DNA of 64,000 nt from Caldalkalibacillus uzonensis. Lineage in GTDB: Bacteria; Bacillota; Bacilli; Caldalkalibacillales; Caldalkalibacillaceae. This document shows, piece after piece, positions 1-64,000 of the stretch. The stretch is taken from the NCBI RefSeq assembly GCF_030814135.1, contig NZ_JAUSUQ010000006.1:1-64000 (forward strand), read 5' to 3'. The stretch's first letter is position 1, and the number at the start of each line of letters is the position of its first letter. The notes below the pieces were generated by a model. It had not been told where the DNA came from and made no database searches. It worked only from the letters and a program-made list of their open reading frames with translations. Made by a program: the position numbers and the translations under genes.

Positions 1-213
1 TTTCATCCATTTTGTTAATTCCCTACCGCGCTTCCGCTTGGGGGCCTTTTCATCCAGTTAACGGCTTTGCCATTACCTGTATGAAAAGGGAAATATATCT
101 CCAACAAATATTTTACTCATACGGCAGTTCGCCAGTCCTCAAAGTTTCTTTCATTGTTAATCTACAACCACGTTCATCTCAAACAACCACAACGCAGCGC
201 AAGTACAAAAAAG

Positions 214-250
214 AAGCAACCCACCTTGGAAGCTGGCGGGTGGGTTGCTT
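214..250 (-). terminator. Rho-independent terminator of thiM
   Basis: Perfect 12-bp inverted repeat (AAGCAACCCACC / GGTGGGTTGCTT) with a 13-nt loop. On the minus strand it is followed by a run of six T. It lies 56 bases after the thiM stop codon. Nothing else was recognised in bases 1-305; the long plus-strand frame there has no ribosome binding site and no family resemblance. Confidence 0.88.
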
Positions 251-305
251 GATGTCAGGACCGCTTTTTGGGGATGATGAAGGGCAGCCAGATCAGCCGC
301 CCAAA

Positions 306-1049
306 TTACAAGATGGATGCCACCCTTTTTTCCAGCTGTTCAGGTGTGATGTGATACAAAGCGTCCAACAGAGCCGGAACGAAGCTGCCTGGTCCGGATG
401 CCTGGGCCCCAGCCATCTCCCCTGCCAGTTTAAGCATGCTTAAGGCATGAAACGCTGCTTTCTGAGCGTCTTGTTCCACAGCCAGAAATAATCCAATCAG
501 GGAAGTGGCCAGACAGCCGGTGCCTGTCACTCTGGCCAGCAGCGGATGTCCACCAGGGATGGCCACGTGATTGACATAGTCCGTCTCTCCCGTCAATGCC
601 ATCACCGCCTCGAAAGGCCAGTCGATAGGAGCAGCAGACGAGCCGGCATCCACTCCCTTTCCTTCCCAGCTGCCATTGGCCAGAAAGGAGAACTCTGCTC
701 TATTGCCGCAAATCACGACAAAGGAGACCTCATCCATCAAACGTGCAACGGCACGGCGGCGGAAAGCGGTTGCGCCCACCCCAACCGGGTCCAGCACAAC
801 GGGAATGTTCAGCTGGTTGGCTTTTTTTCCGGCGAGTGCCGCGGCCTCGACCAGGCCAGGGTCAAGGGTGCCAATATTGATCACCAAAGCTTGGGCGTGG
901 CTGACCATTTCTTCTACTTCCTCAGCATGGTGGGACATGACAGGACTGCCGCCGGCAGCCAGTGTCCCGTTAGCCACGAAGTTCATCACCACTTGATTGG
1001 TAATATGGTGAATAAGCGGAGATTGCGCCCTGATTTTTCTCAACAGCAT
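306..1049 (-). CDS. thiM: Hydroxyethylthiazole kinase ThiM
   Basis: Phosphorylates 4-methyl-5-(2-hydroxyethyl)thiazole with ATP, the salvage route to the thiazole half of thiamine; cytoplasmic. The 247-residue length is normal for the family. Visible signatures are GSPVMS (about residues 34-39), DPVGVGAT (87-94), the GNRAEF segment (115-120) and the C-terminal GTGC motif ending at the catalytic Cys179. The ATG at 1049 follows an AAGGAGG site. The gene is monocistronic, with its own sigma-A type promoter and terminator. No thiE or thiD lies nearby, and the thiazole synthesis genes at the other end of the window (thiG, thiH) are broken, so salvage by this enzyme may matter to the cell (inference). 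Confidence 0.97.
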   Translation of the reverse strand: MLLRKIRAQSPLIHHITNQVVMNFVANGTLAAGGSPVMSHHAEEVEEMVSHAQALVINIGTLDPGLVEAAALAGKKANQLNIPVVLDPVGVGATAFRRRAVARLMDEVSFVVICGNRAEFSFLANGSWEGKGVDAGSSAAPIDWPFEAVMALTGETDYVNHVAIPGGHPLLARVTGTGCLATSLIGLFLAVEQDAQKAAFHALSMLKLAGEMAGAQASGPGSFVPALLDALYHITPEQLEKRVASIL

Positions 1050-1115
1050 AATCGATAACCCTCCTTATTCTTGCCAGGCTTATACCTTGGCTGATACCAT
1101 TCCTATTCTTTAGCA

Positions 1116-1143
1116 AGTATAAAGCGTGGAAAGGGGATGTCAA
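1116..1143 (-). promoter_or_regulatory. Sigma-A type promoter of thiM
   Basis: On the minus strand, TTGACA (1143-1138) and TATACT (1121-1116) are separated by 16 bases, close to the consensus for vegetative sigma factor. Transcription would start about 60 bases before the thiM ATG. The leader contains a short hairpin-forming stretch (GCC..AGG / CCT..GGC) but not the conserved TPP-riboswitch segments. Confidence 0.7.
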
Positions 1144-1193
1144 GGCAAAAATTTCTAACAAGACTGTGACCAAATTATGAAAACAAACAAAAA

Positions 1194-1209
1194 TGTGATG
1201 TATTTCACA
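1194..1209 (+). promoter_or_regulatory. Fnr-type box upstream of the doxX-like gene
   Basis: TGTGATGTATTTCACA matches the Bacillus Fnr/CRP-family consensus TGTGA-N6-TCACA at all ten defined positions. A -10 like TACACT at 1232-1237 would put a start near 1243, so the box centre falls at about -41.5, the classic activating position. It suggests anaerobic induction of the gene at 1283. Confidence 0.72.
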
Positions 1210-1282
1210 GGTCTTTAGCTGCTAAGAACTGTACACTTAAGGTGTAAAAAACACCACTTCATTTTGAAAGGAGGAATGGTTG

Positions 1283-1798
1283 ATGTTTGTCAAGTTTCTC
1301 AGGGAGAGCGCCGTTGCGGCTTGGTTGTTATTAGTTGCCCGTCTGTGGCTGGGGTGGAAATGGTTGAAGGCAGGTTGGGGCAAAGTGACAGGGGATTTTG
1401 ACGCTTCAGGGTATTTACAAGGAGCCATTGCCAAAGCCAGCGGAGACAATCCAGTTGTACAAGAGTGGTGGGCCAACTTTTTAAGCGGATTCGCACTTCC
1501 TAATGTTAACTTGTTCAACTTTTTGGTTGCCTGGGGAGAGTTACTTGTCGGTCTGGGTCTTATTTTAGGCACATTTACAACATTTGCAACTTTGATGGGC
1601 GTTGTGATGAATTTTGCTTTCCTGTTCTCTGGAACAATCAGCACCAACCCTCACATGATCCTAGTGGCCATGTTTATCCTGGTTGCCGGAGCCAATGCCG
1701 GTAAAATCGGTTTGGACCGCTGGGTCATTCCTTACCTCAGACAAGGAATGCAAGGGCTGCTCAACCGGGGTAAGGAGTTTAAACAGACTGGTGTCTAG
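1283..1798 (+). CDS. DoxX family membrane protein
   Basis: Membrane protein of the DoxX/DoxD type, about 171 residues with four predicted hydrophobic segments. The family includes subunits linked to thiosulfate:quinone oxidoreductase, but most bacterial members have no proven role, so substrate is unknown here. AAAGGAGG at 1267-1274 fits the ATG at 1283 best; a TTG three bases earlier is the alternative start. It stands alone between thiM (divergent) and adhE, and a perfect Fnr-type box with a well-placed -10 precedes it, so a role under oxygen limitation is likely (inference). The region 1799-1950 after it holds no clear terminator, only weak dyads. Confidence 0.8.
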   Translation: MFVKFLRESAVAAWLLLVARLWLGWKWLKAGWGKVTGDFDASGYLQGAIAKASGDNPVVQEWWANFLSGFALPNVNLFNFLVAWGELLVGLGLILGTFTTFATLMGVVMNFAFLFSGTISTNPHMILVAMFILVAGANAGKIGLDRWVIPYLRQGMQGLLNRGKEFKQTGV

Positions 1799-1887
1799 GG
1801 AGAGATGTATAAGCAGAGAATGAATAAGTAAAGAAATAATAAAGAATAATTGTTCTGAGCAATACCTGTTCTTTTTTTAGCCATATA

Positions 1888-1917
1888 TGTGAAATGTTTC
1901 ACAAACTCAAGCTTGTT
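1888..1917 (+). promoter_or_regulatory. Fnr-type box plus conserved CAAGCTTGTT element upstream of adhE
   Basis: TGTGAAATGTTTCACA (1888-1903) is a full TGTGA-N6-TCACA match and nearly a perfect palindrome. Four bases later comes CAAGCTTGTT (1908-1917). The same box and the same ten bases at the same distance occur before narG-1 (46892-46921). A TTTAAT -10 candidate follows at 1923-1928. Anaerobic induction of adhE-pflB-pflA is expected. Confidence 0.78.
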
Positions 1918-1950
1918 AAACCTTTAATAATGTAGGAGGAGAGAGAAATC

Positions 1951-4557
1951 ATGGCGGTCAAACACAAAGAAGCCAAACAATCTGATCTAGCTGCAGTGAT
2001 TGACACGTTAATCACTAATGCTGAGCATGCCCAGCGGGAGTATATGCACCTCAATCAAGAGCAAGTGGATCACATTGTCAAGGAGATGGCGCTGGCTGGG
2101 CTGGACCAGCATATGGCCTTAGCCAAACTGGCCGTGGAAGAGACCGGGAGAGGTGTCTTTGAAGACAAAGCAACCAAAAACATTTTTGCTACTGAATATA
2201 TCTACCACAATATTAAATATGACAAAACAGTAGGCAGCATTAAGGAAGATCCGTACAACGGGATCATGGAAATTGCCGAACCCGTGGGGATTGTGCTGGG
2301 GGTGACACCCGTTACCAATCCCACCTCAACAACCTTGTTTAAATCCTTAATCGCCGTTAAAACACGCAATCCTATCATCTTCGCTTTCCATCCTTCTGCT
2401 CAAAAATGCAGCCGTGAGGCGGCGCGCATTGTCCGTGATGCAGCGGTCAAAGCAGGGGCACCTGAGCATTGTATCCAATGGGTAGAGAACCCTTCTGTGG
2501 AAACCACCCAGGCGCTGATGAAGCATCCTAAAGTGGCCTTAATTCTGGCCACCGGAGGGGCAGCCATGGTCAAATCAGCTTACAGCTCAGGCAAGCCGGC
2601 CTTGGGTGTGGGACCGGGGAATGTGCCCTGCTACATTGAAAAGACAGCTCACATCAAACGGGCTGTGACTGACTTGATTCTCTCCAAAACTTTTGACAAC
2701 GGCATGATTTGCGCTTCCGAGCAGGCTGTTATTGTTGATAAAGACATTTGTCCAGAAGTTAAGGCGTATATGGCTGACAATGGCTGCCACTTTTTATCAC
2801 CTGCTGAGTTGAAAAAAGTGGAGAAACTGGTGATTAACCCTGCTTCCTGCGTAGTGAACCCCGATATCGTCGGACAACCAGCGGTCAAAATTGCTGAACT
2901 GGCCGGCATTAGGGTGCCTGACCAGACAAAAATCCTGGTCGCTGAGCTAAAAGGGGTCGGCCCCCAGCATCCCCTTTCCAGGGAAAAATTAAGTCCGGTT
3001 TTGGCCTTTTATCAAGCGAAAACAACAGAAGAGGGACTCAAACTGGCTGAAGACATCATCGCCTTTGGAGGCATGGGCCACTCCGCTGTGATTCACTCCA
3101 GCAATCCCAACGTGATTGAAGCGTTTGGCAAGCGCATGAAAACAGGACGCATCATTGTCAACGCCCCGTCTTCACAGGGGGCCATCGGCGATATTTATAA
3201 TGCCTACATCCCCTCGTTGACTTTAGGGTGCGGCACATTTGGCCATAACTCGACCACAGCCAATGTGTCTGCCATCCATCTCATTAATGTGAAACGTATG
3301 GCCACACGCACGTACAACATCCAATGGTTTAAAGTGCCGCCTAAAATTTATTTTGAAAAAGGCGCAACTAAATACCTGGAAAAAATGAGGGATATCAGCC
3401 GGGTCTTTATTGTGACAGACCCTCACATGGAAAAGCTGGGTTACGTAGACCGGGTGCTGTACTGGTTGCGCAAACGTCCCGATTATGTCCAGGTGGAAAC
3501 ATTCTCGGAAGTGGAGCCGGATCCCTCCTTTGACACCGTGCTCAAAGGGGCAGAGCTGATGAAAAAATATGAACCTGATGTGATTATTGCCCTGGGAGGA
3601 GGATCCCCTATTGATGCAGCTAAAGCAATGTGGCTGTTATACGAATATCCGCAAGTGGATGTAAACGGCATAAAGCAGAAGTTTTTGGATATCCGCAAGC
3701 GGGTGTATAAATATCCTTTGTTGGGCAAAAAGGCCAAATTTGTGGCCATTCCAACCACGTCAGGAACCGGGTCTGAGGTCACGCCCTTCTCCGTCATCAC
3801 GGATAAAGCAGAGAATGTGAAATATCCTCTGGCTGATTATGAATTAACCCCTGATGTGGCCATCATTGACCCGGAGTATGTGCTCAGTGTGCCTAAAAAT
3901 GTAACGGCAGATACGGGGATGGATGTGCTGACCCATGCCATTGAAGCCTATGTTTCCAACATGGCCAACGACTATACGGACGGATTGGCCATCAAGGCGA
4001 TCCAGCTGGTGTTTGAGTACTTGCCCCGGGCCTATCATAATGGACGGGATGAAGTGGCCAGAGAAAAAATGCATAACGCTTCGGCCATCGCCGGTATGGC
4101 CTTTGCCAATGCCTTCTTGGGCATCAATCACAGCCTGGCCCACAAGCTGGGGGCAGCCTTTAACATTCCCCACGGAAGGGCCAATACGATCCTGATGCCC
4201 CATGTGATCCGGTATAATGCCCTGAAGCCGACCAAATTTTCCTCTTTCCCTAAGTATGAACACTTTGTGGCCGACCAGCGATATGCCGAGATAGCCCGGG
4301 TTCTGGGTTTGCCTTGCCGGACAGTGGAAGAAGGGGTACAAAGCCTGATCAAAGCGGTGATTGATCTGGCTAAAGAACTGGAAATGCCCCTCAGCATTGC
4401 CGAGTGCGGTGTCGGGCGTGAGGTGTTTGAAGCCCAGGTGGATCAGTTGGCCGAAAAAGCCTTCGAAGACCAGTGCACAACCACCAACCCCAAATTGCCG
4501 CTGGTCAGTGAGTTAGCGGAGATTTACCGTCAAGCTTACGAAGGTTACAAAGACTGA
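1951..4557 (+). CDS. adhE: Bifunctional acetaldehyde-CoA / alcohol dehydrogenase AdhE
   Basis: Converts acetyl-CoA to acetaldehyde and then ethanol, using two NADH; the main ethanol step of mixed-acid fermentation. At 868 residues it has the usual two-domain length. The N-terminal aldehyde dehydrogenase half carries the catalytic Cys near residue 254 (motif GMICASE). The C-terminal iron-dependent alcohol dehydrogenase half has GGGSPIDAAK, HAIEAYVS and the metal-binding GINHSLAHKLG...PHGRAN segments. The start ATG follows AGGAGGAGAG. The gene opens an operon with pflB (39 bases later) and pflA, and is preceded by a perfect Fnr-type box, which fits anaerobic expression. AdhE usually forms long spirosome filaments (family knowledge). 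Confidence 0.97.
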   Translation: MAVKHKEAKQSDLAAVIDTLITNAEHAQREYMHLNQEQVDHIVKEMALAGLDQHMALAKLAVEETGRGVFEDKATKNIFATEYIYHNIKYDKTVGSIKEDPYNGIMEIAEPVGIVLGVTPVTNPTSTTLFKSLIAVKTRNPIIFAFHPSAQKCSREAARIVRDAAVKAGAPEHCIQWVENPSVETTQALMKHPKVALILATGGAAMVKSAYSSGKPALGVGPGNVPCYIEKTAHIKRAVTDLILSKTFDNGMICASEQAVIVDKDICPEVKAYMADNGCHFLSPAELKKVEKLVINPASCVVNPDIVGQPAVKIAELAGIRVPDQTKILVAELKGVGPQHPLSREKLSPVLAFYQAKTTEEGLKLAEDIIAFGGMGHSAVIHSSNPNVIEAFGKRMKTGRIIVNAPSSQGAIGDIYNAYIPSLTLGCGTFGHNSTTANVSAIHLINVKRMATRTYNIQWFKVPPKIYFEKGATKYLEKMRDISRVFIVTDPHMEKLGYVDRVLYWLRKRPDYVQVETFSEVEPDPSFDTVLKGAELMKKYEPDVIIALGGGSPIDAAKAMWLLYEYPQVDVNGIKQKFLDIRKRVYKYPLLGKKAKFVAIPTTSGTGSEVTPFSVITDKAENVKYPLADYELTPDVAIIDPEYVLSVPKNVTADTGMDVLTHAIEAYVSNMANDYTDGLAIKAIQLVFEYLPRAYHNGRDEVAREKMHNASAIAGMAFANAFLGINHSLAHKLGAAFNIPHGRANTILMPHVIRYNALKPTKFSSFPKYEHFVADQRYAEIARVLGLPCRTVEEGVQSLIKAVIDLAKELEMPLSIAECGVGREVFEAQVDQLAEKAFEDQCTTTNPKLPLVSELAEIYRQAYEGYKD

Positions 4558-4596
4558 ACAAAGCATATTCAGAAAAACTTGAAAGGAGCATGTGGT

Positions 4597-6315
4597 ATGG
4601 ACAAGTGGAGAGGTTTTAAACCTGGAAAATGGATGGAGGAAGTGAATGTCCGGGATTTTATCCAGCTGAACTGGTCTCCTTACACAGGGAATGAATCATT
4701 CCTGGCCGGTCCCACGGAAAGAACAAAGCAACTGTGGGAAAAAGTACAAGTGTTATTAAAAAAAGAGAGAGAAAAGGGCGGGGTGCTGGATGTGGACACG
4801 AAAACCGTCTCCACCATCACCTCCCATCTGCCAGGCTATATCGATAAAGAGATGGAGCAAGTGGTGGGCTTACAAACGGACGCTCCCCTTAAACGGGCCA
4901 TTATGCCGTTCGGGGGCATCCGCATGGTCAAAGAAGCGTGCCGGGCTTATGGTTATGAGCTGGACCCTGGGGTGGAAAAAATCTTTACCCTGTACCGCAA
5001 AACTCATAACCAAGGGGTGTTTGATGTCTATACCCCGGAGATGAGGTTGGCCCGCAAGGCAGGCATTATTACGGGTCTGCCTGACGCGTACGGGCGGGGG
5101 CGGATTATTGGTGATTACCGCCGCGTTCCCCTGTACGGCGTCGATTTTCTCATTAAACAAAAGCAGCAGGAACTGGCCCTCTTGGAAGCAGATGTCATGC
5201 TGGACGAAACAATCCGGGAGCGGGAAGAGCTGGCTGAGCAAATTAAAGCGCTCCAGGAGCTGAAGGAGATGGCTGCCAGCTACGGCTATGATATTTCCCA
5301 GCCGGCTGGAAATGCACAAGAGGCGGTCCAGTGGTTGTACTTTGCCTATCTGGCTGCCATTAAGGAGCAAAACGGGGCAGCCATGAGCTTGGGGCGTGTC
5401 TCCACCTTCCTGGATATTTACATTGAGCGGGATTTGCGGGAAGGGACCTTAACTGAGCAAGAAGCCCAGGAGCTGATCGATCACTTTGTGATGAAACTGC
5501 GCTTGGTTAAATTTTTACGCACGCCTGAGTACAACGAACTGTTCAGCGGGGACCCAACCTGGGTAACCGAGTCCATCGGCGGTATGGCTGTTGATGGGCG
5601 TCCGCTGGTCACCAAAACGTCGTTCCGGTTCTTGCATACCCTGGACAATCTGGGGCCGGCTCCTGAACCCAACCTGACTGTGCTATGGTCGACACGTTTG
5701 CCCGAACCGTTTAAGAACTATTGTGCCAAAATGTCTATTAAAACAAGTGCCATCCGGTATGAAAACGATGACCTGATGCGTCCCGAGTTTGGGGATGACT
5801 ATGGCATTGCCTGCTGCGTGTCGGCCATGCGTATCGGCAAGCAGATGCAATTTTTCGGCGCCAGGGCCAATTTAGCGAAAGCGTTGCTGTATGCCATCAA
5901 TGGCGGAAAGGATGAAAAGTTAAAGATTCAGGTGGCACCCCGGTTTGAACCAATCAGGGATGAGATCCTTGATTATGAAGTGGTCAGGGAGCGCTTTGAC
6001 CAGGTCTTGGATTGGCTGGCAAAACTGTATATGAACACGTTGAACGTGATTCACTATATGCACGACAAATATTGCTATGAACGGATTGAAATGGCCCTGC
6101 ATGACAGGGAGATTGTCCGTACCATGGCTTGCGGCATTGCCGGATTGTCCGTAGTCGCAGACTCTTTGAGCGCAATCAAATATGCCACAGTGAAGCCCAT
6201 CCGGGATGAAAACGGGCTTGCTATAGACTTCAAGATCGAAGGAGACTATCCCAAATACGGCAACGATGATGACCGGGTGGACTTATTGCCAAAGAGATCG
6301 TCCACACCTTTATGA
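4597..6315 (+). CDS. pflB: Pyruvate formate-lyase, N-terminal and catalytic-Cys part (frameshifted gene)
   Basis: Pyruvate formate-lyase turns pyruvate and CoA into formate and acetyl-CoA. This reading frame holds the first three quarters, including the active-site Cys pair (residues 406-407, in IACCVSAMR). The ATG at 4597 is supported by AAAGGAG at 4582-4588; a TTG at 4579 lies on the wrong side of that site. The frame leaves the family sequence after Asp at about 6273: the last ten or so residues are out of frame and end at TGA 6313-6315. The family sequence goes on in another frame (IAKEIVHTF, then the downstream ORF). One base appears to be missing near 6274-6276. This is either a real mutation, a sequencing error, or an unusual recoding site; no slippery heptamer is visible. 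Confidence 0.9.
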
Positions 6316-6824
6316 ACAAGCTGCACAAACACAAAGCATACAGGGGTGCCATTCCCACCCTGTCTGTGTTGACCATTACTTCCAATGTGGTCTATGGCAA
6401 GAAAACGGGTAACACCCCTGATGGACGCCGGGCAGGAGAACCTTTTGCCCCCGGGGCCAATCCCATGCATGGACGGGACACTAAAGGGGCATTGGCTTCC
6501 CTCAACTCGGTGGCCAAACTGCCCTATCAGGATGCGTTGGACGGGATTTCCAACACGTTCTCCATCATACCCAAAGCCCTGGGCAGAGAAGAGGAAGACC
6601 GCGTCCACAATCTGAAAGGGCTTTTGGACGGTTATATAAGCCAACAGGCACACCACATTAATGTGAATGTGCTCAACCGGGAAACATTGCGGGATGCGAT
6701 GGAACATCCGGAAAAATATCCTCAACTGACCATCCGCGTTTCTGGTTATGCCGTTAACTTTATTAAATTGACAAGGGAGCAACAGTTAGATGTGTTGAAG
6801 CGGACCTTCCATGAACAGATGTAA
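6312..6824 (+). CDS. pflB: Pyruvate formate-lyase, C-terminal glycyl-radical part (frameshifted gene)
   Basis: Continuation of pflB in the -1 frame. It carries the conserved [16 protein letters not shown] and the glycyl-radical loop RVSGYAV near the C-terminus, where PflA abstracts a hydrogen atom from Gly. In-frame family sequence starts upstream of the ATG at about 6277, so the ATG at 6312 is an internal Met of the intact protein, not a natural start. Still, the stop of the first part and this ATG overlap as ATGA, a pattern that permits reinitiation, so production of two fragments cannot be excluded. E. coli phage-type YfiD spare parts show that a separate glycyl-radical domain can work with a damaged PFL (family knowledge), which makes this worth checking. 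Confidence 0.88.
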
Positions 6825-6852
6825 CAATTAAACTGAGGAGTTGAGTCATGTC

Positions 6853-7623
6853 ATGTTAAGAGGACGTATCCATTCCGTTGAAACTTGCGGGACCGTTGAC
6901 GGTCCCGGCATCCGCTATGTGGTGTTTATGCAGGGGTGCTTGCTGCGCTGCCAATACTGCCACAATCCAGATACCTGGGACTTAAAGGGAGGAAAGACGG
7001 TCACGAGAGAGGAATTGCTGCAAGATATGAAAGGGTACGTCCCTTATATGACTTTTTCTGGCGGTGGTGTCACTGTCTCTGGAGGTGAACCGCTGTTGCA
7101 AGCCGAATTTGTGGCAGAACTGTTCAAGGCCTGCAAGGAGCGGGACATTCATACTGCTTTGGATACCTCAGGGGGTTGTTTCACCGGCCATGGGGTACAG
7201 CGCCAGATCATTGATCGTTTGCTGGAGGTCACCGATCTGGTCCTTCTTGACCTGAAGCATATTGATGAGGCGAAGCACCGCCGCCTCACTGGACGTTCCA
7301 ATGCTCACATCTTACATTTTGCCCGTTACCTTGCGGAAAAGGGAACGCCAGTTTGGATCCGGCATGTGCTTGTGCCAGGTTATACCGATGATGAACTTGA
7401 TTTAGCCCGTCTTGGCCAATTTATCAAGACATTGCCCAATGTACAAAAAATAGAGATTCTCCCTTATCATCAGCTTGGTGTTCATAAGTGGCATGCGTTG
7501 GGACTCCATTATCCTTTGGCAAACGTACACCCGCCCACAGATAAGAACATTCAGCGGGCCTATTTGATCCTGACTGGGAAAGGACAACAGTCTAATCTGA
7601 CAGGCCAGCTTGATATGTGTTAA
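6853..7623 (+). CDS. pflA: Pyruvate formate-lyase activating enzyme (radical SAM)
   Basis: Radical SAM enzyme that installs the glycyl radical on PflB; cytoplasmic, oxygen-sensitive. The CxxxCxxC motif for the [4Fe-4S] cluster is CLLRCQYC near residues 29-36, followed by the GGE-type motif in TVSGGEPLLQAEF. Length of about 256 residues is normal. GAGGAG at 6835-6840 sits too close to a TTG at 6841, so the ATG at 6853 is preferred; it also gives the usual MLxGRIHSVE start. The gene begins 28 bases after pflB and ends the fermentation operon. Its presence argues that pflB is, or recently was, functional. Confidence 0.95.
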   Translation: MLRGRIHSVETCGTVDGPGIRYVVFMQGCLLRCQYCHNPDTWDLKGGKTVTREELLQDMKGYVPYMTFSGGGVTVSGGEPLLQAEFVAELFKACKERDIHTALDTSGGCFTGHGVQRQIIDRLLEVTDLVLLDLKHIDEAKHRRLTGRSNAHILHFARYLAEKGTPVWIRHVLVPGYTDDELDLARLGQFIKTLPNVQKIEILPYHQLGVHKWHALGLHYPLANVHPPTDKNIQRAYLILTGKGQQSNLTGQLDMC

Positions 7624-7677
7624 CAGGGTGAAGGAATCATGGCTATTAAGAAGGGAACGATTTTTTTTAAAGTTGTA

Positions 7678-7693
7678 TGTGAAATAATTCACA
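7678..7693 (+). promoter_or_regulatory. Fnr-type box upstream of the dicarboxylate/fumarate operon
   Basis: TGTGAAATAATTCACA matches TGTGA-N6-TCACA at all defined positions. It lies 60 bases before the transporter start codon at 7753, in a 129-base gap that follows pflA. It implies that the transporter-fumarase-fumarate reductase genes form their own anaerobically induced unit. Confidence 0.72.
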
Positions 7694-7752
7694 ATTTGTT
7701 AATCGTGCAACCGTTGAATGCACAAATGAATGGACAAAGGGAGTGATAGAAA

Positions 7753-9171
7753 ATGACGAAAAAAAGCGATGTGAAGCTTATTCCTTTATTGATCACGTTA
7801 GCGATTGGGATTGGTATTTGGAATATTGCCCCCCCAGCCGGATTGGAAAAGGAAGCATGGCAGCTTTTCGCCATATTTGTAGCTACGATTGTCGGGCTTA
7901 TCATTAAGCCCATGCCGATGGGAGTTGTGGCTATTTTCGGTCTGACGGCGACCGTATTGACCAAAACGTTGACGATAGGTGACGCACTGAGCGGTTTCAG
8001 CAATTCCGTCATATGGCTGATTGTCATCGCCTTCTTTGTTTCCCGAGGGTTTATTAAAACGGGACTCGGTTCGAGAGTGGCTTACTTTTTCGTTATGAAA
8101 TTTGGCAAAAAGACGCTTGGGCTTTCGTATGCCTTGCTGTTTAGCGATCTGCTTTTGGCGCCGGCGATGCCGTCCAATACTGCGCGGGCGGGAGGGATTG
8201 TGTTGCCGATTATCCGCTCGTTGTCCGAAGCGTACGGTTCCCGGGTCGAAGACGGAACGGAAAGAAAAATTGGTTCTTTCCTGACCAAAGTGGCCTTTCA
8301 GGGTGACATGATTACATCGGCGATGTTTCTGACTGCCATGGCAGCCAACCCATTAGTGGTGAGCATTGCGGCTGAAATTACGGGAGTAAACATTTCCTGG
8401 ACCGGGTGGATGGTCGCAGCATTTGTTCCCGGAATTGTAAGTTTAATCATTATCCCGCTTGTGATTTACAAAATTTATCCGCCCGAAATTAAAGAAACAC
8501 CTGGCGCGGCAGAACTGGCCAAACAGAAATTGGCGGAAATGGGGCCGTTGAAAAGATCGGAATGGTATATGGTCGGCGTGTTTTTCCTTATCCTCTGCCT
8601 TTGGATTTTCGGAACAAAAGTGGGGATCGACGCGACCACGACCGCTTTTATCGGATTGTGCGCGTTGCTTTTGCTTCAGGTTTTATCCTGGTCAGACATC
8701 AAAAATGAACAAGGGGCATGGGATACGCTGGTCTGGTTTGCGGCTCTCGTCATGATGGCCACCTTTTTAAATCAGCTCGGCTTCATTCCATGGTTTAGTG
8801 GAATAATGGAAGGCAGTGTGTCCGGCATGTCTTGGGTAGTCGCACTCATTGTCTTAGCTCTGGTGTACTTCTATTCACACTATTTCTTTGCCAGCAATAC
8901 AGCTCATGTCAGTGCGATGTACGGGGCATTTTTAGCTGTATTAGTTGCGGCAGGAGCGCCGCCCTTATTATCCGCTCTGGTTCTCGGTTTCTTCAGCAAT
9001 TTGTTTGCCTGCACTACGCATTACGGCTGCGGGCCCGCTCCAGTGTTTTTTGGCACTGGCTATGTCAGTCAAAATAAATGGTGGTCTATCGGCTTCCTTA
9101 TCTCGATCATTCATATCCTTGTCTGGTTGGGAATCGGTGGACTGTGGTGGAAATTGTTAGGACTTTGGTAA
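7753..9171 (+). CDS. DASS family anion antiporter/symporter (dicarboxylate, tartrate or citrate type)
   Basis: Inner-membrane carrier of the divalent anion:Na+ symporter family (CitT/TtdT/SodiT1 group), 472 residues with about twelve hydrophobic segments. The family SNT motif is present in the first repeat (AMPSNTARAGG, about residues 139-149), and a second SNTAHVSA segment appears in the C-terminal repeat. Members move citrate, tartrate, succinate, malate or 2-oxoglutarate. Position as first gene of an operon with fumarase and fumarate reductase genes suggests uptake of malate, fumarate or tartrate in exchange for succinate (inference). The start ATG follows AAGGGAGTGATAG. An Fnr-type box lies just upstream. 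Confidence 0.9.
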   Translation: MTKKSDVKLIPLLITLAIGIGIWNIAPPAGLEKEAWQLFAIFVATIVGLIIKPMPMGVVAIFGLTATVLTKTLTIGDALSGFSNSVIWLIVIAFFVSRGFIKTGLGSRVAYFFVMKFGKKTLGLSYALLFSDLLLAPAMPSNTARAGGIVLPIIRSLSEAYGSRVEDGTERKIGSFLTKVAFQGDMITSAMFLTAMAANPLVVSIAAEITGVNISWTGWMVAAFVPGIVSLIIIPLVIYKIYPPEIKETPGAAELAKQKLAEMGPLKRSEWYMVGVFFLILCLWIFGTKVGIDATTTAFIGLCALLLLQVLSWSDIKNEQGAWDTLVWFAALVMMATFLNQLGFIPWFSGIMEGSVSGMSWVVALIVLALVYFYSHYFFASNTAHVSAMYGAFLAVLVAAGAPPLLSALVLGFFSNLFACTTHYGCGPAPVFFGTGYVSQNKWWSIGFLISIIHILVWLGIGGLWWKLLGLW

Positions 9172-9201
9172 GAGCGTTTTTTCCATAAGGAGGTGATGTA
9201 A

Positions 9202-9399
9202 GTGGCGGTGCTGATGAATGGGGTGGAATCTCCCTGTTGTTCAGCGAAGGTGGTCAAGGAATTTCGGATTGAACTTTACCATGGAGCTGATGATGAATAC
9301 GAGTTGAACGTTCCGTTTTTCATCTGTATCAAGTGCGGCGAACCTGTTTCGCTGTTGCAAACGGCAGATATGATTGGAAGGGGGAAAAAAGATGCGTGA
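9202..9399 (+). CDS. Small Cys-rich, zinc-ribbon-like protein of the fumarate operon
   Basis: A 65-residue protein with a CC pair near residues 12-13 and a CxxC (CIKC) near residues 47-50, which could form a small zinc or iron site. The GTG start at 9202 is supported by the very strong AAGGAGGTGAT at 9187-9197. It lies 30 bases after the transporter and overlaps the start of the fumarase alpha gene by eight bases, so it is translated as part of the operon. No family was recognised. It could be an accessory or assembly factor for the oxygen-labile fumarase cluster, but that is only a guess from position. Confidence 0.72.
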   Translation: MAVLMNGVESPCCSAKVVKEFRIELYHGADDEYELNVPFFICIKCGEPVSLLQTADMIGRGKKDA

Positions 9400-10237
9400 A
9401 ATCTCGACAGAACAAGTGATAAAGACGGTAAGAAGACTGTGTATCGAAGCTGCCTGCGATTTGCCTGAAGATGTGGAGCAGGCTTTGAGGAAGGGGTTGT
9501 CTGTGGAAGAATCGCATTTTGGCCGATACAGTTTGGAGAAAATCTTGAAAAACGTGCATCTGTCCCGGGAAGAACAGGTGCCAATGTGCCAGGACACCGG
9601 AATGGCGGTCATTTTTGTGGAGATAGGACAAGACGTTCGTATTGTGGGCGGTGCTCTGAACGAAGCGATTAACGAAGGAGTTCGGCAAGGATATAAAGAC
9701 GGTTATCTAAGAAAATCGGTTGTCGCAGATCCGGTTCTTCACCGGCAAAATACTAGCGACAACACCCCCGCGGTGATCCATACCGAAATCGTGCCTGGCG
9801 ATAAACTCAAAATCCAGGTGATGCCCAAAGGCGCCGGAAGCGAAAACATGGGAGCGGTGAAAATGTGCAAACCGGCGGAAGGATTGGACGGGGTGATGGA
9901 CTTTGTTGTAAACACCGTCACACAAGCGGGTGGCAACCCTTGCCCGCCGGTGATTGTCGGCGTCGGTATTGGCGGGACGATGGATAAATGCACCCTTCTG
10001 GCCAAAAAAGCGCTGGTCAGGGATGTGGGGCAGCCCCACCCCAACAAAGAGTATGCAGAAGTAGAAAAAGTATTGCTTGAAAGAATCAATAAGCTTGGCA
10101 TTGGGCCTCAGGGCTTTGGAGGAAAAGTGACAGCTTTGGCCGTTCACATCGAAACCTATCCGACTCACATCGCGATGCTGCCTGTCTGTGTCACCTTGAA
10201 CTGCCATGCGGCGCGCCATAAAGAGGCTGTGTTATAA
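9392..10237 (+). CDS. Class I fumarate hydratase / tartrate dehydratase, alpha subunit
   Basis: N-terminal-type subunit of the two-subunit [4Fe-4S] hydro-lyases (FumA/TtdA family), about 281 residues. It interconverts malate and fumarate, or dehydrates tartrate to oxaloacetate; sequence alone does not separate these. Visible family landmarks are PMCQDTGMAVIFV with a cluster Cys, NTSDNTPAVIHTEIVPGD, PKGAGSENMG and a further Cys in GGTMDKC. The ATG at 9392 has GGAAGGGGG upstream, whereas the longer frame starting at 9374 lacks a good site. The beta subunit follows directly. Adjacent fumarate reductase genes favour fumarase; the DASS carrier resembles tartrate antiporters too. Confidence 0.93.
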   Translation: MREISTEQVIKTVRRLCIEAACDLPEDVEQALRKGLSVEESHFGRYSLEKILKNVHLSREEQVPMCQDTGMAVIFVEIGQDVRIVGGALNEAINEGVRQGYKDGYLRKSVVADPVLHRQNTSDNTPAVIHTEIVPGDKLKIQVMPKGAGSENMGAVKMCKPAEGLDGVMDFVVNTVTQAGGNPCPPVIVGVGIGGTMDKCTLLAKKALVRDVGQPHPNKEYAEVEKVLLERINKLGIGPQGFGGKVTALAVHIETYPTHIAMLPVCVTLNCHAARHKEAVL

Positions 10238-10250
10238 GGGAGGAAAAGAA

Positions 10251-10829
10251 ATGAGCACGGTAAAGAAGTTAACGACTCCATTGACTGACGAACAGATCCG
10301 ATCTTTAAAAGCCGGCGATCAAGTTACGATTACAGGCGTTATCTATTCGGCGCGAGATGCGGCTCATCAAAGGATGGTCGATGCGCTTAAAGAAAACAAA
10401 CCGCTGCCTGTCGATCTAAAAAATCAGGTGATTTATTATGCGGGACCAACCCCGGCCAAGCCCGGAAAAGTCATCGGTTCGTGCGGACCGACCACCAGCG
10501 GGCGAATGGACGCTTATTCGCCGGCCTTGATGGAGCAAGGACTTAAAGGGATGATCGGCAAAGGGCCGAGAAGCAGGGAAGTGATTGCCGCAATGAAAAA
10601 GCACGGCGCGGTTTATTTTGCGGCTATCGGCGGGGCCGCCGCCCTGATTGCGGACACGATCAAAAAGGTGGAAGTCGTGGCTTACGAGGAACTGGGTCCG
10701 GAAGCGATTCGCCGGATGGAAGTGGAAAACTATCCTTGCATTGTCGCTGTCGACTGCGAAGGAAACGACCTGTATGAAATAGGCGTCAAACAATACAGAA
10801 TCGAAGAACAGACGTTGGAACAGGAGTGA
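10251..10829 (+). CDS. Class I fumarate hydratase / tartrate dehydratase, beta subunit
   Basis: C-terminal-type subunit (Fumerase_C, TtdB-like), about 192 residues, partner of the preceding alpha subunit. Signatures include the GxxxxARDxAH segment (YSARDAAHQRM), PAKPGKVIGSCGPTTSGRMD and FAAIGGAAAL. The ATG at 10251 has AAGGGAGG upstream; an in-frame extension back to 10206 overlaps alpha and is unlikely to be used. The stop codon TGA is immediately followed by the ATG of the flavoprotein gene, which suggests coupled translation from fumarase to fumarate reductase. Confidence 0.93.
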   Translation: MSTVKKLTTPLTDEQIRSLKAGDQVTITGVIYSARDAAHQRMVDALKENKPLPVDLKNQVIYYAGPTPAKPGKVIGSCGPTTSGRMDAYSPALMEQGLKGMIGKGPRSREVIAAMKKHGAVYFAAIGGAAALIADTIKKVEVVAYEELGPEAIRRMEVENYPCIVAVDCEGNDLYEIGVKQYRIEEQTLEQE

Positions 10830-12545
10830 ATGCAGATGTTGAAGTACGATGTGATCGTTGTCGGCGCCGGGGGAGCGGGCATGATGGCCGCTCTTTATGC
10901 GAGTAAAGACAAGAATTTGCGCGTGGCCTGCTTGTCGAAAATATTCCCCACGCGTTCCCACACGGGCGCGGCTCAAGGCGGCATCAACGCGGCGATGGGT
11001 TACCGGGACGCGACAGACTCCCCCGAAAAGCATTTTAGAGACACGGTGAAAGGAAGCGATTTTTTGGCGGATCAGGATGCGGTTGAATATTTTACCGCCA
11101 ACATGCCCGCTATCATCTCGGAACTGGATTATTACGGCGTTCCTTTCTCCCGTGATCCAAACGGAAGAATCGCCCAGCGTCCGTTTGGCGGCGCTTCAAG
11201 TCCTAGAACGTGCTATTCGGCGGACAAAACCGGCCACGTGATTTTGCATGCCTTATACGAACAATGCCTGAAAAACAACGTTGAGTTTTTGGACGAATGG
11301 TTTTTGCTGTCGCTTGTCGTGGCGGACGAAACGTTTCATGGACTGGTCGCGATGAATATCAAAACAGGCGAAATTCACCCTTTTCTGGCCAAAGCGGTTG
11401 TGATCGCGACGGGCGGGTTTGGCCGCATTTACTGGAACCGTACGACCAACGCCATCAACATGACCGGCGACGGGACGGCCGCCTGCTTCAACGCCGGCAT
11501 TCCGTTAAAAGACCCTGAATTTGTGCAGTTTCATCCGACTGGATTGGCTTCTACAGGCATTTTGCTGTCGGAAGCTTGCCGGGGAGAGGGCGGTTATTTG
11601 ATCAACAGGGAGGGCGAACGTTTTATGAAACGCTATGCCCCGGAAAAAATGGAGCTGGCCCCGCGCGACCTGGTGTCGCGGTCCATCGAGATGGAAATTA
11701 AAGCAGGGCGTGGTTTCGGCCAAGGTTTGGAAGCATACGTGCTGATGGACCTGAGACATTTGGGTAAGGAAAAAATTATGGAACGGCTGCCGCAAGTAAG
11801 GGAGCTGGCCATGGATTTCGAAGGCGTCGATCTCATCGAAGAGCCGGTTCCGATCCGCCCGAGCTGCCACTATATGATGGGCGGTATCCATGTCAGCGAT
11901 TACGCCACATTGGCCACGCCCGTGGAAGGGATTCATGCCGCCGGTGAATGCGCCTGTGTTTCCATTCACGGGGCCAACCGACTGGGCGGCAATTCCGTAG
12001 CGGATGTCGTGCTGTTTGGCAAGTATGCCGGCATCGGCGCGCGCGAAAGTGCGAAGAAACGCCCGTTTGGCCTCGAAACTTTGGTGATTAAAGAGGCAAA
12101 AAAATGGGAGAGCAAGTTTGCAACTATGCGCAATAAAACTTCAGGTATTCGTCTGGTCGATATACGCAACAAAATGGCGGAAGTGATGTGGAATTATGTC
12201 GGCATTTTCCGTCATGAGCAAGAAATGAGGGTTGCCCTGGAGACGATCGATCAACTGCTGAACGATTATGAACATGCGTATATTGGCGATCCCGCCCTTC
12301 GTTACAATACGGCTTTTGTCCATTATGTCGAAATCGGAAACCTGCTAACTCTGGCGAAAGCCGTTGTGCTAGGAGCGATAAACCGGAAAGAAAGCAGAGG
12401 CTCCCATGCAAGGGCTGACTATCCGCAAAGAGATGATGAGAACTTTCTGAAGCATACGCTAATTTATAAACGAGGCGATCGTTATGAACTGAAGTATCTT
12501 CCTGTCAAAATTACGAAATATCCACCGGAGGAGAGAAAGTACTGA
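10830..12545 (+). CDS. Fumarate reductase / succinate dehydrogenase flavoprotein subunit
   Basis: FAD-containing catalytic subunit, 571 residues, that reduces fumarate to succinate or the reverse. The N-terminal dinucleotide fold is VVGAGGAGMMA (residues 10-20). His44 in RSHTGAAQGG is the expected site of covalent FAD attachment. Substrate-site motifs QFHPTG, REGERF, APRDLVSR and MMGGIHV are all present. There is no Tat or Sec signal, so it acts in the cytoplasm, unlike the periplasmic methylmenaquinol:fumarate reductases. It is followed by an iron-sulfur subunit (one-base overlap) and an HdrB-like protein, not by haem-binding anchors. Linked fumarase and an Fnr box favour fumarate reduction in vivo (inference). 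Confidence 0.93.
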   Translation: MQMLKYDVIVVGAGGAGMMAALYASKDKNLRVACLSKIFPTRSHTGAAQGGINAAMGYRDATDSPEKHFRDTVKGSDFLADQDAVEYFTANMPAIISELDYYGVPFSRDPNGRIAQRPFGGASSPRTCYSADKTGHVILHALYEQCLKNNVEFLDEWFLLSLVVADETFHGLVAMNIKTGEIHPFLAKAVVIATGGFGRIYWNRTTNAINMTGDGTAACFNAGIPLKDPEFVQFHPTGLASTGILLSEACRGEGGYLINREGERFMKRYAPEKMELAPRDLVSRSIEMEIKAGRGFGQGLEAYVLMDLRHLGKEKIMERLPQVRELAMDFEGVDLIEEPVPIRPSCHYMMGGIHVSDYATLATPVEGIHAAGECACVSIHGANRLGGNSVADVVLFGKYAGIGARESAKKRPFGLETLVIKEAKKWESKFATMRNKTSGIRLVDIRNKMAEVMWNYVGIFRHEQEMRVALETIDQLLNDYEHAYIGDPALRYNTAFVHYVEIGNLLTLAKAVVLGAINRKESRGSHARADYPQRDDENFLKHTLIYKRGDRYELKYLPVKITKYPPEERKY

Positions 12546-13501
12546 TGGAAAACATAACTTTTCGAATTCGGCGCTATGACGGTACCAACACATGGGTTCA
12601 AGAATATCGGCTTCCATATGAAAAAGGAAAGACAATTCTCTGGGCATTAACCAAAATCAAAGATGAAATCGATCCTACGTTAAACTTTACTTCCGCATGC
12701 AGGCATGCCATTTGCGGCAGTTGCGGTGTCAAAGTTAACGGTCATGCCTTCCTGGCCTGCAAAACGTCTTTGGATAAATTGCTCGAAACCTTTGATACAT
12801 CTGTATTATACTTTGAACCTCTGGGCAATTATGACGTGGTCAGAGACTTGGTCGTCGATTGGAAGCCAAAAATGGAAAAGATGAAAAAGGTAAAGCCATG
12901 GCTGCTTCCTTCCAGGGAAGGAAGCAAAGAAGAGGGGTTTCGCCAAAGCAAGCAGCAATTTGCCAAAATCTCTTCCTCTACCGATTGCATTCTTTGCGGT
13001 ATATGCGCTTCCGAATGCGGCCAGCTTGCCATTAATGACGGAGGTTATTTGGAGCCGTTCATCATCAACAAAGCTTACCGCTTTGTCGTCGATTCAAGGG
13101 ATAACGCACCTGAAGAACACATTAGGCCCGTATTGGAAAACGAGCTATGGAAATGTATTCATTGTATGCAATGTGTTTCAAAATGTCCGAAAGAGATCCC
13201 ATTAACGGATGAAATCGCCTATCTAAGAAAAGAGACCATGAAAATGGGCGAAGTCCATAATCAGGGAGCGCGGCATGCCTACGCATTTTATCATGACGTA
13301 AAAAAATGGGGAAGATTAAACGAAATGACGCTACCCGTTAAAACGGACGGCATGGTCACCACCTTGCGCAAACGAATTCCTTTTGCTTATCGCATGATAG
13401 TCAAAGGAAAGATAAACCCGCTTCGCTTGCCTAAAGCGGTGAAAGGGATTAAAGGGGTAAGAAAAATTTACCAACAGGTAGAGGAGGAAAGCAAATCATG
13501 A
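12545..13501 (+). CDS. Fumarate reductase / succinate dehydrogenase iron-sulfur subunit
   Basis: Electron-transfer subunit, 318 residues. The N-terminal ferredoxin-like domain binds [2Fe-2S] through Cys52, Cys57, Cys60 and Cys72. The C-terminal half has two CxxCxxCxxxC/P motifs: Cys148-151-154-158 and Cys204-207-210-214. All four Cys are present in both, which fits two [4Fe-4S] clusters rather than the usual 3Fe-4S plus 4Fe-4S pair; this is typical for enzymes paired with CCG proteins such as thiol:fumarate reductase or type E succinate dehydrogenase. A C-terminal basic extension of about 80 residues follows. It overlaps its neighbours by one and four bases. Confidence 0.92.
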   Translation: MENITFRIRRYDGTNTWVQEYRLPYEKGKTILWALTKIKDEIDPTLNFTSACRHAICGSCGVKVNGHAFLACKTSLDKLLETFDTSVLYFEPLGNYDVVRDLVVDWKPKMEKMKKVKPWLLPSREGSKEEGFRQSKQQFAKISSSTDCILCGICASECGQLAINDGGYLEPFIINKAYRFVVDSRDNAPEEHIRPVLENELWKCIHCMQCVSKCPKEIPLTDEIAYLRKETMKMGEVHNQGARHAYAFYHDVKKWGRLNEMTLPVKTDGMVTTLRKRIPFAYRMIVKGKINPLRLPKAVKGIKGVRKIYQQVEEESKS

Positions 13502-14379
13502 GATACGCTTTCTTTCCCGGGTGTACATTGGAGTCGGCGGCAGCGGAATTGATGATTTCCACCAAAAAGGTCGCTTCCGCCTTAGGCATCGAATTGATTG
13601 AATTGGAAGGCTGGACTTGCTGCGGGGCAACGCATTTACAGGACGTTGACGAGCAATTGGCTCTGGCGATCAATGCGCGCAACATCGCCTTGGCCGAACA
13701 GCTGAACGCTCCGCTGCTTACCGTTTGCAACACTTGCACGCTTATGCTGCGGACTACAAAGAAAACACTCGATGAAAATCTACAGCTGAAAGAAATAACG
13801 AATCAAAGATTAAGTAGCGCAAATGTGGAATATCAAGGTACAAGTGAAGTGACCCACTTGTTGTGGGCCCTTATTCAAGATTATGGCCTTGAAAATTTAA
13901 GGGCAAAAGTAAAAAGACCGCTCAAGGGCTTGAAGGTTGCCAATTTTTACGGCTGCCACATCATTCGGCCGCAAGAAGTGTTGGGATTTGAAAACCATAT
14001 GAATCCCCATTCGATGGAGATGGTCGTGGAAGCGCTTGGGGCGGAGAGTGTCGAATTTTCGCAAAGGTTGGCCTGCTGCGGCTTCCACGCTGTTTTTCCA
14101 GCGGAAAAAGAAGTGATGAGACTGACAGCGTTAAACTGCTTGTCGCCGAAAAAGGCCGGTGCCCATTGCATTGTGACCCCCTGTCCGCTATGCCAGATGC
14201 AACTCGATATGTACCAGCCCGATGCGCAAAAAGGATGCCGCGACAATATTACCATGCCTGTTCTGCATCTTCCGCAGCTGATCGGATTGGCCCTTGGATT
14301 CGAACCGGAAGAATTGGCCATTAACCGACATATTGTTGACGCGATTCCGGTGCTGCAGCAACATATAGGAGTAATATAA
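13498..14379 (+). CDS. HdrB-like CCG-domain protein (SdhE/MfrE type anchor)
   Basis: A 293-residue protein of the heterodisulfide reductase subunit B family with two CCG domains. First domain: FFPGCT (Cys9), TCCG (Cys41-42) and CNTC (Cys77, Cys80). Second domain: FYGCH, ACCGFH and CPLC. Such domains bind a noncubane [4Fe-4S] cluster pair or a zinc site. In type E succinate:quinone reductases and MfrABE this protein replaces the haem b anchor and meets the quinone or thiol partner. There is no transmembrane segment, so membrane contact would be peripheral. It is the last gene of the operon (four-base overlap with the iron-sulfur gene). Confidence 0.9.
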   Translation: MRYAFFPGCTLESAAAELMISTKKVASALGIELIELEGWTCCGATHLQDVDEQLALAINARNIALAEQLNAPLLTVCNTCTLMLRTTKKTLDENLQLKEITNQRLSSANVEYQGTSEVTHLLWALIQDYGLENLRAKVKRPLKGLKVANFYGCHIIRPQEVLGFENHMNPHSMEMVVEALGAESVEFSQRLACCGFHAVFPAEKEVMRLTALNCLSPKKAGAHCIVTPCPLCQMQLDMYQPDAQKGCRDNITMPVLHLPQLIGLALGFEPEELAINRHIVDAIPVLQQHIGVI

Positions 14380-14435
14380 TTTGTATTGGTGCTCATTGAA
14401 TTAATTCAGCATTTATTATAGGCGGTGTAAATACG

Positions 14436-14463
14436 GGGGATCAGCTTCATGAGGCTGGTCCCC
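14436..14463 (+). terminator. Probable terminator of the fumarate operon
   Basis: Ten-bp stem GGGGATCAGC / GCTGGTCCCC with one G-T wobble and an eight-base loop, followed by only three T. It lies 57 bases after the HdrB-like gene. The rest of the gap up to the AraC gene at 14673 shows no other clear element. Confidence 0.6.
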
Positions 14464-14672
14464 TTTATGGTGCCTATTGACTGACATCGTTTTGCGGACA
14501 TCGTTTCAGGGATGGAGTTGATGGTGGCTCTCTTTTGTACTAAAATTTCAGTATCGTCAGAGAGTATGGATTGTTAAAATACAGCTGGTTTTACCATGAA
14601 TGAAGGGTTTACTATTGGTCACCCACAATTAGGTGAACCTACAGTAAAGACTATAAGAAAGGCGAGGTAAAG

Positions 14673-15395
14673 ATGGAACAACTCAGCCACGCAGTGTGTG
14701 AAATACGGCGTTATCCAGGCAAGTGCCTCACCCATAAGCACAGTTTTGGTCAGCTTTTATTTGCCTTAGAAGGCAGGATGATGATTGATACCGGTCCGCA
14801 GTTTTTGGAACTGGAGGAGGACCAATGCTACTATCTCCCCCCTCACTGTGTGCACACGTTTGAAGCCAAAGACCGCCATCAGTTTTTGGTAGTGGATGTT
14901 CCGCTTCGCTTTCTCCAGTCTAACCATCAGCAGGTTCAAGCTGACCATCATGGGCGGCTCATTTCGTTAGATGAGCGGCTGCGCTCCCTGCGCTTTTTGC
15001 TGCTGGATGAATCGGGAAGGGGAGCATCTTCGTCAGGTCCCCTTGATGATCTTGTCCATTATTTAAGCAAAGCGATTCTAACTCAACCCAAATACCGTTC
15101 TATTGAATATATTCACGCTCATTTTAATGAACCTATCACCATTGAACAGCTGGCCGCTGTGGAGCATTACCATCCGGCGTACTACCAGCAGTGGTTTAAG
15201 AAAATAACAGGAAAAAATCCGAGCGAGTATATCCGGGAGTTGCGCCTTAACGAAGCAGAACGGCTGCTCAGGGAGACTGCTTGGTCTGTCACGGATATTG
15301 CCTGCCACGTCGGTTATAGCCATCCTGCTTCATTTATTCGGGCCTTTGTGCGGCACAGGGGAGTCACACCTCATGTGTTTCGTCAAAATATTTAA
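14673..15395 (+). CDS. AraC family transcriptional regulator
   Basis: Predicted DNA-binding regulator of 240 residues. The N-terminal half looks like the AraC-type cupin sensor (HKHSFGQLLFALEG, then LPPHCVHTF with metal- or ligand-type His residues). The C-terminal 100 residues hold two helix-turn-helix units, with ITIEQLAAVEHYHPAYYQQWFKKITGKNPSEYIR and the typical second-unit ending SVTDIACHVGYSHPASFIRAFVR in order. The ATG has AGGCGAGG upstream. It is monocistronic; its effector and targets cannot be told from sequence. It could control a neighbouring gene or itself. Confidence 0.9.
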   Translation: MEQLSHAVCEIRRYPGKCLTHKHSFGQLLFALEGRMMIDTGPQFLELEEDQCYYLPPHCVHTFEAKDRHQFLVVDVPLRFLQSNHQQVQADHHGRLISLDERLRSLRFLLLDESGRGASSSGPLDDLVHYLSKAILTQPKYRSIEYIHAHFNEPITIEQLAAVEHYHPAYYQQWFKKITGKNPSEYIRELRLNEAERLLRETAWSVTDIACHVGYSHPASFIRAFVRHRGVTPHVFRQNI

Positions 15396-15474
15396 TGAAG
15401 TAAACAACAATGTTGGATAAGGTTTATTCCGCCTTAAGCAGCTGGTGTATACTAAACAACACGTGGGGTGAATC

Positions 15475-15963
15475 ATGATGAAAACCAACGCCATGAGGTT
15501 ATTGGAGCAGCATCAGGTTGAATATCAAATATTGACTTTCACCTATGATGAAACAGATTTAGAGGCAACGCAAGCAGCGAAAGAAGTCGGCCTGCCTCCG
15601 TCACAGGTATTTAAAACACTGGTACTAAATGGGGACAAGACCGGAATTGTGCTGGCTTCCCTGCCTGCGGATTGCGACTTAAACCTGAAAGCGCTGGCCC
15701 GGGCCAGCGGCAACAAAAAAGTAGAACTGTTGCCGGTTAAAGAGATCCCCAAAGTGACCGGATATGTCCGGGGAGGGGTCTCTCCAGTGGGTATGAAGAA
15801 AAATTACCCGTTCTATATTGACCATCGTGTGACAAAGGAAGAAAAAGTAGCGGTCAGCGGTGGCAAACGGGGCGTGCTGATGATGCTAAGGAGCAGAGAT
15901 TTAATTAAAATCACCAATGCAGTGTTGGCAGATCTGTGTCATACAGACAGAACTAGGTCATAA
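15475..15963 (+). CDS. ybaK: YbaK/EbsC family Cys-tRNA(Pro) deacylase
   Basis: Editing enzyme that hydrolyses cysteine wrongly attached to tRNA-Pro; cytoplasmic. The 162-residue length and the motifs are typical: LPPSQVFKTLV near residues 40-50 with the conserved Lys, GRASGNKKVELLP-like segment, TGYVRGGVSPVGMKK, and the C-terminal GKRGVLMMLRSRDL. Two adjacent ATG codons at 15475 and 15478 are possible starts; the upstream site is the weak GTGGGGTG. It is a single gene between the AraC regulator and an EamA transporter, all on the plus strand. Confidence 0.93.
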   Translation: MMKTNAMRLLEQHQVEYQILTFTYDETDLEATQAAKEVGLPPSQVFKTLVLNGDKTGIVLASLPADCDLNLKALARASGNKKVELLPVKEIPKVTGYVRGGVSPVGMKKNYPFYIDHRVTKEEKVAVSGGKRGVLMMLRSRDLIKITNAVLADLCHTDRTRS

Positions 15964-16023
15964 ATCAGAATGTAAAGGGCAGGCAAGCGTGTAAGAGACA
16001 CAGTTACCAGGGGGAACGGAAAA

Positions 16024-16914
16024 ATGGATTCAAGAGTTGCTGGCAGTTTGGTTCTTTTGGCGGCAGTCTTATGGGGCACGACGGGCACCGCCCAAGCCTT
16101 TGCCCCCCAAGGGGCAAGTCCCCTGGCCATTGGTGCCATGCGCCTGGCAGTGGGAGGATTGGCCTTATTATGTTTTGTACTCGTACGGGGCACCCTTAGC
16201 CGTAAAAAAGCATGGCCGCTTGGGGCTACCTTGATAGCAGCGGTAAGCATGGCCCTTTATCAGCCCCTGTTTTTTTCGGCTGTCGCTTCAACGGGAGTGG
16301 CCGTTGGAACTGTGGTGGCCATCGGCAGCGCTCCTATTTTGGCCGGGATGTTCGAATATGTTTTTCGCGGCGTTAAACCGGGCCAAAGATGGTGGCTGGC
16401 TACTGCACTGGCTGTGGCGGGCTGTGTCCTTTTGCTCGGTCATCAAGGGGAAGTGAGTATCAATATTGGAGGCCTGTTGATGGCGCTTGGGGCAGGCTTT
16501 AGTTTTGCCGTCTATACTTTGGTCAGCAAGGGGTTGCTGGCCCAACATCGGCCTGAAGAGGTTGTAGCTGTCGTCTTTAGTTTAAGTGCTGTGTTGCTGT
16601 CTCCTCTCTTACTCTTCTATGACTTAAGCTGGTTGCTGGAGATGAGAGGTTGGGCTGTCGTGTTGCATCTTGGATTGGTTGCCACTGCATTGGCTTACCT
16701 GCTGTTTGTGCGGGGCTTGACAGGGATACCTGCTGCACATGCTGTCACCCTTTCTCTGGCCGAACCCTTGACAGCTGCGCTGTTGGGTATTTTTCTTGTC
16801 GGGGAGATATTAACCTTAGCCGCTAAGTTTGGTATTGCACTTTTGTTTTTGGGTTTAAGCCTTTTGACTGTCCGGTTTCGTTCCTTGCAACAGGGCAATG
16901 TCCCCGACAAATGA
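16024..16914 (+). CDS. EamA/DMT family transporter
   Basis: Inner-membrane protein of the drug/metabolite transporter superfamily, 296 residues with ten predicted transmembrane segments in two EamA repeats (about residues 8-140 and 150-285). Repeat landmarks include LWGTTGTAQAF near the start and AYLLFVRGLTGIPAAHAVTLSLAEPL in the second repeat. Members export amino acids or other metabolites; the substrate here is not predictable. A purine-rich site (CAGGGGGAACGG) precedes the ATG. The gene lies 60 bases after ybaK without a clear terminator between. Confidence 0.9.
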   Translation: MDSRVAGSLVLLAAVLWGTTGTAQAFAPQGASPLAIGAMRLAVGGLALLCFVLVRGTLSRKKAWPLGATLIAAVSMALYQPLFFSAVASTGVAVGTVVAIGSAPILAGMFEYVFRGVKPGQRWWLATALAVAGCVLLLGHQGEVSINIGGLLMALGAGFSFAVYTLVSKGLLAQHRPEEVVAVVFSLSAVLLSPLLLFYDLSWLLEMRGWAVVLHLGLVATALAYLLFVRGLTGIPAAHAVTLSLAEPLTAALLGIFLVGEILTLAAKFGIALLFLGLSLLTVRFRSLQQGNVPDK

Positions 16915-17007
16915 CCATGTGTTGTGACATAGTTCATATCAAAAACAGGGCCCTCTTGTTACGATGAAGTTACGAAACGGTTTTTCTCTTTTAAAGGAGG
17001 GTTTCCT

Positions 17008-17559
17008 GTGCGTTCTGTCAAGGCTAATAATGAAGAATTAAACCTGCAAGAGATTAAAAAAGATTTAAAAAACAAATTACGTGTCTGTTACGAACTGGAT
17101 TTAACACGTTGTACAGACTATCAACGCTTAATTTGCTCAGAAATTCAAAATGTGGCCCGGCTGGTGCTATACCATGCTTATCACGGTTTTCAGATATCGA
17201 AGACTTATCAACTGAAAAAGAGCACGGCCCCGGAAACATTCCAGCGCCTGGTTTCTTACCTTAACAAAGGAGTATCTAATAAGGGAATTGATCAAGCTGT
17301 GTTGGATTTGTTACAAGTGTATGTGAAAAATATGCAACAAAGCGATAAAAATAAGTCTGAATTGGATCAATCTATCATGTTGTACCTGATTTATTTTACA
17401 CTGGTTGAATTGGGACTTGATCATGAAAAGTATCGCTTTTGTTTGCTGAAGAACTGGCTGAAAAACAATTTTGAACTGACCGTGTTTGCCCAAAAAGAGG
17501 AAGATATTGACAAAATGTCCAAGCTCATAGGTGAAGTTTTTCCATCCCTGACAGAGTAA
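17008..17559 (+). CDS. Protein of unknown function, 183 residues
   Basis: I do not recognise this family. The GTG start at 17008 has a perfect AAAGGAGG seven bases upstream, so it is a real gene. The product is soluble, charged and mostly helical in appearance, with Cys at about residues 28, 36 and 45 and an LGLDHEKYRFCLLKNWL segment near the C-terminus. An imperfect Fnr-like sequence (TGTGA-N6-TCATA, 16923-16938) lies upstream, eight of ten positions matching. It ends at a long bidirectional inverted repeat shared with the MATE gene. No function is proposed. Confidence 0.8.
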   Translation: MRSVKANNEELNLQEIKKDLKNKLRVCYELDLTRCTDYQRLICSEIQNVARLVLYHAYHGFQISKTYQLKKSTAPETFQRLVSYLNKGVSNKGIDQAVLDLLQVYVKNMQQSDKNKSELDQSIMLYLIYFTLVELGLDHEKYRFCLLKNWLKNNFELTVFAQKEEDIDKMSKLIGEVFPSLTE

Positions 17560-17599
17560 AAGAGGATCGAAATGGCAAGGCCAATCGGTTAAAAAATTT

Positions 17600-17673
17600 C
17601 CCATATGTTCTAAGAAAAGCCCCGAATAAGGGACTTTTTTTGTTTGGCCCATTATTCGGGTGTAGAACATGGG
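17600..17673. terminator. Long inverted repeat between convergent genes, bidirectional terminator
   Basis: CCCATATGTTCTA (17600-17612) pairs imperfectly with TGTAGAACATGGG (17661-17673), and inside it CCCGAATAA (17621-17629) pairs with TTATTCGGG (17652-17660). An inner short hairpin CCCC..GGG is followed by seven T (17635-17641). The 74-base structure sits between the unknown gene (plus) and the MATE gene (minus) and can end transcription from both sides. Confidence 0.7.
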
Positions 17674-17702
17674 AACCAGAGGTTTTTTTGGATGTATATT
17701 GA

Positions 17703-19085
17703 TTAAGCGGAACTGCGGTTGTGCTCTGCTGCTACGTTTTGTGGAGCAAACATCCGGTTTAAACGGGGGAGATAGGCCCACAAAACCAGGGAACGGGACA
17801 GGCTGAACAGAGTAAAGCTGAACCACAGTCCGTGATTCCCCCATAAGGGGAGAAACAGCCAAATGGCGATTAAGAAGACACCCAGGGAAACAACAAGGGA
17901 GTCGCGAAGGGGTCCCGCTTCAGTTGCACCGGCAAAGATACCGTTTAGCTGCAAGCCCCAAAAACTAACCAGGGGATAGAGCACCACCCACTCTGCAAAT
18001 TGACCGGCAGCGAGCTGGACTTCCGGGATGCTGGTAAATAGGGCAATCACCCAGCCTTTATTTATAAATAGAAAGGCACCAAGCAAGACAGAAGCCGTAA
18101 AAGCCCACAAGGCTGAGAAACGGATGGTCCGGATATACAATGGCTGGTCACCCGCACCGACAGACCGACCCACTAAGATACTGCTGGCATTGGCGATCCC
18201 GTCCAGGACATAAGCCAGTAATAAATGGAGCTGAAACAAGATGGCATTGGCGGCCAGGGTCACATCACCCATGGTGGCTCCCTTGGCCGTAAAAATACCG
18301 AACACAGCGAGCAGGCAGACGGTACGGATAAACAGATCACGGTTCATTTTTAACATCTTAAGGAGCGGAGCGGTGGCTAAAATCTGTCCCTTATCCCATT
18401 TTCCCCCTTGCAATTCCTTGGATAGGTAGATGATCACCAAGCCAAGCCCGACTGCGGTAATTTCGGCAATCAGGCTGGCGGCAGCTACTCCTGCGACGCC
18501 GAATCCTAGCACCAGTACGAAAAGCAGGTCCAGAACAATGTTGAACACATTCATAAATACTTGCAAAAAGAGGGCCAGACGGACCCGGGCAATGCCAATG
18601 AGCCAGCCTAAAATCACATAATTCATCAGGGCAAAAGGAGCTCCCCAAATGCGGATCTCAAAGTAACGCAAGGCCTGGGCTTCAACGGCCTGCCCCGGAT
18701 TGATCAACCACATGGCCACCCATTTGACGGGCGACTGCAGCACAATAAACAGCATCCCGCACAAAACGGCGATGCCCAATGGACGCAGAAAGGTCATCAA
18801 CAATTCAGCCTTATCATTGGCCCCGTGTGCTTGGGCGGTAAAACCTGATGTACTGACACGCAAAAAACCGAGCAGCCAGTATAAGGTATTAAAAATAAGC
18901 GTCCCAACGGCCACGCCCCCGATATAAACCGGGTCAGGCAAATGACCCACAACGGCCGTGTCTACAGCTCCCAATAAAGGGGTGGACAAGGCGCCCAGGA
19001 TCAGGGGCAAGGCCAGGAGCAGAAATTGGCGATGCGTGACCGTTTGGTTCTTCACGGTGTCTACAGGAGATGTTGCTGTTTTCAT
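17703..19085 (-). CDS. MATE family efflux protein, DinF type
   Basis: Cation-coupled exporter of 460 residues with about twelve transmembrane segments; the DinF branch of the MATE family is suggested by LLALPLILGALSTPLLGAVDTAVVGHL near the N-terminus and by VSTSGFTAQAHGAND. Substrates of this branch are poorly defined (drugs, oxidants, possibly small metabolites). It starts 37 bases after the ABC importer genes on the same strand with no terminator between, so it is probably the last gene of that operon. An exporter paired with a nickel/peptide-type importer recalls metallophore systems, where one protein secretes and the ABC importer recovers the metal complex, but no metallophore synthase is present here. 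Confidence 0.92.
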   Translation of the reverse strand: MKTATSPVDTVKNQTVTHRQFLLLALPLILGALSTPLLGAVDTAVVGHLPDPVYIGGVAVGTLIFNTLYWLLGFLRVSTSGFTAQAHGANDKAELLMTFLRPLGIAVLCGMLFIVLQSPVKWVAMWLINPGQAVEAQALRYFEIRIWGAPFALMNYVILGWLIGIARVRLALFLQVFMNVFNIVLDLLFVLVLGFGVAGVAAASLIAEITAVGLGLVIIYLSKELQGGKWDKGQILATAPLLKMLKMNRDLFIRTVCLLAVFGIFTAKGATMGDVTLAANAILFQLHLLLAYVLDGIANASSILVGRSVGAGDQPLYIRTIRFSALWAFTASVLLGAFLFINKGWVIALFTSIPEVQLAAGQFAEWVVLYPLVSFWGLQLNGIFAGATEAGPLRDSLVVSLGVFLIAIWLFLPLWGNHGLWFSFTLFSLSRSLVLWAYLPRLNRMFAPQNVAAEHNRSSA

Positions 19086-19122
19086 CTTTCATCCTCCCTC
19101 AAATTGGGTTGTTGATTGACGT

Positions 19123-19890
19123 TTAAGAACTGGCTGCCAGTAATTGACGGGTATAAGGATGCCGCTCGGATTTGAACAGAGCACCAGCCGCACATTGGTC
19201 CACGATCCGGCCTGCTTTCATGACAATCACGCGATCACACATAAAGCGCACAGCAGCTAAATCATGGGAAATAAAGACATAGGCCATTCCCAGTTCTTCT
19301 TGCAGTGATTTAAGCAAGTTTAACACCTGGGCTTGGACGGAGACATCCAGGCTGGCCGTGGGTTCATCACAAACAACGATTTTGGGATTAATACTGATGC
19401 CCCGGGCGATAGCGACACGTTGCTTTTGGCCCCCGCTTAATTGGTGGGGGTAACGGTCAAGGATGTCTTCGCCCAGACCGACCATGTGAAGCAGGGCCGC
19501 AGCCAGTTTACGGCGGTCATGACTCACTGGCTTTAAGAAAGAAGGAACCGCATGGGGAAAGTTATCCAAAGGTTCAAGCACAGAAGTCATCACGGTCAAA
19601 CTGGGATTGAGGGAAGCATGGGGATCTTGGAATACAGCCTGGATATGCTGCCGCTTAAGTCTGAGCGCTTCCCGCCGCATAGTATAAAGGGGAACCCCTT
19701 CCAAGAAAACCTCCCCCCGGTCAGGACGTTCAAGCGCCAGGAGCAACCGGGCTAACGTGCTTTTGCCGCTGCCGCTTTCACCAACAATTCCCAGGCAGTG
19801 GCCCGCTTCTAATTGAAAGGAAATGTCATCAACGGCGGTGACTCCGGATGGATAGGTTTTGGTCAAATGTTTGACGTTTAACACCATCAT
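19123..19890 (-). CDS. ABC transporter ATP-binding protein, NikE/DppF type
   Basis: One of two ATPases of a nickel/peptide-family importer, 255 residues. Walker A is GESGSGKST (about residues 37-45), the signature LSGGQKQR and Walker B VVCDEPTASLD follow in order. The gene overlaps the preceding ATPase gene by one base (both meet at 19890). It powers import by the two permeases upstream in the same operon. Substrate could be Ni, Zn or another metal as chelate, or peptide; the Zur-like box before the operon favours zinc (inference). Confidence 0.94.
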   Translation of the reverse strand: MMVLNVKHLTKTYPSGVTAVDDISFQLEAGHCLGIVGESGSGKSTLARLLLALERPDRGEVFLEGVPLYTMRREALRLKRQHIQAVFQDPHASLNPSLTVMTSVLEPLDNFPHAVPSFLKPVSHDRRKLAAALLHMVGLGEDILDRYPHQLSGGQKQRVAIARGISINPKIVVCDEPTASLDVSVQAQVLNLLKSLQEELGMAYVFISHDLAAVRFMCDRVIVMKAGRIVDQCAAGALFKSERHPYTRQLLAASS

Positions 19891-20966
19891 CAGCCCAGTC
19901 CTTTCTCTTGCTTCGTGCTTTTTTCCAGGGGCACATCAAAAAGGTGGCAGGATGCTTCGTGGTGATCATGTATAAGTGTTCGCACAGGAGGGGTCGTGTG
20001 ACATTGATCGATGGCATAGGGGCAGCGCAGGGCAAATGGGCACCCTTGATCAGCCACAAGCCCTGGTTCACCTGGAATAGTGACCAGACGCTTGGGAGGG
20101 GATGACAAGGAAGGCTTGCTTTGCAGAAGCAGCTGCGTATACGGGTGCTGTGGATTGTGCTGAATGCAATCCTTATCTCCTTGTTCCACCAGCATGCCAC
20201 CATACATGATTCCAATGCGGTCGGCCCACTTCAGCACGTCGTTTAAGTTATGGCTAATTAAAAGGACAGCGCATTGGGTCTCCTGCTTGAGCTTCTGCAA
20301 TAAGGCCAGCACATGCTGGGCGCTGAGGACATCCAAGGCGGTGCTCGGTTCATCAGCGATTAATAAGGAAGGACGTAACATGAGTGCTGTGGCCAGTGCT
20401 GCCCGCTGGAGTTGCCCTCCGCTCAACTGAAATGGATAGCTGGCAAATGCCCGCTCGGCAGGGAGGCCCACCCGTTTCAGAGCAGAGAGAGCCAGTTCCT
20501 TGGCTATCTTCCGTTTAACATGGAGGTGGGTTTGAATGGTTTCGACCATTTGTTTGCCAATGGTTAAGAAAGGCGTAAAGCTGCTGCGGTAATCCTGGAA
20601 AACAAAGGCGATTTCTTTATGACGCAAACGACGGTGTTCCTTCTCTGTTAGTTGAAGAAGATCAGTCTCCTTAAACAAAAGCCGCTCCCCGCCAACAGAC
20701 ATGGAAGGGGGCAATAGCCCAATCACTGAGAGGGCAGTAATACTTTTGCCACTGCCGCTTTCACCAACCAAGGCAAACGTTTCACCGGCCCGAATGTCTA
20801 ATGTAAGGTGGTGAACTAACGTTTGGGGGAGGTGATGCTTATGGTGAAACACGATGCTGACGTTTTGCAACTTAAGCACAGACTGTTCAATCCGCTGCTT
20901 TTCGGGTGGTCCCAAGTTTAATTGTTGTGTCGGCACTCCAGTCATCTCCTTCAAGTCACTGGTCAT
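19890..20966 (-). CDS. ABC transporter ATP-binding protein, NikD/DppD type
   Basis: Second ATPase of the importer, 358 residues. Walker A GESGSGKS (about residues 74-81), signature LSGGQLQR and Walker B LIADEPSTALD are intact. The C-terminal oligopeptide-transporter extension with the three-Cys segment (CPFALRCPYAIDQC) is present; in some relatives this region carries an iron-sulfur cluster. An N-terminal extension of about 35 residues precedes the usual start. It is separated from the NikC-type permease gene by two bases. Confidence 0.94.
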   Translation of the reverse strand: MTSDLKEMTGVPTQQLNLGPPEKQRIEQSVLKLQNVSIVFHHKHHLPQTLVHHLTLDIRAGETFALVGESGSGKSITALSVIGLLPPSMSVGGERLLFKETDLLQLTEKEHRRLRHKEIAFVFQDYRSSFTPFLTIGKQMVETIQTHLHVKRKIAKELALSALKRVGLPAERAFASYPFQLSGGQLQRAALATALMLRPSLLIADEPSTALDVLSAQHVLALLQKLKQETQCAVLLISHNLNDVLKWADRIGIMYGGMLVEQGDKDCIQHNPQHPYTQLLLQSKPSLSSPPKRLVTIPGEPGLVADQGCPFALRCPYAIDQCHTTPPVRTLIHDHHEASCHLFDVPLEKSTKQEKGLG

Positions 20967-20968
20967 AC

Positions 20969-21805
20969 TCAGATGCGTTTAACATCCAATATATCTCTCA
21001 GTCCATCACCAATCAAATTGAAACTTAAAACAACCAGTAAAATAGCCAGTCCCGGGTAGATCATCAGGGAGGGCATGGTTTGGAAGTAGGCCCGGCCGTC
21101 ATTCAACATGGCTCCCCATTCTGGAAGAGGAGGTTGCGCTCCCAGGCCAATATAAGAGAGTGAAGAGATAAGCAAGATCATTTTGCCCATATCTAATGTC
21201 GCCATAACCAACACGGGGGAGAGGACACGCGGCCACAAATGCTTGTATAAAATTGTCCGCTCTCTTGAGCCGCTGACCCGTGCAGCCAGAATGTACTCCT
21301 TCTCTTTTTCGGCGAGGACAATACCTCTCACCAGGCGGGCATAGCTCATCCATTTGACCATAATCATAGCGGCCATCAGGTTAAACAGGCTGGGGCCCAA
21401 AAAGCCGGCAATAGCAATGGCCACAATGAAGTCGGGAAAGGCGATAAATGAATCAACCACTCTCATTAAGACGTTATCCACCCAGCCCCCCCTGTATCCT
21501 GACCACAGCCCCAATGGAACGCCAATCAATAGAACGGTTAATAAAGCTAGAAAAGAAACACCCAGGGTTATTTTGCCCCCCTCAATCAAACGTGAAAAAA
21601 TACAACGTCCTAAATGATCCGTCCCCAAGGGATAGGTTGGGCTTGGACCCTGAAGCCGTTCAGCCATATTCACCTCTGTTGGATCATTTGGTACCAGGAA
21701 AGGGCCGGCAACTATGAGCAAAACAAGAACGAGCAGCACCACAAGACCAGTTAAACAAAGCGGTTCGCGAAACACGTAGCTGGCAGTTTCCATGACACGA
21801 ATCAT
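20969..21805 (-). CDS. ABC transporter permease, NikC/DppC type
   Basis: Inner-membrane permease of 278 residues, with the binding-protein-dependent transport domain. The family motif TDHLGRCIFSRLIEGGKITLGV near residues 55-77 and the EAA-like loop AARVSGSRERTILYKHLWP are visible, with about six transmembrane segments. The start overlaps the end of the NikB-type gene by four bases, and the two permeases should form the heterodimeric channel of the importer. Confidence 0.94.
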   Translation of the reverse strand: MIRVMETASYVFREPLCLTGLVVLLVLVLLIVAGPFLVPNDPTEVNMAERLQGPSPTYPLGTDHLGRCIFSRLIEGGKITLGVSFLALLTVLLIGVPLGLWSGYRGGWVDNVLMRVVDSFIAFPDFIVAIAIAGFLGPSLFNLMAAMIMVKWMSYARLVRGIVLAEKEKEYILAARVSGSRERTILYKHLWPRVLSPVLVMATLDMGKMILLISSLSYIGLGAQPPLPEWGAMLNDGRAYFQTMPSLMIYPGLAILLVVLSFNLIGDGLRDILDVKRI

Positions 21806-22746
21806 TGCTTTTCATCCTTTCCAAAACGGATGCGGGGGTCCAGCCAGCGGTAAGACAGATCAATCACCAGATTGGCCATGACCACAAACAAGCCTGTAAA
21901 CAAAATATAGCCTTGAATAATAGGATAGTCCCGTTTAAACACGGCATCGACCACCAGCTTGCCCAAACCAGGCCAGGAAAACAAGGTTTCCACCACCACA
22001 GCCCCTCCCAGCAAGTGGCCCAAGCTCATTCCCAGCATGGTGATCACCGGCAGCAACCCGGCGCGCATGGCGTGGCCCATCAAAATCTGCCACTCTGGTA
22101 ACCCTCTGGAGCGGGCGGCACGGATGTAATCTTGGGAAAAGCTTTCCAACAGGCCTGCGCGGAGCAGGCGGGCATAGACTGCCGCCATGCCCAAGCCCAA
22201 GGTCACTGAAGGTAAAATTATATGTTTGAAGCTGCCTTCACCCATGGAAGGCAGCAGTTTGAGTTGGTAAGCAAATATATAAACCAATAACAGCCCCAGC
22301 CAAAATTGGGGCAGGGATGCGCCGATAAAGGCCAGCATCCGGCTGACATGGTCAAGCAGACGGTGATGAAACACGGCAGCCAGTGTTCCCAGGGGCAGGG
22401 CAATCACGATCATGACCAAGAGGCCTCCCAGCGCCAGGTAAACCGTTGGCAGGAGCCGGTCCAGCAGTTCATCCAGAACCGGACGTCCCGAAACGTACGA
22501 GACGCCCAGATCCAGCTGTATAACCCGCCACAGCCAGTGGCTGTATTGCACTGCCCAAGGCTGATCCAGACCGAGTTCCTTCCGCACAGCCTCTTCATCG
22601 GATTTAGTCACTAAGACCTCGTCAGCTCTTAGGATAGATCTTACCGGGTCTCCTGGGGCTAATTTCATTAACATAAACGTAAACAGAGAAAGCATGAACA
22701 GGACTGTGGCCAGTTGGCCTAACCGGGACAAGATCAACCGCTGCAT
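21802..22746 (-). CDS. ABC transporter permease, NikB/DppB type
   Basis: First permease of the importer, 314 residues with about six transmembrane segments. N-terminal LSRLGQLATVLFMLSLFTFMLMKLAPGDPV is the usual DppB/NikB start, and the EAA-like loop RAARSRGLPEWQILMGHAMRAGLLP is present. One base separates it from the substrate-binding protein gene upstream, so both are translated from the same message. Confidence 0.94.
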   Translation of the reverse strand: MQRLILSRLGQLATVLFMLSLFTFMLMKLAPGDPVRSILRADEVLVTKSDEEAVRKELGLDQPWAVQYSHWLWRVIQLDLGVSYVSGRPVLDELLDRLLPTVYLALGGLLVMIVIALPLGTLAAVFHHRLLDHVSRMLAFIGASLPQFWLGLLLVYIFAYQLKLLPSMGEGSFKHIILPSVTLGLGMAAVYARLLRAGLLESFSQDYIRAARSRGLPEWQILMGHAMRAGLLPVITMLGMSLGHLLGGAVVVETLFSWPGLGKLVVDAVFKRDYPIIQGYILFTGLFVVMANLVIDLSYRWLDPRIRFGKDEKQ

Positions 22747-22747
22747 G

Positions 22748-24304
22748 TTATCTCACATCCAGCTGGTGGGTGAGCATGTAATATTCCTCAGCCCCCGGTG
22801 ACCAATTCAGCACCCGGTTATTAATCCCAACCACAATATGGGGGTAAATGATAAAGGCATGTAAGGTTTTATCCTGAATGATTTGCACAGCTTCCTGTGT
22901 CAAACGGTGCCGTTGTTCGGGATCACTCGTTTGGTTAAGCTGAGCAATGATCTCGCTTAAGGCAGTATCCTCAATGCCTCCTGCATTAAGGGCACCTTCT
23001 GCTGTATAGGCCACATTGAGGAAGTATCCCCCGTCACCTCTGGGAGCGGTCAAGCTGCTGTAAGTGGCCAAGTCCCAATCATGGTGTTCATGCAGATAGG
23101 TGTCGATGTTGTCCACGGACTGAATGTTAATGGTCATGCCAATTTTGGCAGCCTCGGCTTGAAGGAGTTGGGCGATCAGCGGTAACTCAGGTCTACTTTG
23201 ATAAGTTAACAGGTTTAATGACAAGGGCTTTCCCTCTTTGACCAGTTGGCCCGTATCATCTAACTCCCATCCTGCTGCTTCTAGCAGTGCTCGGGCCTGT
23301 TCGGGGTCGAAAGCAGGGGCAGTTTCCCCGGCACTAAAGGGGAAATCAGGATGGAAGGGACCATTGGCCGGGGTGGCATGCCCTTGCATCACTTGATGAC
23401 TAATCGTGCCCCGGTCAATCAATAGATCGATGGCCTGACGCACTTTTTCATTTTGCATGTGAGGCTGTTCATGATTAAAGATTAAGAAATGGGCTCTCAA
23501 GCTGGAAACAGATTGAACAGTTAATTCTTCCTGTTGCTCAATAACCTCTAAACTTTCTACCGGAAGGTGATAAACGATATCAGCCTCATGGGACTGTAAC
23601 GCCAGTGCTCTGACATTGGCATCCGAATTAATTACAAACTTGGCTTTCTCAAGCGGGGAAGGGCCAGCCCAATACTCATCAAACCGTACCAACCCGATTT
23701 CCACATCAGGAGCAAAGGATTCGACCTTAAAAGGACCAGTGCCGACGGGAGCACGATCCAAGTCAGTGGTGTCCACCTTAACAATAGAAGTGTTAGGGTT
23801 CACCAGTTCTGAGGGCAAAGCCGGATAAGGCTCGGTTGTCTTAATCATCAGTTTCTGTCCGTCCGCCTCCAAGGAATCGATTTTGAGCGTGGTTTGTAGA
23901 GACGGATTGACCTCCAACCCCCGCTCTAAAGAAGCTTTGACCTCCTCAGCTGTTAACGGCGTTCCATCGTGAAAGGTCACCCCCTCCCGGATGGTGAAAA
24001 CCCAGGTGAGTTCGTCCTGTTGGGCCCACTCTGTTGCCAGCCAAGGTTCCAGTTCCAGCTTTTCGTTTAGCCGCACAAGGGTTTCAGTGATCCCCGCCCG
24101 CAACGTGACCCATTCTTGATGGGGATCCAAGCTGCTGGAAGGAAAGCTGTACATAATGGTTACGGTTTTTTCCCTTTCACTTTGTGCACTGGTTTCAGTT
24201 TCACTCGATGAGTGCGTTTCTGATGAACTGCAGGCAGCCAGTAACAATAAGAGAGCAAGTGAGATTGCCAAAAAGTTAAGAATACTTCTGGAGCTTACAG
24301 TCAT
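22748..24304 (-). CDS. Nickel/peptide-type ABC transporter substrate-binding lipoprotein
   Basis: Extracytoplasmic solute-binding protein of the SBP_bac_5 family, 518 residues. It has a lipoprotein signal ending in LLAAC (Cys at about residue 25) and a Ser/Thr/Glu-rich linker. Family landmarks are LNEKLELEPWLATEW, FTIREGVTFHDGTPLTAEEV and GTGPFKV. By general look it is nearer to the NikA/CntA group, which bind Ni or metal-metallophore complexes, than to classic peptide binders, but ligand residues cannot be placed with certainty. It is the first gene of the operon; GGGAG precedes the ATG and a Zur-like box lies 20-40 bases upstream. Confidence 0.92.
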   Translation of the reverse strand: MTVSSRSILNFLAISLALLLLLAACSSSETHSSSETETSAQSEREKTVTIMYSFPSSSLDPHQEWVTLRAGITETLVRLNEKLELEPWLATEWAQQDELTWVFTIREGVTFHDGTPLTAEEVKASLERGLEVNPSLQTTLKIDSLEADGQKLMIKTTEPYPALPSELVNPNTSIVKVDTTDLDRAPVGTGPFKVESFAPDVEIGLVRFDEYWAGPSPLEKAKFVINSDANVRALALQSHEADIVYHLPVESLEVIEQQEELTVQSVSSLRAHFLIFNHEQPHMQNEKVRQAIDLLIDRGTISHQVMQGHATPANGPFHPDFPFSAGETAPAFDPEQARALLEAAGWELDDTGQLVKEGKPLSLNLLTYQSRPELPLIAQLLQAEAAKIGMTINIQSVDNIDTYLHEHHDWDLATYSSLTAPRGDGGYFLNVAYTAEGALNAGGIEDTALSEIIAQLNQTSDPEQRHRLTQEAVQIIQDKTLHAFIIYPHIVVGINNRVLNWSPGAEEYYMLTHQLDVR

Positions 24305-24323
24305 TATGTATCACTCCCAACAT

Positions 24324-24344
24324 TAATAATAATAATTACGATTT
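24324..24344 (-). promoter_or_regulatory. Zur-like operator before the ABC importer
   Basis: Read on the minus strand the site is AAATCGTAAT-T-ATTATTATTA. The first half is identical to the Bacillus Zur half-site AAATCGTAAT, and the second half matches at seven of ten positions. A TATAAA -10 candidate (24347-24342, minus) overlaps the box. This arrangement would let Zur repress the importer when zinc is plentiful. The consensus is from memory, so the match needs a matrix scan. Confidence 0.55.
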
Positions 24345-24362
24345 ATATTCCCGACTATTACT

Positions 24363-24908
24363 ATGGGCCAAAGGAAAATATTTGTCAACAACTTATGCCT
24401 GCTGATCAATGGATGCACCATCACCTGGTTGATTGTGCTGGCTGTATTTCCCGTGGTGGGCATTCTGTTCTACTTTTTATTTGGCCGCAATTTCCGACGC
24501 AGGCGTATGTTCAAGGAAAAAGCAAAAGCCGATGCGGATGAAATTATGCATCTTAAGCGGTTTACCCCCCATTCTCTTCTGGCTTTGGAGGGGGTGCCGG
24601 CTCATCAGTATCGTTTTTTCCAACTTGCTCACCGGATTAGCAATGCGCCCATCTCTTTTCAAAGTAAAACTGAGGTGCTGACGGATGGAGAGGAGACGTT
24701 CCAGTCGCTGCTGGCTGCTCTGCGCCAGGCCAAACATCATATTCATTTAGAATACTATATCGTCCGGGATGATGATCTGGGACAGCGGGTGAAGCACATC
24801 TTGATTAAGAAAGCAAAAGAAGGGGTGGAAGTCCGTTTTTTGTATGACAGTGTGGGGTGTTGGAAGCTTTCCCAGCGGTACATTGATGAGTTAAAACAGG
24901 CCGGGTGA
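24363..24908 (+). CDS. cls: Cardiolipin synthase, N-terminal part (frameshifted gene)
   Basis: First part of a phospholipase D-family cardiolipin synthase, which joins two phosphatidylglycerols into cardiolipin at the membrane. One hydrophobic segment precedes the GRNFRRRR motif (about residues 41-48), then the PLD domain starts (EVLTDGEETFQSLLAALRQAKHHIHLEYYIV). The frame stops at TGA 24906-24908 in the middle of the first PLD domain. Intact homologues usually have a second N-terminal membrane segment, missing here, and no ribosome binding site precedes the ATG. The gene may therefore be 5' truncated as well as frameshifted. Confidence 0.85.
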   Translation: MGQRKIFVNNLCLLINGCTITWLIVLAVFPVVGILFYFLFGRNFRRRRMFKEKAKADADEIMHLKRFTPHSLLALEGVPAHQYRFFQLAHRISNAPISFQSKTEVLTDGEETFQSLLAALRQAKHHIHLEYYIVRDDDLGQRVKHILIKKAKEGVEVRFLYDSVGCWKLSQRYIDELKQAG

Positions 24909-25762
24909 AGATGGAGCCGTTTTTTCCGGTCACTTTTCCACTGCTCAATCATCGCCTCAACTTTCGCAATCACCGTAAAATCGTCGTGGTGGACGGTGAA
25001 GTGGGCTTTGTGGGAGGGTTGAATATCGGGGATGAATATTTGGGCAAGGATCCCTTTTTCGGCCACTGGCGGGACACTCATCTGAAAGTGGAAGGGGAAG
25101 CGGTTCGCTCACTGCAAATGATTTTCTTGCTGGACTGGTTTTACATGACCGGTGAAAAATTGCTGTATCCCCCCTATTTGTCCCCCCATTTGATTGACCA
25201 CGACCGCCAGCAGGAAGGGGGCGTCCAAATTATCGCCAGTGGTCCTGACCACGAATGGGAAGTGATTAAGAAGCTTTATTTCGCCATGATCACCTCGGCC
25301 AAGGAAAAAGTGTATATTTCATCCCCTTATTTTATCCCGGATGAAGATATTTTGAGTGCGCTGAAAGTGGCTGCCTTAAGCGGCGTGCAGGTGAAACTGA
25401 TCCTACCCAGCAAGCCGGATCATAAGATTGTGTTTTGGGCGACCCGCTCCTATTTCACCGAATTATTGGAGGCAGGAGTGGAAATCTATCTCTATCAAAA
25501 AGGATTTATGCACAGCAAGGTCGTCATTGTAGACGAAGAACTGGCCTCAATTGGCTCGGCCAATATGGATATGCGCAGTTTTCACCTTAATTTTGAGGTC
25601 AATGCTTTTTTGTACCGTAATCACAGTGTGAAACGGCTGGTGGAAGACTTTAGGCAGGATATCTCCGATTCGCAACAGGTGATGTTGAACCGCTACCGGC
25701 AGCGCAAATTTCATCACCGTCTCTATGAATCGGTGGCTAGATTGTTTTCCCCCTTGTTGTGA
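24905..25762 (+). CDS. cls: Cardiolipin synthase, C-terminal part with both HKD motifs (frameshifted gene)
   Basis: Continues the cardiolipin synthase in the -1 frame. First HKD motif is FRNHRKIVVVDG (about residues 20-31), second is MHSKVVIVDEELASIGSANMD near residue 205. At the junction the reading KQAG | VKMEPFFPV is restored if the GGG run at 24902-24905 held one more G, so a single-base homopolymer deletion is the simplest cause. The GTG at 24905 overlaps the previous stop as GTGA. It lacks a fitting ribosome binding site, so separate translation is unlikely. Confidence 0.87.
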   Translation: MKMEPFFPVTFPLLNHRLNFRNHRKIVVVDGEVGFVGGLNIGDEYLGKDPFFGHWRDTHLKVEGEAVRSLQMIFLLDWFYMTGEKLLYPPYLSPHLIDHDRQQEGGVQIIASGPDHEWEVIKKLYFAMITSAKEKVYISSPYFIPDEDILSALKVAALSGVQVKLILPSKPDHKIVFWATRSYFTELLEAGVEIYLYQKGFMHSKVVIVDEELASIGSANMDMRSFHLNFEVNAFLYRNHSVKRLVEDFRQDISDSQQVMLNRYRQRKFHHRLYESVARLFSPLL

Positions 25763-25830
25763 TCGTTAGCGGTTAAATTTTTTAACTATTAAAAGGTGAC
25801 AACAATGTCAACTCTGGTTATGATCGCTTT

Positions 25831-25863
25831 CTTCATATTTTCTTCACAATTTTTGTTTATGAT
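25831..25863 (+). promoter_or_regulatory. Promoter with TCAYA-N6-TCACA operator, multicopper oxidase gene
   Basis: TCATA (25833) and TCACA (25844) are direct half-sites 11 bases apart, as expected for an OmpR-type response regulator. Nine bases later comes the -10 TATGAT (25858-25863). The same layout is found at 29225, 31769 and 33399, all within the copper block that encodes a two-component system. Confidence 0.65.
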
Positions 25864-25912
25864 AGATGTTGCAAAACAATAGCTGACTTAACAAGAAAGG
25901 AAGAGGGGCCAG

Positions 25913-27517
25913 ATGAATACATTCTTGAAGGCAACACTCATAACAATAGGGTTAATCATAGTGCTTGTTGGTTGCAGTGTACCTATTGCAGATGATGCTA
26001 AACAGGTCAGCCATGATCCTGAAGAGAAGACCCATGAAGACTCGATCAAGGAAGAAGATGGAAAAGTTGTGATTAATTTAAAAGCGACAGAAACCCAGTG
26101 GATGTTTAACGATGAGCTGATGGAAGACATTTGGTCTTACAACGGTTCTCTGCCAGGAAAAGAAATTCGTGTCCGTGAAGGAGACCATGTGGTTGTCCGC
26201 TTTAATAATGAACTTGATGTGCCGACAGCTGTCCATTTCCATGGAGTTCCTGTTCCCAATGAGATGGATGGCGTGCCGGGCATCACTCAAAATGCGGTGA
26301 TGCCAGGAGAGGAGTTCGTCTATGAATTTGTGGCCGATGCTCCAGGGACTTACTGGTATCATTCCCACCAGGACGGAGCTAATCAGGTGGAAAAAGGATT
26401 GTATGGTGCCTTTATTGTGGAGCCTAAGGACCAACCAGATTACGATCTTGATCAGGTGATCATGATTGATGATTGGTCTTCCGTGGGCATGGTGCACGTA
26501 GAGATGGAACATGGTGAAATGGAACACGGTGATCACGGCAACATGGATCACAATGGCATGCATCATGGGGAAGACAATGGAGAGGGTCACATGGGTCATG
26601 GTAAGAGGGACCACGGCATGCATCAAGATGAGATGTCCCATGATGAGATGATGAAAATGATGTACGATACCTTACTCATTAATGGTAAAGCTGGTCAAGC
26701 CATTGAACCGATTAAGGTACAGGAAGGGGACATGGTTAAGTTGCGGTTTGTCAATACAGGCCTTTTCACGCAAGTGATTACCATTCCGGGCCATGAGTTT
26801 AAGGTGACCCATTATGACGGGCAGGAAGTGAATCAACCAGAATGGATCTCTGGCCAGGCTATCCGCATTGCTCCGGCTGAACGCTTTGATATCGAATTAA
26901 GCATGAACCAGCCGGGTGCATGGGACATCCGAGTCTATGCCGAACGGAACCCGGACCAGTTGCAGGTCATTATTCCTCTCATCTATGACGGCTATGAGAG
27001 CGAAACTGTTGTGGCCGCTGATGACTTTGAAACATTCTTTGACTTGACCGCCTACGGTGCTCCGCTGGAGATTGAACTTGGTGACGTGACCAAGGAGTAC
27101 AACATGATTCTGGGTTCAGATGATGGCGGAGAAACTTTCACCATCAACGGCAAACAGATGAATACTGAGGAAGTGGATGGCCACGAGGTGTATGACGTTC
27201 AACAGGGCGATGTGGTTAAAATGACCATTGTAAACAAAACAGACGTGGACCATCCCATGCACCTGCACGGCCACTTTTTCTATGTCACTTCCCGCAATGG
27301 GGAACTGGTATCAGGTTCACCTGTTAAAAAAGAAACGTTAAATGTACGTCCCAATGAGACCTATGAGATTGTCTTCGTGGCTGACAATCCGGGCAATTGG
27401 ATGTTCCATTGTCATGAACTGCACCACGCCAGCGCTGGCATGGTGGCCAAAGTTCAGTATACAGACTACGAATCCAATTTCACACCAGACCCTCATATTC
27501 CCAACAAACCGGAGTAG
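25913..27517 (+). CDS. Multicopper oxidase lipoprotein with Met/His-rich insert
   Basis: Three-domain multicopper oxidase (CueO/CopA type), 534 residues, probably oxidising Cu(I) or another metal or phenol outside the membrane. The signal ends in a lipobox LVGC (Cys21). Copper ligands are HFHG (108-111), WYHSH (148-152), HPMHLHGH (447-454) and HCHELHHASAGM (499-510), so type 1, 2 and 3 sites are complete. Between domains, residues 193-250 form a strongly Met/His/Asp-rich insert (MEHGEMEHGDHG and similar), which resembles copper-capturing loops of CueO and CopA. AGGAAGAGG precedes the ATG. It is the first gene of the copper-related block and has a promoter of the shared operator type. Confidence 0.94.
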   Translation: MNTFLKATLITIGLIIVLVGCSVPIADDAKQVSHDPEEKTHEDSIKEEDGKVVINLKATETQWMFNDELMEDIWSYNGSLPGKEIRVREGDHVVVRFNNELDVPTAVHFHGVPVPNEMDGVPGITQNAVMPGEEFVYEFVADAPGTYWYHSHQDGANQVEKGLYGAFIVEPKDQPDYDLDQVIMIDDWSSVGMVHVEMEHGEMEHGDHGNMDHNGMHHGEDNGEGHMGHGKRDHGMHQDEMSHDEMMKMMYDTLLINGKAGQAIEPIKVQEGDMVKLRFVNTGLFTQVITIPGHEFKVTHYDGQEVNQPEWISGQAIRIAPAERFDIELSMNQPGAWDIRVYAERNPDQLQVIIPLIYDGYESETVVAADDFETFFDLTAYGAPLEIELGDVTKEYNMILGSDDGGETFTINGKQMNTEEVDGHEVYDVQQGDVVKMTIVNKTDVDHPMHLHGHFFYVTSRNGELVSGSPVKKETLNVRPNETYEIVFVADNPGNWMFHCHELHHASAGMVAKVQYTDYESNFTPDPHIPNKPE

Positions 27518-27616
27518 GGTTTGGGGCAAATAAGACACGGAAACAAAAAGAATGGAAGGCTCCTTCAGGCAGGGAGCCGTGCTTGACGTATATAATCTTA
27601 GTTGTAGGAGCGGCTT

Positions 27617-28165
27617 ATGGAAGGATATATTCTCGTCTACTTTGAGAAATATGAACAGGTTGCCTTTGTGATCAGCATCCTGCTCAATGTGATCATTGCT
27701 GTGCTGGGGGTGATCCCCAGTTTCTTTTTAACAGCGGCGAACTTAGTCTTCTTTGGATTCTGGAAAGGGACACTCATTTCCTTTATTGGAGAGTCAGCCG
27801 GGGCAATGGTGGCCTTCTATCTATACCGCAAAGGGTTTCGGAAGATGTCGCAGAAACATGTACAAAAGTATCCCAGAGTGAGACGTTTGCTTAACAGCCG
27901 AGGCAAGGAAGCATTTTTTCTGGTCTTTTCCTTGCGTCTCTTGCCGTTTGTTCCTTCCAGTTTGGTCACCTTTGCAGCCGCCATTGGAAACATCTCATTT
28001 TTGCTGTTTGCCATGGCCAGTACGATTGGTAAAATACCAGCCCTGTTAATCGAAGCCTATTCGGTGTACCAGGTGACACAATTTGAATGGCAAGGAAAAA
28101 TCATTTTGTCCCTGGCCGCGGTATACATGTTGTACTCGATCTGGCGCAGAACTTTCCAAAAGTAA
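27617..28165 (+). CDS. TVP38/TMEM64 (VTT/DedA) family membrane protein
   Basis: Membrane protein of 182 residues with a VTT domain: VIPSFFLTAANLVFFGFWKG near residues 33-52, the GESAGAMVAFYLYRKGFR segment, and FSLRLLPFVPSSLVTFAAAIGNISF with the conserved Arg and Pro. Family members are thought to act in lipid scrambling or membrane homeostasis. TAGGAG lies upstream of the ATG. It is downstream of the multicopper oxidase; in between is a six-bp hairpin (GGCTCC / GGAGCC around 27560-27581) without a T run, so the two genes may be co-transcribed. Confidence 0.88.
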   Translation: MEGYILVYFEKYEQVAFVISILLNVIIAVLGVIPSFFLTAANLVFFGFWKGTLISFIGESAGAMVAFYLYRKGFRKMSQKHVQKYPRVRRLLNSRGKEAFFLVFSLRLLPFVPSSLVTFAAAIGNISFLLFAMASTIGKIPALLIEAYSVYQVTQFEWQGKIILSLAAVYMLYSIWRRTFQK

Positions 28166-28279
28166 GAAAATCAAGCCAGCTCGTCTCCAAGGGGTACAGC
28201 TTCTAGAGGATGAGCAAAATGTGAGTCACAACAACCACGATTTTGATATTTAAAATAAATGAAGGGAGATTAGTCATAG

Positions 28280-29212
28280 ATGTACAAGAAGGTCAGACTA
28301 TTCATTACACTTTCATTACTGGTTATATTAACAGCATGTGCTCAAAACGACAAGGATTCCGTGGATGTAGGGGAGAGCGTAGACTCCTTTATGCATGTAC
28401 ACGGGCTATCCTATGATCCACAAGAGCCTTATGATCTCTATCTAAGTACACATCATGGTCTGATTCGAATCGATGATGAGGGACAATGGAACTGGACGAG
28501 CTCAGCTGAACATCGACACGATTTAATGTCCTTTACATTTCGGGATGAAGAGACGATGATTTCAAGCGGTCATCCCGCTAAGGCTTCTGACTTTCAAGAT
28601 CCCTTAGGTGTCATTATCAGTAAAGATCGGGGCAAAACATGGGAACCCATTGCCTTACATGGGGAAGTTGATTTTCATGTCATGGAAGTGAATGCCAGTG
28701 ACCCCGATGTGATCTATGGGATTGATGCACATGGATCGGGCTTGTACCGGTCAACGGATGGCGGGTTTAATTGGGAAGTTCTAGAAACTAAAGGTTTACC
28801 AGAGGATTTTGCCACAGTTTTTGCCTTGGTTTCCGACCCTGGTAACCCAGAGTCTGTTTTGGCAGGCACTCAGCGGGGCATTTTCAAGTCAGAGGATGGC
28901 GGAAAAACATGGGAACTTAAAAGTAACGAACAAACCTTTGTCAGCGGAAAAGGAGTATCCCAACAATCTGGTATGATTATTGTCTATTTATACGGACAAT
29001 CTCCAGGGCTGATGATCAGTCATGATTTCGGAGAAACATGGGATTCATTAAATCTGGTGTTAGAAGGCAATGATGCAGTGACGCATATTGCAGTGCATCC
29101 AAGTGAAGAAGGGGTCTATACGGTAGGAACCGGAGAAGAGCATCTGTTTCAAACGGCAGATGGCGGAGAGAACTGGATTCAAATTGCTGAAAACGGGAAA
29201 CCATTACGTTAA
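28280..29212 (+). CDS. BNR/sortilin-type repeat lipoprotein (F510_1955-like)
   Basis: Exported lipoprotein of 310 residues with signal ending in ILTAC (Cys20). It contains several Asp-box/BNR repeats of the form S-x-D-x-G-x-T-W: ISKDRGKTWE, RSTDGGFNWE, KSEDGGKTWE, ISHDFGETWD and QTADGGENWI, spaced regularly to make a beta-propeller. It starts after SFMHVHGLSYDP, a signature of the F510_1955 'glycosylhydrolase' group, whose enzymatic role is unproven. GAAGGGAG precedes the ATG. Its neighbours suggest a role in the extracytoplasmic copper response (inference). Confidence 0.85.
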   Translation: MYKKVRLFITLSLLVILTACAQNDKDSVDVGESVDSFMHVHGLSYDPQEPYDLYLSTHHGLIRIDDEGQWNWTSSAEHRHDLMSFTFRDEETMISSGHPAKASDFQDPLGVIISKDRGKTWEPIALHGEVDFHVMEVNASDPDVIYGIDAHGSGLYRSTDGGFNWEVLETKGLPEDFATVFALVSDPGNPESVLAGTQRGIFKSEDGGKTWELKSNEQTFVSGKGVSQQSGMIIVYLYGQSPGLMISHDFGETWDSLNLVLEGNDAVTHIAVHPSEEGVYTVGTGEEHLFQTADGGENWIQIAENGKPLR

Positions 29213-29224
29213 AACATGATTTCT

Positions 29225-29255
29225 TCATATCTTCATCACAGTTTTATCAAATCTT
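29225..29255 (+). promoter_or_regulatory. TCAYA-N6-TCACA operator upstream of the Met-rich protein gene
   Basis: TCATA (29225) and TCACA (29236) are 11 bases apart, as in the three other sites of the block. The hexamer at the expected -10 position (AATCTT, 29250-29255) is poor, while TATATT further down (about 29261-29266) is better, so the start site is less clear here. Confidence 0.5.
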
Positions 29256-29296
29256 TTGGGTATATTTTTACTGAAACAAGAAAGGAGGAGACGCAA

Positions 29297-29611
29297 ATGC
29301 AAAACAAAAAACTGATGTTGGTCATGTCATTTGCTCTAGCAGCCGTATTGGTGGTAGGAGGGACGGTTTTTGCTTCACCATCTGAAGGAACCGGTGGCAT
29401 GGGTATGATGAGCGGGATGATGAACGAAAATGGAAACGGCATGATGAACATGATGAATGGACATGGGATGTCCAGCATGATGGAGCGCATGATGGGAGAA
29501 GGAATGAAGGAAATGATGGAAGCCATGAACTCTCCTGAAGGACAAAAAATGATGGAGACTTGCCTCAACTTCATGTCATCTAATTCCCAAAAAGAAAACA
29601 CACAAGAATAA
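29297..29611 (+). CDS. Exported Met-rich small protein, probably metal binding
   Basis: A 104-residue protein with a Sec signal (ALAAVLVVGGTVFASP, cleavage near residue 25). About a quarter of the mature part is Met, with repeated MM pairs such as MMSGMM and MMNMMNGHGM; the ending has one Cys. Such Met clusters bind Cu(I) in periplasmic and extracellular copper proteins (general knowledge); binding here is inferred. AAAGGAGGAGA fixes the ATG at 29297, while the longer frame from 29216 runs through the promoter. It has its own operator and terminator. Confidence 0.85.
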   Translation: MQNKKLMLVMSFALAAVLVVGGTVFASPSEGTGGMGMMSGMMNENGNGMMNMMNGHGMSSMMERMMGEGMKEMMEAMNSPEGQKMMETCLNFMSSNSQKENTQE

Positions 29612-29626
29612 GATTCCACGTACAGG

Positions 29627-29660
29627 AAAAGGGAGACCAACAAAAAGTGGTCTTCCTTTT
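29627..29660 (+). terminator. Terminator after the Met-rich protein gene
   Basis: Stem AAAAGGGAGACCA / TGGTCTTCCTTTT, 13 bp with one wobble, loop ACAAAAAG, and the descending arm itself ends in T residues followed by TC. It lies 16 bases after the stop codon. Confidence 0.8.
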
Positions 29661-29727
29661 TCATGGTAATGGTAAGTATAAGGGATGCTTCTTGAACCAT
29701 TTTTTTAAAAAAGAAGAAACATAACCA

Positions 29728-29759
29728 TTGACCCCGTACCTTACTACAGATGGTATGCT
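29728..29759 (+). promoter_or_regulatory. MerR-type promoter with 20-bp spacer
   Basis: TTGACC (29728-29733) and TATGCT (29754-29759) are 20 bases apart, longer than the normal 17. The spacer contains an imperfect dyad (GTACC ... GGTAT). Stretched spacers of 19-20 bases are the hallmark of promoters that MerR-family proteins activate by DNA twisting. It drives the MerR gene at 29778, so autoregulation is likely. Confidence 0.68.
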
Positions 29760-29777
29760 AAAGTCGGAGGTGAACAG

Positions 29778-30188
29778 ATGAGCTTAACGATCGGTCAAGT
29801 GGCCAAACGATCAAACGTCAATCTAGAGACGGTTCGTTATTATGAAAGACTAGGATTAATTAAGGAGCCACCGCGGACAGAAGCGGGATACCGCATGTTT
29901 CCGGCAGACGTGGTAGACAAGATCAAGTTTATAAAAAGAGCTCAGGAACTGGGTTTTACATTATCTGAAATTAAAAAACTGATTCGTATCGCTGAAAATG
30001 AAGAGCACTTTACCGCTCATGAAGTCCATCAATTTGCCAAGCAGAAACTTGATGACCTTGAGGCAAAGATTCGGGACCTTGAAAAAATGAAATCTGTTTT
30101 ACAGGATTTGTCAGAACGGTGTTCTGGAAAAGGACCCATTTGTGATTGTCCAATTATCCAGAGTTTATCTCAGGAAGGAGAGAGTTAA
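29778..30188 (+). CDS. MerR family metal-responsive regulator
   Basis: Regulator of 136 residues: N-terminal winged helix (TIGQVAKRSNVNLETVRYYERLGLI), then a long dimerisation helix and a metal-binding C-terminus with Cys at about residues 114 and 121-123 (ERCSGKGPICDCPIIQSL). The sequence is close to Bacillus MerR (mercury sensor), including the CPII ending, but the first mercury-ligand Cys, expected at the start of the long helix, is missing (the segment reads NEEHFTAHEV). Metal choice may therefore differ from Hg(II). GTCGGAGG precedes the ATG. A thioredoxin-like gene follows by one base. Confidence 0.9.
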   Translation: MSLTIGQVAKRSNVNLETVRYYERLGLIKEPPRTEAGYRMFPADVVDKIKFIKRAQELGFTLSEIKKLIRIAENEEHFTAHEVHQFAKQKLDDLEAKIRDLEKMKSVLQDLSERCSGKGPICDCPIIQSLSQEGES

Positions 30189-30189
30189 A

Positions 30190-30459
30190 ATGAGCAAAAG
30201 GCGTATAGAAGTGTTTACAGCAGGCTGTTATCTCTGCGATAGTGTGGTAAAAGAGATCAAAGCATTGGCTTGTTCCAACTGTGAAGTGATTGTTTACGAT
30301 TTAAACAATAAATGTAACTCTAACGAGTGTGAAAATAAAGTAAAGCAGTACGGCATTCAATCGATTCCGGCTGTGGCCATTAACGGTAAGTTAGTGGATT
30401 GCTGTCAAGGTAAGGGCGTAGATATAGAAAAGTTAAAAGCAGCGGGACTTGGTCAATAA
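30190..30459 (+). CDS. Small thioredoxin/glutaredoxin-fold protein
   Basis: An 89-residue protein with N-terminal CxxC (GCYLCDSVV, about residues 12-15) and a cis-Pro type segment (GIQSIPAVAING), the pattern of thioredoxin-fold proteins. It is Cys-rich: further Cys at about 29, 32, 42, 47 and a CC pair near 71-72. It has no signal peptide. The ATG at 30190 follows AAGGAGAGAG, one base after the merR-like stop, so the two are co-expressed. Similar genes accompany MerR regulators in mercury and other metal loci. It may reduce or bind the metal sensed by the regulator (inference). Confidence 0.82.
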   Translation: MSKRRIEVFTAGCYLCDSVVKEIKALACSNCEVIVYDLNNKCNSNECENKVKQYGIQSIPAVAINGKLVDCCQGKGVDIEKLKAAGLGQ

Positions 30460-30481
30460 TTATACCTGAAAACAAGAGAGT

Positions 30482-30510
30482 AGGAGGCTGGCTGTCAGTC
30501 TCCTGTTTTT
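30482..30510 (+). terminator. Terminator after the merR-like pair
   Basis: Stem AGGAGGCTG / CAGTCTCCT (nine bp, one wobble) with a five-base loop, followed by GTTTTTATT. Confidence 0.85.
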
Positions 30511-30614
30511 ATTAACAACGTAGAAAATTTAAAAAGGTGATTCAACCTTTCACTAGAACATTATGATTAAAACTGATGTCTATATCAAGCTTTTTTGAAA
30601 AAGGGGAGTGTACC

Positions 30615-30719
30615 GTGGATACATTACTCGAATATTTATCCTATGTGTTAATATTAGTGCTGGTGTTTATGATGTTTTCTTGCTTAAGAGGCATTGGAAA
30701 AAGCGGAGGCAGTGGCTGA
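30615..30719 (+). CDS. Small membrane protein whose frame continues past an in-frame TGA
   Basis: GTG start at 30615 with AAGGGGAG seven bases upstream. The product up to the TGA is 34 residues: one transmembrane segment (LSYVLILVLVFMMFSCL) and a Gly-rich end. After the TGA (30717-30719) the same frame reads GMHGGGKDSCHTNQ and runs to TAA at 30798-30800 region, without other stops. The Met/His/Cys/Gly-rich tail looks like the normal ending of small membrane proteins found in copper loci, so the TGA probably replaces a Cys or other sense codon. It may be a nonsense mutation; see the finding on this site. Confidence 0.5.
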   Translation: MDTLLEYLSYVLILVLVFMMFSCLRGIGKSGGSG

Positions 30720-30858
30720 GGTATGCATGGTGGTGGGAAAGATTCCTGCCATACCAACCAGAAGAAATCGTCTTCGGTAACATTCACTGAATCCATTATT
30801 GTTACTCTTAATTGCAATTAAAGCGGTTTGTTTAGTTATTTGTTGGAAGGGAATATCT

Positions 30859-31038
30859 ATGGTGAGCAAGAAAAGTAGACAGGGAAATAATAAATCAGAA
30901 AAGGATCCAATTATTACTTCCGATCAAAGTTACCAAGAAGAGTTGCAATCTCTCCAGAAAAGAATGAATGAACTGATGGAGCAAAATGAAAAATTAAGAA
31001 AAGAAATGCAAACGATAAAAGATTCGAATCACAGATAA
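30859..31038 (+). CDS. Small coiled-coil protein
   Basis: About 59 residues from the ATG at 30859, which has GGAAGGGA six bases upstream. The second half is a short coiled coil (EELQSLQKRMNELMEQNEKL segment). The frame is open back to 30781 and would add a hydrophobic segment (LLLLIAIKAVCLVICWKG), giving a membrane-anchored form, but no start with a ribosome binding site is seen there. Function unknown. It sits between the interrupted small membrane protein and a methyltransferase gene. Confidence 0.5.
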   Translation: MVSKKSRQGNNKSEKDPIITSDQSYQEELQSLQKRMNELMEQNEKLRKEMQTIKDSNHR

Positions 31039-31080
31039 GTTAGCTATCGGTACAAACTTTCAATTCGGAGGTGAAACATC

Positions 31081-31677
31081 ATGGGAAAGTGGTTTTCTAA
31101 GCTTTATGATCTGGTAATGGAACCTTTAGAAAGACTCAAGTTTCGATACATTCGAGAAACGCTTATTCATAAAGCAAAAGGAAATGTGTTAGAAATCGGT
31201 TCCGGTACAGGATTGAACTTTCCGTATTACACGCAAGCAGTAAAAGTCACCGCCATTGAACCTGATCCTACCATGAGGAAGAAGTCTTTAAAACGCGCAG
31301 AACATGCCCAAGTCCCCATTGACGTCATTTTAGCTGATGCACAAGCACTCCCTTTCCCGGAACATACTTTTGATACAGTTGTAGGTACCTTAGTGCTTTG
31401 TACAATACCCAATCCTGAAAAAGCTTTGAATGAAATCCGGAGAGTTTGTAAGCCGGGTGGCCATGTTCTCTTTTTCGAACATGTCCGGGCCGAACACTCG
31501 CTATTAGGTCGTTTGCAGGATTGGATGACCCCCGTATGGAAACGAGTTTGTAACGGTTGCCATTTAAATCGCGAGACGCTCGAAACCGTAAAAAAAGCAG
31601 GTTTTACAATTGTTCATGTTGAAAAGCACAACAATGGGATCTTGCTCATGATTGAAGCTTTGAATGAAAATAGATGA
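31081..31677 (+). CDS. Class I SAM-dependent methyltransferase
   Basis: Methyltransferase of 198 residues in the Methyltransf_11/UbiE-like group. SAM-binding motif I is VLEIGSGTGLNFPYY (about residues 36-50), the acidic end of the next strand is AIEPDP, and LADAQALPFPEHTFDTVVGTLVLCTIPNPEKAL covers motifs II-III. A C-terminal Cys-containing stretch (KRVCNGCHLNRET) is unusual and might bind metal. TCGGAGG precedes the ATG. Similar genes are seen in metal-resistance blocks, but the substrate is unknown. Confidence 0.85.
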   Translation: MGKWFSKLYDLVMEPLERLKFRYIRETLIHKAKGNVLEIGSGTGLNFPYYTQAVKVTAIEPDPTMRKKSLKRAEHAQVPIDVILADAQALPFPEHTFDTVVGTLVLCTIPNPEKALNEIRRVCKPGGHVLFFEHVRAEHSLLGRLQDWMTPVWKRVCNGCHLNRETLETVKKAGFTIVHVEKHNNGILLMIEALNENR

Positions 31678-31766
31678 TTGAAAACATGCTAAGTTAAATC
31701 ATGAATGGTCTTCCTATACTTGTAGCTTCCATGATTTGGATAGAAATTCCATAATGTTAATATAGT

Positions 31767-31799
31767 CTTCATAGTTTTATCACATTTAATGTTTATAGT
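31767..31799 (+). promoter_or_regulatory. Promoter with TCAYA-N6-TCACA operator, CcdA-like gene
   Basis: TCATA (31769) and TCACA (31780) are 11 bases apart and the -10 TATAGT (31794-31799) follows nine bases after the second half-site, exactly the spacing seen at 25831 and 33399. Confidence 0.65.
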
Positions 31800-31853
31800 A
31801 GATAACAAAGTCATTTGAGAAACGAGACGACAAGTTCAAAGGAGCAGTACACT

Positions 31854-32606
31854 ATGGATTGGTATATTCAGTTTGTGCAATGGTTATCTTTTATCAGTGA
31901 GCCCTTAAGTAATCTTTATCATTCTCAACAAACTCCGATTCTTGGAGCCTTATTGTTAGGGATATTAGGTGCTGTAGCCCCTTGCCAGATTTCAGCTAAC
32001 ATGGGGGCCATCTCGTATACGACAAACCGAATGGCACAAGGTAAGAAATGGCTCACCGAAATCGTGAGTTTTTTTGCAGGGAAAACTTTCGTGTATTTTT
32101 TATTAGGATTATTGGTTCTGTGGATGGGCAAAGAGCTCGAAGCTTTGACCATTCCGGTTTTTCAGGCTACTCGAAAAATAATTGGTCCATTGTTTTTGAT
32201 CACGGGTCTTTATTTTGTTGGTTGGATTAAAATCAGGGGACTATTTACGGAAAGATTACTTAAATATCGAGGCCTAACCGAGAAGTTTTCCGGCAATAAG
32301 CGGGCTTTCTCTTTGGGAGTTTTATTGTCTCTCGCCTTTTGCCCCACTATGTTTTTAATCTTTTTTGGTTTATTGATGCCTTTGGTGTTAGGGATCACGG
32401 GATATGGATTTATACTACCATTATTGTTTTCTATTGGTACGTTTATCCCCGTGTTGCTTTTCTTCGTGCTGGCTTTTAGCTTTGGAGTGGATCGTGCCTT
32501 TATGAAGAAATCAAAAAAAGTGGCACGCATCATTCAGGTCATGACTGGTATCATTTTCATTGTGCTTGGTATTCATGACATTATTTTGTACTGGACGCTA
32601 TCTTAA
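31854..32606 (+). CDS. CcdA/DsbD-like (TauE/SafE-annotated) membrane protein
   Basis: Membrane protein of about 250 residues with six or seven transmembrane segments. Two Cys-containing signatures stand in membrane context: GAVAPCQISANMGAISY (about residues 39-55) and LAFCPTMFLIFFG in the second half. The paired PC/CP motifs are the mark of CcdA/DsbD-type reductant transporters, which carry electrons or thiols across the membrane, for example for cytochrome c or copper-protein maturation. AAAGGAG at 31838-31844 supports the ATG at 31854; a longer frame from 31815 is unlikely. Its own operator-type promoter ties it to the copper block. Confidence 0.82.
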   Translation: MDWYIQFVQWLSFISEPLSNLYHSQQTPILGALLLGILGAVAPCQISANMGAISYTTNRMAQGKKWLTEIVSFFAGKTFVYFLLGLLVLWMGKELEALTIPVFQATRKIIGPLFLITGLYFVGWIKIRGLFTERLLKYRGLTEKFSGNKRAFSLGVLLSLAFCPTMFLIFFGLLMPLVLGITGYGFILPLLFSIGTFIPVLLFFVLAFSFGVDRAFMKKSKKVARIIQVMTGIIFIVLGIHDIILYWTLS

Positions 32607-32744
32607 ATCGGTTGTGAAGCAGGAAGAAACCAATGAGGTGTCATTTCTTGCATATCACAAATAAGTCAGTAGAGAATGACAAGATGCAGTCATCATTGCC
32701 TCCACGTATTAGATTCACTGTGGACATAGTCGGGGTATCTGATC

Positions 32745-32763
32745 ATATCTATAATATAGATAT
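32745..32763 (+). promoter_or_regulatory. Perfect 19-base palindrome over a -10 element
   Basis: ATATCTATA-A-TATAGATAT is a perfect dyad with nine-base arms and one central base. It includes TATAAT (32750-32755) and lies 23 bases before the start codon at 32787. It could be an operator that blocks the promoter. Because it is pure A/T-rich sequence a chance origin is possible. Confidence 0.45.
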
Positions 32764-32786
32764 TGAAAGAATAGGTGGTATGAAAG

Positions 32787-33395
32787 ATGTATGATCATAT
32801 ACCCTTGGTTAGTATGTATATCATCGCCGTTTTGTGGGTCATCTGTTTTGCTTTTGTGTTTCATCGTCACATTACAGGAATGGCCGGTATGGTGGCTGCC
32901 ATGGGGATTGGCATGACCAGCGGGCTAGGTATAGGCATGGTTTTAGGTATTGCCCAAGGGGACTATTTTTTACAAGCAATCATCATGGGCATGTTGGTCG
33001 GGATGATCTTTGGTCTTTTGGCAGGAAGTCCTTTTGGTTTGGTGGCCATAGTGGATGGGATTTCATCTGGGATTATGGGTGGGATGATGGGAGCCATGAC
33101 TGGCGCCATGATCCCTCCTGAACATGGCCTGTCTATGATTAAAATTATTTTTGTGTTGTCAATGGGAATGTATTTTATTATTTATTTGCTGCTTCACCAG
33201 GAAGCAGATCTTCATGAGCGTAGATCAAAGCAAACGGGATGGGTCAAAATCATGTTGTCCAAACCTTCTCTGCTCTTTATTATTGTTTGCTTCTTTCTTA
33301 TTCAGATCTACAAAATGGAGGGAACAGAAGTTAAGAAAGGATTAGATGATGCACCACATCCATCGCACGGTATGGTGGTGGAAGAAGGCCCATGA
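32787..33395 (+). CDS. Gly/Met-rich multi-pass membrane protein of unknown function
   Basis: Membrane protein of 202 residues with about five hydrophobic segments. The central part is rich in Gly and Met in GxxxG-like patterns (GMAGMVAAMGIGMTSGLGIGM and MGGMMGAMTGAM segments), which pack helices tightly and could also offer Met sulfur ligands. It ends in a short hydrophilic tail with HPSHGM. The family is not recognised beyond a general likeness to proteins of copper and mercury loci. AGGTGG lies upstream. A 19-base palindrome overlaps its likely promoter. Confidence 0.75.
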   Translation: MYDHIPLVSMYIIAVLWVICFAFVFHRHITGMAGMVAAMGIGMTSGLGIGMVLGIAQGDYFLQAIIMGMLVGMIFGLLAGSPFGLVAIVDGISSGIMGGMMGAMTGAMIPPEHGLSMIKIIFVLSMGMYFIIYLLLHQEADLHERRSKQTGWVKIMLSKPSLLFIIVCFFLIQIYKMEGTEVKKGLDDAPHPSHGMVVEEGP

Positions 33396-33398
33396 TCA

Positions 33399-33429
33399 TC
33401 ACATTTTTATCACATTTTAGATTTAAAAT
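33399..33429 (+). promoter_or_regulatory. Promoter with TCACA-N6-TCACA operator, two-component system
   Basis: Two identical TCACA half-sites at 33399 and 33410, 11 bases apart, followed nine bases later by the -10 TAAAAT (33424-33429). This is the most regular of the four sites and precedes the response regulator gene itself, which suggests autoregulation. Confidence 0.68.
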
Positions 33430-33468
33430 AAGAAATATAAAACAGGGTTTAAAAAATGAGGGATTGAA

Positions 33469-34173
33469 GTGAACAAGTTTCATATTCTTATTGTTGACGA
33501 TGAATGGAACATGAGAAACCTGTTGCGCATTCATTTGACTAAAGCAGGATTTCAAGTGAGTGAAGCCAAAAATGGACAGGAAGCATTAGAACTGATAGAA
33601 CAACAAAATGTGGACTTGATTATTCTTGATTTAATGATGCCGGATATGGATGGTTTGGATGTATGTGCAAAGATTCGCCAAACAAAGCAGACACCTATCC
33701 TCATGTTGACGGCTCGAACAGACACAAAGGATAAGGTTGATGGGCTTAATGTCGGAGCGGATGACTACTTGACCAAGCCGTTTGAAGCGGAGGAGCTCGT
33801 TGCCCGGGTTCATGCTTTGCTTAGAAGGGCTTACAGGGGCGAAGCACAGTTAAATAAAGGGATATTAACGTTTCGTAAGTTAAAAATCGATCCGGCAGGA
33901 AGAAAAGTGATCGTTGCCGGACAACCTGTTCATTTTACGCCAAAAGAGTTTAGCCTGTTATTATTACTGGCCAGTCATCCTGAACGCGTATTTACCCGGG
34001 AACATTTGCTGTACCACATTTGGGGAGAAGATTATATTGGGGATGAACGAACGGTTGATACCCATATTAAAAGTATACGGGCTAAGTTTCGTCAAGCGGG
34101 CCTGTCCTATAATCCCATCCAGACAGTATGGGGAGTAGGCTACAAGTTTAAGGGACGTGAAGGGCAGACATGA
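33469..34173 (+). CDS. OmpR/PhoB family response regulator
   Basis: Response regulator of 234 residues. The receiver domain has the acidic pair in IVDDE (residues 8-12), the phospho-acceptor Asp in LIILDLMMPDMDG (about residue 52), Thr/Ser in MLTAR and Lys in LTKPF. The C-terminal winged helix ends with the usual TVDTHIKSIRAKFRQAG and VWGVGYKF. The GTG start follows GAGGGATTGAA. It overlaps the kinase gene by four bases. Its upstream operator and the same operator at three other promoters in the block suggest it binds 11-bp direct repeats there (inference). Confidence 0.94.
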   Translation: MNKFHILIVDDEWNMRNLLRIHLTKAGFQVSEAKNGQEALELIEQQNVDLIILDLMMPDMDGLDVCAKIRQTKQTPILMLTARTDTKDKVDGLNVGADDYLTKPFEAEELVARVHALLRRAYRGEAQLNKGILTFRKLKIDPAGRKVIVAGQPVHFTPKEFSLLLLLASHPERVFTREHLLYHIWGEDYIGDERTVDTHIKSIRAKFRQAGLSYNPIQTVWGVGYKFKGREGQT

Positions 34174-35594
34174 ACCTCAATCGGATTGATATTAAATTAG
34201 GTGTTGCTATGATGCTTTTCTTTCTCGTCCTTTTACTTCCCTTGGGATTTGTTATCAACCAGATTTTTTCTGGTTTTTATTATACCAAAGTCCAAGAGGA
34301 AACCAGCCGACTTTCAGCGCAATATGCCCAACTGCTTGCCAATAATCGTAACGAGATGATGATACCGATGATTGAAATGATGGCCCAATTTTCTCAAGCA
34401 AGAGTATTTATTATCAATCCTGAAGGACAAGTCAGCGCTGTTGCCAATGTCCCGGGTCTTAATAAGGGCGATTCAATCATGATGGAAAAATTAGATGCTC
34501 TTGCCCTTGGACAAACCATCCAAACAACCTATACAGATCCGGAGGGTACACCGTATTATATGACCGGTACCCCGATCATGGATCAACAGTCATTCTATGG
34601 AGGGGTTTTTGTCTTATCATCCATAGAAGGGATTTACCAGTCCCTTCGTGGGGTTCGGAATTTGTTAGTCCTTGCAGGTTTTGGTGCTTTTTTTATTGCT
34701 TTAGGGTTTACAATGGTGTTATCCAGGTCTTTGTCCCGACCGTTGCTTCAAATGGAAACGGCAGCACGCAAAATTGCCAAAGGGAAATTGGAGACCCGGG
34801 TGGAAGTTGGTACAACAGATGAAATAGGTTCACTAGCGATGGCGATTAACGATTTAGCCAGGGATTTAAAACGCTACAGAGATACGAGGAGAGAATTCTT
34901 GGCCAATATTTCCCATGAATTGCGGACACCTCTCACCTATTTGGAAGGGTACGCCAAAGTATTAAAAGAAGGGTTGTATCAATCTGCAGAGGCAAGGGAT
35001 AAATACTTGGATATTATCCACAAAGAGACCAAACGGTTGAACCAATTGATTAATGACTTATCTGAACTGGCTAAAATGGAGGAAGGAAGAATCAGTTTAA
35101 ATTTCCAATGGGTGGACATTGCGGAAGTGTTGGAAAGTGTCTTATCCAAAACCTCATTAAAAGCCAAAGAGAAAGGATTGCTTATTCAGGTTGATATTGA
35201 GGACGATCTTCCCTTATTATATGGTGACGGCTTACGACTGGAACAAATCTTTTTAAACTTAGTGGAGAATGCCATTCGTTATACAGATGCAGGAACTGTG
35301 TCTGTTCAAGCCAAGCTTGTTGGTCAGAAAATCATCAGAACGATTGTTGAAGATACAGGCAGAGGGATACCAGAAGAGGAGCTGCCTTATATATTTGAAC
35401 GGTTTTACCGCGTAGAAAAATCCCGGTCACGTCAGCATGGCGGTTCAGGTCTGGGATTAGCGATTGTAAAGAAGCTGGTCGAATTGCATGGTGGAGTTAT
35501 TATGGTTTCAAGTCAGCCCGGAAAAGGGACCCGTTTTGAGGTTGATTTTCCAGTGTCGGCAAAAAAGCAAGACAGGAATGAGGGGCAGAAATGA
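34170..35594 (+). CDS. Sensor histidine kinase
   Basis: Membrane sensor kinase of 474 residues: transmembrane helix at about 12-32, extracytoplasmic sensor domain about 33-168, second helix about 169-188, HAMP linker, HisKA with the phospho-acceptor His in FLANISHELRTPL (about residue 250), and HATPase with N box LNLVENAIRYTD, G1 DTGRGIP and G2 GGSGLGLAIVKKL. The sensor part contains NRNEMMIPMIEMM, a Met cluster that could be a copper or redox sensing element (inference). It overlaps both neighbours by four bases, so the three genes are one unit. Confidence 0.94.
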   Translation: MNLNRIDIKLGVAMMLFFLVLLLPLGFVINQIFSGFYYTKVQEETSRLSAQYAQLLANNRNEMMIPMIEMMAQFSQARVFIINPEGQVSAVANVPGLNKGDSIMMEKLDALALGQTIQTTYTDPEGTPYYMTGTPIMDQQSFYGGVFVLSSIEGIYQSLRGVRNLLVLAGFGAFFIALGFTMVLSRSLSRPLLQMETAARKIAKGKLETRVEVGTTDEIGSLAMAINDLARDLKRYRDTRREFLANISHELRTPLTYLEGYAKVLKEGLYQSAEARDKYLDIIHKETKRLNQLINDLSELAKMEEGRISLNFQWVDIAEVLESVLSKTSLKAKEKGLLIQVDIEDDLPLLYGDGLRLEQIFLNLVENAIRYTDAGTVSVQAKLVGQKIIRTIVEDTGRGIPEEELPYIFERFYRVEKSRSRQHGGSGLGLAIVKKLVELHGGVIMVSSQPGKGTRFEVDFPVSAKKQDRNEGQK

Positions 35595-35797
35595 GAGGGT
35601 TAGAGTGGATTATCGCCGTTGTATTGGTTTTTATCGGTTTACATTGCTTAACCGTGTCAGCCGTATGGATGTTTAATCCCGAGTCAATAAGACAGTACTT
35701 TATAACCCTCTTTCGTATTTGTCTTTGGACCGGGATTCCGGTTATTATTGCAGTGATCATATGCTTATTTATAAAAAAGTACAACACGAGCAAATAA
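35591..35797 (+). CDS. Small two-helix membrane protein of the two-component operon
   Basis: A 68-residue protein with two hydrophobic segments (about 6-28 and 40-62) and a short basic end. The ATG overlaps the kinase stop by four bases, which implies translational coupling. No family recognised. A role as accessory to the sensor kinase is plausible from position only. No terminator is evident between it and the convergent copper protein gene. Confidence 0.72.
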   Translation: MRGLEWIIAVVLVFIGLHCLTVSAVWMFNPESIRQYFITLFRICLWTGIPVIIAVIICLFIKKYNTSK

Positions 35798-35898
35798 AAA
35801 ATAAATTGCAATGACAGACAAACAGAAGGCCCCGATCACCTTCAAACCTTTGTCAATAGGGAAGAAGCTGAGGAGCCTTATTTTACTCATAACAGGAT

Positions 35899-37584
35899 TT
35901 AGGAGCGGAATTTGCGGATGATAATGGGCAATACAATCATCCCGGCAAGAGCTAGCGGCAGTGCATACCACATGTTAAAGCTTGCTTGTTGTGAACCGCT
36001 TTTCTCATCTGAATCGTAAACGATTACTTTTCCTTTCATGTAGGGATGGGGAATACAAATATATTCATATTCGCCTACTTCTGTGAAGGTATAGCTAAAC
36101 TTCTCGCCATGTCCCAACAACGGTGAGGCAAACATTTCAGGTCCTGAGGTGGCCGCTACATCATGGATACCCGCAAACTCGCCCTCAGCATAGGTAAAGA
36201 TATCTTCATTGATCCATTCAACCTCTGTTCCTACAGGCACTTTCAACACCTTGGGGTAGAAGGAATTGCCGATAATTTCTACCGTAGCCTTTTGCTGCTC
36301 TGGTGTGATAATAAATGGTTCATCGATATCGGTAGGTTCATAAGGTGAGATAATGCGCTCTGCCAATTCACGGAACTCGGCCAACTCCTCTTCTGTATAG
36401 GTCGGTCCGTCAGCCAGGATGACGCTGACCACTTCTTCATGATCGTAACTGGCTGAAAATGCACCGATCGCTCCTCTGGTAGCACTTCCAAAAGCATGGG
36501 TGACTAAGAGATAGTTGCCCTCATCTTCAGGGATTCTAAAGTCTATCACCCAGGAATCAGATGGTCCTGCCAGTACTGTCTGGCCGCCAACAAATACATT
36601 ATCGGGATGGCCTTGCCAATAGACATGATCCCAGACTACGCCAACGATGTGCAATGTAGATATGATGTTAGGTCCAACGTTAAGAAAATAAATGCGTACA
36701 TTATCACCGGGGCGCACTTTGATCGGGTCTTCAACATAACGAAACAGCTGGCCGTTAAACAGCACATACAGAGGATCTCCCATAATAGCATCCTTACCTG
36801 TTTTGTACATTTCGTGTTGGATCAGATACAGCTCTACATCCGGTTTTTCGCCCCTTTTTTCCAGTTCATATCCATCATCTGGCAGTACCACCAGCATCCC
36901 ATACTGTCCAAACAAGGTATGCATGGGGATAGCATGACCACCCGGGGCACAATGATACATATAGACACCAGGATAAGTAACCTTGAACTTGATGCTCTTT
37001 GTTTCCCCGGCTCCAATCTGGCCTACATATTTAGACGTTTGAGTGTAAGCGGCATGGATGGACATGCCGTGGGGAATCTTGCCGGTGTTGACCACTTCAA
37101 TCTCAACAATGTCGTTTTGCTTAACGATCAAGGTAGGTCCGGGAATTTTATCGTCGATAGTAAAACCGCTGTACAGTACGCCTTTACCTAGATAAACGTC
37201 CCCTTCTTTTAACGTCAGCGTAAACTTTTTGTCCGGCTCCACATCTTGCGGAACATAACTGGTGGGAGGAAGGCCGTCACAACCTGTACACCCATTCTGC
37301 TTGTCGTTCATGGGTTGCAAAATTTCAATTGGCTCCTGTTCATCTGCCTTGTCAGGCTGCTTGTTATCTGTCGTCAAGGGCGTGACTCTGTAAGGTGCAT
37401 TATCTCCCCTGACAAGATCTAGTATTTCCCTGGCTTGCAGGGATGTTTCAGCCTTCTCTTCTTGCATTTCCATAAACTTCACATTACAGAAGTCACAAGC
37501 CTGAGAGACAGGAGCAAGAGCAACAAAAACAAGCAAAATAGCCAACAGGACACACAACTGCCATTTTTCTCTGGACATTTCCAT
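35899..37584 (-). CDS. NirK-family copper protein with non-canonical active site and C-terminal cupredoxin
   Basis: Exported copper protein of 561 residues, similar to copper nitrite reductase (NO-forming) over residues 118-385. N-terminal signal or anchor is followed by two CxxC motifs (30-33 and 99-102). Type 2 copper ligands His177, His211 and His363 and type 1 ligands His172, Cys212 and His222 are kept. However, the catalytic Asp (PHNVDFH in classic enzymes) is Ser175 here, the catalytic His (GGHGD) is Val317, and the axial Met is Gln227. Residues 430-525 are a second cupredoxin with His474, Cys510, His513 and Met516, and a C-terminal helix anchors the protein. An ATG at 37578 has better spacing to AGGAGG than the one at 37584 used for numbering. 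Nitrite reductase activity is uncertain. An Fnr box lies upstream. Confidence 0.85.
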   Translation of the reverse strand: MEMSREKWQLCVLLAILLVFVALAPVSQACDFCNVKFMEMQEEKAETSLQAREILDLVRGDNAPYRVTPLTTDNKQPDKADEQEPIEILQPMNDKQNGCTGCDGLPPTSYVPQDVEPDKKFTLTLKEGDVYLGKGVLYSGFTIDDKIPGPTLIVKQNDIVEIEVVNTGKIPHGMSIHAAYTQTSKYVGQIGAGETKSIKFKVTYPGVYMYHCAPGGHAIPMHTLFGQYGMLVVLPDDGYELEKRGEKPDVELYLIQHEMYKTGKDAIMGDPLYVLFNGQLFRYVEDPIKVRPGDNVRIYFLNVGPNIISTLHIVGVVWDHVYWQGHPDNVFVGGQTVLAGPSDSWVIDFRIPEDEGNYLLVTHAFGSATRGAIGAFSASYDHEEVVSVILADGPTYTEEELAEFRELAERIISPYEPTDIDEPFIITPEQQKATVEIIGNSFYPKVLKVPVGTEVEWINEDIFTYAEGEFAGIHDVAATSGPEMFASPLLGHGEKFSYTFTEVGEYEYICIPHPYMKGKVIVYDSDEKSGSQQASFNMWYALPLALAGMIVLPIIIRKFRS

Positions 37585-37701
37585 ACGCCTCCTCTTAGTG
37601 TGGATGTTTTAATTTTTTTATTTTTAAGCATTTAGTTTTTTAAGAGCAGGCTGAGTGGCCTCTCTTCACTCCTAATGTATAAACACACCTTAGAAAGGGA
37701 G

Positions 37702-37717
37702 TGTGAGTGTACTCACA
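37702..37717 (-). promoter_or_regulatory. Fnr-type box for the NirK-like gene
   Basis: TGTGAGTGTACTCACA matches TGTGA-N6-TCACA at all defined positions. On the minus strand a TATACA -10 lies at 37681-37676, which puts the box centre about 41 bases before the predicted start near 37669, the classic activating position. The leader to the start codon is about 85 bases. Confidence 0.75.
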
Positions 37718-37852
37718 GCAAAGTTTGGTTTCACAAAACCTCCTCTAATTAGCCACATTTCAACCATTTTTAAATGTGAAAATAGTCATCGGACAAGTGA
37801 TACGTTCGTTATCACCAATGTAACGGTGGATAGGACTCAGAAGGGAAGTGAT

Positions 37853-38029
37853 GTGGAAGCCCAGGCATGTAGAGGCTGTGGAGCGTTGAATAGAACCAAG
37901 GAGCAGATAGAGGATGTGAAAAACATTTTGCAACATCAGCATTTTGATTTACAACTGCAGTTTGTGAACAAAACATGGATAATCAGTGGCTGTTGTGTGT
38001 CTAAAAATTGGAATATATGTGAACTGTGA
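37853..38029 (+). CDS. Possible small Cys-rich protein between nirK-like gene and nos operon
   Basis: A 58-residue frame from GTG 37853, with AAGGGA six bases upstream. It has Cys at about residues 6, 9, 48, 49 and 56 (CRGCG and SGCCVS) and a helical middle. A longer reading back to 37703 would run through the Fnr box and is unlikely. Its end overlaps the Fnr-like box of the nos operon. I do not recognise it; it may be a small metal- or redox-active protein or a chance frame. If it is not a gene, the gap 37585-38111 holds only the two promoters. Confidence 0.4.
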   Translation: MEAQACRGCGALNRTKEQIEDVKNILQHQHFDLQLQFVNKTWIISGCCVSKNWNICEL

Positions 38030-38040
38030 CCACAATCACG
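38025..38040 (+). promoter_or_regulatory. Fnr-like box upstream of the nos operon
   Basis: TGTGACCACAATCACG matches TGTGA-N6-TCACA at nine of ten positions. TTAACT at 38061-38066 is a -10 candidate that would place the box centre near -41.5. It lies 72 bases before the nosC start codon. Confidence 0.62.
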
Positions 38041-38111
38041 TTACTTTCATATTTAAAGAGTTAACTTGAACGTGACAGCATCATATATCATGCCTGGAAA
38101 GGAGCCCGCAG

Positions 38112-38543
38112 ATGAAGAGCAAGATCATCGCTTTTTTGATCAGCTTTTTGGTTGCGTTTGGCGGAACCTACTTATTTTTTCAATACTCAGGAAGCTCAAC
38201 AGGGTCTGACCAGGGTTCCGTGGTTGGTAATGAAGTGGAAGATGAGGGAGGTGAACAAAGTATTGGTGAAATGGTAGATGCACAGTCTGGGGAGCCTTTG
38301 GAGCGTTTGGGTTGCCTCAACTGTCATGCCGTTTCTTCCTTGGGGATTCAGGGAGGTACAGCCGGACCTGATTTATCTGATGCTTACTATGTGGTAGAAG
38401 GAAAACATGGGAAAAAACTGGAGGAATATTTACAGGCACCGTCCTCAGCCGTGATGTCCGGTGTGATAGAATCCAACCCATTAACAGATGAGGATATCGA
38501 AGCGCTGGTTTCCCTTTTGAAAGAAGCAGCTGAAAAACAATAG
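38112..38543 (+). CDS. nosC: Membrane-anchored c-type cytochrome of the nos operon (NosC)
   Basis: Monohaem cytochrome c of 143 residues, likely the electron donor to NosZ on the outer face of the membrane. It has an uncleaved-looking N-terminal helix (residues 5-23), an acidic Gly/Ser linker, the haem site CLNCH (68-72) and a probable axial Met in SSAVMSG. The order nosC-nosZ-nosB matches Gram-positive nos clusters. AAAGGAG lies upstream of the ATG, and 16 bases separate it from nosZ. Confidence 0.88.
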   Translation: MKSKIIAFLISFLVAFGGTYLFFQYSGSSTGSDQGSVVGNEVEDEGGEQSIGEMVDAQSGEPLERLGCLNCHAVSSLGIQGGTAGPDLSDAYYVVEGKHGKKLEEYLQAPSSAVMSGVIESNPLTDEDIEALVSLLKEAAEKQ

Positions 38544-38559
38544 GAGGAGGGCGCAGGTC

Positions 38560-40428
38560 ATGAAAAAACAACTTATTCCTGTGCTGGCAGGTTTGTTGGC
38601 TGGCGTTTTGGTGGCGACCTTATTCTTTGCTGAGTTTACCACGTACGGTCCGTATTCAACAGCCGGAGTAAACAGTGCGGCTGAAAAGGTTTACGTCCCT
38701 CTTGGTGAACATGATGATTATTATTTGATAGCCTCAGGAGGACATTCGGGACAGCTCTATGTGTATGGAATTCCTTCCATGCGCAGGATTAGGACGGTCC
38801 CAGTCTTTACCCCTGATCCAGCCACTGGTTATGGCTTTAACCAGAAAACAAAAGAGATGCTGGGTGGATATACCTGGGGAGACTTTCACCACCCTGCCCT
38901 GTCCTTGACCGAGGGGGAATATGATGGTAAATGGCTCTTCGCCACCGATGTGGCTAATAACCGCATTGCTGTACTGGACTTAAAGACATTTATGGTTAAG
39001 GATATGTTGAAGGTACCCAATACGGGGGGACCGCACTGTTCCGCCTTTGTGACCGAAAACACGGAATATATTTTCTTGCCCACCCGTTTTTCCGTTCCTT
39101 TTGGGCATGAATATGCCTCTTTAGATGATTATGAGAAAAAATTCAAAGGTGTCATGTCTGCTGTCACATTTGACGAAGAGACACAAAAACTGGAGCTGGC
39201 TTACCAAGTGGCTTTACCTCCCTATTCTTATGATGTAGCCGATACAGGCAAAGGAATTTCCGCTGATTGGGCGGTCATTACCACATACAATACGGAATTA
39301 GCAACGACTGATTTGGAAATTAATGCATCCCAATTTGACAGGGACTATCTGGTGCTCTTTAACTGGAGGGAACTGGAAAAGAAGATTGAGCAAGGTGAGT
39401 ATGATCTCATTGATGGGATCAAAGTGATTGATCCGCTGAAGCATAAGGGAGGTATCTATTTAGTTCCCGCAGCCAAATCCCCCCATGGTGTGGATGTGAC
39501 GCCGGATGGAAAATACTTCATCTCTTCCGGAAAATTGGCGCCTTTGTTAACGGTGTTCTCTTTTGAAAAAGCATTTGAGGCCATTGAGAAAGAAAAATTT
39601 GTAGATGAAAAGTTTGGTATTCCTGTTCTAGATTATGAGTCGGTGATGGTCCGGGAAGTTAATCCAGAGAATGCGCTGGGTCCTTTGCACACCACTTTTG
39701 ATGATCAAGGTTATGCTTACAGTTCCATGTTCATTTCTTCTGAAGTGATCAAATGGAATTATGAAACAGGTGAAGTGGTGGACCGCGTGGATGTCCATTA
39801 CTCTCCGGGACACTTGGTGGCTGCTGAAGGGGATACCAAGTCACCAAAGGGTGAGTGGCTGGTTTCACTGAATAAAATGGCCAAGGACAACTTCTTGTCC
39901 GTGGGGCCCTCCCATCCTGAGTCCATGCAGCTGATCGATATTTCCGGAGACAAGATGGAAGTGGTTTTAACCGTGCCGGTTGATCCTGAACCCCACTATG
40001 CCCAAATTATCAGTGCAGATAAAATCAACCCGATTCATGTGTTTGAAAAAGATGAAGGCCGGCCTAACTCTGTCTGGCGGCAAGAAGACGCCCGCATTGA
40101 ACGCAAAGGCAACGAAGTCCATGTCTACGGAATTGCCATGCGTTCCAAGTATATCTTTGATGCTAACGCTAAGCGCAAAGACGTCATTGAGGTCGAAGAA
40201 GGGGACAGGGTGTTCATCCATTTGACCAATATTGATCTTGACCAGGATATCACCCACGGACTGGGGATCAGTGATTATGATCTCACCATGGAAATCCAGC
40301 CCGGGGAGACGGTGACGCTGGAATTTACCGCTGATAAAGCCGGAACCTACCCGCTGTATTGTACCAACTTCTGTTCTGCTTTGCATCAAGAGATGAAAGG
40401 TTACTTGCTGGTTAAGCCGAAAAAGTAG
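38560..40428 (+). CDS. nosZ: Nitrous oxide reductase NosZ (Sec-type, clade II)
   Basis: Reduces N2O to N2 outside the cytoplasmic membrane; 622 residues. The N-terminus is a short Sec-type signal or anchor (LIPVLAGLLAGVLVATLFF) without a twin-arginine motif, which is the mark of clade II enzymes. The beta-propeller that holds the CuZ cluster includes WGDFHHPALS, GGPHCSAF, SPHGVDVTPDGKY and GPLHTTF with the expected His residues. The C-terminal CuA domain has Cys601, Cys605, His609 and Met612 (CTNFCSALHQEM). AGGAGG precedes the ATG. It is followed by a strong hairpin before nosB. Confidence 0.97.
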   Translation: MKKQLIPVLAGLLAGVLVATLFFAEFTTYGPYSTAGVNSAAEKVYVPLGEHDDYYLIASGGHSGQLYVYGIPSMRRIRTVPVFTPDPATGYGFNQKTKEMLGGYTWGDFHHPALSLTEGEYDGKWLFATDVANNRIAVLDLKTFMVKDMLKVPNTGGPHCSAFVTENTEYIFLPTRFSVPFGHEYASLDDYEKKFKGVMSAVTFDEETQKLELAYQVALPPYSYDVADTGKGISADWAVITTYNTELATTDLEINASQFDRDYLVLFNWRELEKKIEQGEYDLIDGIKVIDPLKHKGGIYLVPAAKSPHGVDVTPDGKYFISSGKLAPLLTVFSFEKAFEAIEKEKFVDEKFGIPVLDYESVMVREVNPENALGPLHTTFDDQGYAYSSMFISSEVIKWNYETGEVVDRVDVHYSPGHLVAAEGDTKSPKGEWLVSLNKMAKDNFLSVGPSHPESMQLIDISGDKMEVVLTVPVDPEPHYAQIISADKINPIHVFEKDEGRPNSVWRQEDARIERKGNEVHVYGIAMRSKYIFDANAKRKDVIEVEEGDRVFIHLTNIDLDQDITHGLGISDYDLTMEIQPGETVTLEFTADKAGTYPLYCTNFCSALHQEMKGYLLVKPKK

Positions 40429-40453
40429 CGTTATTTGGAGAATGAATAGCTAA

Positions 40454-40488
40454 GAAGGAGGAAAAGGAAGTGCTGCTTTTCCTCCTTC
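40454..40488 (+). repeat. Perfect 13-bp hairpin between nosZ and nosB
   Basis: GAAGGAGGAAAAG (40454-40466) and CTTTTCCTCCTTC (40476-40488) are perfect inverted repeats around a nine-base loop. No T run follows, so it is not a normal terminator. It may protect the nosZ 3' end or mark an RNA processing site. The ascending arm contains an AAGGAGG ribosome-binding-like sequence hidden in the stem. Confidence 0.8.
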
Positions 40489-40529
40489 CTATAACCCATA
40501 ACCTCTGTATTATATAGGAGATGAACATA

Positions 40530-41093
40530 ATGCCTGCCAAACTGTCCAAACGATCCGGCTTGCTCATTGCCGGGGCTGCTGTATTGGTTTTGATGTCCGT
40601 ATTCCTTCCCTGGTGGGGCATGAATTTTTATGCCCCTCAATATCCTGAAGGCTTAACGGTTAAGGTTTTTCCGTACAAGCTAGAAGGAGAGATCGACATT
40701 ATTAACAGTTTGAACCACTATATTGGCATGAAAACATTCAGTGAAGAAACCTTTCCCGAATTAAAGGTATTGCCATATATTCTTGTCGCTCTTGGCTTGT
40801 TAACCCTTGTTAGCGCCTGGCTCAGACGGAAAAGATGGCTTTATATCCTCTTGGGCGTCTACATTGCCTTTGCGATCGTTGGCCTGTACGATATCCGCCG
40901 TTGGCTGGTTGATTTTGGCACTGACCTTAATCCCCAAGCTCCGATTACTGTTGAGCCTTTTGTTCCCCCCGTATTTGGAAAGAATGTGATTGCCAACTTT
41001 GAAACTTTCAGTTTTTTCAGCTACGGAGCAGCAGCCTTTGGCTTAGCCTTTATGTTAATGCTCATTTCTTTGTGGAAGGAGCGTGACCAATGA
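40530..41093 (+). CDS. nosB: NosB-like membrane protein of the nos operon
   Basis: Membrane protein of about 187 residues with four hydrophobic segments (about 8-28, 85-103, 108-127 and 160-180) and an extracytoplasmic loop after the first. It sits where the small membrane protein NosB stands in Gram-positive and other clade II nos clusters; its exact role is unknown but it is needed or thought to be needed for NosZ function in such systems. AGGAG is followed by ATG codons at 40521 (too close) and 40530 (preferred). It overlaps nosD by four bases. Confidence 0.8.
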   Translation: MPAKLSKRSGLLIAGAAVLVLMSVFLPWWGMNFYAPQYPEGLTVKVFPYKLEGEIDIINSLNHYIGMKTFSEETFPELKVLPYILVALGLLTLVSAWLRRKRWLYILLGVYIAFAIVGLYDIRRWLVDFGTDLNPQAPITVEPFVPPVFGKNVIANFETFSFFSYGAAAFGLAFMLMLISLWKERDQ

Positions 41094-42460
41094 CCAGGAA
41101 CGGGGAAAGGAGAAGATGGCACTACGCTTTCATTTTATTCCTCCTGGGCCTCCTGTTTATTTCCGCTTTGGCTCACTTGAGTCCGGATAAGGTTTCTGGT
41201 CAAGATGGCAGACAGGAATTTTATGATTTACAAGCGCGGATTAACCAAACCACTGACAACGGTACATTATACTTGGAACCAGGCATTTATCATGGCAATG
41301 TGGTTATCGACAAACCACTGACCTTGGTTGGCAGCGGTGAGACTGTCATCCGTGGAGACGGAACAGGCGATGTGCTTACCATCACAGCTTCCGGTGTTAC
41401 AGTGAAGAATGTGCACATAGAGAACAGCAGTTTCAGCCGCAACTTTGAAGATGAATTTGCCGGCATAAAAGTTTTGTCCAATGATAATCTGGTGCAAAAC
41501 GTCACGATCAAACAAGCTTTTCACGGCGTCTATTTACGCTATGCGGATCACAACCGTTTAATCAATATCACTGCAACCGGGCAGGGATTTGGGATTATTG
41601 GTGGGCAGGGGAATGGCATTCATGCCCTGTATGCCCATCACAATGAGATCACAAAGAGTCAGTTCACAGGTTTTTGCGACGGCATCTACTTGGATAATGC
41701 CGATCATAATGTGATACAGGACAATCTGTTGCAGGAAAACCGCTATGGATTTCACACCATGTATGCCAGTTCCAACAAGATAATTGGCAACAGGTTTGTG
41801 CGCAATACAGGGGGCGCAGCTATTATGCATTCCAGAGAGGGAAAGATCAAGGACAATACCTTTATTTTTCACCAGGGTCCCCGTTCCTTCGCTTTGCTGT
41901 TGCAAGCCAGCAACCAGCACCAGGTGCATGATAATCGTTTTTATTTCAATCAACGGGCCCTATATGCGGATCACGCCCATGAACACCGGGTGGCAGCCAA
42001 TTTGTTTGCAGCAAACAAATTGGCGGTGGAACTTTGGGGCTCGTCTGGCTATCTGACTTTTACTCAAAACCGCTTTGTTCAGAACGTGATAACTGCTGTA
42101 AAGGTGGGTGGCCATCCGCAGCAAGTTTTTTGGGGTGAAGCTGGTAAAGGAAATTACTGGGGGGTACCGCTTTTGGATCTTGACCAGGACGGGGTGGGGG
42201 ATATTCCCTTTCAATATCAATCCGCGTTGTCACAGCTAGTAGAACAAAGCGAAATGTTTCATTTATTTATCAATAGCCCTGCGCTTACCTTATATGAACA
42301 GATCCAGCGGATACTAGAACGGCAAGAGGTTGTCTTGGAGGATCCCTATCCGCTTATCGGGCGGGGAGGGAGCGCATATGCCCAATGGTGGATGGCTGCC
42401 GCAGCCCTGATCCTTAGCGCTGGATGGTATGAGTACCGCTCTAGAAGGAGGACGAGGTAA
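41090..42460 (+). CDS. nosD: NosD copper-site maturation protein
   Basis: Exported right-handed beta-helix protein of 456 residues needed with NosFY to build the CuZ site of NosZ. The N-terminal signal (YAFILFLLGLLFISALAHL) is followed by a series of carbohydrate-binding/pectate-lyase-like turns such as NLVQNVTI, HNRLINITATG, HNEITKSQFTG, HNVIQDNLLQENRYG and SNKIIGNRFVRN. A C-terminal hydrophobic helix (WWMAAAALILSAGWYEY) anchors it. It overlaps nosB and nosY by four and one bases. Confidence 0.94.
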   Translation: MTRNGERRRWHYAFILFLLGLLFISALAHLSPDKVSGQDGRQEFYDLQARINQTTDNGTLYLEPGIYHGNVVIDKPLTLVGSGETVIRGDGTGDVLTITASGVTVKNVHIENSSFSRNFEDEFAGIKVLSNDNLVQNVTIKQAFHGVYLRYADHNRLINITATGQGFGIIGGQGNGIHALYAHHNEITKSQFTGFCDGIYLDNADHNVIQDNLLQENRYGFHTMYASSNKIIGNRFVRNTGGAAIMHSREGKIKDNTFIFHQGPRSFALLLQASNQHQVHDNRFYFNQRALYADHAHEHRVAANLFAANKLAVELWGSSGYLTFTQNRFVQNVITAVKVGGHPQQVFWGEAGKGNYWGVPLLDLDQDGVGDIPFQYQSALSQLVEQSEMFHLFINSPALTLYEQIQRILERQEVVLEDPYPLIGRGGSAYAQWWMAAAALILSAGWYEYRSRRRTR

Positions 42461-43254
42461 TGGCTTACGTATGGAAAGAATGGCAGGAACAAATACGGAG
42501 TCAGGGACTGTGGCTGGTCATGGGTATGTTTGTCTTTTCCTCGCTGATGCTGATCAGTGATTTTAGGGCGTATCCCACTGACCAGCGTTATGACATGTAT
42601 CTGGTAACTTTTTATAATGTTTCTCAATATCTTCTTCCCCTGTTTAGTTTGTTTGTGGGGTCGTTTGCAATCTGGCAAGAAAAAGAGCAAAAAACACTGC
42701 TGATTCTCATAGCCAAAAAGGAATCATTTCTTACCTTCTATTTTAAAAAAAGCATTGCACTGCAAAGTGTACTGCTGGGCTTGTTCATGGCCGTCTACGT
42801 ATTCCTTTCGTTTCTCTTAAAACTGTTCATCGGCTTTCACAGGCAAGGCTTTTTGATATTCCTGTTCACCATCATGGCCCTTTTATATGTGTTTAACCAG
42901 ATCGGGTTAAGTCTGGGCAGTCTGTGTCACTCACGTTTACAACTAGTTGGGGCTTCTATTATGACCTGGTTTTTCTTTGCCTTTTTGTTTGATCTTGGTC
43001 TCTTAAAATTGTTGCCCCTCATTACCTATGATAATGTGCAGCTGTTTTCTCTGCTTTTCTTTCTGCAGCCCATTCAGGCAGGGCGGATCTATCTTGAAGC
43101 AGGGCTTGGCCTTTTTCCATTGGACCAATTGTCACGGCTGATGGCGCTGATGTTGTGGCTTTCACCAGGGGTCTTCCTGGTGCTTAATGTGCTGGTTTGG
43201 ACCGGCGTGTCATTTTTTGCTGCCTGGGCAGGGCAATGGAAGGGGGTTCGCTGA
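42460..43254 (+). CDS. nosY: NosY ABC permease
   Basis: Membrane component of the NosFY ABC transporter, 264 residues with six predicted transmembrane segments; thought to deliver a sulfur species for CuZ assembly with NosD. The start VWKEWQEQIRSQGLWLVMGMFVFSSLML is typical of ABC-2 permeases, and the QEKEQKTLLILIAKK loop follows the second segment. It begins at the last base of nosD and ends at the first base of nosF, so the three are tightly coupled. Confidence 0.92.
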   Translation: MAYVWKEWQEQIRSQGLWLVMGMFVFSSLMLISDFRAYPTDQRYDMYLVTFYNVSQYLLPLFSLFVGSFAIWQEKEQKTLLILIAKKESFLTFYFKKSIALQSVLLGLFMAVYVFLSFLLKLFIGFHRQGFLIFLFTIMALLYVFNQIGLSLGSLCHSRLQLVGASIMTWFFFAFLFDLGLLKLLPLITYDNVQLFSLLFFLQPIQAGRIYLEAGLGLFPLDQLSRLMALMLWLSPGVFLVLNVLVWTGVSFFAAWAGQWKGVR

Positions 43255-43925
43255 TGATCACCATTCAAGGTTTGTCTCAAAATTATCACAACCAGACTGT
43301 TTTAAGAGATATTCACTTAACCATTGATGAGCATGAACGGTGTGCCCTTGTCGGACGTAACGGATCAGGAAAAACGACACTGATCCATACTCTGTTAGGT
43401 TTTATCCCTTTTAAAAAAGGCCAGGTTTTACTCAACGGCATTCCCGTTCACCGACAGGAGTGGAAAGCTTATGTTTCCTATTTGCCGGAAAAATTCAGTT
43501 TGTACCCTCACTTGACAGGGGGGGAAAACATCAGCTTTTTTGCGGGTATTGAAGGCAAAAAGGTGGATGAAGAGAAGGTGAAAGCGTGTCTAAAGAAGGT
43601 CGGTTTGTGGGGAGACAAAGATAAGCAGGTCAAAGGCTATTCCAAGGGGATGTTACAACGTTTGGGACTGGGTATCATGCTTTATTTCGATACCCCAATC
43701 ATGATTTTGGATGAACCGACCAGCGGCCTTGACCCCCACGGGCGGGCTCAGTTTTTATCCATTCTGAAAGATTTACAGGACAAAACGATTCTGTTTTCCT
43801 CTCATCATATGGATGAGATTAAGCAGATTTGTACCCATGTGGCTTTGTTGGAAGATGGTGTCATCACTAAGTTTACACTGGAGGAATTTAATCGGGAACA
43901 ACATAAACGGGGATGGTTGACATGA
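43254..43925 (+). CDS. nosF: NosF ABC ATPase
   Basis: ATPase partner of NosY, about 223 residues. Walker A is GRNGSGKTT (about residues 34-42), signature KGYSKGMLQRLGLG, Walker B MILDEPTSGLD and the switch His in SSHHMDE. The ATG at 43254 overlaps the nosY stop as TGATG and has GAAGGGGG upstream; a longer frame from 43197 lies inside nosY and is not real. It overlaps the next gene by four bases. Confidence 0.94.
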   Translation: MITIQGLSQNYHNQTVLRDIHLTIDEHERCALVGRNGSGKTTLIHTLLGFIPFKKGQVLLNGIPVHRQEWKAYVSYLPEKFSLYPHLTGGENISFFAGIEGKKVDEEKVKACLKKVGLWGDKDKQVKGYSKGMLQRLGLGIMLYFDTPIMILDEPTSGLDPHGRAQFLSILKDLQDKTILFSSHHMDEIKQICTHVALLEDGVITKFTLEEFNREQHKRGWLT

Positions 43926-44296
43926 AAAAATATGGGAGAAATATAAAATATGCAGTGGTGCTAATGGTCATATTGATGGCTATGATCGGCTGTTCTTCTG
44001 GACCTGCTTATGAAGCAGAGATCACAGCTGAAGGAGCGGTACACGAAGACAAGGTCGTGCTTCATTTAACAGTGACGGAAGGAGAGCAGCCAGTCAGCGG
44101 GTTGGATATCAAGGGGATTCTTGAGATGCGGCGCATGGATCATGGCATTATAGAGGTACACTTTGTTGAAACGGAGGCAGGTACTTACCGGGGGGAAGCC
44201 CAGTTGCCCATGGGAGGAGAGTGGATTGCTACATTGCAGATAGACAATGGTCAAGAACATGTTAGACAGATTGTGGAATTTGAGGTTATGGACTAA
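43922..44296 (+). CDS. YtkA/FixH-like lipoprotein at the end of the nos operon
   Basis: A 124-residue lipoprotein with lipobox MIGC (Cys near residue 24) and an immunoglobulin-like YtkA/FixH domain (VTEGEQPVSGLDIKGILEMRRMDHGIIEV and GTYRGEAQLPMGGEWIATLQI segments). It takes the position where nosL often stands, but has no NosL-type Cu(I)-binding Met-Cys motif. It may deliver copper or assist assembly outside the membrane (inference). ATG 43922 overlaps the nosF stop as ATGA; a start at 43913 is the alternative. Confidence 0.82.
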   Translation: MKKYGRNIKYAVVLMVILMAMIGCSSGPAYEAEITAEGAVHEDKVVLHLTVTEGEQPVSGLDIKGILEMRRMDHGIIEVHFVETEAGTYRGEAQLPMGGEWIATLQIDNGQEHVRQIVEFEVMD

Positions 44297-44354
44297 ATGT
44301 GCAACCTGTCAGGCCTTACATTTCTTCATTGAGCGTGGTTACGTTTAAAGGCTC

Positions 44355-44384
44355 GGCCAGGAGTAAGATACGCCTGGCCATTTT
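44355..44384 (+). terminator. Terminator of the nos operon
   Basis: Stem GGCCAGG / CCTGGCC (seven bp, perfect) with an 11-base loop, followed by ATTTTTG. It lies 59 bases after the last nos gene. Confidence 0.85.
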
Positions 44385-44464
44385 TGTGTACGCCCGGCAT
44401 GGGTGCATGATCTACATAGGAATGAGCAGGAGGGACATAATAGTGTAAAAAAAGAGTTTACAAT

Positions 44465-44829
44465 ATGGCAGACTTAACTTGGCTTACAATGGTCTTGTTG
44501 GTGCTGGCCAGTTACCGCTTAACCCATTTAATCATCCTTTGACAAAAATTTATTCGCAAGCTGTTTATGGCCCGCAAAAAGTTACCGATAAACAAGGACA
44601 TACAACAACAAAAGAAGTTCCTACCTCCAAAATCGACTATCTCCTGAACTGTTACTGGTGTATTGGGGTATAGAGTGCCGGTGGGCTTAGCTTATTTTTG
44701 CGTGCCTGTTATGCCATGCCAGTTATTTTAATTTTGGCCATAGCTGGTGCTTCAGCGGTTTTGGAAACGTTTGCTGGTGTGGGGACCAAGCTGGTCGGTC
44801 TGCTCAGTCAAAAGGAGAAAGCAAGTTGA
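44465..44829 (+). pseudogene. Decayed DUF1360 family membrane protein gene
   Basis: Family sequence can be followed through three reading frames. ATG 44465 starts LTWLTMVLLVLASYRLTHLII, which stops at TGA after 25 residues. The next frames give FDK and then IYSQAVYGPQKV...IDYLLNCYWCIGV, where a TAG replaces the conserved Trp codon of the CYWCxGVW motif. The rest, PVILILAIAGASAVLETF, is the normal DUF1360 ending. So there are two small shifts and one nonsense change: a true pseudogene rather than a sequencing slip. DUF1360 proteins are small membrane proteins common in sporulating bacilli. The rest of the gap 44297-44997 holds the nos terminator and the narK upstream region. Confidence 0.82.
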
Positions 44830-44870
44830 CGGGTGTTACAATTCTTGTGAAAAATTTTTACTCTAATATT

Positions 44871-44893
44871 GAACACTTTTTGACACAGTGTTC
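44871..44893. promoter_or_regulatory. Inverted repeat upstream of narK
   Basis: GAACACT (44871-44877) and AGTGTTC (44887-44893) are perfect inverted half-sites with a nine-base spacer, about 105 bases before the narK start. The spacing suits binding of a dimeric regulator. No full Fnr box is present here, only a weak TGTGA-N6-TTTAC at about 44846. Confidence 0.42.
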
Positions 44894-44997
44894 GAATGTT
44901 AAGTTTATCACATCTAGGTCAAATCGCGATTTTATACAATGTAACCACAACTTGATAGTGTTTTAATGGACTCATTAGATGATGTGGAGGGATTAGC

Positions 44998-46167
44998 ATG
45001 AAAGGTCAAAAATCGGCCTTAATCTTGTCAACCATTGCCATGATTATTGGTTTTGCAGCCTGGTCTGTGTTTTCTCCCATTGCGTTGCAAATAAGAGAGG
45101 CCTATAATCTGACTGCTGTTCAAGGCAGCATTCTTGTCGCTACTCCCATTCTGTTAGGGTCTGTTGCCCGCATCCCGATGGGCATATTAACAGACCGCTA
45201 TGGAGGACGGAAAGTATACACTCTGACGTTGTTCTTCTTAGTCATTCCATTAGTTGGTGCAGGGCTGGCTAATTCGTTCGAGGTACTGTTGTTTTGGGCA
45301 TTTTTAATTGGGATGGCAGGTACCACCTTTGCCATTGGAATCACTTTCGTATCAAAATGGTATCCTCCAGAGCAGCAAGGTTTTGCTTTGGGTGTAACTG
45401 GGATGGGCAATTTGGGGACTGCTGTCGCCGGATTCTTAATCCCGACCATTGCGGTTACGCTGGGACTGCCGTGGGTATTTTGGCTTTCTGCTGCAGCAGT
45501 GGCGTTGATGGGAGTGGTGTTCTGGTTGGGTACACAAGATGCGCCCCAACCAGGTAAAGCGAAATCGTTAGGGGAAGCATTATCCGTTTTAAGGATGAAG
45601 GAAACATGGGTTTTATCATTGTTATACTTCCTCACCTTTGGTTCCTTTGTCTCTTTTGGGGTTTACTTACCAACTTTACTTCAAGAGTTGTTTCAGTTGT
45701 CAGTGGTGGATGCAGGCTTCCGGGCTGCAGGGTTCGTTGTTTTGGCTACCTTTATGCGTCCTGTCGGAGGATGGTTATCTGACCGCTTGGGAGCTGAAAA
45801 AATTCTGGGGGTCGTTTTTATTGGAGTGGTCTTAGGTGCCTTGCTTATGAGCATTTCAACCAATAATTTGTTTTTCTTCAGTATTGGGTGTTTAGGTGTA
45901 GCCTTCCTAGTGGGGGCAGGTAACGGCGCGGTTTTCAAATTGGTACCACAAGTAGCACCGGAAAATACGGGCGCTGTAACCGGAGTGGTTGGTGCTTTTG
46001 GGGGAATAGGAGGTTTCTTTCCGCCAATTCTTCTGGGAGGTATTAAAGATCTGACCGGAGATTACTGGTTAGGCTTTGTCTTGCTTGCCATTGTGGCACT
46101 AGTGTGCTTCCTTGTAAACCGCCAGTCATTTGGAAAAGAAAAGAGGGCATCACATAAGCTGGCATAG
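44998..46167 (+). CDS. narK: Nitrate/nitrite transporter NarK (MFS)
   Basis: Major facilitator of the nitrate/nitrite porter family, 389 residues with twelve predicted transmembrane segments. The family signatures are in place: RIPMGILTDRYGGRKVYT between segments 2 and 3, GMAGTTFAIGITFVSKWYPPEQQGFALGVTGMGNLGTA (first nitrate signature) and GAGNGAVFKLVPQVAPENTGAVTGVVGAFGGIGGFF (second). It imports nitrate or exchanges it for nitrite for the two Nar enzymes downstream. GGAGGG precedes the ATG. A terminator follows, so it is a separate unit from nar-1. Confidence 0.95.
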   Translation: MKGQKSALILSTIAMIIGFAAWSVFSPIALQIREAYNLTAVQGSILVATPILLGSVARIPMGILTDRYGGRKVYTLTLFFLVIPLVGAGLANSFEVLLFWAFLIGMAGTTFAIGITFVSKWYPPEQQGFALGVTGMGNLGTAVAGFLIPTIAVTLGLPWVFWLSAAAVALMGVVFWLGTQDAPQPGKAKSLGEALSVLRMKETWVLSLLYFLTFGSFVSFGVYLPTLLQELFQLSVVDAGFRAAGFVVLATFMRPVGGWLSDRLGAEKILGVVFIGVVLGALLMSISTNNLFFFSIGCLGVAFLVGAGNGAVFKLVPQVAPENTGAVTGVVGAFGGIGGFFPPILLGGIKDLTGDYWLGFVLLAIVALVCFLVNRQSFGKEKRASHKLA

Positions 46168-46198
46168 TTTGAAGCAGAGTACAATATTAGGATTAAAC

Positions 46199-46221
46199 GG
46201 AGGTGTTAACCTCCTTTTTTT
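46199..46221 (+). terminator. Terminator of narK
   Basis: Stem GGAGGT / ACCTCC with loop GTTA, directly followed by seven T. Confidence 0.85.
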
Positions 46222-46336
46222 AAATTGGGCGAACCAAGCCGTTGGAGGACAACTACTACCAGGTAAATAAGCGGTAAGCTGTCAAATTTGAAATGACTCG
46301 AATCTCTAGCTTGAAAATATTTAACGGGGAGTGAGA

Positions 46337-46780
46337 ATGATGCCCAATGAAGTAATTGTCAGTAAGCGTTTTACTTTTGACAGTGCCCATCAGCTGGTCG
46401 GACACAAGGGGAAGTGTGCTAACCTACATGGTCACACTTATATTCTGGAAGTCATGGTTAAAGGTGAAACAAAGTGCGAGCAGCATGGTTCAGACGAAGG
46501 GTTTGTGATAGACTTTGCTGATTTAAAGGATATTGTCAAACTTAAGGTCTTAAACAGTCTGGACCATGCCTTTTTAGCCAAAGGAGATGAACCTGTTATT
46601 GATGTTTTGAAGGCGTCAGGGTCTAAAGTGGTCATCCTTGGTTTCAGAACAACGGTTGAAAATCTGGCAATCTATATTTGCCGGACACTCAAAAATGCAG
46701 GTTTGCCACTTTATGCTGTCAGGCTTTATGAAACGCCAACAAGCTGGGCGCAAGTGATGGCCGATGATATTAGGGACTAA
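46337..46780 (+). CDS. queD: 6-carboxytetrahydropterin synthase QueD / PTPS family
   Basis: Enzyme of the 6-pyruvoyl-tetrahydropterin synthase family, about 147 residues, acting in queuosine/7-deazaguanine synthesis. Zinc ligands are the His of FDSAHQL and the two of NLHGHTY; the catalytic Cys lies just before in KCANLHGH. The ending RLYETPTSWAQV is typical. GGGGAG precedes tandem ATG codons at 46337 and 46340, and a GTG at 46331 is too close to it. Location between narK and narG is unusual, as no other queuosine gene is near; a link to pterin chemistry of the molybdenum cofactor is conceivable but unsupported. Confidence 0.9.
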   Translation: MMPNEVIVSKRFTFDSAHQLVGHKGKCANLHGHTYILEVMVKGETKCEQHGSDEGFVIDFADLKDIVKLKVLNSLDHAFLAKGDEPVIDVLKASGSKVVILGFRTTVENLAIYICRTLKNAGLPLYAVRLYETPTSWAQVMADDIRD

Positions 46781-46891
46781 TTGGTTGTATGCAGGAAAAT
46801 AAGGATGAGCATCTATACAGGAAGTTTCACCAGGCGGGACTGTGACGAGTTATTGACAATTTGGTTAAAAAAATATGATAAAGCCATATAG

Positions 46892-46921
46892 TGTGAAATA
46901 TTTCACATCTCCAAGCTTGTT
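46892..46921 (+). promoter_or_regulatory. Fnr-type box plus CAAGCTTGTT element upstream of narG-1
   Basis: TGTGAAATATTTCACA (46892-46907) is a full match to TGTGA-N6-TCACA. CAAGCTTGTT (46912-46921) follows after four bases, as before adhE. A -10 candidate TAAAAT at 46928-46933 fits a start near 46941, with the box centre near -41.5. Confidence 0.78.
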
Positions 46922-46997
46922 CCCCAGATAAAATGAGGTCACAGATCATCTTATGTTGGTTATAGAGCATGACATAACTCTAGAGGAGTGAACAAAC

Positions 46998-49900
46998 TTG
47001 GGTAAAAAAAGGTCACCACTTTTGGAACGCCTTAATTTTTTTTCACCTGCTGAACGACTCAGCAATCAGCACAGCGAGGTGACTTATCATGATCGGGACT
47101 GGGAGAATGTTTATCGACGCAGATGGCAGCACGACAAAGTGGTTCGTTCCACCCATGGTGTCAATTGTACCGGTTCATGCAGCTGGAACATTTATGTGAA
47201 AGATGGCATTGTTACCTGGGAAGGACAGCAGATAGATTATCCTTCCACAGGACCTGATATGCCAGATTTTGAACCACGGGGTTGTCCGCGTGGAGCGAGT
47301 TTCTCCTGGTATATCTATAGTCCGTTACGTGTCAAGTATCCTTATATTCGCGGTGTGTTGCTTAAATTGTGGCGCGAGGCTAAGCAAGAACATTCCGACC
47401 CCTTACAAGCGTGGGAAAGCATTGTTGAAAATCCTGAAAAAGCCAAACAGTACAAACAGGCCAGAGGTAAGGGTGGATTTGTCCGGGCCAGTTGGGATGA
47501 AGCGGTTAATCTTATTGCTGCTTCACTTCTGTACACAATCAAAAAGTACGGCCCAGACCGCAATGTAGGTTTCTCTCCGATTCCGGCCATGTCCATGGTC
47601 AGCCATGCCGCAGGTGCCCGCTTTATGAATCTGATTGGCGGACCGCTTTTAAGCTTTTATGATTGGTATGCGGATTTGCCCCCGGCTTCGCCGCAAATAT
47701 GGGGAGACCAGACCGATGTTCCTGAAAGCAGCGATTGGTATAATTCGGGTTATATCATCACCTGGGGTTCCAATATTCCCCAAACACGGACGCCTGATGC
47801 TCATTTCTTGGCTGAAGTACGTTATAAGGGAACCAAAGTGGTTTCGGTCAGTCCTGACTATGCCGAGTCTACCAAATTTGCAGATGACTGGCTGCCCGTT
47901 AAACAGGGAACAGACGGTGCCTTGGCCATGGCCATGGGACATGTAATTTTGAAAGAGTTTTACGTCGAGAAACAAACGGAATATTTTCTGAACTATGCCA
48001 GAAAGTATACTGATTTTCCATTCTTAGTTACTTTGAAGAAAAGTGATGATGGATTTATTGCTGGCCGTTTTCTCAATGCACAGGATCTGGGACGTAACAC
48101 GCAGCATGCTGAATGGAAACCGGCGCTCTTTGACGAGAATAGCCAAGATTTTGCCATTCCACACGGGACGATGGGTTCGCGTTGGGATGAACAAGGTAAG
48201 TGGAATTTGAAGTTAGTGGATGAGCAAACAAATGAGAGCATTAATCCACGCTTAAGTATGTTAGGGATAGAAGATGAGCTCTTAACCGTAAAAATCCCTT
48301 ACTTCGGGGCTGAGGAAAAACGTATCTTAAAACGAGTCGTCCCGGCTAAAGCAGTCAAGATAAACGGTGAGTCCGTATATGTCACGACAGTGTATGACTT
48401 GATTTTGGCTAATTACGGTGTAGACCGGGGATTGGGTGGCGAAGTGGCCGCTTCCTATGATGATAAGGTTCCGTTTACACCAGCTTGGCAGGAAGCGATT
48501 ACCGGTGTTAAACGGGATCTAGTGATTAAAATTGCCCGTGAATTTGCCACCAATGCCATCGATACGAAAGGACGATCCATGATTATTGTCGGAGCAGGTA
48601 TCAACCACTGGTTTAACTCTGACATGATCTACCGGGCGGTGCTCAACTTAGTACTGTTCGTCGGCGCACAAGGGGTCAATGGAGGGGGTTGGGCCCATTA
48701 TGTGGGACAGGAAAAGCTGAGAACCGCTGAGGGATGGCAAACGATTGCCATGGCCAGAGACTGGACGATGCCGCCTAAATTGCAAAACGGCACTTCTTTC
48801 CATTATTTTGCCACTGACCAGTGGCGATATGAAGAGATCCCTGTTGACAAACATGTCTCACCGCTTGTCAAAAAGGTGCGTTACCAACATTATGCTGACT
48901 ATAATGTCCTAGCCGTACGTTTAGGTTGGTTGCCATCCTATCCTACATTTGATAAGAATGGCATAGACATTTACGAAGAAGCGGTTCAAGCAGGGGCCAA
49001 AACACCGGAAGAAGTTGGTCAGTATGTGGCCGAGCAGTTAAAGCATAAAAAATTGAAATTTGCTATAGAAGATCCCGATCATCCTCATAATTTCCCTCGT
49101 AATCTATTTGTCTGGCGTGCCAATTTGATTGGAAGTTCAGCAAAAGGACATGAATATTTCCTTAAGCATCTGCTGGGTACATCCCATGGGTTGTTAAATG
49201 ATGACAACGACAGCTTGCGGCCACAAGAAGTGAAATGGCGTGAAAAGGCTGCAGAAGGAAAATTGGATCTGCTCATTAACCTTGATTTCCGGATGGCAGG
49301 TACAGCGCTCTATTCCGATATTGTTCTTCCAGCTGCAACCTGGTATGAAAAACATGATCTCAGCACAACGGATATGCATCCGTTTATTCATCCGTTTAAC
49401 CCGGCCATTTCAACGCCGTGGGAAGCGCGTTCGGACTGGGAAATATTCAAATCTATCGCCAAAGCTGTGTCAGACATGGCCAAAGAGCTAAATATGAAGC
49501 CGATCAAAGAAGTCGTGGCGACACCCCTGCTTCACGATACGCCGCAGGAGTTGGCTCAACCTTTAGGCGAGGTGAAAGACTGGAGCAAAGGGGAATGTGA
49601 ACCTGTTCCAGGTAAAACGATGCCCCAGATTCATGTCGTCGAGCGCGATTACACCCAAATCTATGACAAAATGACAACTTTGGGTCCAAATATTGCTGAT
49701 AAGCCTTACGGTATTAAAGGGATCAACTGGTCAGCAAAGGAAGAGTATGAATTATTGAAACGCTTATTAGGCACTGAAGAAAAACCTGGAGTGACACAAG
49801 TTTGCCCGGTGATCCGAGATGATCGTCAAGTGGCTGAGGCCATCTTAACCTTGTCATCGACCTCAAATGGCAAAGTAGCCGTCAAGGCATGGGAGGCCTT

Positions 49901-50681
49901 GGAGAAGAAAACAAACCTCGAACTGAAGGATTTGGCCGTAGAACGGGAAGAGGAACGTTTTACTTTTGAACAAATTACGGCACAGCCTAAGACGGTTATT
50001 ACTTCACCTGCTTTTAGCGGCTCAGAAAAAGGGGGGCGGCGTTACTCACCGTTTACAACTAACGTTGAACGCCTCATTCCTTGGCGAACGGTGACAGGAC
50101 GTCAATCCTATTATGTCGATCATGAACTGATGCATGAATTTGGTGAAACGATGGCGACGTTTAAGCCAGTAGTCGATAATTCACCATTTGGCAAAAAAAG
50201 ACCTGATGCGGAGGGTAAAGAGCTTATTCTTAACTATTTAACACCGCATAATAAATGGTCAGTGCACAGCATGTACTTTGACTCACAACCCATGTTAACC
50301 CTGTTCCGCGGAGGACCGACCATTTGGCTGAACAATGAAGATGCCCAGGAGGCAAACATAGCTGATAACGACTGGATCGAATGCTTCAACCGTCATGGTG
50401 TGGTCGTTGCCCGGGCCGTTGTCTCACACCGCCTGCCTCGTGGTATTGCCTTTATGTATCATGCTCAAGATCGGCACATCAATATACCTGGTACGAAGTT
50501 GACCGATAACCGGGGGGGTACACATAACAGTCCGACCCGCATCCATGTCAAGCCGACACATATGATTGGCGGATACGGGCAGCTCAGCTACGGGTTCAAC
50601 TACTATGGCCCCACAGGCAACCAGCGGGATTTAAATGTGGTTATCCGCAAACTGAAGGAGGTCGAATGGCTTGAAGATTAA
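46998..50681 (+). CDS. narG: Respiratory nitrate reductase alpha subunit, copy 1
   Basis: Catalytic subunit (1227 residues) with bis-MGD molybdenum cofactor; reduces nitrate to nitrite at the inner face of the membrane. Near the N-terminus HGVNCTGSC supplies the His and Cys ligands of cluster FS0, followed by DYPSTGPDMPDFEPRGCPRG. It has no Tat signal beyond the short start shared with copy 2 (SPLLERL). The TTG start at 46998 has AGAGGAG nine bases upstream. It overlaps narH by 11 bases. Copy 1 appears more A/T-rich than copy 2, and differs in a few short loops, but all functional blocks are shared. Fnr box upstream. Confidence 0.97.
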   Translation: MGKKRSPLLERLNFFSPAERLSNQHSEVTYHDRDWENVYRRRWQHDKVVRSTHGVNCTGSCSWNIYVKDGIVTWEGQQIDYPSTGPDMPDFEPRGCPRGASFSWYIYSPLRVKYPYIRGVLLKLWREAKQEHSDPLQAWESIVENPEKAKQYKQARGKGGFVRASWDEAVNLIAASLLYTIKKYGPDRNVGFSPIPAMSMVSHAAGARFMNLIGGPLLSFYDWYADLPPASPQIWGDQTDVPESSDWYNSGYIITWGSNIPQTRTPDAHFLAEVRYKGTKVVSVSPDYAESTKFADDWLPVKQGTDGALAMAMGHVILKEFYVEKQTEYFLNYARKYTDFPFLVTLKKSDDGFIAGRFLNAQDLGRNTQHAEWKPALFDENSQDFAIPHGTMGSRWDEQGKWNLKLVDEQTNESINPRLSMLGIEDELLTVKIPYFGAEEKRILKRVVPAKAVKINGESVYVTTVYDLILANYGVDRGLGGEVAASYDDKVPFTPAWQEAITGVKRDLVIKIAREFATNAIDTKGRSMIIVGAGINHWFNSDMIYRAVLNLVLFVGAQGVNGGGWAHYVGQEKLRTAEGWQTIAMARDWTMPPKLQNGTSFHYFATDQWRYEEIPVDKHVSPLVKKVRYQHYADYNVLAVRLGWLPSYPTFDKNGIDIYEEAVQAGAKTPEEVGQYVAEQLKHKKLKFAIEDPDHPHNFPRNLFVWRANLIGSSAKGHEYFLKHLLGTSHGLLNDDNDSLRPQEVKWREKAAEGKLDLLINLDFRMAGTALYSDIVLPAATWYEKHDLSTTDMHPFIHPFNPAISTPWEARSDWEIFKSIAKAVSDMAKELNMKPIKEVVATPLLHDTPQELAQPLGEVKDWSKGECEPVPGKTMPQIHVVERDYTQIYDKMTTLGPNIADKPYGIKGINWSAKEEYELLKRLLGTEEKPGVTQVCPVIRDDRQVAEAILTLSSTSNGKVAVKAWEALEKKTNLELKDLAVEREEERFTFEQITAQPKTVITSPAFSGSEKGGRRYSPFTTNVERLIPWRTVTGRQSYYVDHELMHEFGETMATFKPVVDNSPFGKKRPDAEGKELILNYLTPHNKWSVHSMYFDSQPMLTLFRGGPTIWLNNEDAQEANIADNDWIECFNRHGVVVARAVVSHRLPRGIAFMYHAQDRHINIPGTKLTDNRGGTHNSPTRIHVKPTHMIGGYGQLSYGFNYYGPTGNQRDLNVVIRKLKEVEWLED

Positions 50682-52149
50682 AGCACAAGTCGGCATGGTG
50701 ATGAACCTGGACAAATGTATCGGTTGTCACACTTGCAGTGTGACGTGTAAAAACACCTGGACAAACCGTCCAGGTGCCGAATACATGTATTTTAACAATG
50801 TAGAAACCAAACCTGGTATTGGTTATCCGAAAAGATGGGAGGATCAGGAGAAATATAAAGGGGGGTGGGAGCTTAAAAACGGTGAACTGCAGTTAAAATC
50901 AGGTTCGAAAACGAATCGCTTGCTCAATTTGTTCTATAATCCTCATCAACCAGAAATAGACGATTACTATGAACCTTGGGAGTATGACTATGACACCTTG
51001 ATCAACAGTCCACAAAAGAGATTCCAACCGGTGGCGCGTCCCAAATCTTCTCTTACGAAAGAATATATGAATATTGAATGGGGGCCCAACTGGGAAGATG
51101 ATCTGGCTGGTGCACATGTGACGGGACTTCAGGATCCGAATATAGAAAAAATAGAAGATGCGATTAAAGCAGAGTTCGAAGATGTGTTTATGATGTATTT
51201 GCCGCGGATTTGTGAGCATTGTCTCAATCCGCCGTGTGTCTCTTCCTGTCCTTCTGGTGCCATGTATAAGCGAGAGGAAGACGGTATCGTTTTGGTTGAC
51301 CAAAACGCCTGCCGTGCTTGGCGGCATTGTGTATCATCTTGTCCGTATAAGAAAGTCTATTTTAACTGGCAAACCTATAAAGCTGAGAAATGTACACTGT
51401 GTTTCCCCAGAATTGAGAATGGTCAGCCTACTATTTGTTCTGAAACGTGTGTTGGGCGGATTCGTTACCTTGGTGTAATGCTCTATGATGCTGATAAAGT
51501 GAAAGAGGCAGCATCTTGTGAACATGAACAGGATTTGTACCAAGCCCAGCTAAATATTTTCTTGGACCCGCATGATCCGGAAGTGATCCGCCAAGCCAAA
51601 GAGGAAGGAATTCCAGGCGCATGGATTGATGCGGCCCAGCGTTCACCCATCTACAAAATGATTGTAGATTGGAAAATTGCTTTGCCCCTTCATCCTGAAT
51701 ACCGTACATTGCCGATGGTGTGGTACATTCCGCCATTGAGTCCCATTATGAATACGATTGAAGGTCAAGGCAGCGGCCTTGATGAAACAGATATTTTCCC
51801 TGCCATTGACAAGATGAGAATTCCAATCCAATACCTGGCCAATCTATTAACAGCAGGAGATACAGAACATATTCGCACCACTCTGAAAAAAATGGCTGTG
51901 ATGCGTCTGTACATGCGGGCTGTGCAAACCAATAAAAAACCTGATCTTCAGATGCTTGCGGCACTTGATTTGACGGAGCAAAAAGTGAAGGAGATGTATT
52001 GTTTATTAGCCATTGCCAAGTATGAAGATCGTTTTGTGATTCCTCAATCTCACCGGGAAGCAGTGTCCGATCTGTATGCGGAACAAGGCAGTTGTGGATT
52101 GGAATTTGCTGGAGGGCCGGGAGCTTGTGGGCCAAAAACTTTAACATAG
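50671..52149 (+). CDS. narH: Respiratory nitrate reductase beta subunit, copy 1
   Basis: Iron-sulfur subunit of 492 residues that passes electrons from NarI to NarG. Four Cys clusters are visible: CIGCHTCSVTC near residues 16-26, CEHCLNPPCVSSCPSG, ACRAWRHCVSSCPYKK (Trp in the 3Fe-4S site) and CTLCFPR...CSETC. TTG start at 50671 with AAGGAGG upstream, within the end of narG; the same arrangement occurs in copy 2. The C-terminus is short and has two Cys (SCGLEF, ACGPK) that differ from the longer tail of copy 2. Confidence 0.97.
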   Translation: MKIKAQVGMVMNLDKCIGCHTCSVTCKNTWTNRPGAEYMYFNNVETKPGIGYPKRWEDQEKYKGGWELKNGELQLKSGSKTNRLLNLFYNPHQPEIDDYYEPWEYDYDTLINSPQKRFQPVARPKSSLTKEYMNIEWGPNWEDDLAGAHVTGLQDPNIEKIEDAIKAEFEDVFMMYLPRICEHCLNPPCVSSCPSGAMYKREEDGIVLVDQNACRAWRHCVSSCPYKKVYFNWQTYKAEKCTLCFPRIENGQPTICSETCVGRIRYLGVMLYDADKVKEAASCEHEQDLYQAQLNIFLDPHDPEVIRQAKEEGIPGAWIDAAQRSPIYKMIVDWKIALPLHPEYRTLPMVWYIPPLSPIMNTIEGQGSGLDETDIFPAIDKMRIPIQYLANLLTAGDTEHIRTTLKKMAVMRLYMRAVQTNKKPDLQMLAALDLTEQKVKEMYCLLAIAKYEDRFVIPQSHREAVSDLYAEQGSCGLEFAGGPGACGPKTLT

Positions 52150-52161
52150 AGGAGAGGTGGC

Positions 52162-52722
52162 ATGGTCATGGATTTTTCAGAAGCCCAGCAATTATTTAAA
52201 TTCGCCTCCCGTTTGTTGATGTATCCATCTGAGGAATGGAGACAGGAATTGGCTACGTTTGTTGAGATGATAGAATCTGTTCAGCACCGCCAGATTCAAG
52301 ACCATTTGCGCCAGTTCATTGAATGGGTCACTGCACAAGCAGAAGAAGAGCTGCTCGATCATTATGTGTCCACATTTGACTTTGGTAAAAAGACCAACTT
52401 GTATATCACTTACATCAGACATGGAGAAACACGGGACCGGGGAGCTGAACTGTTAGCCCTAAAACAATTATATGCCCGTGCGGGTTTCGCCATGACAGAC
52501 AAGGAATTACCGGATTATTTACCTTTGATGTTAGAGTTTGCCTCTTGCGGTCCAGAGAAAGAAGTGAAGAAGATGTTAAAAGATTACAGTGCGGAGATAG
52601 GAGTTTTAAGAGAACAATTGGTACAAGTTCAAAGCTTATACACTCTTATATTAGATGCAGTGATGATTGCTATGGAGGAGATTGGTATTGAACGGCCAGT
52701 GGAAAGTGGGGTGGTCAGATGA
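52162..52722 (+). CDS. narJ: Nitrate reductase assembly chaperone NarJ, copy 1
   Basis: Cytoplasmic chaperone of 186 residues needed for cofactor insertion into NarG before membrane docking; not part of the final enzyme. All-helical TorD/NarJ fold features are the EAQQLFKFASRLLMYP start, the FDFGKKTNLYITYIRHGETRDRG block and ELPDYLPLMLEFAS. AGAGGTGG precedes ATG 52162; ATG 52168 is an alternative. It overlaps narI by four bases. Confidence 0.94.
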   Translation: MVMDFSEAQQLFKFASRLLMYPSEEWRQELATFVEMIESVQHRQIQDHLRQFIEWVTAQAEEELLDHYVSTFDFGKKTNLYITYIRHGETRDRGAELLALKQLYARAGFAMTDKELPDYLPLMLEFASCGPEKEVKKMLKDYSAEIGVLREQLVQVQSLYTLILDAVMIAMEEIGIERPVESGVVR

Positions 52723-53426
52723 TCGAACAATTTTTATGGGTCATATTCCCATACATTGCCTTAACCATTTTTATTGGCGGACATATCTACCGCTATAACC
52801 ATGATCAATTTGGCTGGACGGCTAAATCGAGTGAGTTACTGGAAAAGAAGCAATTAAAATGGGGAAGCAATCTGTTTCATTTTGGGATCATCTTTGTTTT
52901 TTTCGGGCATGTACTGGGTATATTAATTCCGGCCAGTATTTACGAAGCGCTTGGAGTGACCAAAGATATGTATCACATCTTGGCTATTGCAGGGGGAATA
53001 CCTGCTGGGATTATCGCTACTGTTGGTTTGTTAATATTAATCAATCGCAGATTAACAGATAAGCACGTAAAATTGACCAGCAGTAAGGGGGATTTTGTCG
53101 CCTTATTCTTTTTGTCTGTGGTGATGCTTACCGGTCTAGCTTCCACGTTTTTAAACATTAACCCTCAAGGATTTGATTATCGGACAACAATAGGACCTTG
53201 GTTTAGAAGCTTGTTTGTTTTTCAACCTGATCCGACATTAATGAGTACGGTACCAATCTGGTTCAAGATTCATATCTTAGCAGCCTTTGCCTTTTTCGCC
53301 GTGTGGCCGTTTACCCGCATGGTTCATGTATTCAGTTTCCCGTTAAAATATTTGAGCCGCAGTTTTGTCGTCTATCGTAAGCGCCGTCCATATAAACAGG
53401 ATCAGCCTGTGAAAAAGACACTTTAG
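52719..53426 (+). CDS. narI: Nitrate reductase gamma subunit (cytochrome b), copy 1
   Basis: Membrane subunit of 235 residues with five transmembrane helices and two b haems, which oxidises menaquinol. Haem-ligand His residues are in FIGGHIYRYNHDQFGW, HFGIIFVFFGHVLG and IHILAAFAFFAVWPFTRMVHVFS. It closes the narGHJI-1 operon; two terminators follow within 170 bases. Confidence 0.96.
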   Translation: MIEQFLWVIFPYIALTIFIGGHIYRYNHDQFGWTAKSSELLEKKQLKWGSNLFHFGIIFVFFGHVLGILIPASIYEALGVTKDMYHILAIAGGIPAGIIATVGLLILINRRLTDKHVKLTSSKGDFVALFFLSVVMLTGLASTFLNINPQGFDYRTTIGPWFRSLFVFQPDPTLMSTVPIWFKIHILAAFAFFAVWPFTRMVHVFSFPLKYLSRSFVVYRKRRPYKQDQPVKKTL

Positions 53427-53441
53427 TCTGGCCAGAATTCC

Positions 53442-53467
53442 AAGCCGGGATCATTTCCTGGCTTTTT
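53442..53467 (+). terminator. First terminator after narI-1
   Basis: Stem AAGCCGGGA / TCCTGGCTT (nine bp, one wobble) with a five-base loop and a following T run (CTTTTTG). Confidence 0.82.
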
Positions 53468-53556
53468 GTATAATATCCGCTTTTATATTGATGCTGCTGT
53501 TAAAAGAGTAAAACAGCATGGTCATTAGACCTGTTTGATGACATCACAATACACAC

Positions 53557-53599
53557 AGAAGTCATGAAGGACCTGTGCTTCATGGCTTCTTTTTTTATT
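53557..53599 (+). terminator. Second terminator between nar-1 and nar-2
   Basis: Stem AGAAGTCATGAAG / CTTCATGGCTTCT (13 bp, one wobble), loop of eight bases, then TTTTTTTATT. With the one at 53442 it isolates the two nar operons, so nar-2 needs its own promoter in 53600-53700, where no full Fnr box is found. Confidence 0.88.
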
Positions 53600-53700
53600 G
53601 TTGGCTTGAAAATATTGTCACAATTGCATAAACGTGTTCATTAAGAGAGAAACTACTAAACAAATTGTTTGTCACCAAAAAAAGTAAAGGGGATGAACTC

Positions 53701-54111
53701 ATGTCCGGTCCTGCTTTAGAGCAACTGCATGCCCACCGCTCCATTCATGACGGGACACTGGCCGAGGCTAAAAACCTGACTCAATTGCTTGAACAGTTAT
53801 ATGCAGAAAAGCGTATCAAACATTCTCAAGAAGTGGCAGATGCGCTGCTTGAACATTGGGAGACAAGGGCACTTGCCCATGCTCAGGCAGAAGAAGAAGG
53901 ATTTTATCCGGAGAGAGTGAAACAGAAACCGGAGCTGGCTGAGACGGTCTCCATGTTGAAGCGCGATCACGACCTGATGCGCATTTTAGTTGATGAAATC
54001 AAGACAATGATGTCGCAAGAGGGAGCCAGCGAGGAGGTTTTGGTCCGTTTCAAAGCGCTGTTACTTATTAACCGGATTCACAGCCGTGACGAAGAAAGAC
54101 GATTATTGTAG
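53701..54111 (+). CDS. Hemerythrin-like (HHE) protein upstream of narG-2
   Basis: Helical protein of 136 residues with a hemerythrin HHE pattern: HRSIHDGT near residue 10-17, HWETRALAHAQAEEEGFYPE (about 56-75), LKRDHDLM and INRIHSRDEERR at the end. Such proteins bind a di-iron site and react with O2 or NO, or repair iron clusters. AAAGGGGATGAA supports ATG 53701 over the longer frame from 53665. Only 16 bases separate it from narG-2, so it is the first gene of that operon and may sense or buffer NO made during denitrification (inference). Confidence 0.85.
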   Translation: MSGPALEQLHAHRSIHDGTLAEAKNLTQLLEQLYAEKRIKHSQEVADALLEHWETRALAHAQAEEEGFYPERVKQKPELAETVSMLKRDHDLMRILVDEIKTMMSQEGASEEVLVRFKALLLINRIHSRDEERRLL

Positions 54112-54127
54112 ATGAAAGGAGATCAAG

Positions 54128-57100
54128 ATGAGCAGAAAAATATCCCCGCTGCTTCAAAAATTAAGGTATTTCGGAAAATCCGAGAAACCTGCCAGCCATG
54201 CTGAGCTGTCACCTTATGGACGGGAGATAGAGAAGGTTTACCGCCGACGCTGGCAACATGATAAGGTGGTGCGCACCACACATGGTGTCAATTGTACCGG
54301 TTCTTGCAGTTGGAAGGTTTACGTGAAGGACGGCATTATCACCTGGGAAACGCAGCAGATAGACTATCCGTCAACAGGGCCTGGGATGCCTGAATATGAA
54401 CCCCGGGGCTGCCCCAGAGGAGCCACTTTTTCCTGGTATACATACAGTCCCTTGAGAGTACGCTATCCTTATGTGCGCGGAGCTTTGCTGAACCTGTGGA
54501 AAAAAGAGCTCCGCAAAACCAATGATCCGGTTGCGGCCTGGAGGTCCATTGTTGAGGATCCAGACAAAGCCAAGCGGTATAAAGCTGCCCGGGGAAAAGG
54601 AGGTTTTGTGCGTGCGACATGGGATGATGTCAATACGCTTATCTCGGCTTCACTGATCTATACCATTCAACAGTATGGACCAGACCGGATTTTTGGGTTT
54701 TCTCCGATTCCGGCCATGTCTATGGTCAGCTATGCCGGAGGCGGACGGTTTTTAAACCTGATCGGCGGATCTCTGCTCAGCTTTTATGATTGGTATGCAG
54801 ATCTTCCGCCTGCTTCTCCACAAGTTTGGGGTGAACAGACTGATGTTCCGGAAAGCTCAGACTGGTTTAATTCCAGTTACATGCTGGTCTGGGGCTCCAA
54901 TATACCACAGACGAGGACACCTGATGCACACTTTTATATAGAAGCCCGTTACAAAGGTACTAAAGTGGTGGCTGTCAGTCCTGACTATGCCGAGTTTGTC
55001 AAGTTTGCCGACAACTGGCTGGCCGTTCAACCCGGCATGGACGGGGCTTTGGCGATGGCCATGACACATGTGATTCTCAAGGAGTTTTATGTGGATGAGC
55101 AGACTGAGTACTTTCAAGATTATGTCAAGAAATTTACCGACTTACCTTATTTAGTCACGTTAAAAAAACAGGGTGACAGCTACGTGGCGCACCGCTTTTT
55201 AAGAGCCAGCGATTTGGGAATGCCGTTGTCCAACGCTGAATGGAAGACGGTCGTGTGGGATGAAAAGTCGCAAAGATTTGCAGTACCTAACGGGAGCATC
55301 GGGCATCGCTGGGAAAATGAAGGGAAATGGAACCTGCATCTGGAGGATTCGGCCAATCAGTTGACAGAGATTCAGCCTGCCTTAACCTTGTTAGGTCATG
55401 AGGATGACGTTTTGACGCTAAAGTTTCCACACTTTGAGCCTGAGACAAAAACAGTGTTGGAACGGGCTGTTCCGGTCAAAGCACTTGAACAAGAGGGGCA
55501 GACGCTTTATGTGACCACTGTTTTTGATTTGCTTTTAGCCAAAACCGGGGTTTCCCGCGGTTTGCCTGGTGATTATCCGGCTGACTATGACGATCCGAAG
55601 CCCTACACACCCGCCTGGCAGGAAGCGCTGACCGGCATCGACCGCAAATTAGCTGCTCAAATTGCCCGTGAATTTGCCCAGAATGCCATCGATTCCAAAG
55701 GGCGCTCCATGATTGTGATGGGTTCAGGAATCAACCACTGGTACCATTCCGATGCCATTTACCGGACAGTGCTCAATCTTGTCCTTTTAACAGGATCTCA
55801 GGGCGTCAACGGTGGCGGATGGGCCCATTATGTGGGTCAGGAGAAAGTGCGCCCGCTGGAAGGATGGCAAACGATTGCCATGGCCCGGGACTGGGGCGGC
55901 CCTCCCAGGCTGCAGAATGGAACATCCTTTTTCTATTTTGTCACAGAGCAGTGGAAATACGATGATCAAGCGATGAACAATCTGGTGTCCCCCTTGGTGG
56001 ATAAGCCCCGCTATCAGCATGGGGGAGATTATAACTATCTGGCTGCCCGTCTGGGCTGGCTGCCATCTTATCCCCAGTTTAATGCCAACAGCATCAAGTT
56101 GTATGAACAATCGGGAGCCAAAAGCAATGAGGAAGCCGTACAATTTGTCGTTGATCAAGTTAAAGCTGGGCGCCTGAAGTTTGCCATTGAAAATCCGTCC
56201 GACCCCCAAAACTTTCCGAGGGTACTGTTTGTCTGGCGGGCTAATCTGATCGGCAGCTCAGCCAAGGGACATGAATATTTTCTGAAGCATCTCTTGGGAA
56301 CACATCATGCCACTTTAAGTGAGCAAAACAAGGACCTGACAACCAGTGAGATTGACTGGTCTGGTGATTCACCGGAAGGAAAGTTGGACTTGCTGGTCAA
56401 CATTGATTTTCGGATGAACGGTACAGGTCTGTACTCAGATATCGTTCTCCCGGCGGCGACATGGTATGAAAAATATGATCTCAGCAGCACGGACCTGCAT
56501 CCGTTTGTCCATCCCTTTAATCCAGCCATTGCCCCACCCTGGCAATCACGGTCTGATTGGGATTTCTTCAAAGGATTGGCCCAGACCTTTTCCCGGCTGG
56601 CCAAAAACTATTTTAACGGGCCGGTTAAGGATATTGTGGCCACTCCGCTCTTGCATGACACACGGGATGAACTGGCCCAGCCCTATGGAGAGGTTTACGA
56701 TTGGAAGGATGGCCAGCATGAACCCGTTCCTGGAGTCAATTTTCCCCGCTTGCATGTTGTGGAGCGCGATTATACCCAAGTTTATGACAAGTTTATTGCC
56801 CTGGGACCGGTGATCAGAGAGCAAATCGGGGCCAAGGGGCTGGGTTGGAAGGCAGATAAAGAATATGATAAGTTAAAGCAGATGCTGGGGACGGCCGAAA
56901 CAGCACGGTACAAGGATTGTCCCAGCCTGTTTACTGACCGGGATGCGGCAGAAGCCATCTTGACGTTGTCCAGCTCCACAAACGGTTCCATGGCGCTGAA
57001 GGCCTGGGAAGTGGCAGAGAGCAAAACGGGACAAAAACTGAAAGATTTGGTCAAAGAGCGTGCGGAAGAGCATTTGACATTTGACATGATAACGGCTCAG

Positions 57101-57808
57101 CCCAGGCAAGTGTTGACCACCCCCGTGTATAGTGGTACGGAAACCGGCAACCGCCGTTATTCTCCGTTTACGACCAATGTAGAGCGGCTGATCCCGTGGC
57201 GGACGCTGACAGGAAGGCAGCACTTTTATCTTGACCACGAACTGATGCTGGAGTTTGGGGAAGAATTGCCCACCTTCAAAGCTCCTCTCCGCAAGGCCTC
57301 CTTTTACGACAGCGACCGCAAGCCGCAAATCAAAGGGAAAGAAATCGCGCTCAGATATTTAACCCCTCACTACAAATGGTCCTATCACAGCACATACTGG
57401 GACACGCTGCCGATGTTAACCTTGTTTCGCGGGGGGCCACATGTCTGGTTAAACAATAAAGATGCTGAAGAAGTGGGAATCGCCGACAATGATTGGTTGG
57501 AAATGTATAACCGCAATGGCGTTGTTGTGGCCCGGGCCGTGGTCAGCCACCGCTTGCCCAGAGGGGTGGCTTTCATGTATCACGTACAGGACCGTTACAT
57601 TAATGTTCCTGGCTCACCCATTAGCAAGCTTCGTGGGGGAACATTTAACAGTCCGACACGGATTCATGTTAAGCCGACTCAGATGGTTGGCGGTTATGCC
57701 CAGTTAAGCTATGGCTTTAATTATTACGGACCGACGGGCAACCAGCGGGATGAACAGGTATTGATCCGCAGATTGGACAAAGAGGAGGTGGACTGGCTTG
57801 AAGATTAA
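54128..57808 (+). CDS. narG: Respiratory nitrate reductase alpha subunit, copy 2
   Basis: Second NarG, 1226 residues, closely similar to copy 1 along its full length, with the same FS0 motif HGVNCTGSC and STGPGMPEYEPRGCPRG block. AAAGGAG precedes the ATG. All main blocks are intact, so it should be active. It differs from copy 1 in codon use and base composition (more G/C-rich by eye). Two functional Nar enzymes are known in denitrifying Bacillus. The hemerythrin-like gene in front and the lack of an Fnr box suggest other control than copy 1. Confidence 0.97.
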   Translation: MSRKISPLLQKLRYFGKSEKPASHAELSPYGREIEKVYRRRWQHDKVVRTTHGVNCTGSCSWKVYVKDGIITWETQQIDYPSTGPGMPEYEPRGCPRGATFSWYTYSPLRVRYPYVRGALLNLWKKELRKTNDPVAAWRSIVEDPDKAKRYKAARGKGGFVRATWDDVNTLISASLIYTIQQYGPDRIFGFSPIPAMSMVSYAGGGRFLNLIGGSLLSFYDWYADLPPASPQVWGEQTDVPESSDWFNSSYMLVWGSNIPQTRTPDAHFYIEARYKGTKVVAVSPDYAEFVKFADNWLAVQPGMDGALAMAMTHVILKEFYVDEQTEYFQDYVKKFTDLPYLVTLKKQGDSYVAHRFLRASDLGMPLSNAEWKTVVWDEKSQRFAVPNGSIGHRWENEGKWNLHLEDSANQLTEIQPALTLLGHEDDVLTLKFPHFEPETKTVLERAVPVKALEQEGQTLYVTTVFDLLLAKTGVSRGLPGDYPADYDDPKPYTPAWQEALTGIDRKLAAQIAREFAQNAIDSKGRSMIVMGSGINHWYHSDAIYRTVLNLVLLTGSQGVNGGGWAHYVGQEKVRPLEGWQTIAMARDWGGPPRLQNGTSFFYFVTEQWKYDDQAMNNLVSPLVDKPRYQHGGDYNYLAARLGWLPSYPQFNANSIKLYEQSGAKSNEEAVQFVVDQVKAGRLKFAIENPSDPQNFPRVLFVWRANLIGSSAKGHEYFLKHLLGTHHATLSEQNKDLTTSEIDWSGDSPEGKLDLLVNIDFRMNGTGLYSDIVLPAATWYEKYDLSSTDLHPFVHPFNPAIAPPWQSRSDWDFFKGLAQTFSRLAKNYFNGPVKDIVATPLLHDTRDELAQPYGEVYDWKDGQHEPVPGVNFPRLHVVERDYTQVYDKFIALGPVIREQIGAKGLGWKADKEYDKLKQMLGTAETARYKDCPSLFTDRDAAEAILTLSSSTNGSMALKAWEVAESKTGQKLKDLVKERAEEHLTFDMITAQPRQVLTTPVYSGTETGNRRYSPFTTNVERLIPWRTLTGRQHFYLDHELMLEFGEELPTFKAPLRKASFYDSDRKPQIKGKEIALRYLTPHYKWSYHSTYWDTLPMLTLFRGGPHVWLNNKDAEEVGIADNDWLEMYNRNGVVVARAVVSHRLPRGVAFMYHVQDRYINVPGSPISKLRGGTFNSPTRIHVKPTQMVGGYAQLSYGFNYYGPTGNQRDEQVLIRRLDKEEVDWLED

Positions 57809-59342
57809 GGCCCAGTTCGGGATGGTGATGAACCTGGATAAATGTATCGGCTGCCATACATGCAGCATCACTTGCAATAACACCTGGACAAACCGCCCTG
57901 GTGCGGAGTACATGTGGTGGAACAATGTTGAGACAAAGCCGGGAATAGGCTATCCGAAGGAATGGGAAAATCAGGACATCCATAAAGGCGGCTGGGTATT
58001 AAAGAACGGGAAACTGGAATTGCGGGCTGGGGGGCGGGCCAATAAACTGCTCAATATTTTTTACAATCCTGATATGACCCTCATTGATGACTTTTATGAA
58101 CCATGGACGTACGAGTATGAGCACCTGATTAACAGTCCCGAGAAGAACCACCAGCCTGTAGCCCGGCCCAAGTCCCAACTGACTGGTGACTATATGGATC
58201 TTCAGTGGGGACCTAATTGGGAGGATGATTTGGCCGGCGTGCATGAGACAGGAAAACGGGACCCTAACATGCACGGTTTGGAAGAAAAAGTAAAATTTGA
58301 ATTTGAACAAACGTTCATGATGTATCTGCCTCGGATTTGCGAGCATTGCATTAACCCGCCGTGTGTTTCATCCTGTCCGTCAGGGGCCATTTATAAACGG
58401 GATGAGGACGGCATTGTCTTGGTTGATCAGGATGCCTGCCGCAGCTGGCGGTTTTGTGTGACAGGCTGTCCCTACAAAAAGGTATATTTTAACTGGAAGA
58501 CGCATAAAGCGGAAAAGTGCACTTTTTGCTTTCCCAGAATCGAGGCAGGTTTGCCCACTATCTGCTCAGAGACCTGTGTGGGCCGGCTGCGCTATATAGG
58601 CATCGTCTTCTATGACTTGGACAAAGTGGAGACGGCGGCTTCGGTGCCGGATGAAAAAAATCTTTATCATGCCCAACTCGATATCTTTCTCGATCCCCAT
58701 GATCCTCAAGTGATTGAAGCCGCCCGGCAAGCGGGTTATACCGAGGACTGGATCGAAGCGGCTCAGCGCTCTCCCATCTACAAGCTGGCCGTTGAACAGA
58801 AGATCGCTTTGCCTCTGCATCCTGAATACCGCACGTTGCCCATGGTGTGGTATGTTCCTCCGCTCAGTCCCATCATGAGCGCCTTTGATGGAGGGTTGGA
58901 TGACATCAATCCCCATGTGATATTCCCTGCCATAGATGAGATGCGCATCCCCATTGAATATTTGGCCAATATGCTCAGTGCGGGGGATACGGAAGTAATC
59001 CGCACTGTGCTGAAAAAAATGGTGGTGATGAGAAGTTACATGCGAGCTGTTACTTTGGGCAAAGAGCCGGACAAAACCTTACTGGATAAAGTGGGCATGA
59101 CAGAAGAGACAGTCCGGGAGATGTATGAGCTGTCGGCCATTGCCAAGTATTCGGACCGCTATGTCATACCTTCATCCCACCGTGAAATGGCAGATAATAT
59201 GTTTCTTGGGCAGGGAACGGCCGGTTACGATTTTATGGAAGGCTGCTCTGGCTGCGCCGTTAATGCATATATGGACGACGACTATAAGTTTGGAGATGAT
59301 TATTGGAGGGATATGGATGAACCAACACCAAAAAATCTTTAA
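57798..59342 (+). CDS. narH: Respiratory nitrate reductase beta subunit, copy 2
   Basis: Second NarH, 514 residues. Cys clusters as in copy 1: CIGCHTCSITC, CEHCINPPCVSSCPSG, ACRSWRFCVTGCPYKK and CTFCFPR...CSETC. TTG start at 57798 with GAGGAGG upstream, overlapping narG-2 by 11 bases just as in copy 1. The C-terminal tail is about 22 residues longer than in copy 1 and carries GCSGCAVN, closer to the usual NarH tail. It overlaps narJ-2 by 26 bases. Confidence 0.97.
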   Translation: MKIKAQFGMVMNLDKCIGCHTCSITCNNTWTNRPGAEYMWWNNVETKPGIGYPKEWENQDIHKGGWVLKNGKLELRAGGRANKLLNIFYNPDMTLIDDFYEPWTYEYEHLINSPEKNHQPVARPKSQLTGDYMDLQWGPNWEDDLAGVHETGKRDPNMHGLEEKVKFEFEQTFMMYLPRICEHCINPPCVSSCPSGAIYKRDEDGIVLVDQDACRSWRFCVTGCPYKKVYFNWKTHKAEKCTFCFPRIEAGLPTICSETCVGRLRYIGIVFYDLDKVETAASVPDEKNLYHAQLDIFLDPHDPQVIEAARQAGYTEDWIEAAQRSPIYKLAVEQKIALPLHPEYRTLPMVWYVPPLSPIMSAFDGGLDDINPHVIFPAIDEMRIPIEYLANMLSAGDTEVIRTVLKKMVVMRSYMRAVTLGKEPDKTLLDKVGMTEETVREMYELSAIAKYSDRYVIPSSHREMADNMFLGQGTAGYDFMEGCSGCAVNAYMDDDYKFGDDYWRDMDEPTPKNL

Positions 59343-59847
59343 ATTGGCTTCTCTCTTTTTGCAATATCCGGACAAAGAATGGGTGGACAATGGTGATTTA
59401 GAGCAGGAGGTTTCCTGCTTGGAAAATCAGCTTGTGCGCGAGTGTTATCTCCAATTTCTGAAGTATGTGCAGCATACCCCACTGGAGAAGCTTTGCGAAA
59501 CATATGTCCAGACGTTTGATTTTAGCGATAAAACAACCTTGTATTTAACATACAACATCTTTGGTGACAACAGGGAGCGGGGGCAGGCCTTTCTGAAATT
59601 GAAAGAGGAATTTGCCAATGCGGGCTTTCCCCTGGAGGATGATGAATTGCCGGATTATCTCCCCCTTGTGCTTGAATTCGCCTCTATAGCCAGAACGGAA
59701 CACAGCCAAAGGATATTTATGATCCATAAAAAAGGAATTGACAAGCTTTTAGCCGGATTGGAAGAGGACAACAACCCTTATCAATGGGTATTGCGCGGCT
59801 GTATTCGGGGCATCGATTCCTTGCTCAAAAAAACGAAAGCCTCTTAA
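59317..59847 (+). CDS. narJ: Nitrate reductase assembly chaperone NarJ, copy 2
   Basis: Second NarJ, 176 residues, with KIFKLASLFLQYPDKEW at the start, FDFSDKTTLYLTYNIFGDNRERG and ELPDYLPLVLEFAS blocks. ATG 59317 has GGAGGG six bases upstream and lies inside the narH-2 end; the frame is open further upstream to 59125 but that part is the shadow of narH. Divergence from copy 1 is greater than for the catalytic subunits, as expected for dedicated chaperones. Confidence 0.94.
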   Translation: MNQHQKIFKLASLFLQYPDKEWVDNGDLEQEVSCLENQLVRECYLQFLKYVQHTPLEKLCETYVQTFDFSDKTTLYLTYNIFGDNRERGQAFLKLKEEFANAGFPLEDDELPDYLPLVLEFASIARTEHSQRIFMIHKKGIDKLLAGLEEDNNPYQWVLRGCIRGIDSLLKKTKAS

Positions 59848-59885
59848 AGAGTTTCTTAATAAAACTTTGAAATGGAGGAAGTTTC

Positions 59886-60578
59886 ATGAGTTTGCTGGAT
59901 CAATTTCTGTGGCTGATTTTCCCATATATCATGTTAACCCTGTTTGTGGCGGGTCATATCTACCGTTATAACACTGATCAGTTTGGCTGGTCAGCCAAGT
60001 CCAGCCAGTTTTTGGAAAGCAGGCAACTGCGCTGGGGCAGCATTTTGTTTCACTGGGGCATTGTGTTCGTGTTCTTGGGACATGTGGCGGGTCTCCTGGT
60101 CCCTAAAGGTTTTTATGAGTCCATTGGTATAACTGAAGGGATGTACCATTTTGCAGCTGTATGGCTTGGGGGAGCTGCCGGCGTGGCCACCCTAATCGGC
60201 ATCATTATGCTGTTGATGCGGCGGATCACGGTTCGCCGCCTGGTGGTTAACAGCGGGATAAGTGACTATGTAGTGCTCATTTTGTTGACTTTTGCCATTG
60301 GGACTGGTTTTACGAATACGGTGGGGTATACAGCAACGGGAGGCACCTTTGATTATCGTGAAACAATTGGTCCCTGGATCCGGGGCATTTTAACCTTCAG
60401 ACCCGCTGTTGAGCTGGTCGCCGGAGCACCGTTAGGTTTTAAGATTCACATTTTGGCCTCTTTTTTGCTATTTGGTATTTGGCCCTTTACACGGCTCGTT
60501 CATGTCTGGAGCATACCGCTGGAGTATTTAAACAGACATTATGTGGTGTACAGAAAAATGCGTGCCAAAAAAATATAA
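59886..60578 (+). CDS. narI: Nitrate reductase gamma subunit (cytochrome b), copy 2
   Basis: Second NarI, 230 residues, five transmembrane helices. Haem-ligand His residues in VAGHIYRYNTDQFGW, HWGIVFVFLGHVAG and IHILASFLLFGIWPFTRLVHVWS are kept. TGGAGGAAG precedes the ATG. It ends the nar-2 operon with a strong terminator. Confidence 0.96.
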   Translation: MSLLDQFLWLIFPYIMLTLFVAGHIYRYNTDQFGWSAKSSQFLESRQLRWGSILFHWGIVFVFLGHVAGLLVPKGFYESIGITEGMYHFAAVWLGGAAGVATLIGIIMLLMRRITVRRLVVNSGISDYVVLILLTFAIGTGFTNTVGYTATGGTFDYRETIGPWIRGILTFRPAVELVAGAPLGFKIHILASFLLFGIWPFTRLVHVWSIPLEYLNRHYVVYRKMRAKKI

Positions 60579-60637
60579 ATTTCCAGCATGGATCAAGAGT
60601 CATCACAACATATAGGCTGCTCTGTTTGAAGCCAAGC

Positions 60638-60678
60638 ACCGCCTTATTAACCTGTGAGCGTTAATAAGGCGGTTTTTA
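60638..60678 (+). terminator. Terminator of the nar-2 operon
   Basis: Perfect 14-bp stem ACCGCCTTATTAAC / GTTAATAAGGCGGT with an eight-base loop, followed by TTTTAATT. Confidence 0.92.
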
Positions 60679-60819
60679 ATTGGATAAGCAACATGACAAA
60701 TAACACAGTAAATGTGATGTCGATTTTGTGAACAGTAAAATTAGTGATTCCAGTCACGGTGATTATCATTCCCAGTGAGTTACCTTAAAAATGAAATTAA
60801 CAAAGGAGTGATACACATC

Positions 60820-63207
60820 ATGGGTCATAAACCTCACCGCACTAGAAATAGTTTTTTAAAGTCCATACTCGTTTTTACCCTTATTTTCAGTTTTTCTGTT
60901 TTGCTGTTAGGCGGATACTGGATTTTTGAGTCGGCAGCACCGCGCCCGGCCCAGGTGGTTGCTCCGGACGGGGAAGTGTTGATGACGAAGGAGTCGATTC
61001 AAGGTGGTCAGGCCGTATTTCAGAAGTATGCCTTGATGCTTTACGGCAGTGTTTTGGGATATGGCTCATACCTAGGACCGGATTATACAGCTGAGGCATT
61101 GAAAATATATACGGAGGGCATGCAGGAATATAAGGCAAAAGAACGCTTTGGAAAGACTATGGAAGCTTTGTCGCCCGACGAACAAGTCATTGTAAAAAAT
61201 GAAGTCATTAAAGAAACCAAAGAGAACCGCTACATTCCGGAGAAAGACATTCTTCCACTGACCGAGGCCCAGGTATATGGATTAGAAAAAGTGAGAGAAC
61301 ATTATCGCACGGTATTCACAGCAGGAGATGGCTGGGGGATCCGGCCTGAACTGATTAAAGAAGAGCATATGCCTGAAACAAACCGGGCCTGGGTTGCGGA
61401 AGGGGACCAAACCGAACAAATTGCGGATTTCTTTTTCTGGACGGCATGGATTTCCAGTACTTTGCGCTTGGATGATGAAATTACGTATACCAACAACTGG
61501 CCTTACTATGAAGAAGCAGGCAACACGATGACCATGTCTGCTGTTTGGTGGAGTGGTGTGAGTGTCACCTTGTTGATCTTCTTCGTTGCGGTCGTCTTAT
61601 TCTTCTTCTATCGTTATAACTTGGGGATGCAAGAAGCCTATACCAAAGACCGTTATCCCCAATTTGATATCAATCAGTTGCCACTGACTCCATCCCAATT
61701 GAAAACAGGAAAATACTTTGTTGTTGTCGTCCTTTTGTTCTTTGCGCAAGCGATGTTTGGAGGGTTATTAGCCCACTACTACGTTGAACCCGACAGTTTT
61801 TATGGCCTGGATTGGGTTGCTGACCTCTTTCCATTCAGTATAGCCAAAGGATTCCACATGCAGCTGGCTATTTTTTGGATCGCCACAACTTGGCTGGGGA
61901 TGGGCATTTACATCGCACCCATCGTCGGTGGTCATGAGCCCAAGCGGCAGGGATTGCTGGTCAATATATTATTCTGGGCGCTGGTCGTATTAGTAGGAGG
62001 AAGTATGGTAGGCCAATGGTTAGGTGCCAAGGGTTACTTAGGCAACTGGTGGTTCTTGTTTGGTCACCAGGGATGGCAGTATCTAGAGCTGGGTCGTTTT
62101 TGGCAATATATCTTGGCCCTTGGCATGGGAATTTGGCTGTTTATCGTCTATCGCGGCATTCGCGGCGGCCTTAAAAGGGAAACCGATAAAGGCGGACTGA
62201 TCCACCTGCTGTTTTATGCGGCCATTGCTGTTCCAGCTTTCTATATCTTTGCTTTCTTCTTTAATCCAGGTTCACACTTTACGTTTGCGGATTACTGGCG
62301 CTGGTGGCTGATTCATCTGTGGGTTGAAGGCATTTTTGAAGTGTTTGCGGTTGTGGTGATTGGTTTTCTCCTTGTGTATATGAAGCTGGTGACTAAAGCT
62401 TCAGTTGTGCGGGCTTTATACTTTCAGCTCACCTTGCTTTTGGGCAGTGGTGTGATCGGCATTGGTCACCACTACTACTACAATGGTTCACCTGAGATTT
62501 GGATTGCTTTGGGTGCAACCTTCTCAGCCTTAGAAGTCATACCGCTGACCCTGTTAATACTGGAGGCCTATGAGCAATACAAAATGATGAGAGACGGGGG
62601 AGTTCAGTTCCCGTACAAATTAACATTCTGGTTCTTGATTGCCACAGCAATTTGGAATTTACTTGGTGCAGGGGTATTAGGCTTCCTGATTAATCTTCCG
62701 GCTGTCAACTACTTTGAACATGGCCAATTCTTAACGGCAGCTCACGCCCATGGCGCCATGATGGGAGTCTACGGCATGTTTGCCATTGCGGTTCTGATTT
62801 TCTCCCTGCGCAACATCGTTAAACCGGAGGCTTGGGATGACAGGCTGCTCAAATGGTCCTTCTGGGGCTTAAATATTGGCTTAGCAGGCATGATAGCTGT
62901 CACCTTGTTGCCCATTGGTATCCTGCAGTTTCAAGAGGCGTTTCAATCGGGATATTGGGCTTCCCGCTCTGCCGCGTTTTATGAGCAGGACATTATTCAA
63001 ACCCTGTTAACTTGGCGTGCAGTGCCTGATACCATTTTTCTGCTTGGTATACTGCCGCTCATCTACTTCTGTATCAAAACATTGTTTGCCACCCGCGATG
63101 TCACACACGGGGAAGGGGAAGAGTTACCAATAAGTGATCCGGATGAAACTGATGATCCGGGGTACCCCCATGATCCGGATCATGCTAAGCATACGCCTTC
63201 GTTTTAA
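60820..63207 (+). CDS. norB: Quinol-dependent nitric oxide reductase (qNor)
   Basis: Reduces two NO to N2O in the membrane, taking electrons from menaquinol; 795 residues. The fused N-terminal domain follows the first helix (residues 15-35) and lacks a haem c motif, as in qNor. The catalytic part has twelve or so helices with haem and FeB ligands in GFHMQLAIFW, LIHLWVEGIFEVFAVV, GIGHHYYYNGSPEIW and AAHAHGAMMGVYGM; the Glu in WVEGIFE is conserved. The tail is acidic and His/Asp/Pro-rich. AAAGGAGTGA supports ATG 60820 over the frame start at 60775. It feeds N2O to NosZ encoded in this window. Confidence 0.95.
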   Translation: MGHKPHRTRNSFLKSILVFTLIFSFSVLLLGGYWIFESAAPRPAQVVAPDGEVLMTKESIQGGQAVFQKYALMLYGSVLGYGSYLGPDYTAEALKIYTEGMQEYKAKERFGKTMEALSPDEQVIVKNEVIKETKENRYIPEKDILPLTEAQVYGLEKVREHYRTVFTAGDGWGIRPELIKEEHMPETNRAWVAEGDQTEQIADFFFWTAWISSTLRLDDEITYTNNWPYYEEAGNTMTMSAVWWSGVSVTLLIFFVAVVLFFFYRYNLGMQEAYTKDRYPQFDINQLPLTPSQLKTGKYFVVVVLLFFAQAMFGGLLAHYYVEPDSFYGLDWVADLFPFSIAKGFHMQLAIFWIATTWLGMGIYIAPIVGGHEPKRQGLLVNILFWALVVLVGGSMVGQWLGAKGYLGNWWFLFGHQGWQYLELGRFWQYILALGMGIWLFIVYRGIRGGLKRETDKGGLIHLLFYAAIAVPAFYIFAFFFNPGSHFTFADYWRWWLIHLWVEGIFEVFAVVVIGFLLVYMKLVTKASVVRALYFQLTLLLGSGVIGIGHHYYYNGSPEIWIALGATFSALEVIPLTLLILEAYEQYKMMRDGGVQFPYKLTFWFLIATAIWNLLGAGVLGFLINLPAVNYFEHGQFLTAAHAHGAMMGVYGMFAIAVLIFSLRNIVKPEAWDDRLLKWSFWGLNIGLAGMIAVTLLPIGILQFQEAFQSGYWASRSAAFYEQDIIQTLLTWRAVPDTIFLLGILPLIYFCIKTLFATRDVTHGEGEELPISDPDETDDPGYPHDPDHAKHTPSF

Positions 63208-63234
63208 AGTGCAATACAGAAGGCGCAAAAAGAT

Positions 63235-63270
63235 AAGACGTCCGAAGCTGTTGTTCGGGCGTCTTTTTTA
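63235..63270. terminator. Terminator of the qNor gene, also facing the thiH remnant
   Basis: Stem AAGACGTCCGAA / TTCGGGCGTCTT (12 bp, one wobble) with loop GCTGTTG, followed by TTTT on the plus strand. It sits between the convergent qNor gene and the thi remnants. Confidence 0.85.
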
Positions 63271-63328
63271 GCGCTGTAACATTTCCCAATCTTTAAAGAT
63301 CTGCTGATGGGGGATAGAGACGCTGACC

Positions 63329-63490
63329 TCAGTTTCCAAGATATTTGGTTTGCAAATAACGGGCGTGCATGCCGGTGAAAAAGGCTTCTTTGTGCCAGTC
63401 ATCCAATCCCAACAGTCTGCTTAAAACAGAACGGAAGTATGCTACAAAGTTGATGTTTTTTAATCGCTGGTAAACAGAATAGAAACTCAT
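63329..63490 (-). pseudogene. thiH: Remnant of thiH (2-iminoacetate synthase), N-terminal piece
   Basis: A 53-codon frame starting [19 protein letters not shown], which looks like the start of clostridial-type ThiH (MSFYxxY...F..xFxxV), and ending MHARYLQTKYLGN near TGA, similar to the segment before the radical SAM core. The core with its CxxxCxxC motif is absent. ATG 63490 overlaps the end of the truncated thiG frame. Assignment rests on a short match and on its place right after thiG, so it is tentative. Confidence 0.5.
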
Positions 63491-63896
63491 CTATGAGGAC
63501 TCATATAAGGCAATACCACAAATCCCTCTTTTACCAGAGTTTCTGTTGCTTTAATCGTTTCATAGTTGTCCGGAAGCAAATACTTTTGATCGGCAATCAC
63601 CTTGATTTTAACCCAATTTACCATACCAGCAGCACGGGCAATTCTGGCTATCCGTACAGCTTCATCGCTGTTTCGTGCTCCTGATGTGTTAGGCAGTAAG
63701 ATAATGTCCTCAGGGATATAGTTCAAAATGTTATCTCTTGGGGACTCAAGATCAACTCTGCGTAAAGCAACGGTAACGACTTGGGTACCTGAGCGTTTAA
63801 TGGCCTCTGCCGTTGGGTTTAACTGGAAAACTTGCCTGTACCCAACAATAGACGGCTCTCTAAGGCCATGTCTCCAATCTGTAAAGCATCATTCAT
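63487..63896 (-). pseudogene. thiG: Remnant of thiG (thiazole synthase), frameshifted and truncated
   Basis: ThiG forms the thiazole phosphate ring of thiamine. From ATG 63896 the first frame reads [25 protein letters not shown] and stops. Another frame resumes with [24 protein letters not shown], then [17 protein letters not shown] and [15 protein letters not shown], and ends at LPYMSPHR with TGA, about half way along the normal protein. The C-terminal barrel half with the phosphate-binding GAPIGS motif is missing, apparently by deletion up to the thiH start. No function can remain. Bases 63897-64000 hold no feature I can name. Confidence 0.85.
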
Positions 63897-64000
63897 CTCA
63901 GCTCACCTCTATTTTCTGTTTTCCACAATGCCAGTGAGGGTTAGCACGGTGTTCTCTCATATGAGACCGATTGATTGACCATGAGTGCACTTTGGTCATT

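Follow-up and report, generated by a model that had tools for sequence, protein, structure and literature searches.

The window analysed here, 64,000 nucleotides of a Caldalkalibacillus uzonensis contig, contains a gene on the minus strand (35899–37584) whose product resembles the copper nitrite reductase NirK and departs from it at characteristic positions. This raises the question of whether the protein reduces nitrite or has another function. The open reading frame is real and encodes 561 amino acids, and the residue numbers of an earlier sequence-only reading match those used below. The protein matched the NirK profile TIGR02376 with 146.1 bits, which is below the curated cut-off of 296.3, and also gave a Copper-bind match. 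Together with the comparison to the solved structure 6hbe and the fold match presented below, these matches point to a three-domain copper nitrite reductase of the TsNirK type (probably NirK Clade 5). We estimate at about 0.93 the probability that the protein belongs to this type and takes the second step, from nitrite to NO, in a denitrification pathway consisting of Nar, NirK, qNor, and NosZ.

The best solved relative was the NirK of Thermus scotoductus (TsNirK, 6hbe), which aligned to residues 115–525 of the window protein with 433.9 bits and an E-value of 7.7e-129; the next matches to solved structures appeared only near 1e-41. TsNirK is a trimer containing three coppers per subunit, namely a T1CuN with His2-Cys-Gln ligation, the catalytic copper, and a T1CuC located in a C-terminal cupredoxin at a distance of 14 Å from T1CuN, and it carries Ser78 in an alternative sensing loop (Opperman et al. 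2019, PMC6400189). It reduces nitrite with a kcat of 65 per s and a KM of 27 µM nitrite, and nitrite reoxidises a pseudoazurin via this enzyme (PMC6400189). Across its three domains, the window protein is 51% identical to TsNirK and shares with it the serine (SerCAT) in place of the catalytic Asp, the Gln ligand of T1CuN, the C-terminal T1CuC, and the bridging Glu; every copper ligand, HisCAT, ValCAT, and Gln335/Thr336 were matched as well. It differs from TsNirK by an additional N-terminal arm of ~110 amino acids with two CxxC motifs, by a C-terminal membrane helix, and by branching within another subclade. Thioalkalivibrio, Caldalkalibacillus, and Thermus have been assigned to NirK Clade 5 (Pold et al. 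2024, PMC10999283), and the family collected here likewise includes Thioalkalivibrio (L078, L085–L087) and TsNirK. Since TsNirK has been published and Clade 5 has been named, the window protein is a member of a described family. The suggestion of a mechanistically new nitrite reductase, made in the sequence-only reading, is thus right in that the enzyme is unusual and wrong in that it is new, as TsNirK was published in 2019.

The alignment with TsNirK allowed the assignment of the individual residues. The sensing loop H172-G-M-S175-I-H177 (37054–37071; this and all following features of the protein are on the minus strand) holds the T1Cu His, SerCAT, and the T2Cu His, and aligns with His75-Ser78-His80 of TsNirK. 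The next group (36904–36954) comprises the T2Cu ligand H211, the T1Cu ligands C212 and H222, and the axial T1Cu ligand Q227, aligned with His114, Cys115, His125, and Gln130. The third T2Cu ligand, H363 (36496–36498), corresponds to His267 and would be given to the neighbouring subunit. All ligands general to NirK are therefore present (H172, C212, H222, and Q227 for T1Cu; H177, H211, and H363 for T2Cu), together with HisCAT H312, as are V314, Q335, and T336 of the substrate pocket. The AspCAT and the axial Met typical of canonical (class I/II) NirK are replaced by S175 and Q227. On these points, the replacement of Asp by Ser175, that of the axial Met by Gln227, and the retention of all T1 and T2 His/Cys ligands, the alignment agrees with what had been read by eye.

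The claim that the catalytic His is also lost did not hold. The catalytic His of NirK is the one present in the motifs TRPHL or SSFHV (PMC4770552, PMC6400189). In the window protein, it is H312 in STLH312IV, which aligns with His216 of TsNirK, while V314 aligns with its Val218 (36643–36651). All family members (81/81) and all ordinary Bacillota NirKs compared (11/11) have H312, and V314 is equally invariant in the 81. The residue that had been taken for the catalytic one was the His of GGHGD; V317 aligns with this His, the gate of the primary proton channel, and TsNirK, GtNir, and other three-domain NirKs lack it as well (PMC6400189). The apparent loss was thus a misalignment, ruled out by comparison with TsNirK and GtNir. 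As H312 is kept and V317 stands at the channel gate, what really sets the protein apart is the third domain and two substitutions, Ser for Asp and Gln for the axial Met. The NirKs of Geobacillus (GtNir/GkNir; 3x1e, 3wkq) share the core fold, the T2Cu ligands, HisCAT in SSFHVV, and the lack of the GGHGD His. They differ in having AspCAT, a Met axial ligand, and no third cupredoxin, and are ~30–37% identical to the window protein.

The third domain, at amino acids 431–524 (36013–36294), is an amicyanin-like cupredoxin (PF00127, 1.5e-16; amicyanin, 4.6e-17). Its T1CuC ligands H474, C510, H513, and M516 align with H390, C428, H431, and M434 of TsNirK and make up a complete site, as the sequence-only reading had proposed, and E469, on the inter-copper path, aligns with E385. 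An AlphaFold2 model built from 63 family sequences reached a mean pLDDT of 85, with most of the core above 90. It consists of a weakly predicted N-terminal arm, three cupredoxin domains, and a terminal helix. The top fold match of the model was again 6hbe (E 5.6e-54, TM 0.87 on the target); the geometry of the copper sites was judged from the alignment and this overall fold match, and not from superposed side chains. The second match, 9cck, is a multicopper oxidase of Nitrosopumilus maritimus whose three cupredoxin domains are arranged as in the window protein; it differs by its low identity (22%) and lower TM-score and is much more distant from the window protein.

The family was then delimited. 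A scan of genome contigs with the single protein found no relative, and the two-row alignment of the window protein with TsNirK, used as a query, yielded 114 relatives, 80 of which were kept. They come from Bacteroidota, Balneolota, Ignavibacteriota, Verrucomicrobiota, Kiritimatiellota, Planctomycetota, Myxococcota, and Gammaproteobacteria, as well as from Spirochaetota, Acidobacteriota, Chloroflexota, and Aigarchaeota-type archaea. The family is rare in Bacillota: among 398 genomes, a full-length match was found only in the window's own genome, and in the four other genomes with matches at E ≤ 1e-50 only the two-domain core was matched. Ser175 and the His and Cys ligands of T1CuN and T2Cu were present in all 81 sequences. 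The axial T1CuN ligand is Gln in 72 of the 81 and Met in nine (archaea, Acidobacteria, and Chloroflexi). Because these nine still have Ser, the two replacements are separable. The T1CuC ligands and E469 were found in every one of the 78 members that reach this region. At one locus (L026:9001–10566), nirK is divided between two ORFs of a metagenome-assembled contig, owing to a frameshift or to faulty assembly, and one Myxococcales assembly (SLPW01) has two family nirK copies on two contigs (L080 and L064).

In a tree with ordinary Bacillota NirK as the only outgroup and SH-aLRT as the only support measure, the family formed one clade (support 100), which held TsNirK, Thioalkalivibrio, and the Aigarchaeota-type archaea and stood apart from these ordinary enzymes. 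The window protein paired with a relative from a Bacillus metagenome-assembled genome (L024; 59–60% identity, support 100), and TsNirK was placed in a deeper subclade together with Spirochaetota. A close relative already shown to be a nitrite reductase does exist in TsNirK, which counts against the novelty proposed in the sequence-only reading.

By homology with the Thermus enzyme, the protein would form a trimer outside the cytoplasmic membrane, with the C-terminal helix serving as a hold. Electrons would enter at the C-terminal T1CuC (H474, C510, H513, and M516) and would probably reach the Gln-ligated T1CuN (H172, C212, H222, and Q227) by way of E469 and H222. From there, the C212–H211 bridge would carry them to T2Cu (H177, H211, and the neighbour's H363), where nitrite would be reduced. 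In proton relay, Ser175 would take the place of Asp and would act together with a single water channel and with His312, Q335, and T336. We infer that the window protein reduces nitrite as has been shown for TsNirK (PMC6400189). The electron donor may be the product of the gene at 38112–38543 (plus strand), a membrane-anchored monoheme cytochrome c (PF00034 at the cut-off, E 6.8e-4) and possibly a shared donor, or another carrier.

This cytochrome gene starts the nos cluster, which lies on the opposite strand to nirK, so that the divergent arrangement described earlier is correct. It is followed by nosZ (38560–40428, plus strand; TIGR04246, 866 bits), encoding a Sec-dependent (clade II) N2O reductase, and the window also holds nosD and ABC genes. 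The small gene closing the cluster (43913–44296) encodes a YtkA/FixH-like protein. Two tandem complete narGHJI sets (46998–53426 and 54128–60578) are followed by a gene for a quinol-dependent NO reductase (qNor; 60775–63207, plus strand; PF22085 and PF00115). A search of the 3.88 Mb genome, 100% complete by estimate, found no NirS, no second NirK, and no NrfA, and NirB gave only matches below the cut-off. Genomes of Clade 5 often have NrfA (PMC10999283), and in this respect the present genome differs. A separate multicopper oxidase of 534 amino acids (25913–27517), with a Met/His-rich stretch and a weak match to the NirK profile, is probably involved in copper handling.

The arrangement next to nosZ bears on the alternative that the protein is no nitrite reductase at all, and is instead an electron carrier or a copper oxidoreductase with a role in NosZ or NO chemistry. 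The divergent position of the gene, the replaced AspCAT, and an extra cupredoxin that could relay electrons outward are all in keeping with such a role, as is the second fold match 9cck, a multicopper oxidase that likewise ends in a cupredoxin. We nevertheless regard this alternative, which had been raised in the sequence-only reading, as very unlikely. It lacks support because the T2Cu ligands and the pocket residues V314, Q335, and T336 are fully kept and no other candidate for forming NO from nitrite was found in this genome, although nar, qNor, and nosZ are present; moreover, TsNirK carries these same substitutions and is an active nitrite reductase (PMC6400189).

A perfect FNR/CRP-type box, TGTGA-N6-TCACA, is located at 37702–37717, ~118 bp upstream of the nirK start codon, in agreement with the ideal Fnr promoter reported before. 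Perfect boxes of this kind occur five times in the window, whereas first-order Markov simulations predict 0.095. They are located at 1194–1209, 1888–1903, 7678–7693, 37702–37717, and 46892–46907 and precede an ORF at 1280, an adhE-like gene at 1951, an anion transporter gene at 7753, nirK, and narG, respectively, which looks like an FNR regulon. FNR control of nirK is plausible, judging from its box. Meanwhile, the neighbours of the relatives include ScdA/RIC NO-repair proteins at 12 loci, nosZ, cytochrome c, Crp/Fnr regulators, and SCO1 at seven loci each, and azurin-like cupredoxins and Rrf2 regulators at six each; these counts are lower bounds, as many contigs are short, and each cluster name rests on one annotated representative. 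The frequent presence of ScdA/RIC and Rrf2, families linked to nitrosative stress, would suit a true nitrite reductase whose chief role is NO signalling or detoxification and not respiratory flux. This possibility appears even slightly less probable than that of a carrier, as both the FNR-type box, similar to that before narG, and the complete nar-nirK-qNor-nosZ set within one window fit respiration. A degenerate, inactive NirK was rejected on account of the pocket, which is invariant in 81 sequences.

In addition to the domains shared with TsNirK, the respiratory nitrite reductase proposed here has terminal extensions. A predicted Sec signal peptide (amino acids 1–29; model helix 5–22) is followed by the mature chain start SQA|C30DFC33N (37483–37584 together with the signal peptide), whose CxxCN motif (37483–37497) is common in the family. 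The second CxxC, C99-x-x-C102 (37279–37290), is present only in the window protein. At the other end, the hydrophobic helix 538–560 of the AlphaFold model (35905–35973) represents a C-terminal transmembrane anchor. Both CxxC motifs and the anchor had been recognised from the sequence. An AxA|CxxCN-type motif after the signal peptide was present in 60 of the 81 members (e.g., L025–L067), with the N rarely being S, Q, or A, and a hydrophobic C-terminal tail in 56 of 78; neither is found in the aligned TsNirK sequence. Ala occupies position −1 of the CxxC in 56 of the 60 motif carriers. Lipoprotein formation via C30 is not favoured, as the AxA fits signal peptidase I and Leu occurs at −3 in only 3/60. 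The arm gave no Pfam or NCBIfam match. The conserved AxA|CxxCN arm and the anchor, common in the family, appear to be undescribed, and the arm may have a role in disulfide formation, copper loading, or tethering. A bolder proposal is that CxxCN and the anchor constitute a further functional module, the fourth of the protein. It would provide a thiol or metal site for copper loading or membrane redox sensing, would gate or feed the reductase, and would mark out a membrane-tethered branch of which TsNirK is not representative; we consider this unlikely.

These results extend a little-studied family of Asp-less nitrite reductases to a Gram-positive denitrifier. Members from at least ten phyla all carry the Ser replacement, so the alternative proton path would be a long-established, stable arrangement and not the result of decay at the site. 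The host offers a clean natural test of whether a Ser/Gln enzyme alone can carry denitrification, since no other NO-forming nitrite reductase was found there; Thermus scotoductus, by contrast, also has NirS.
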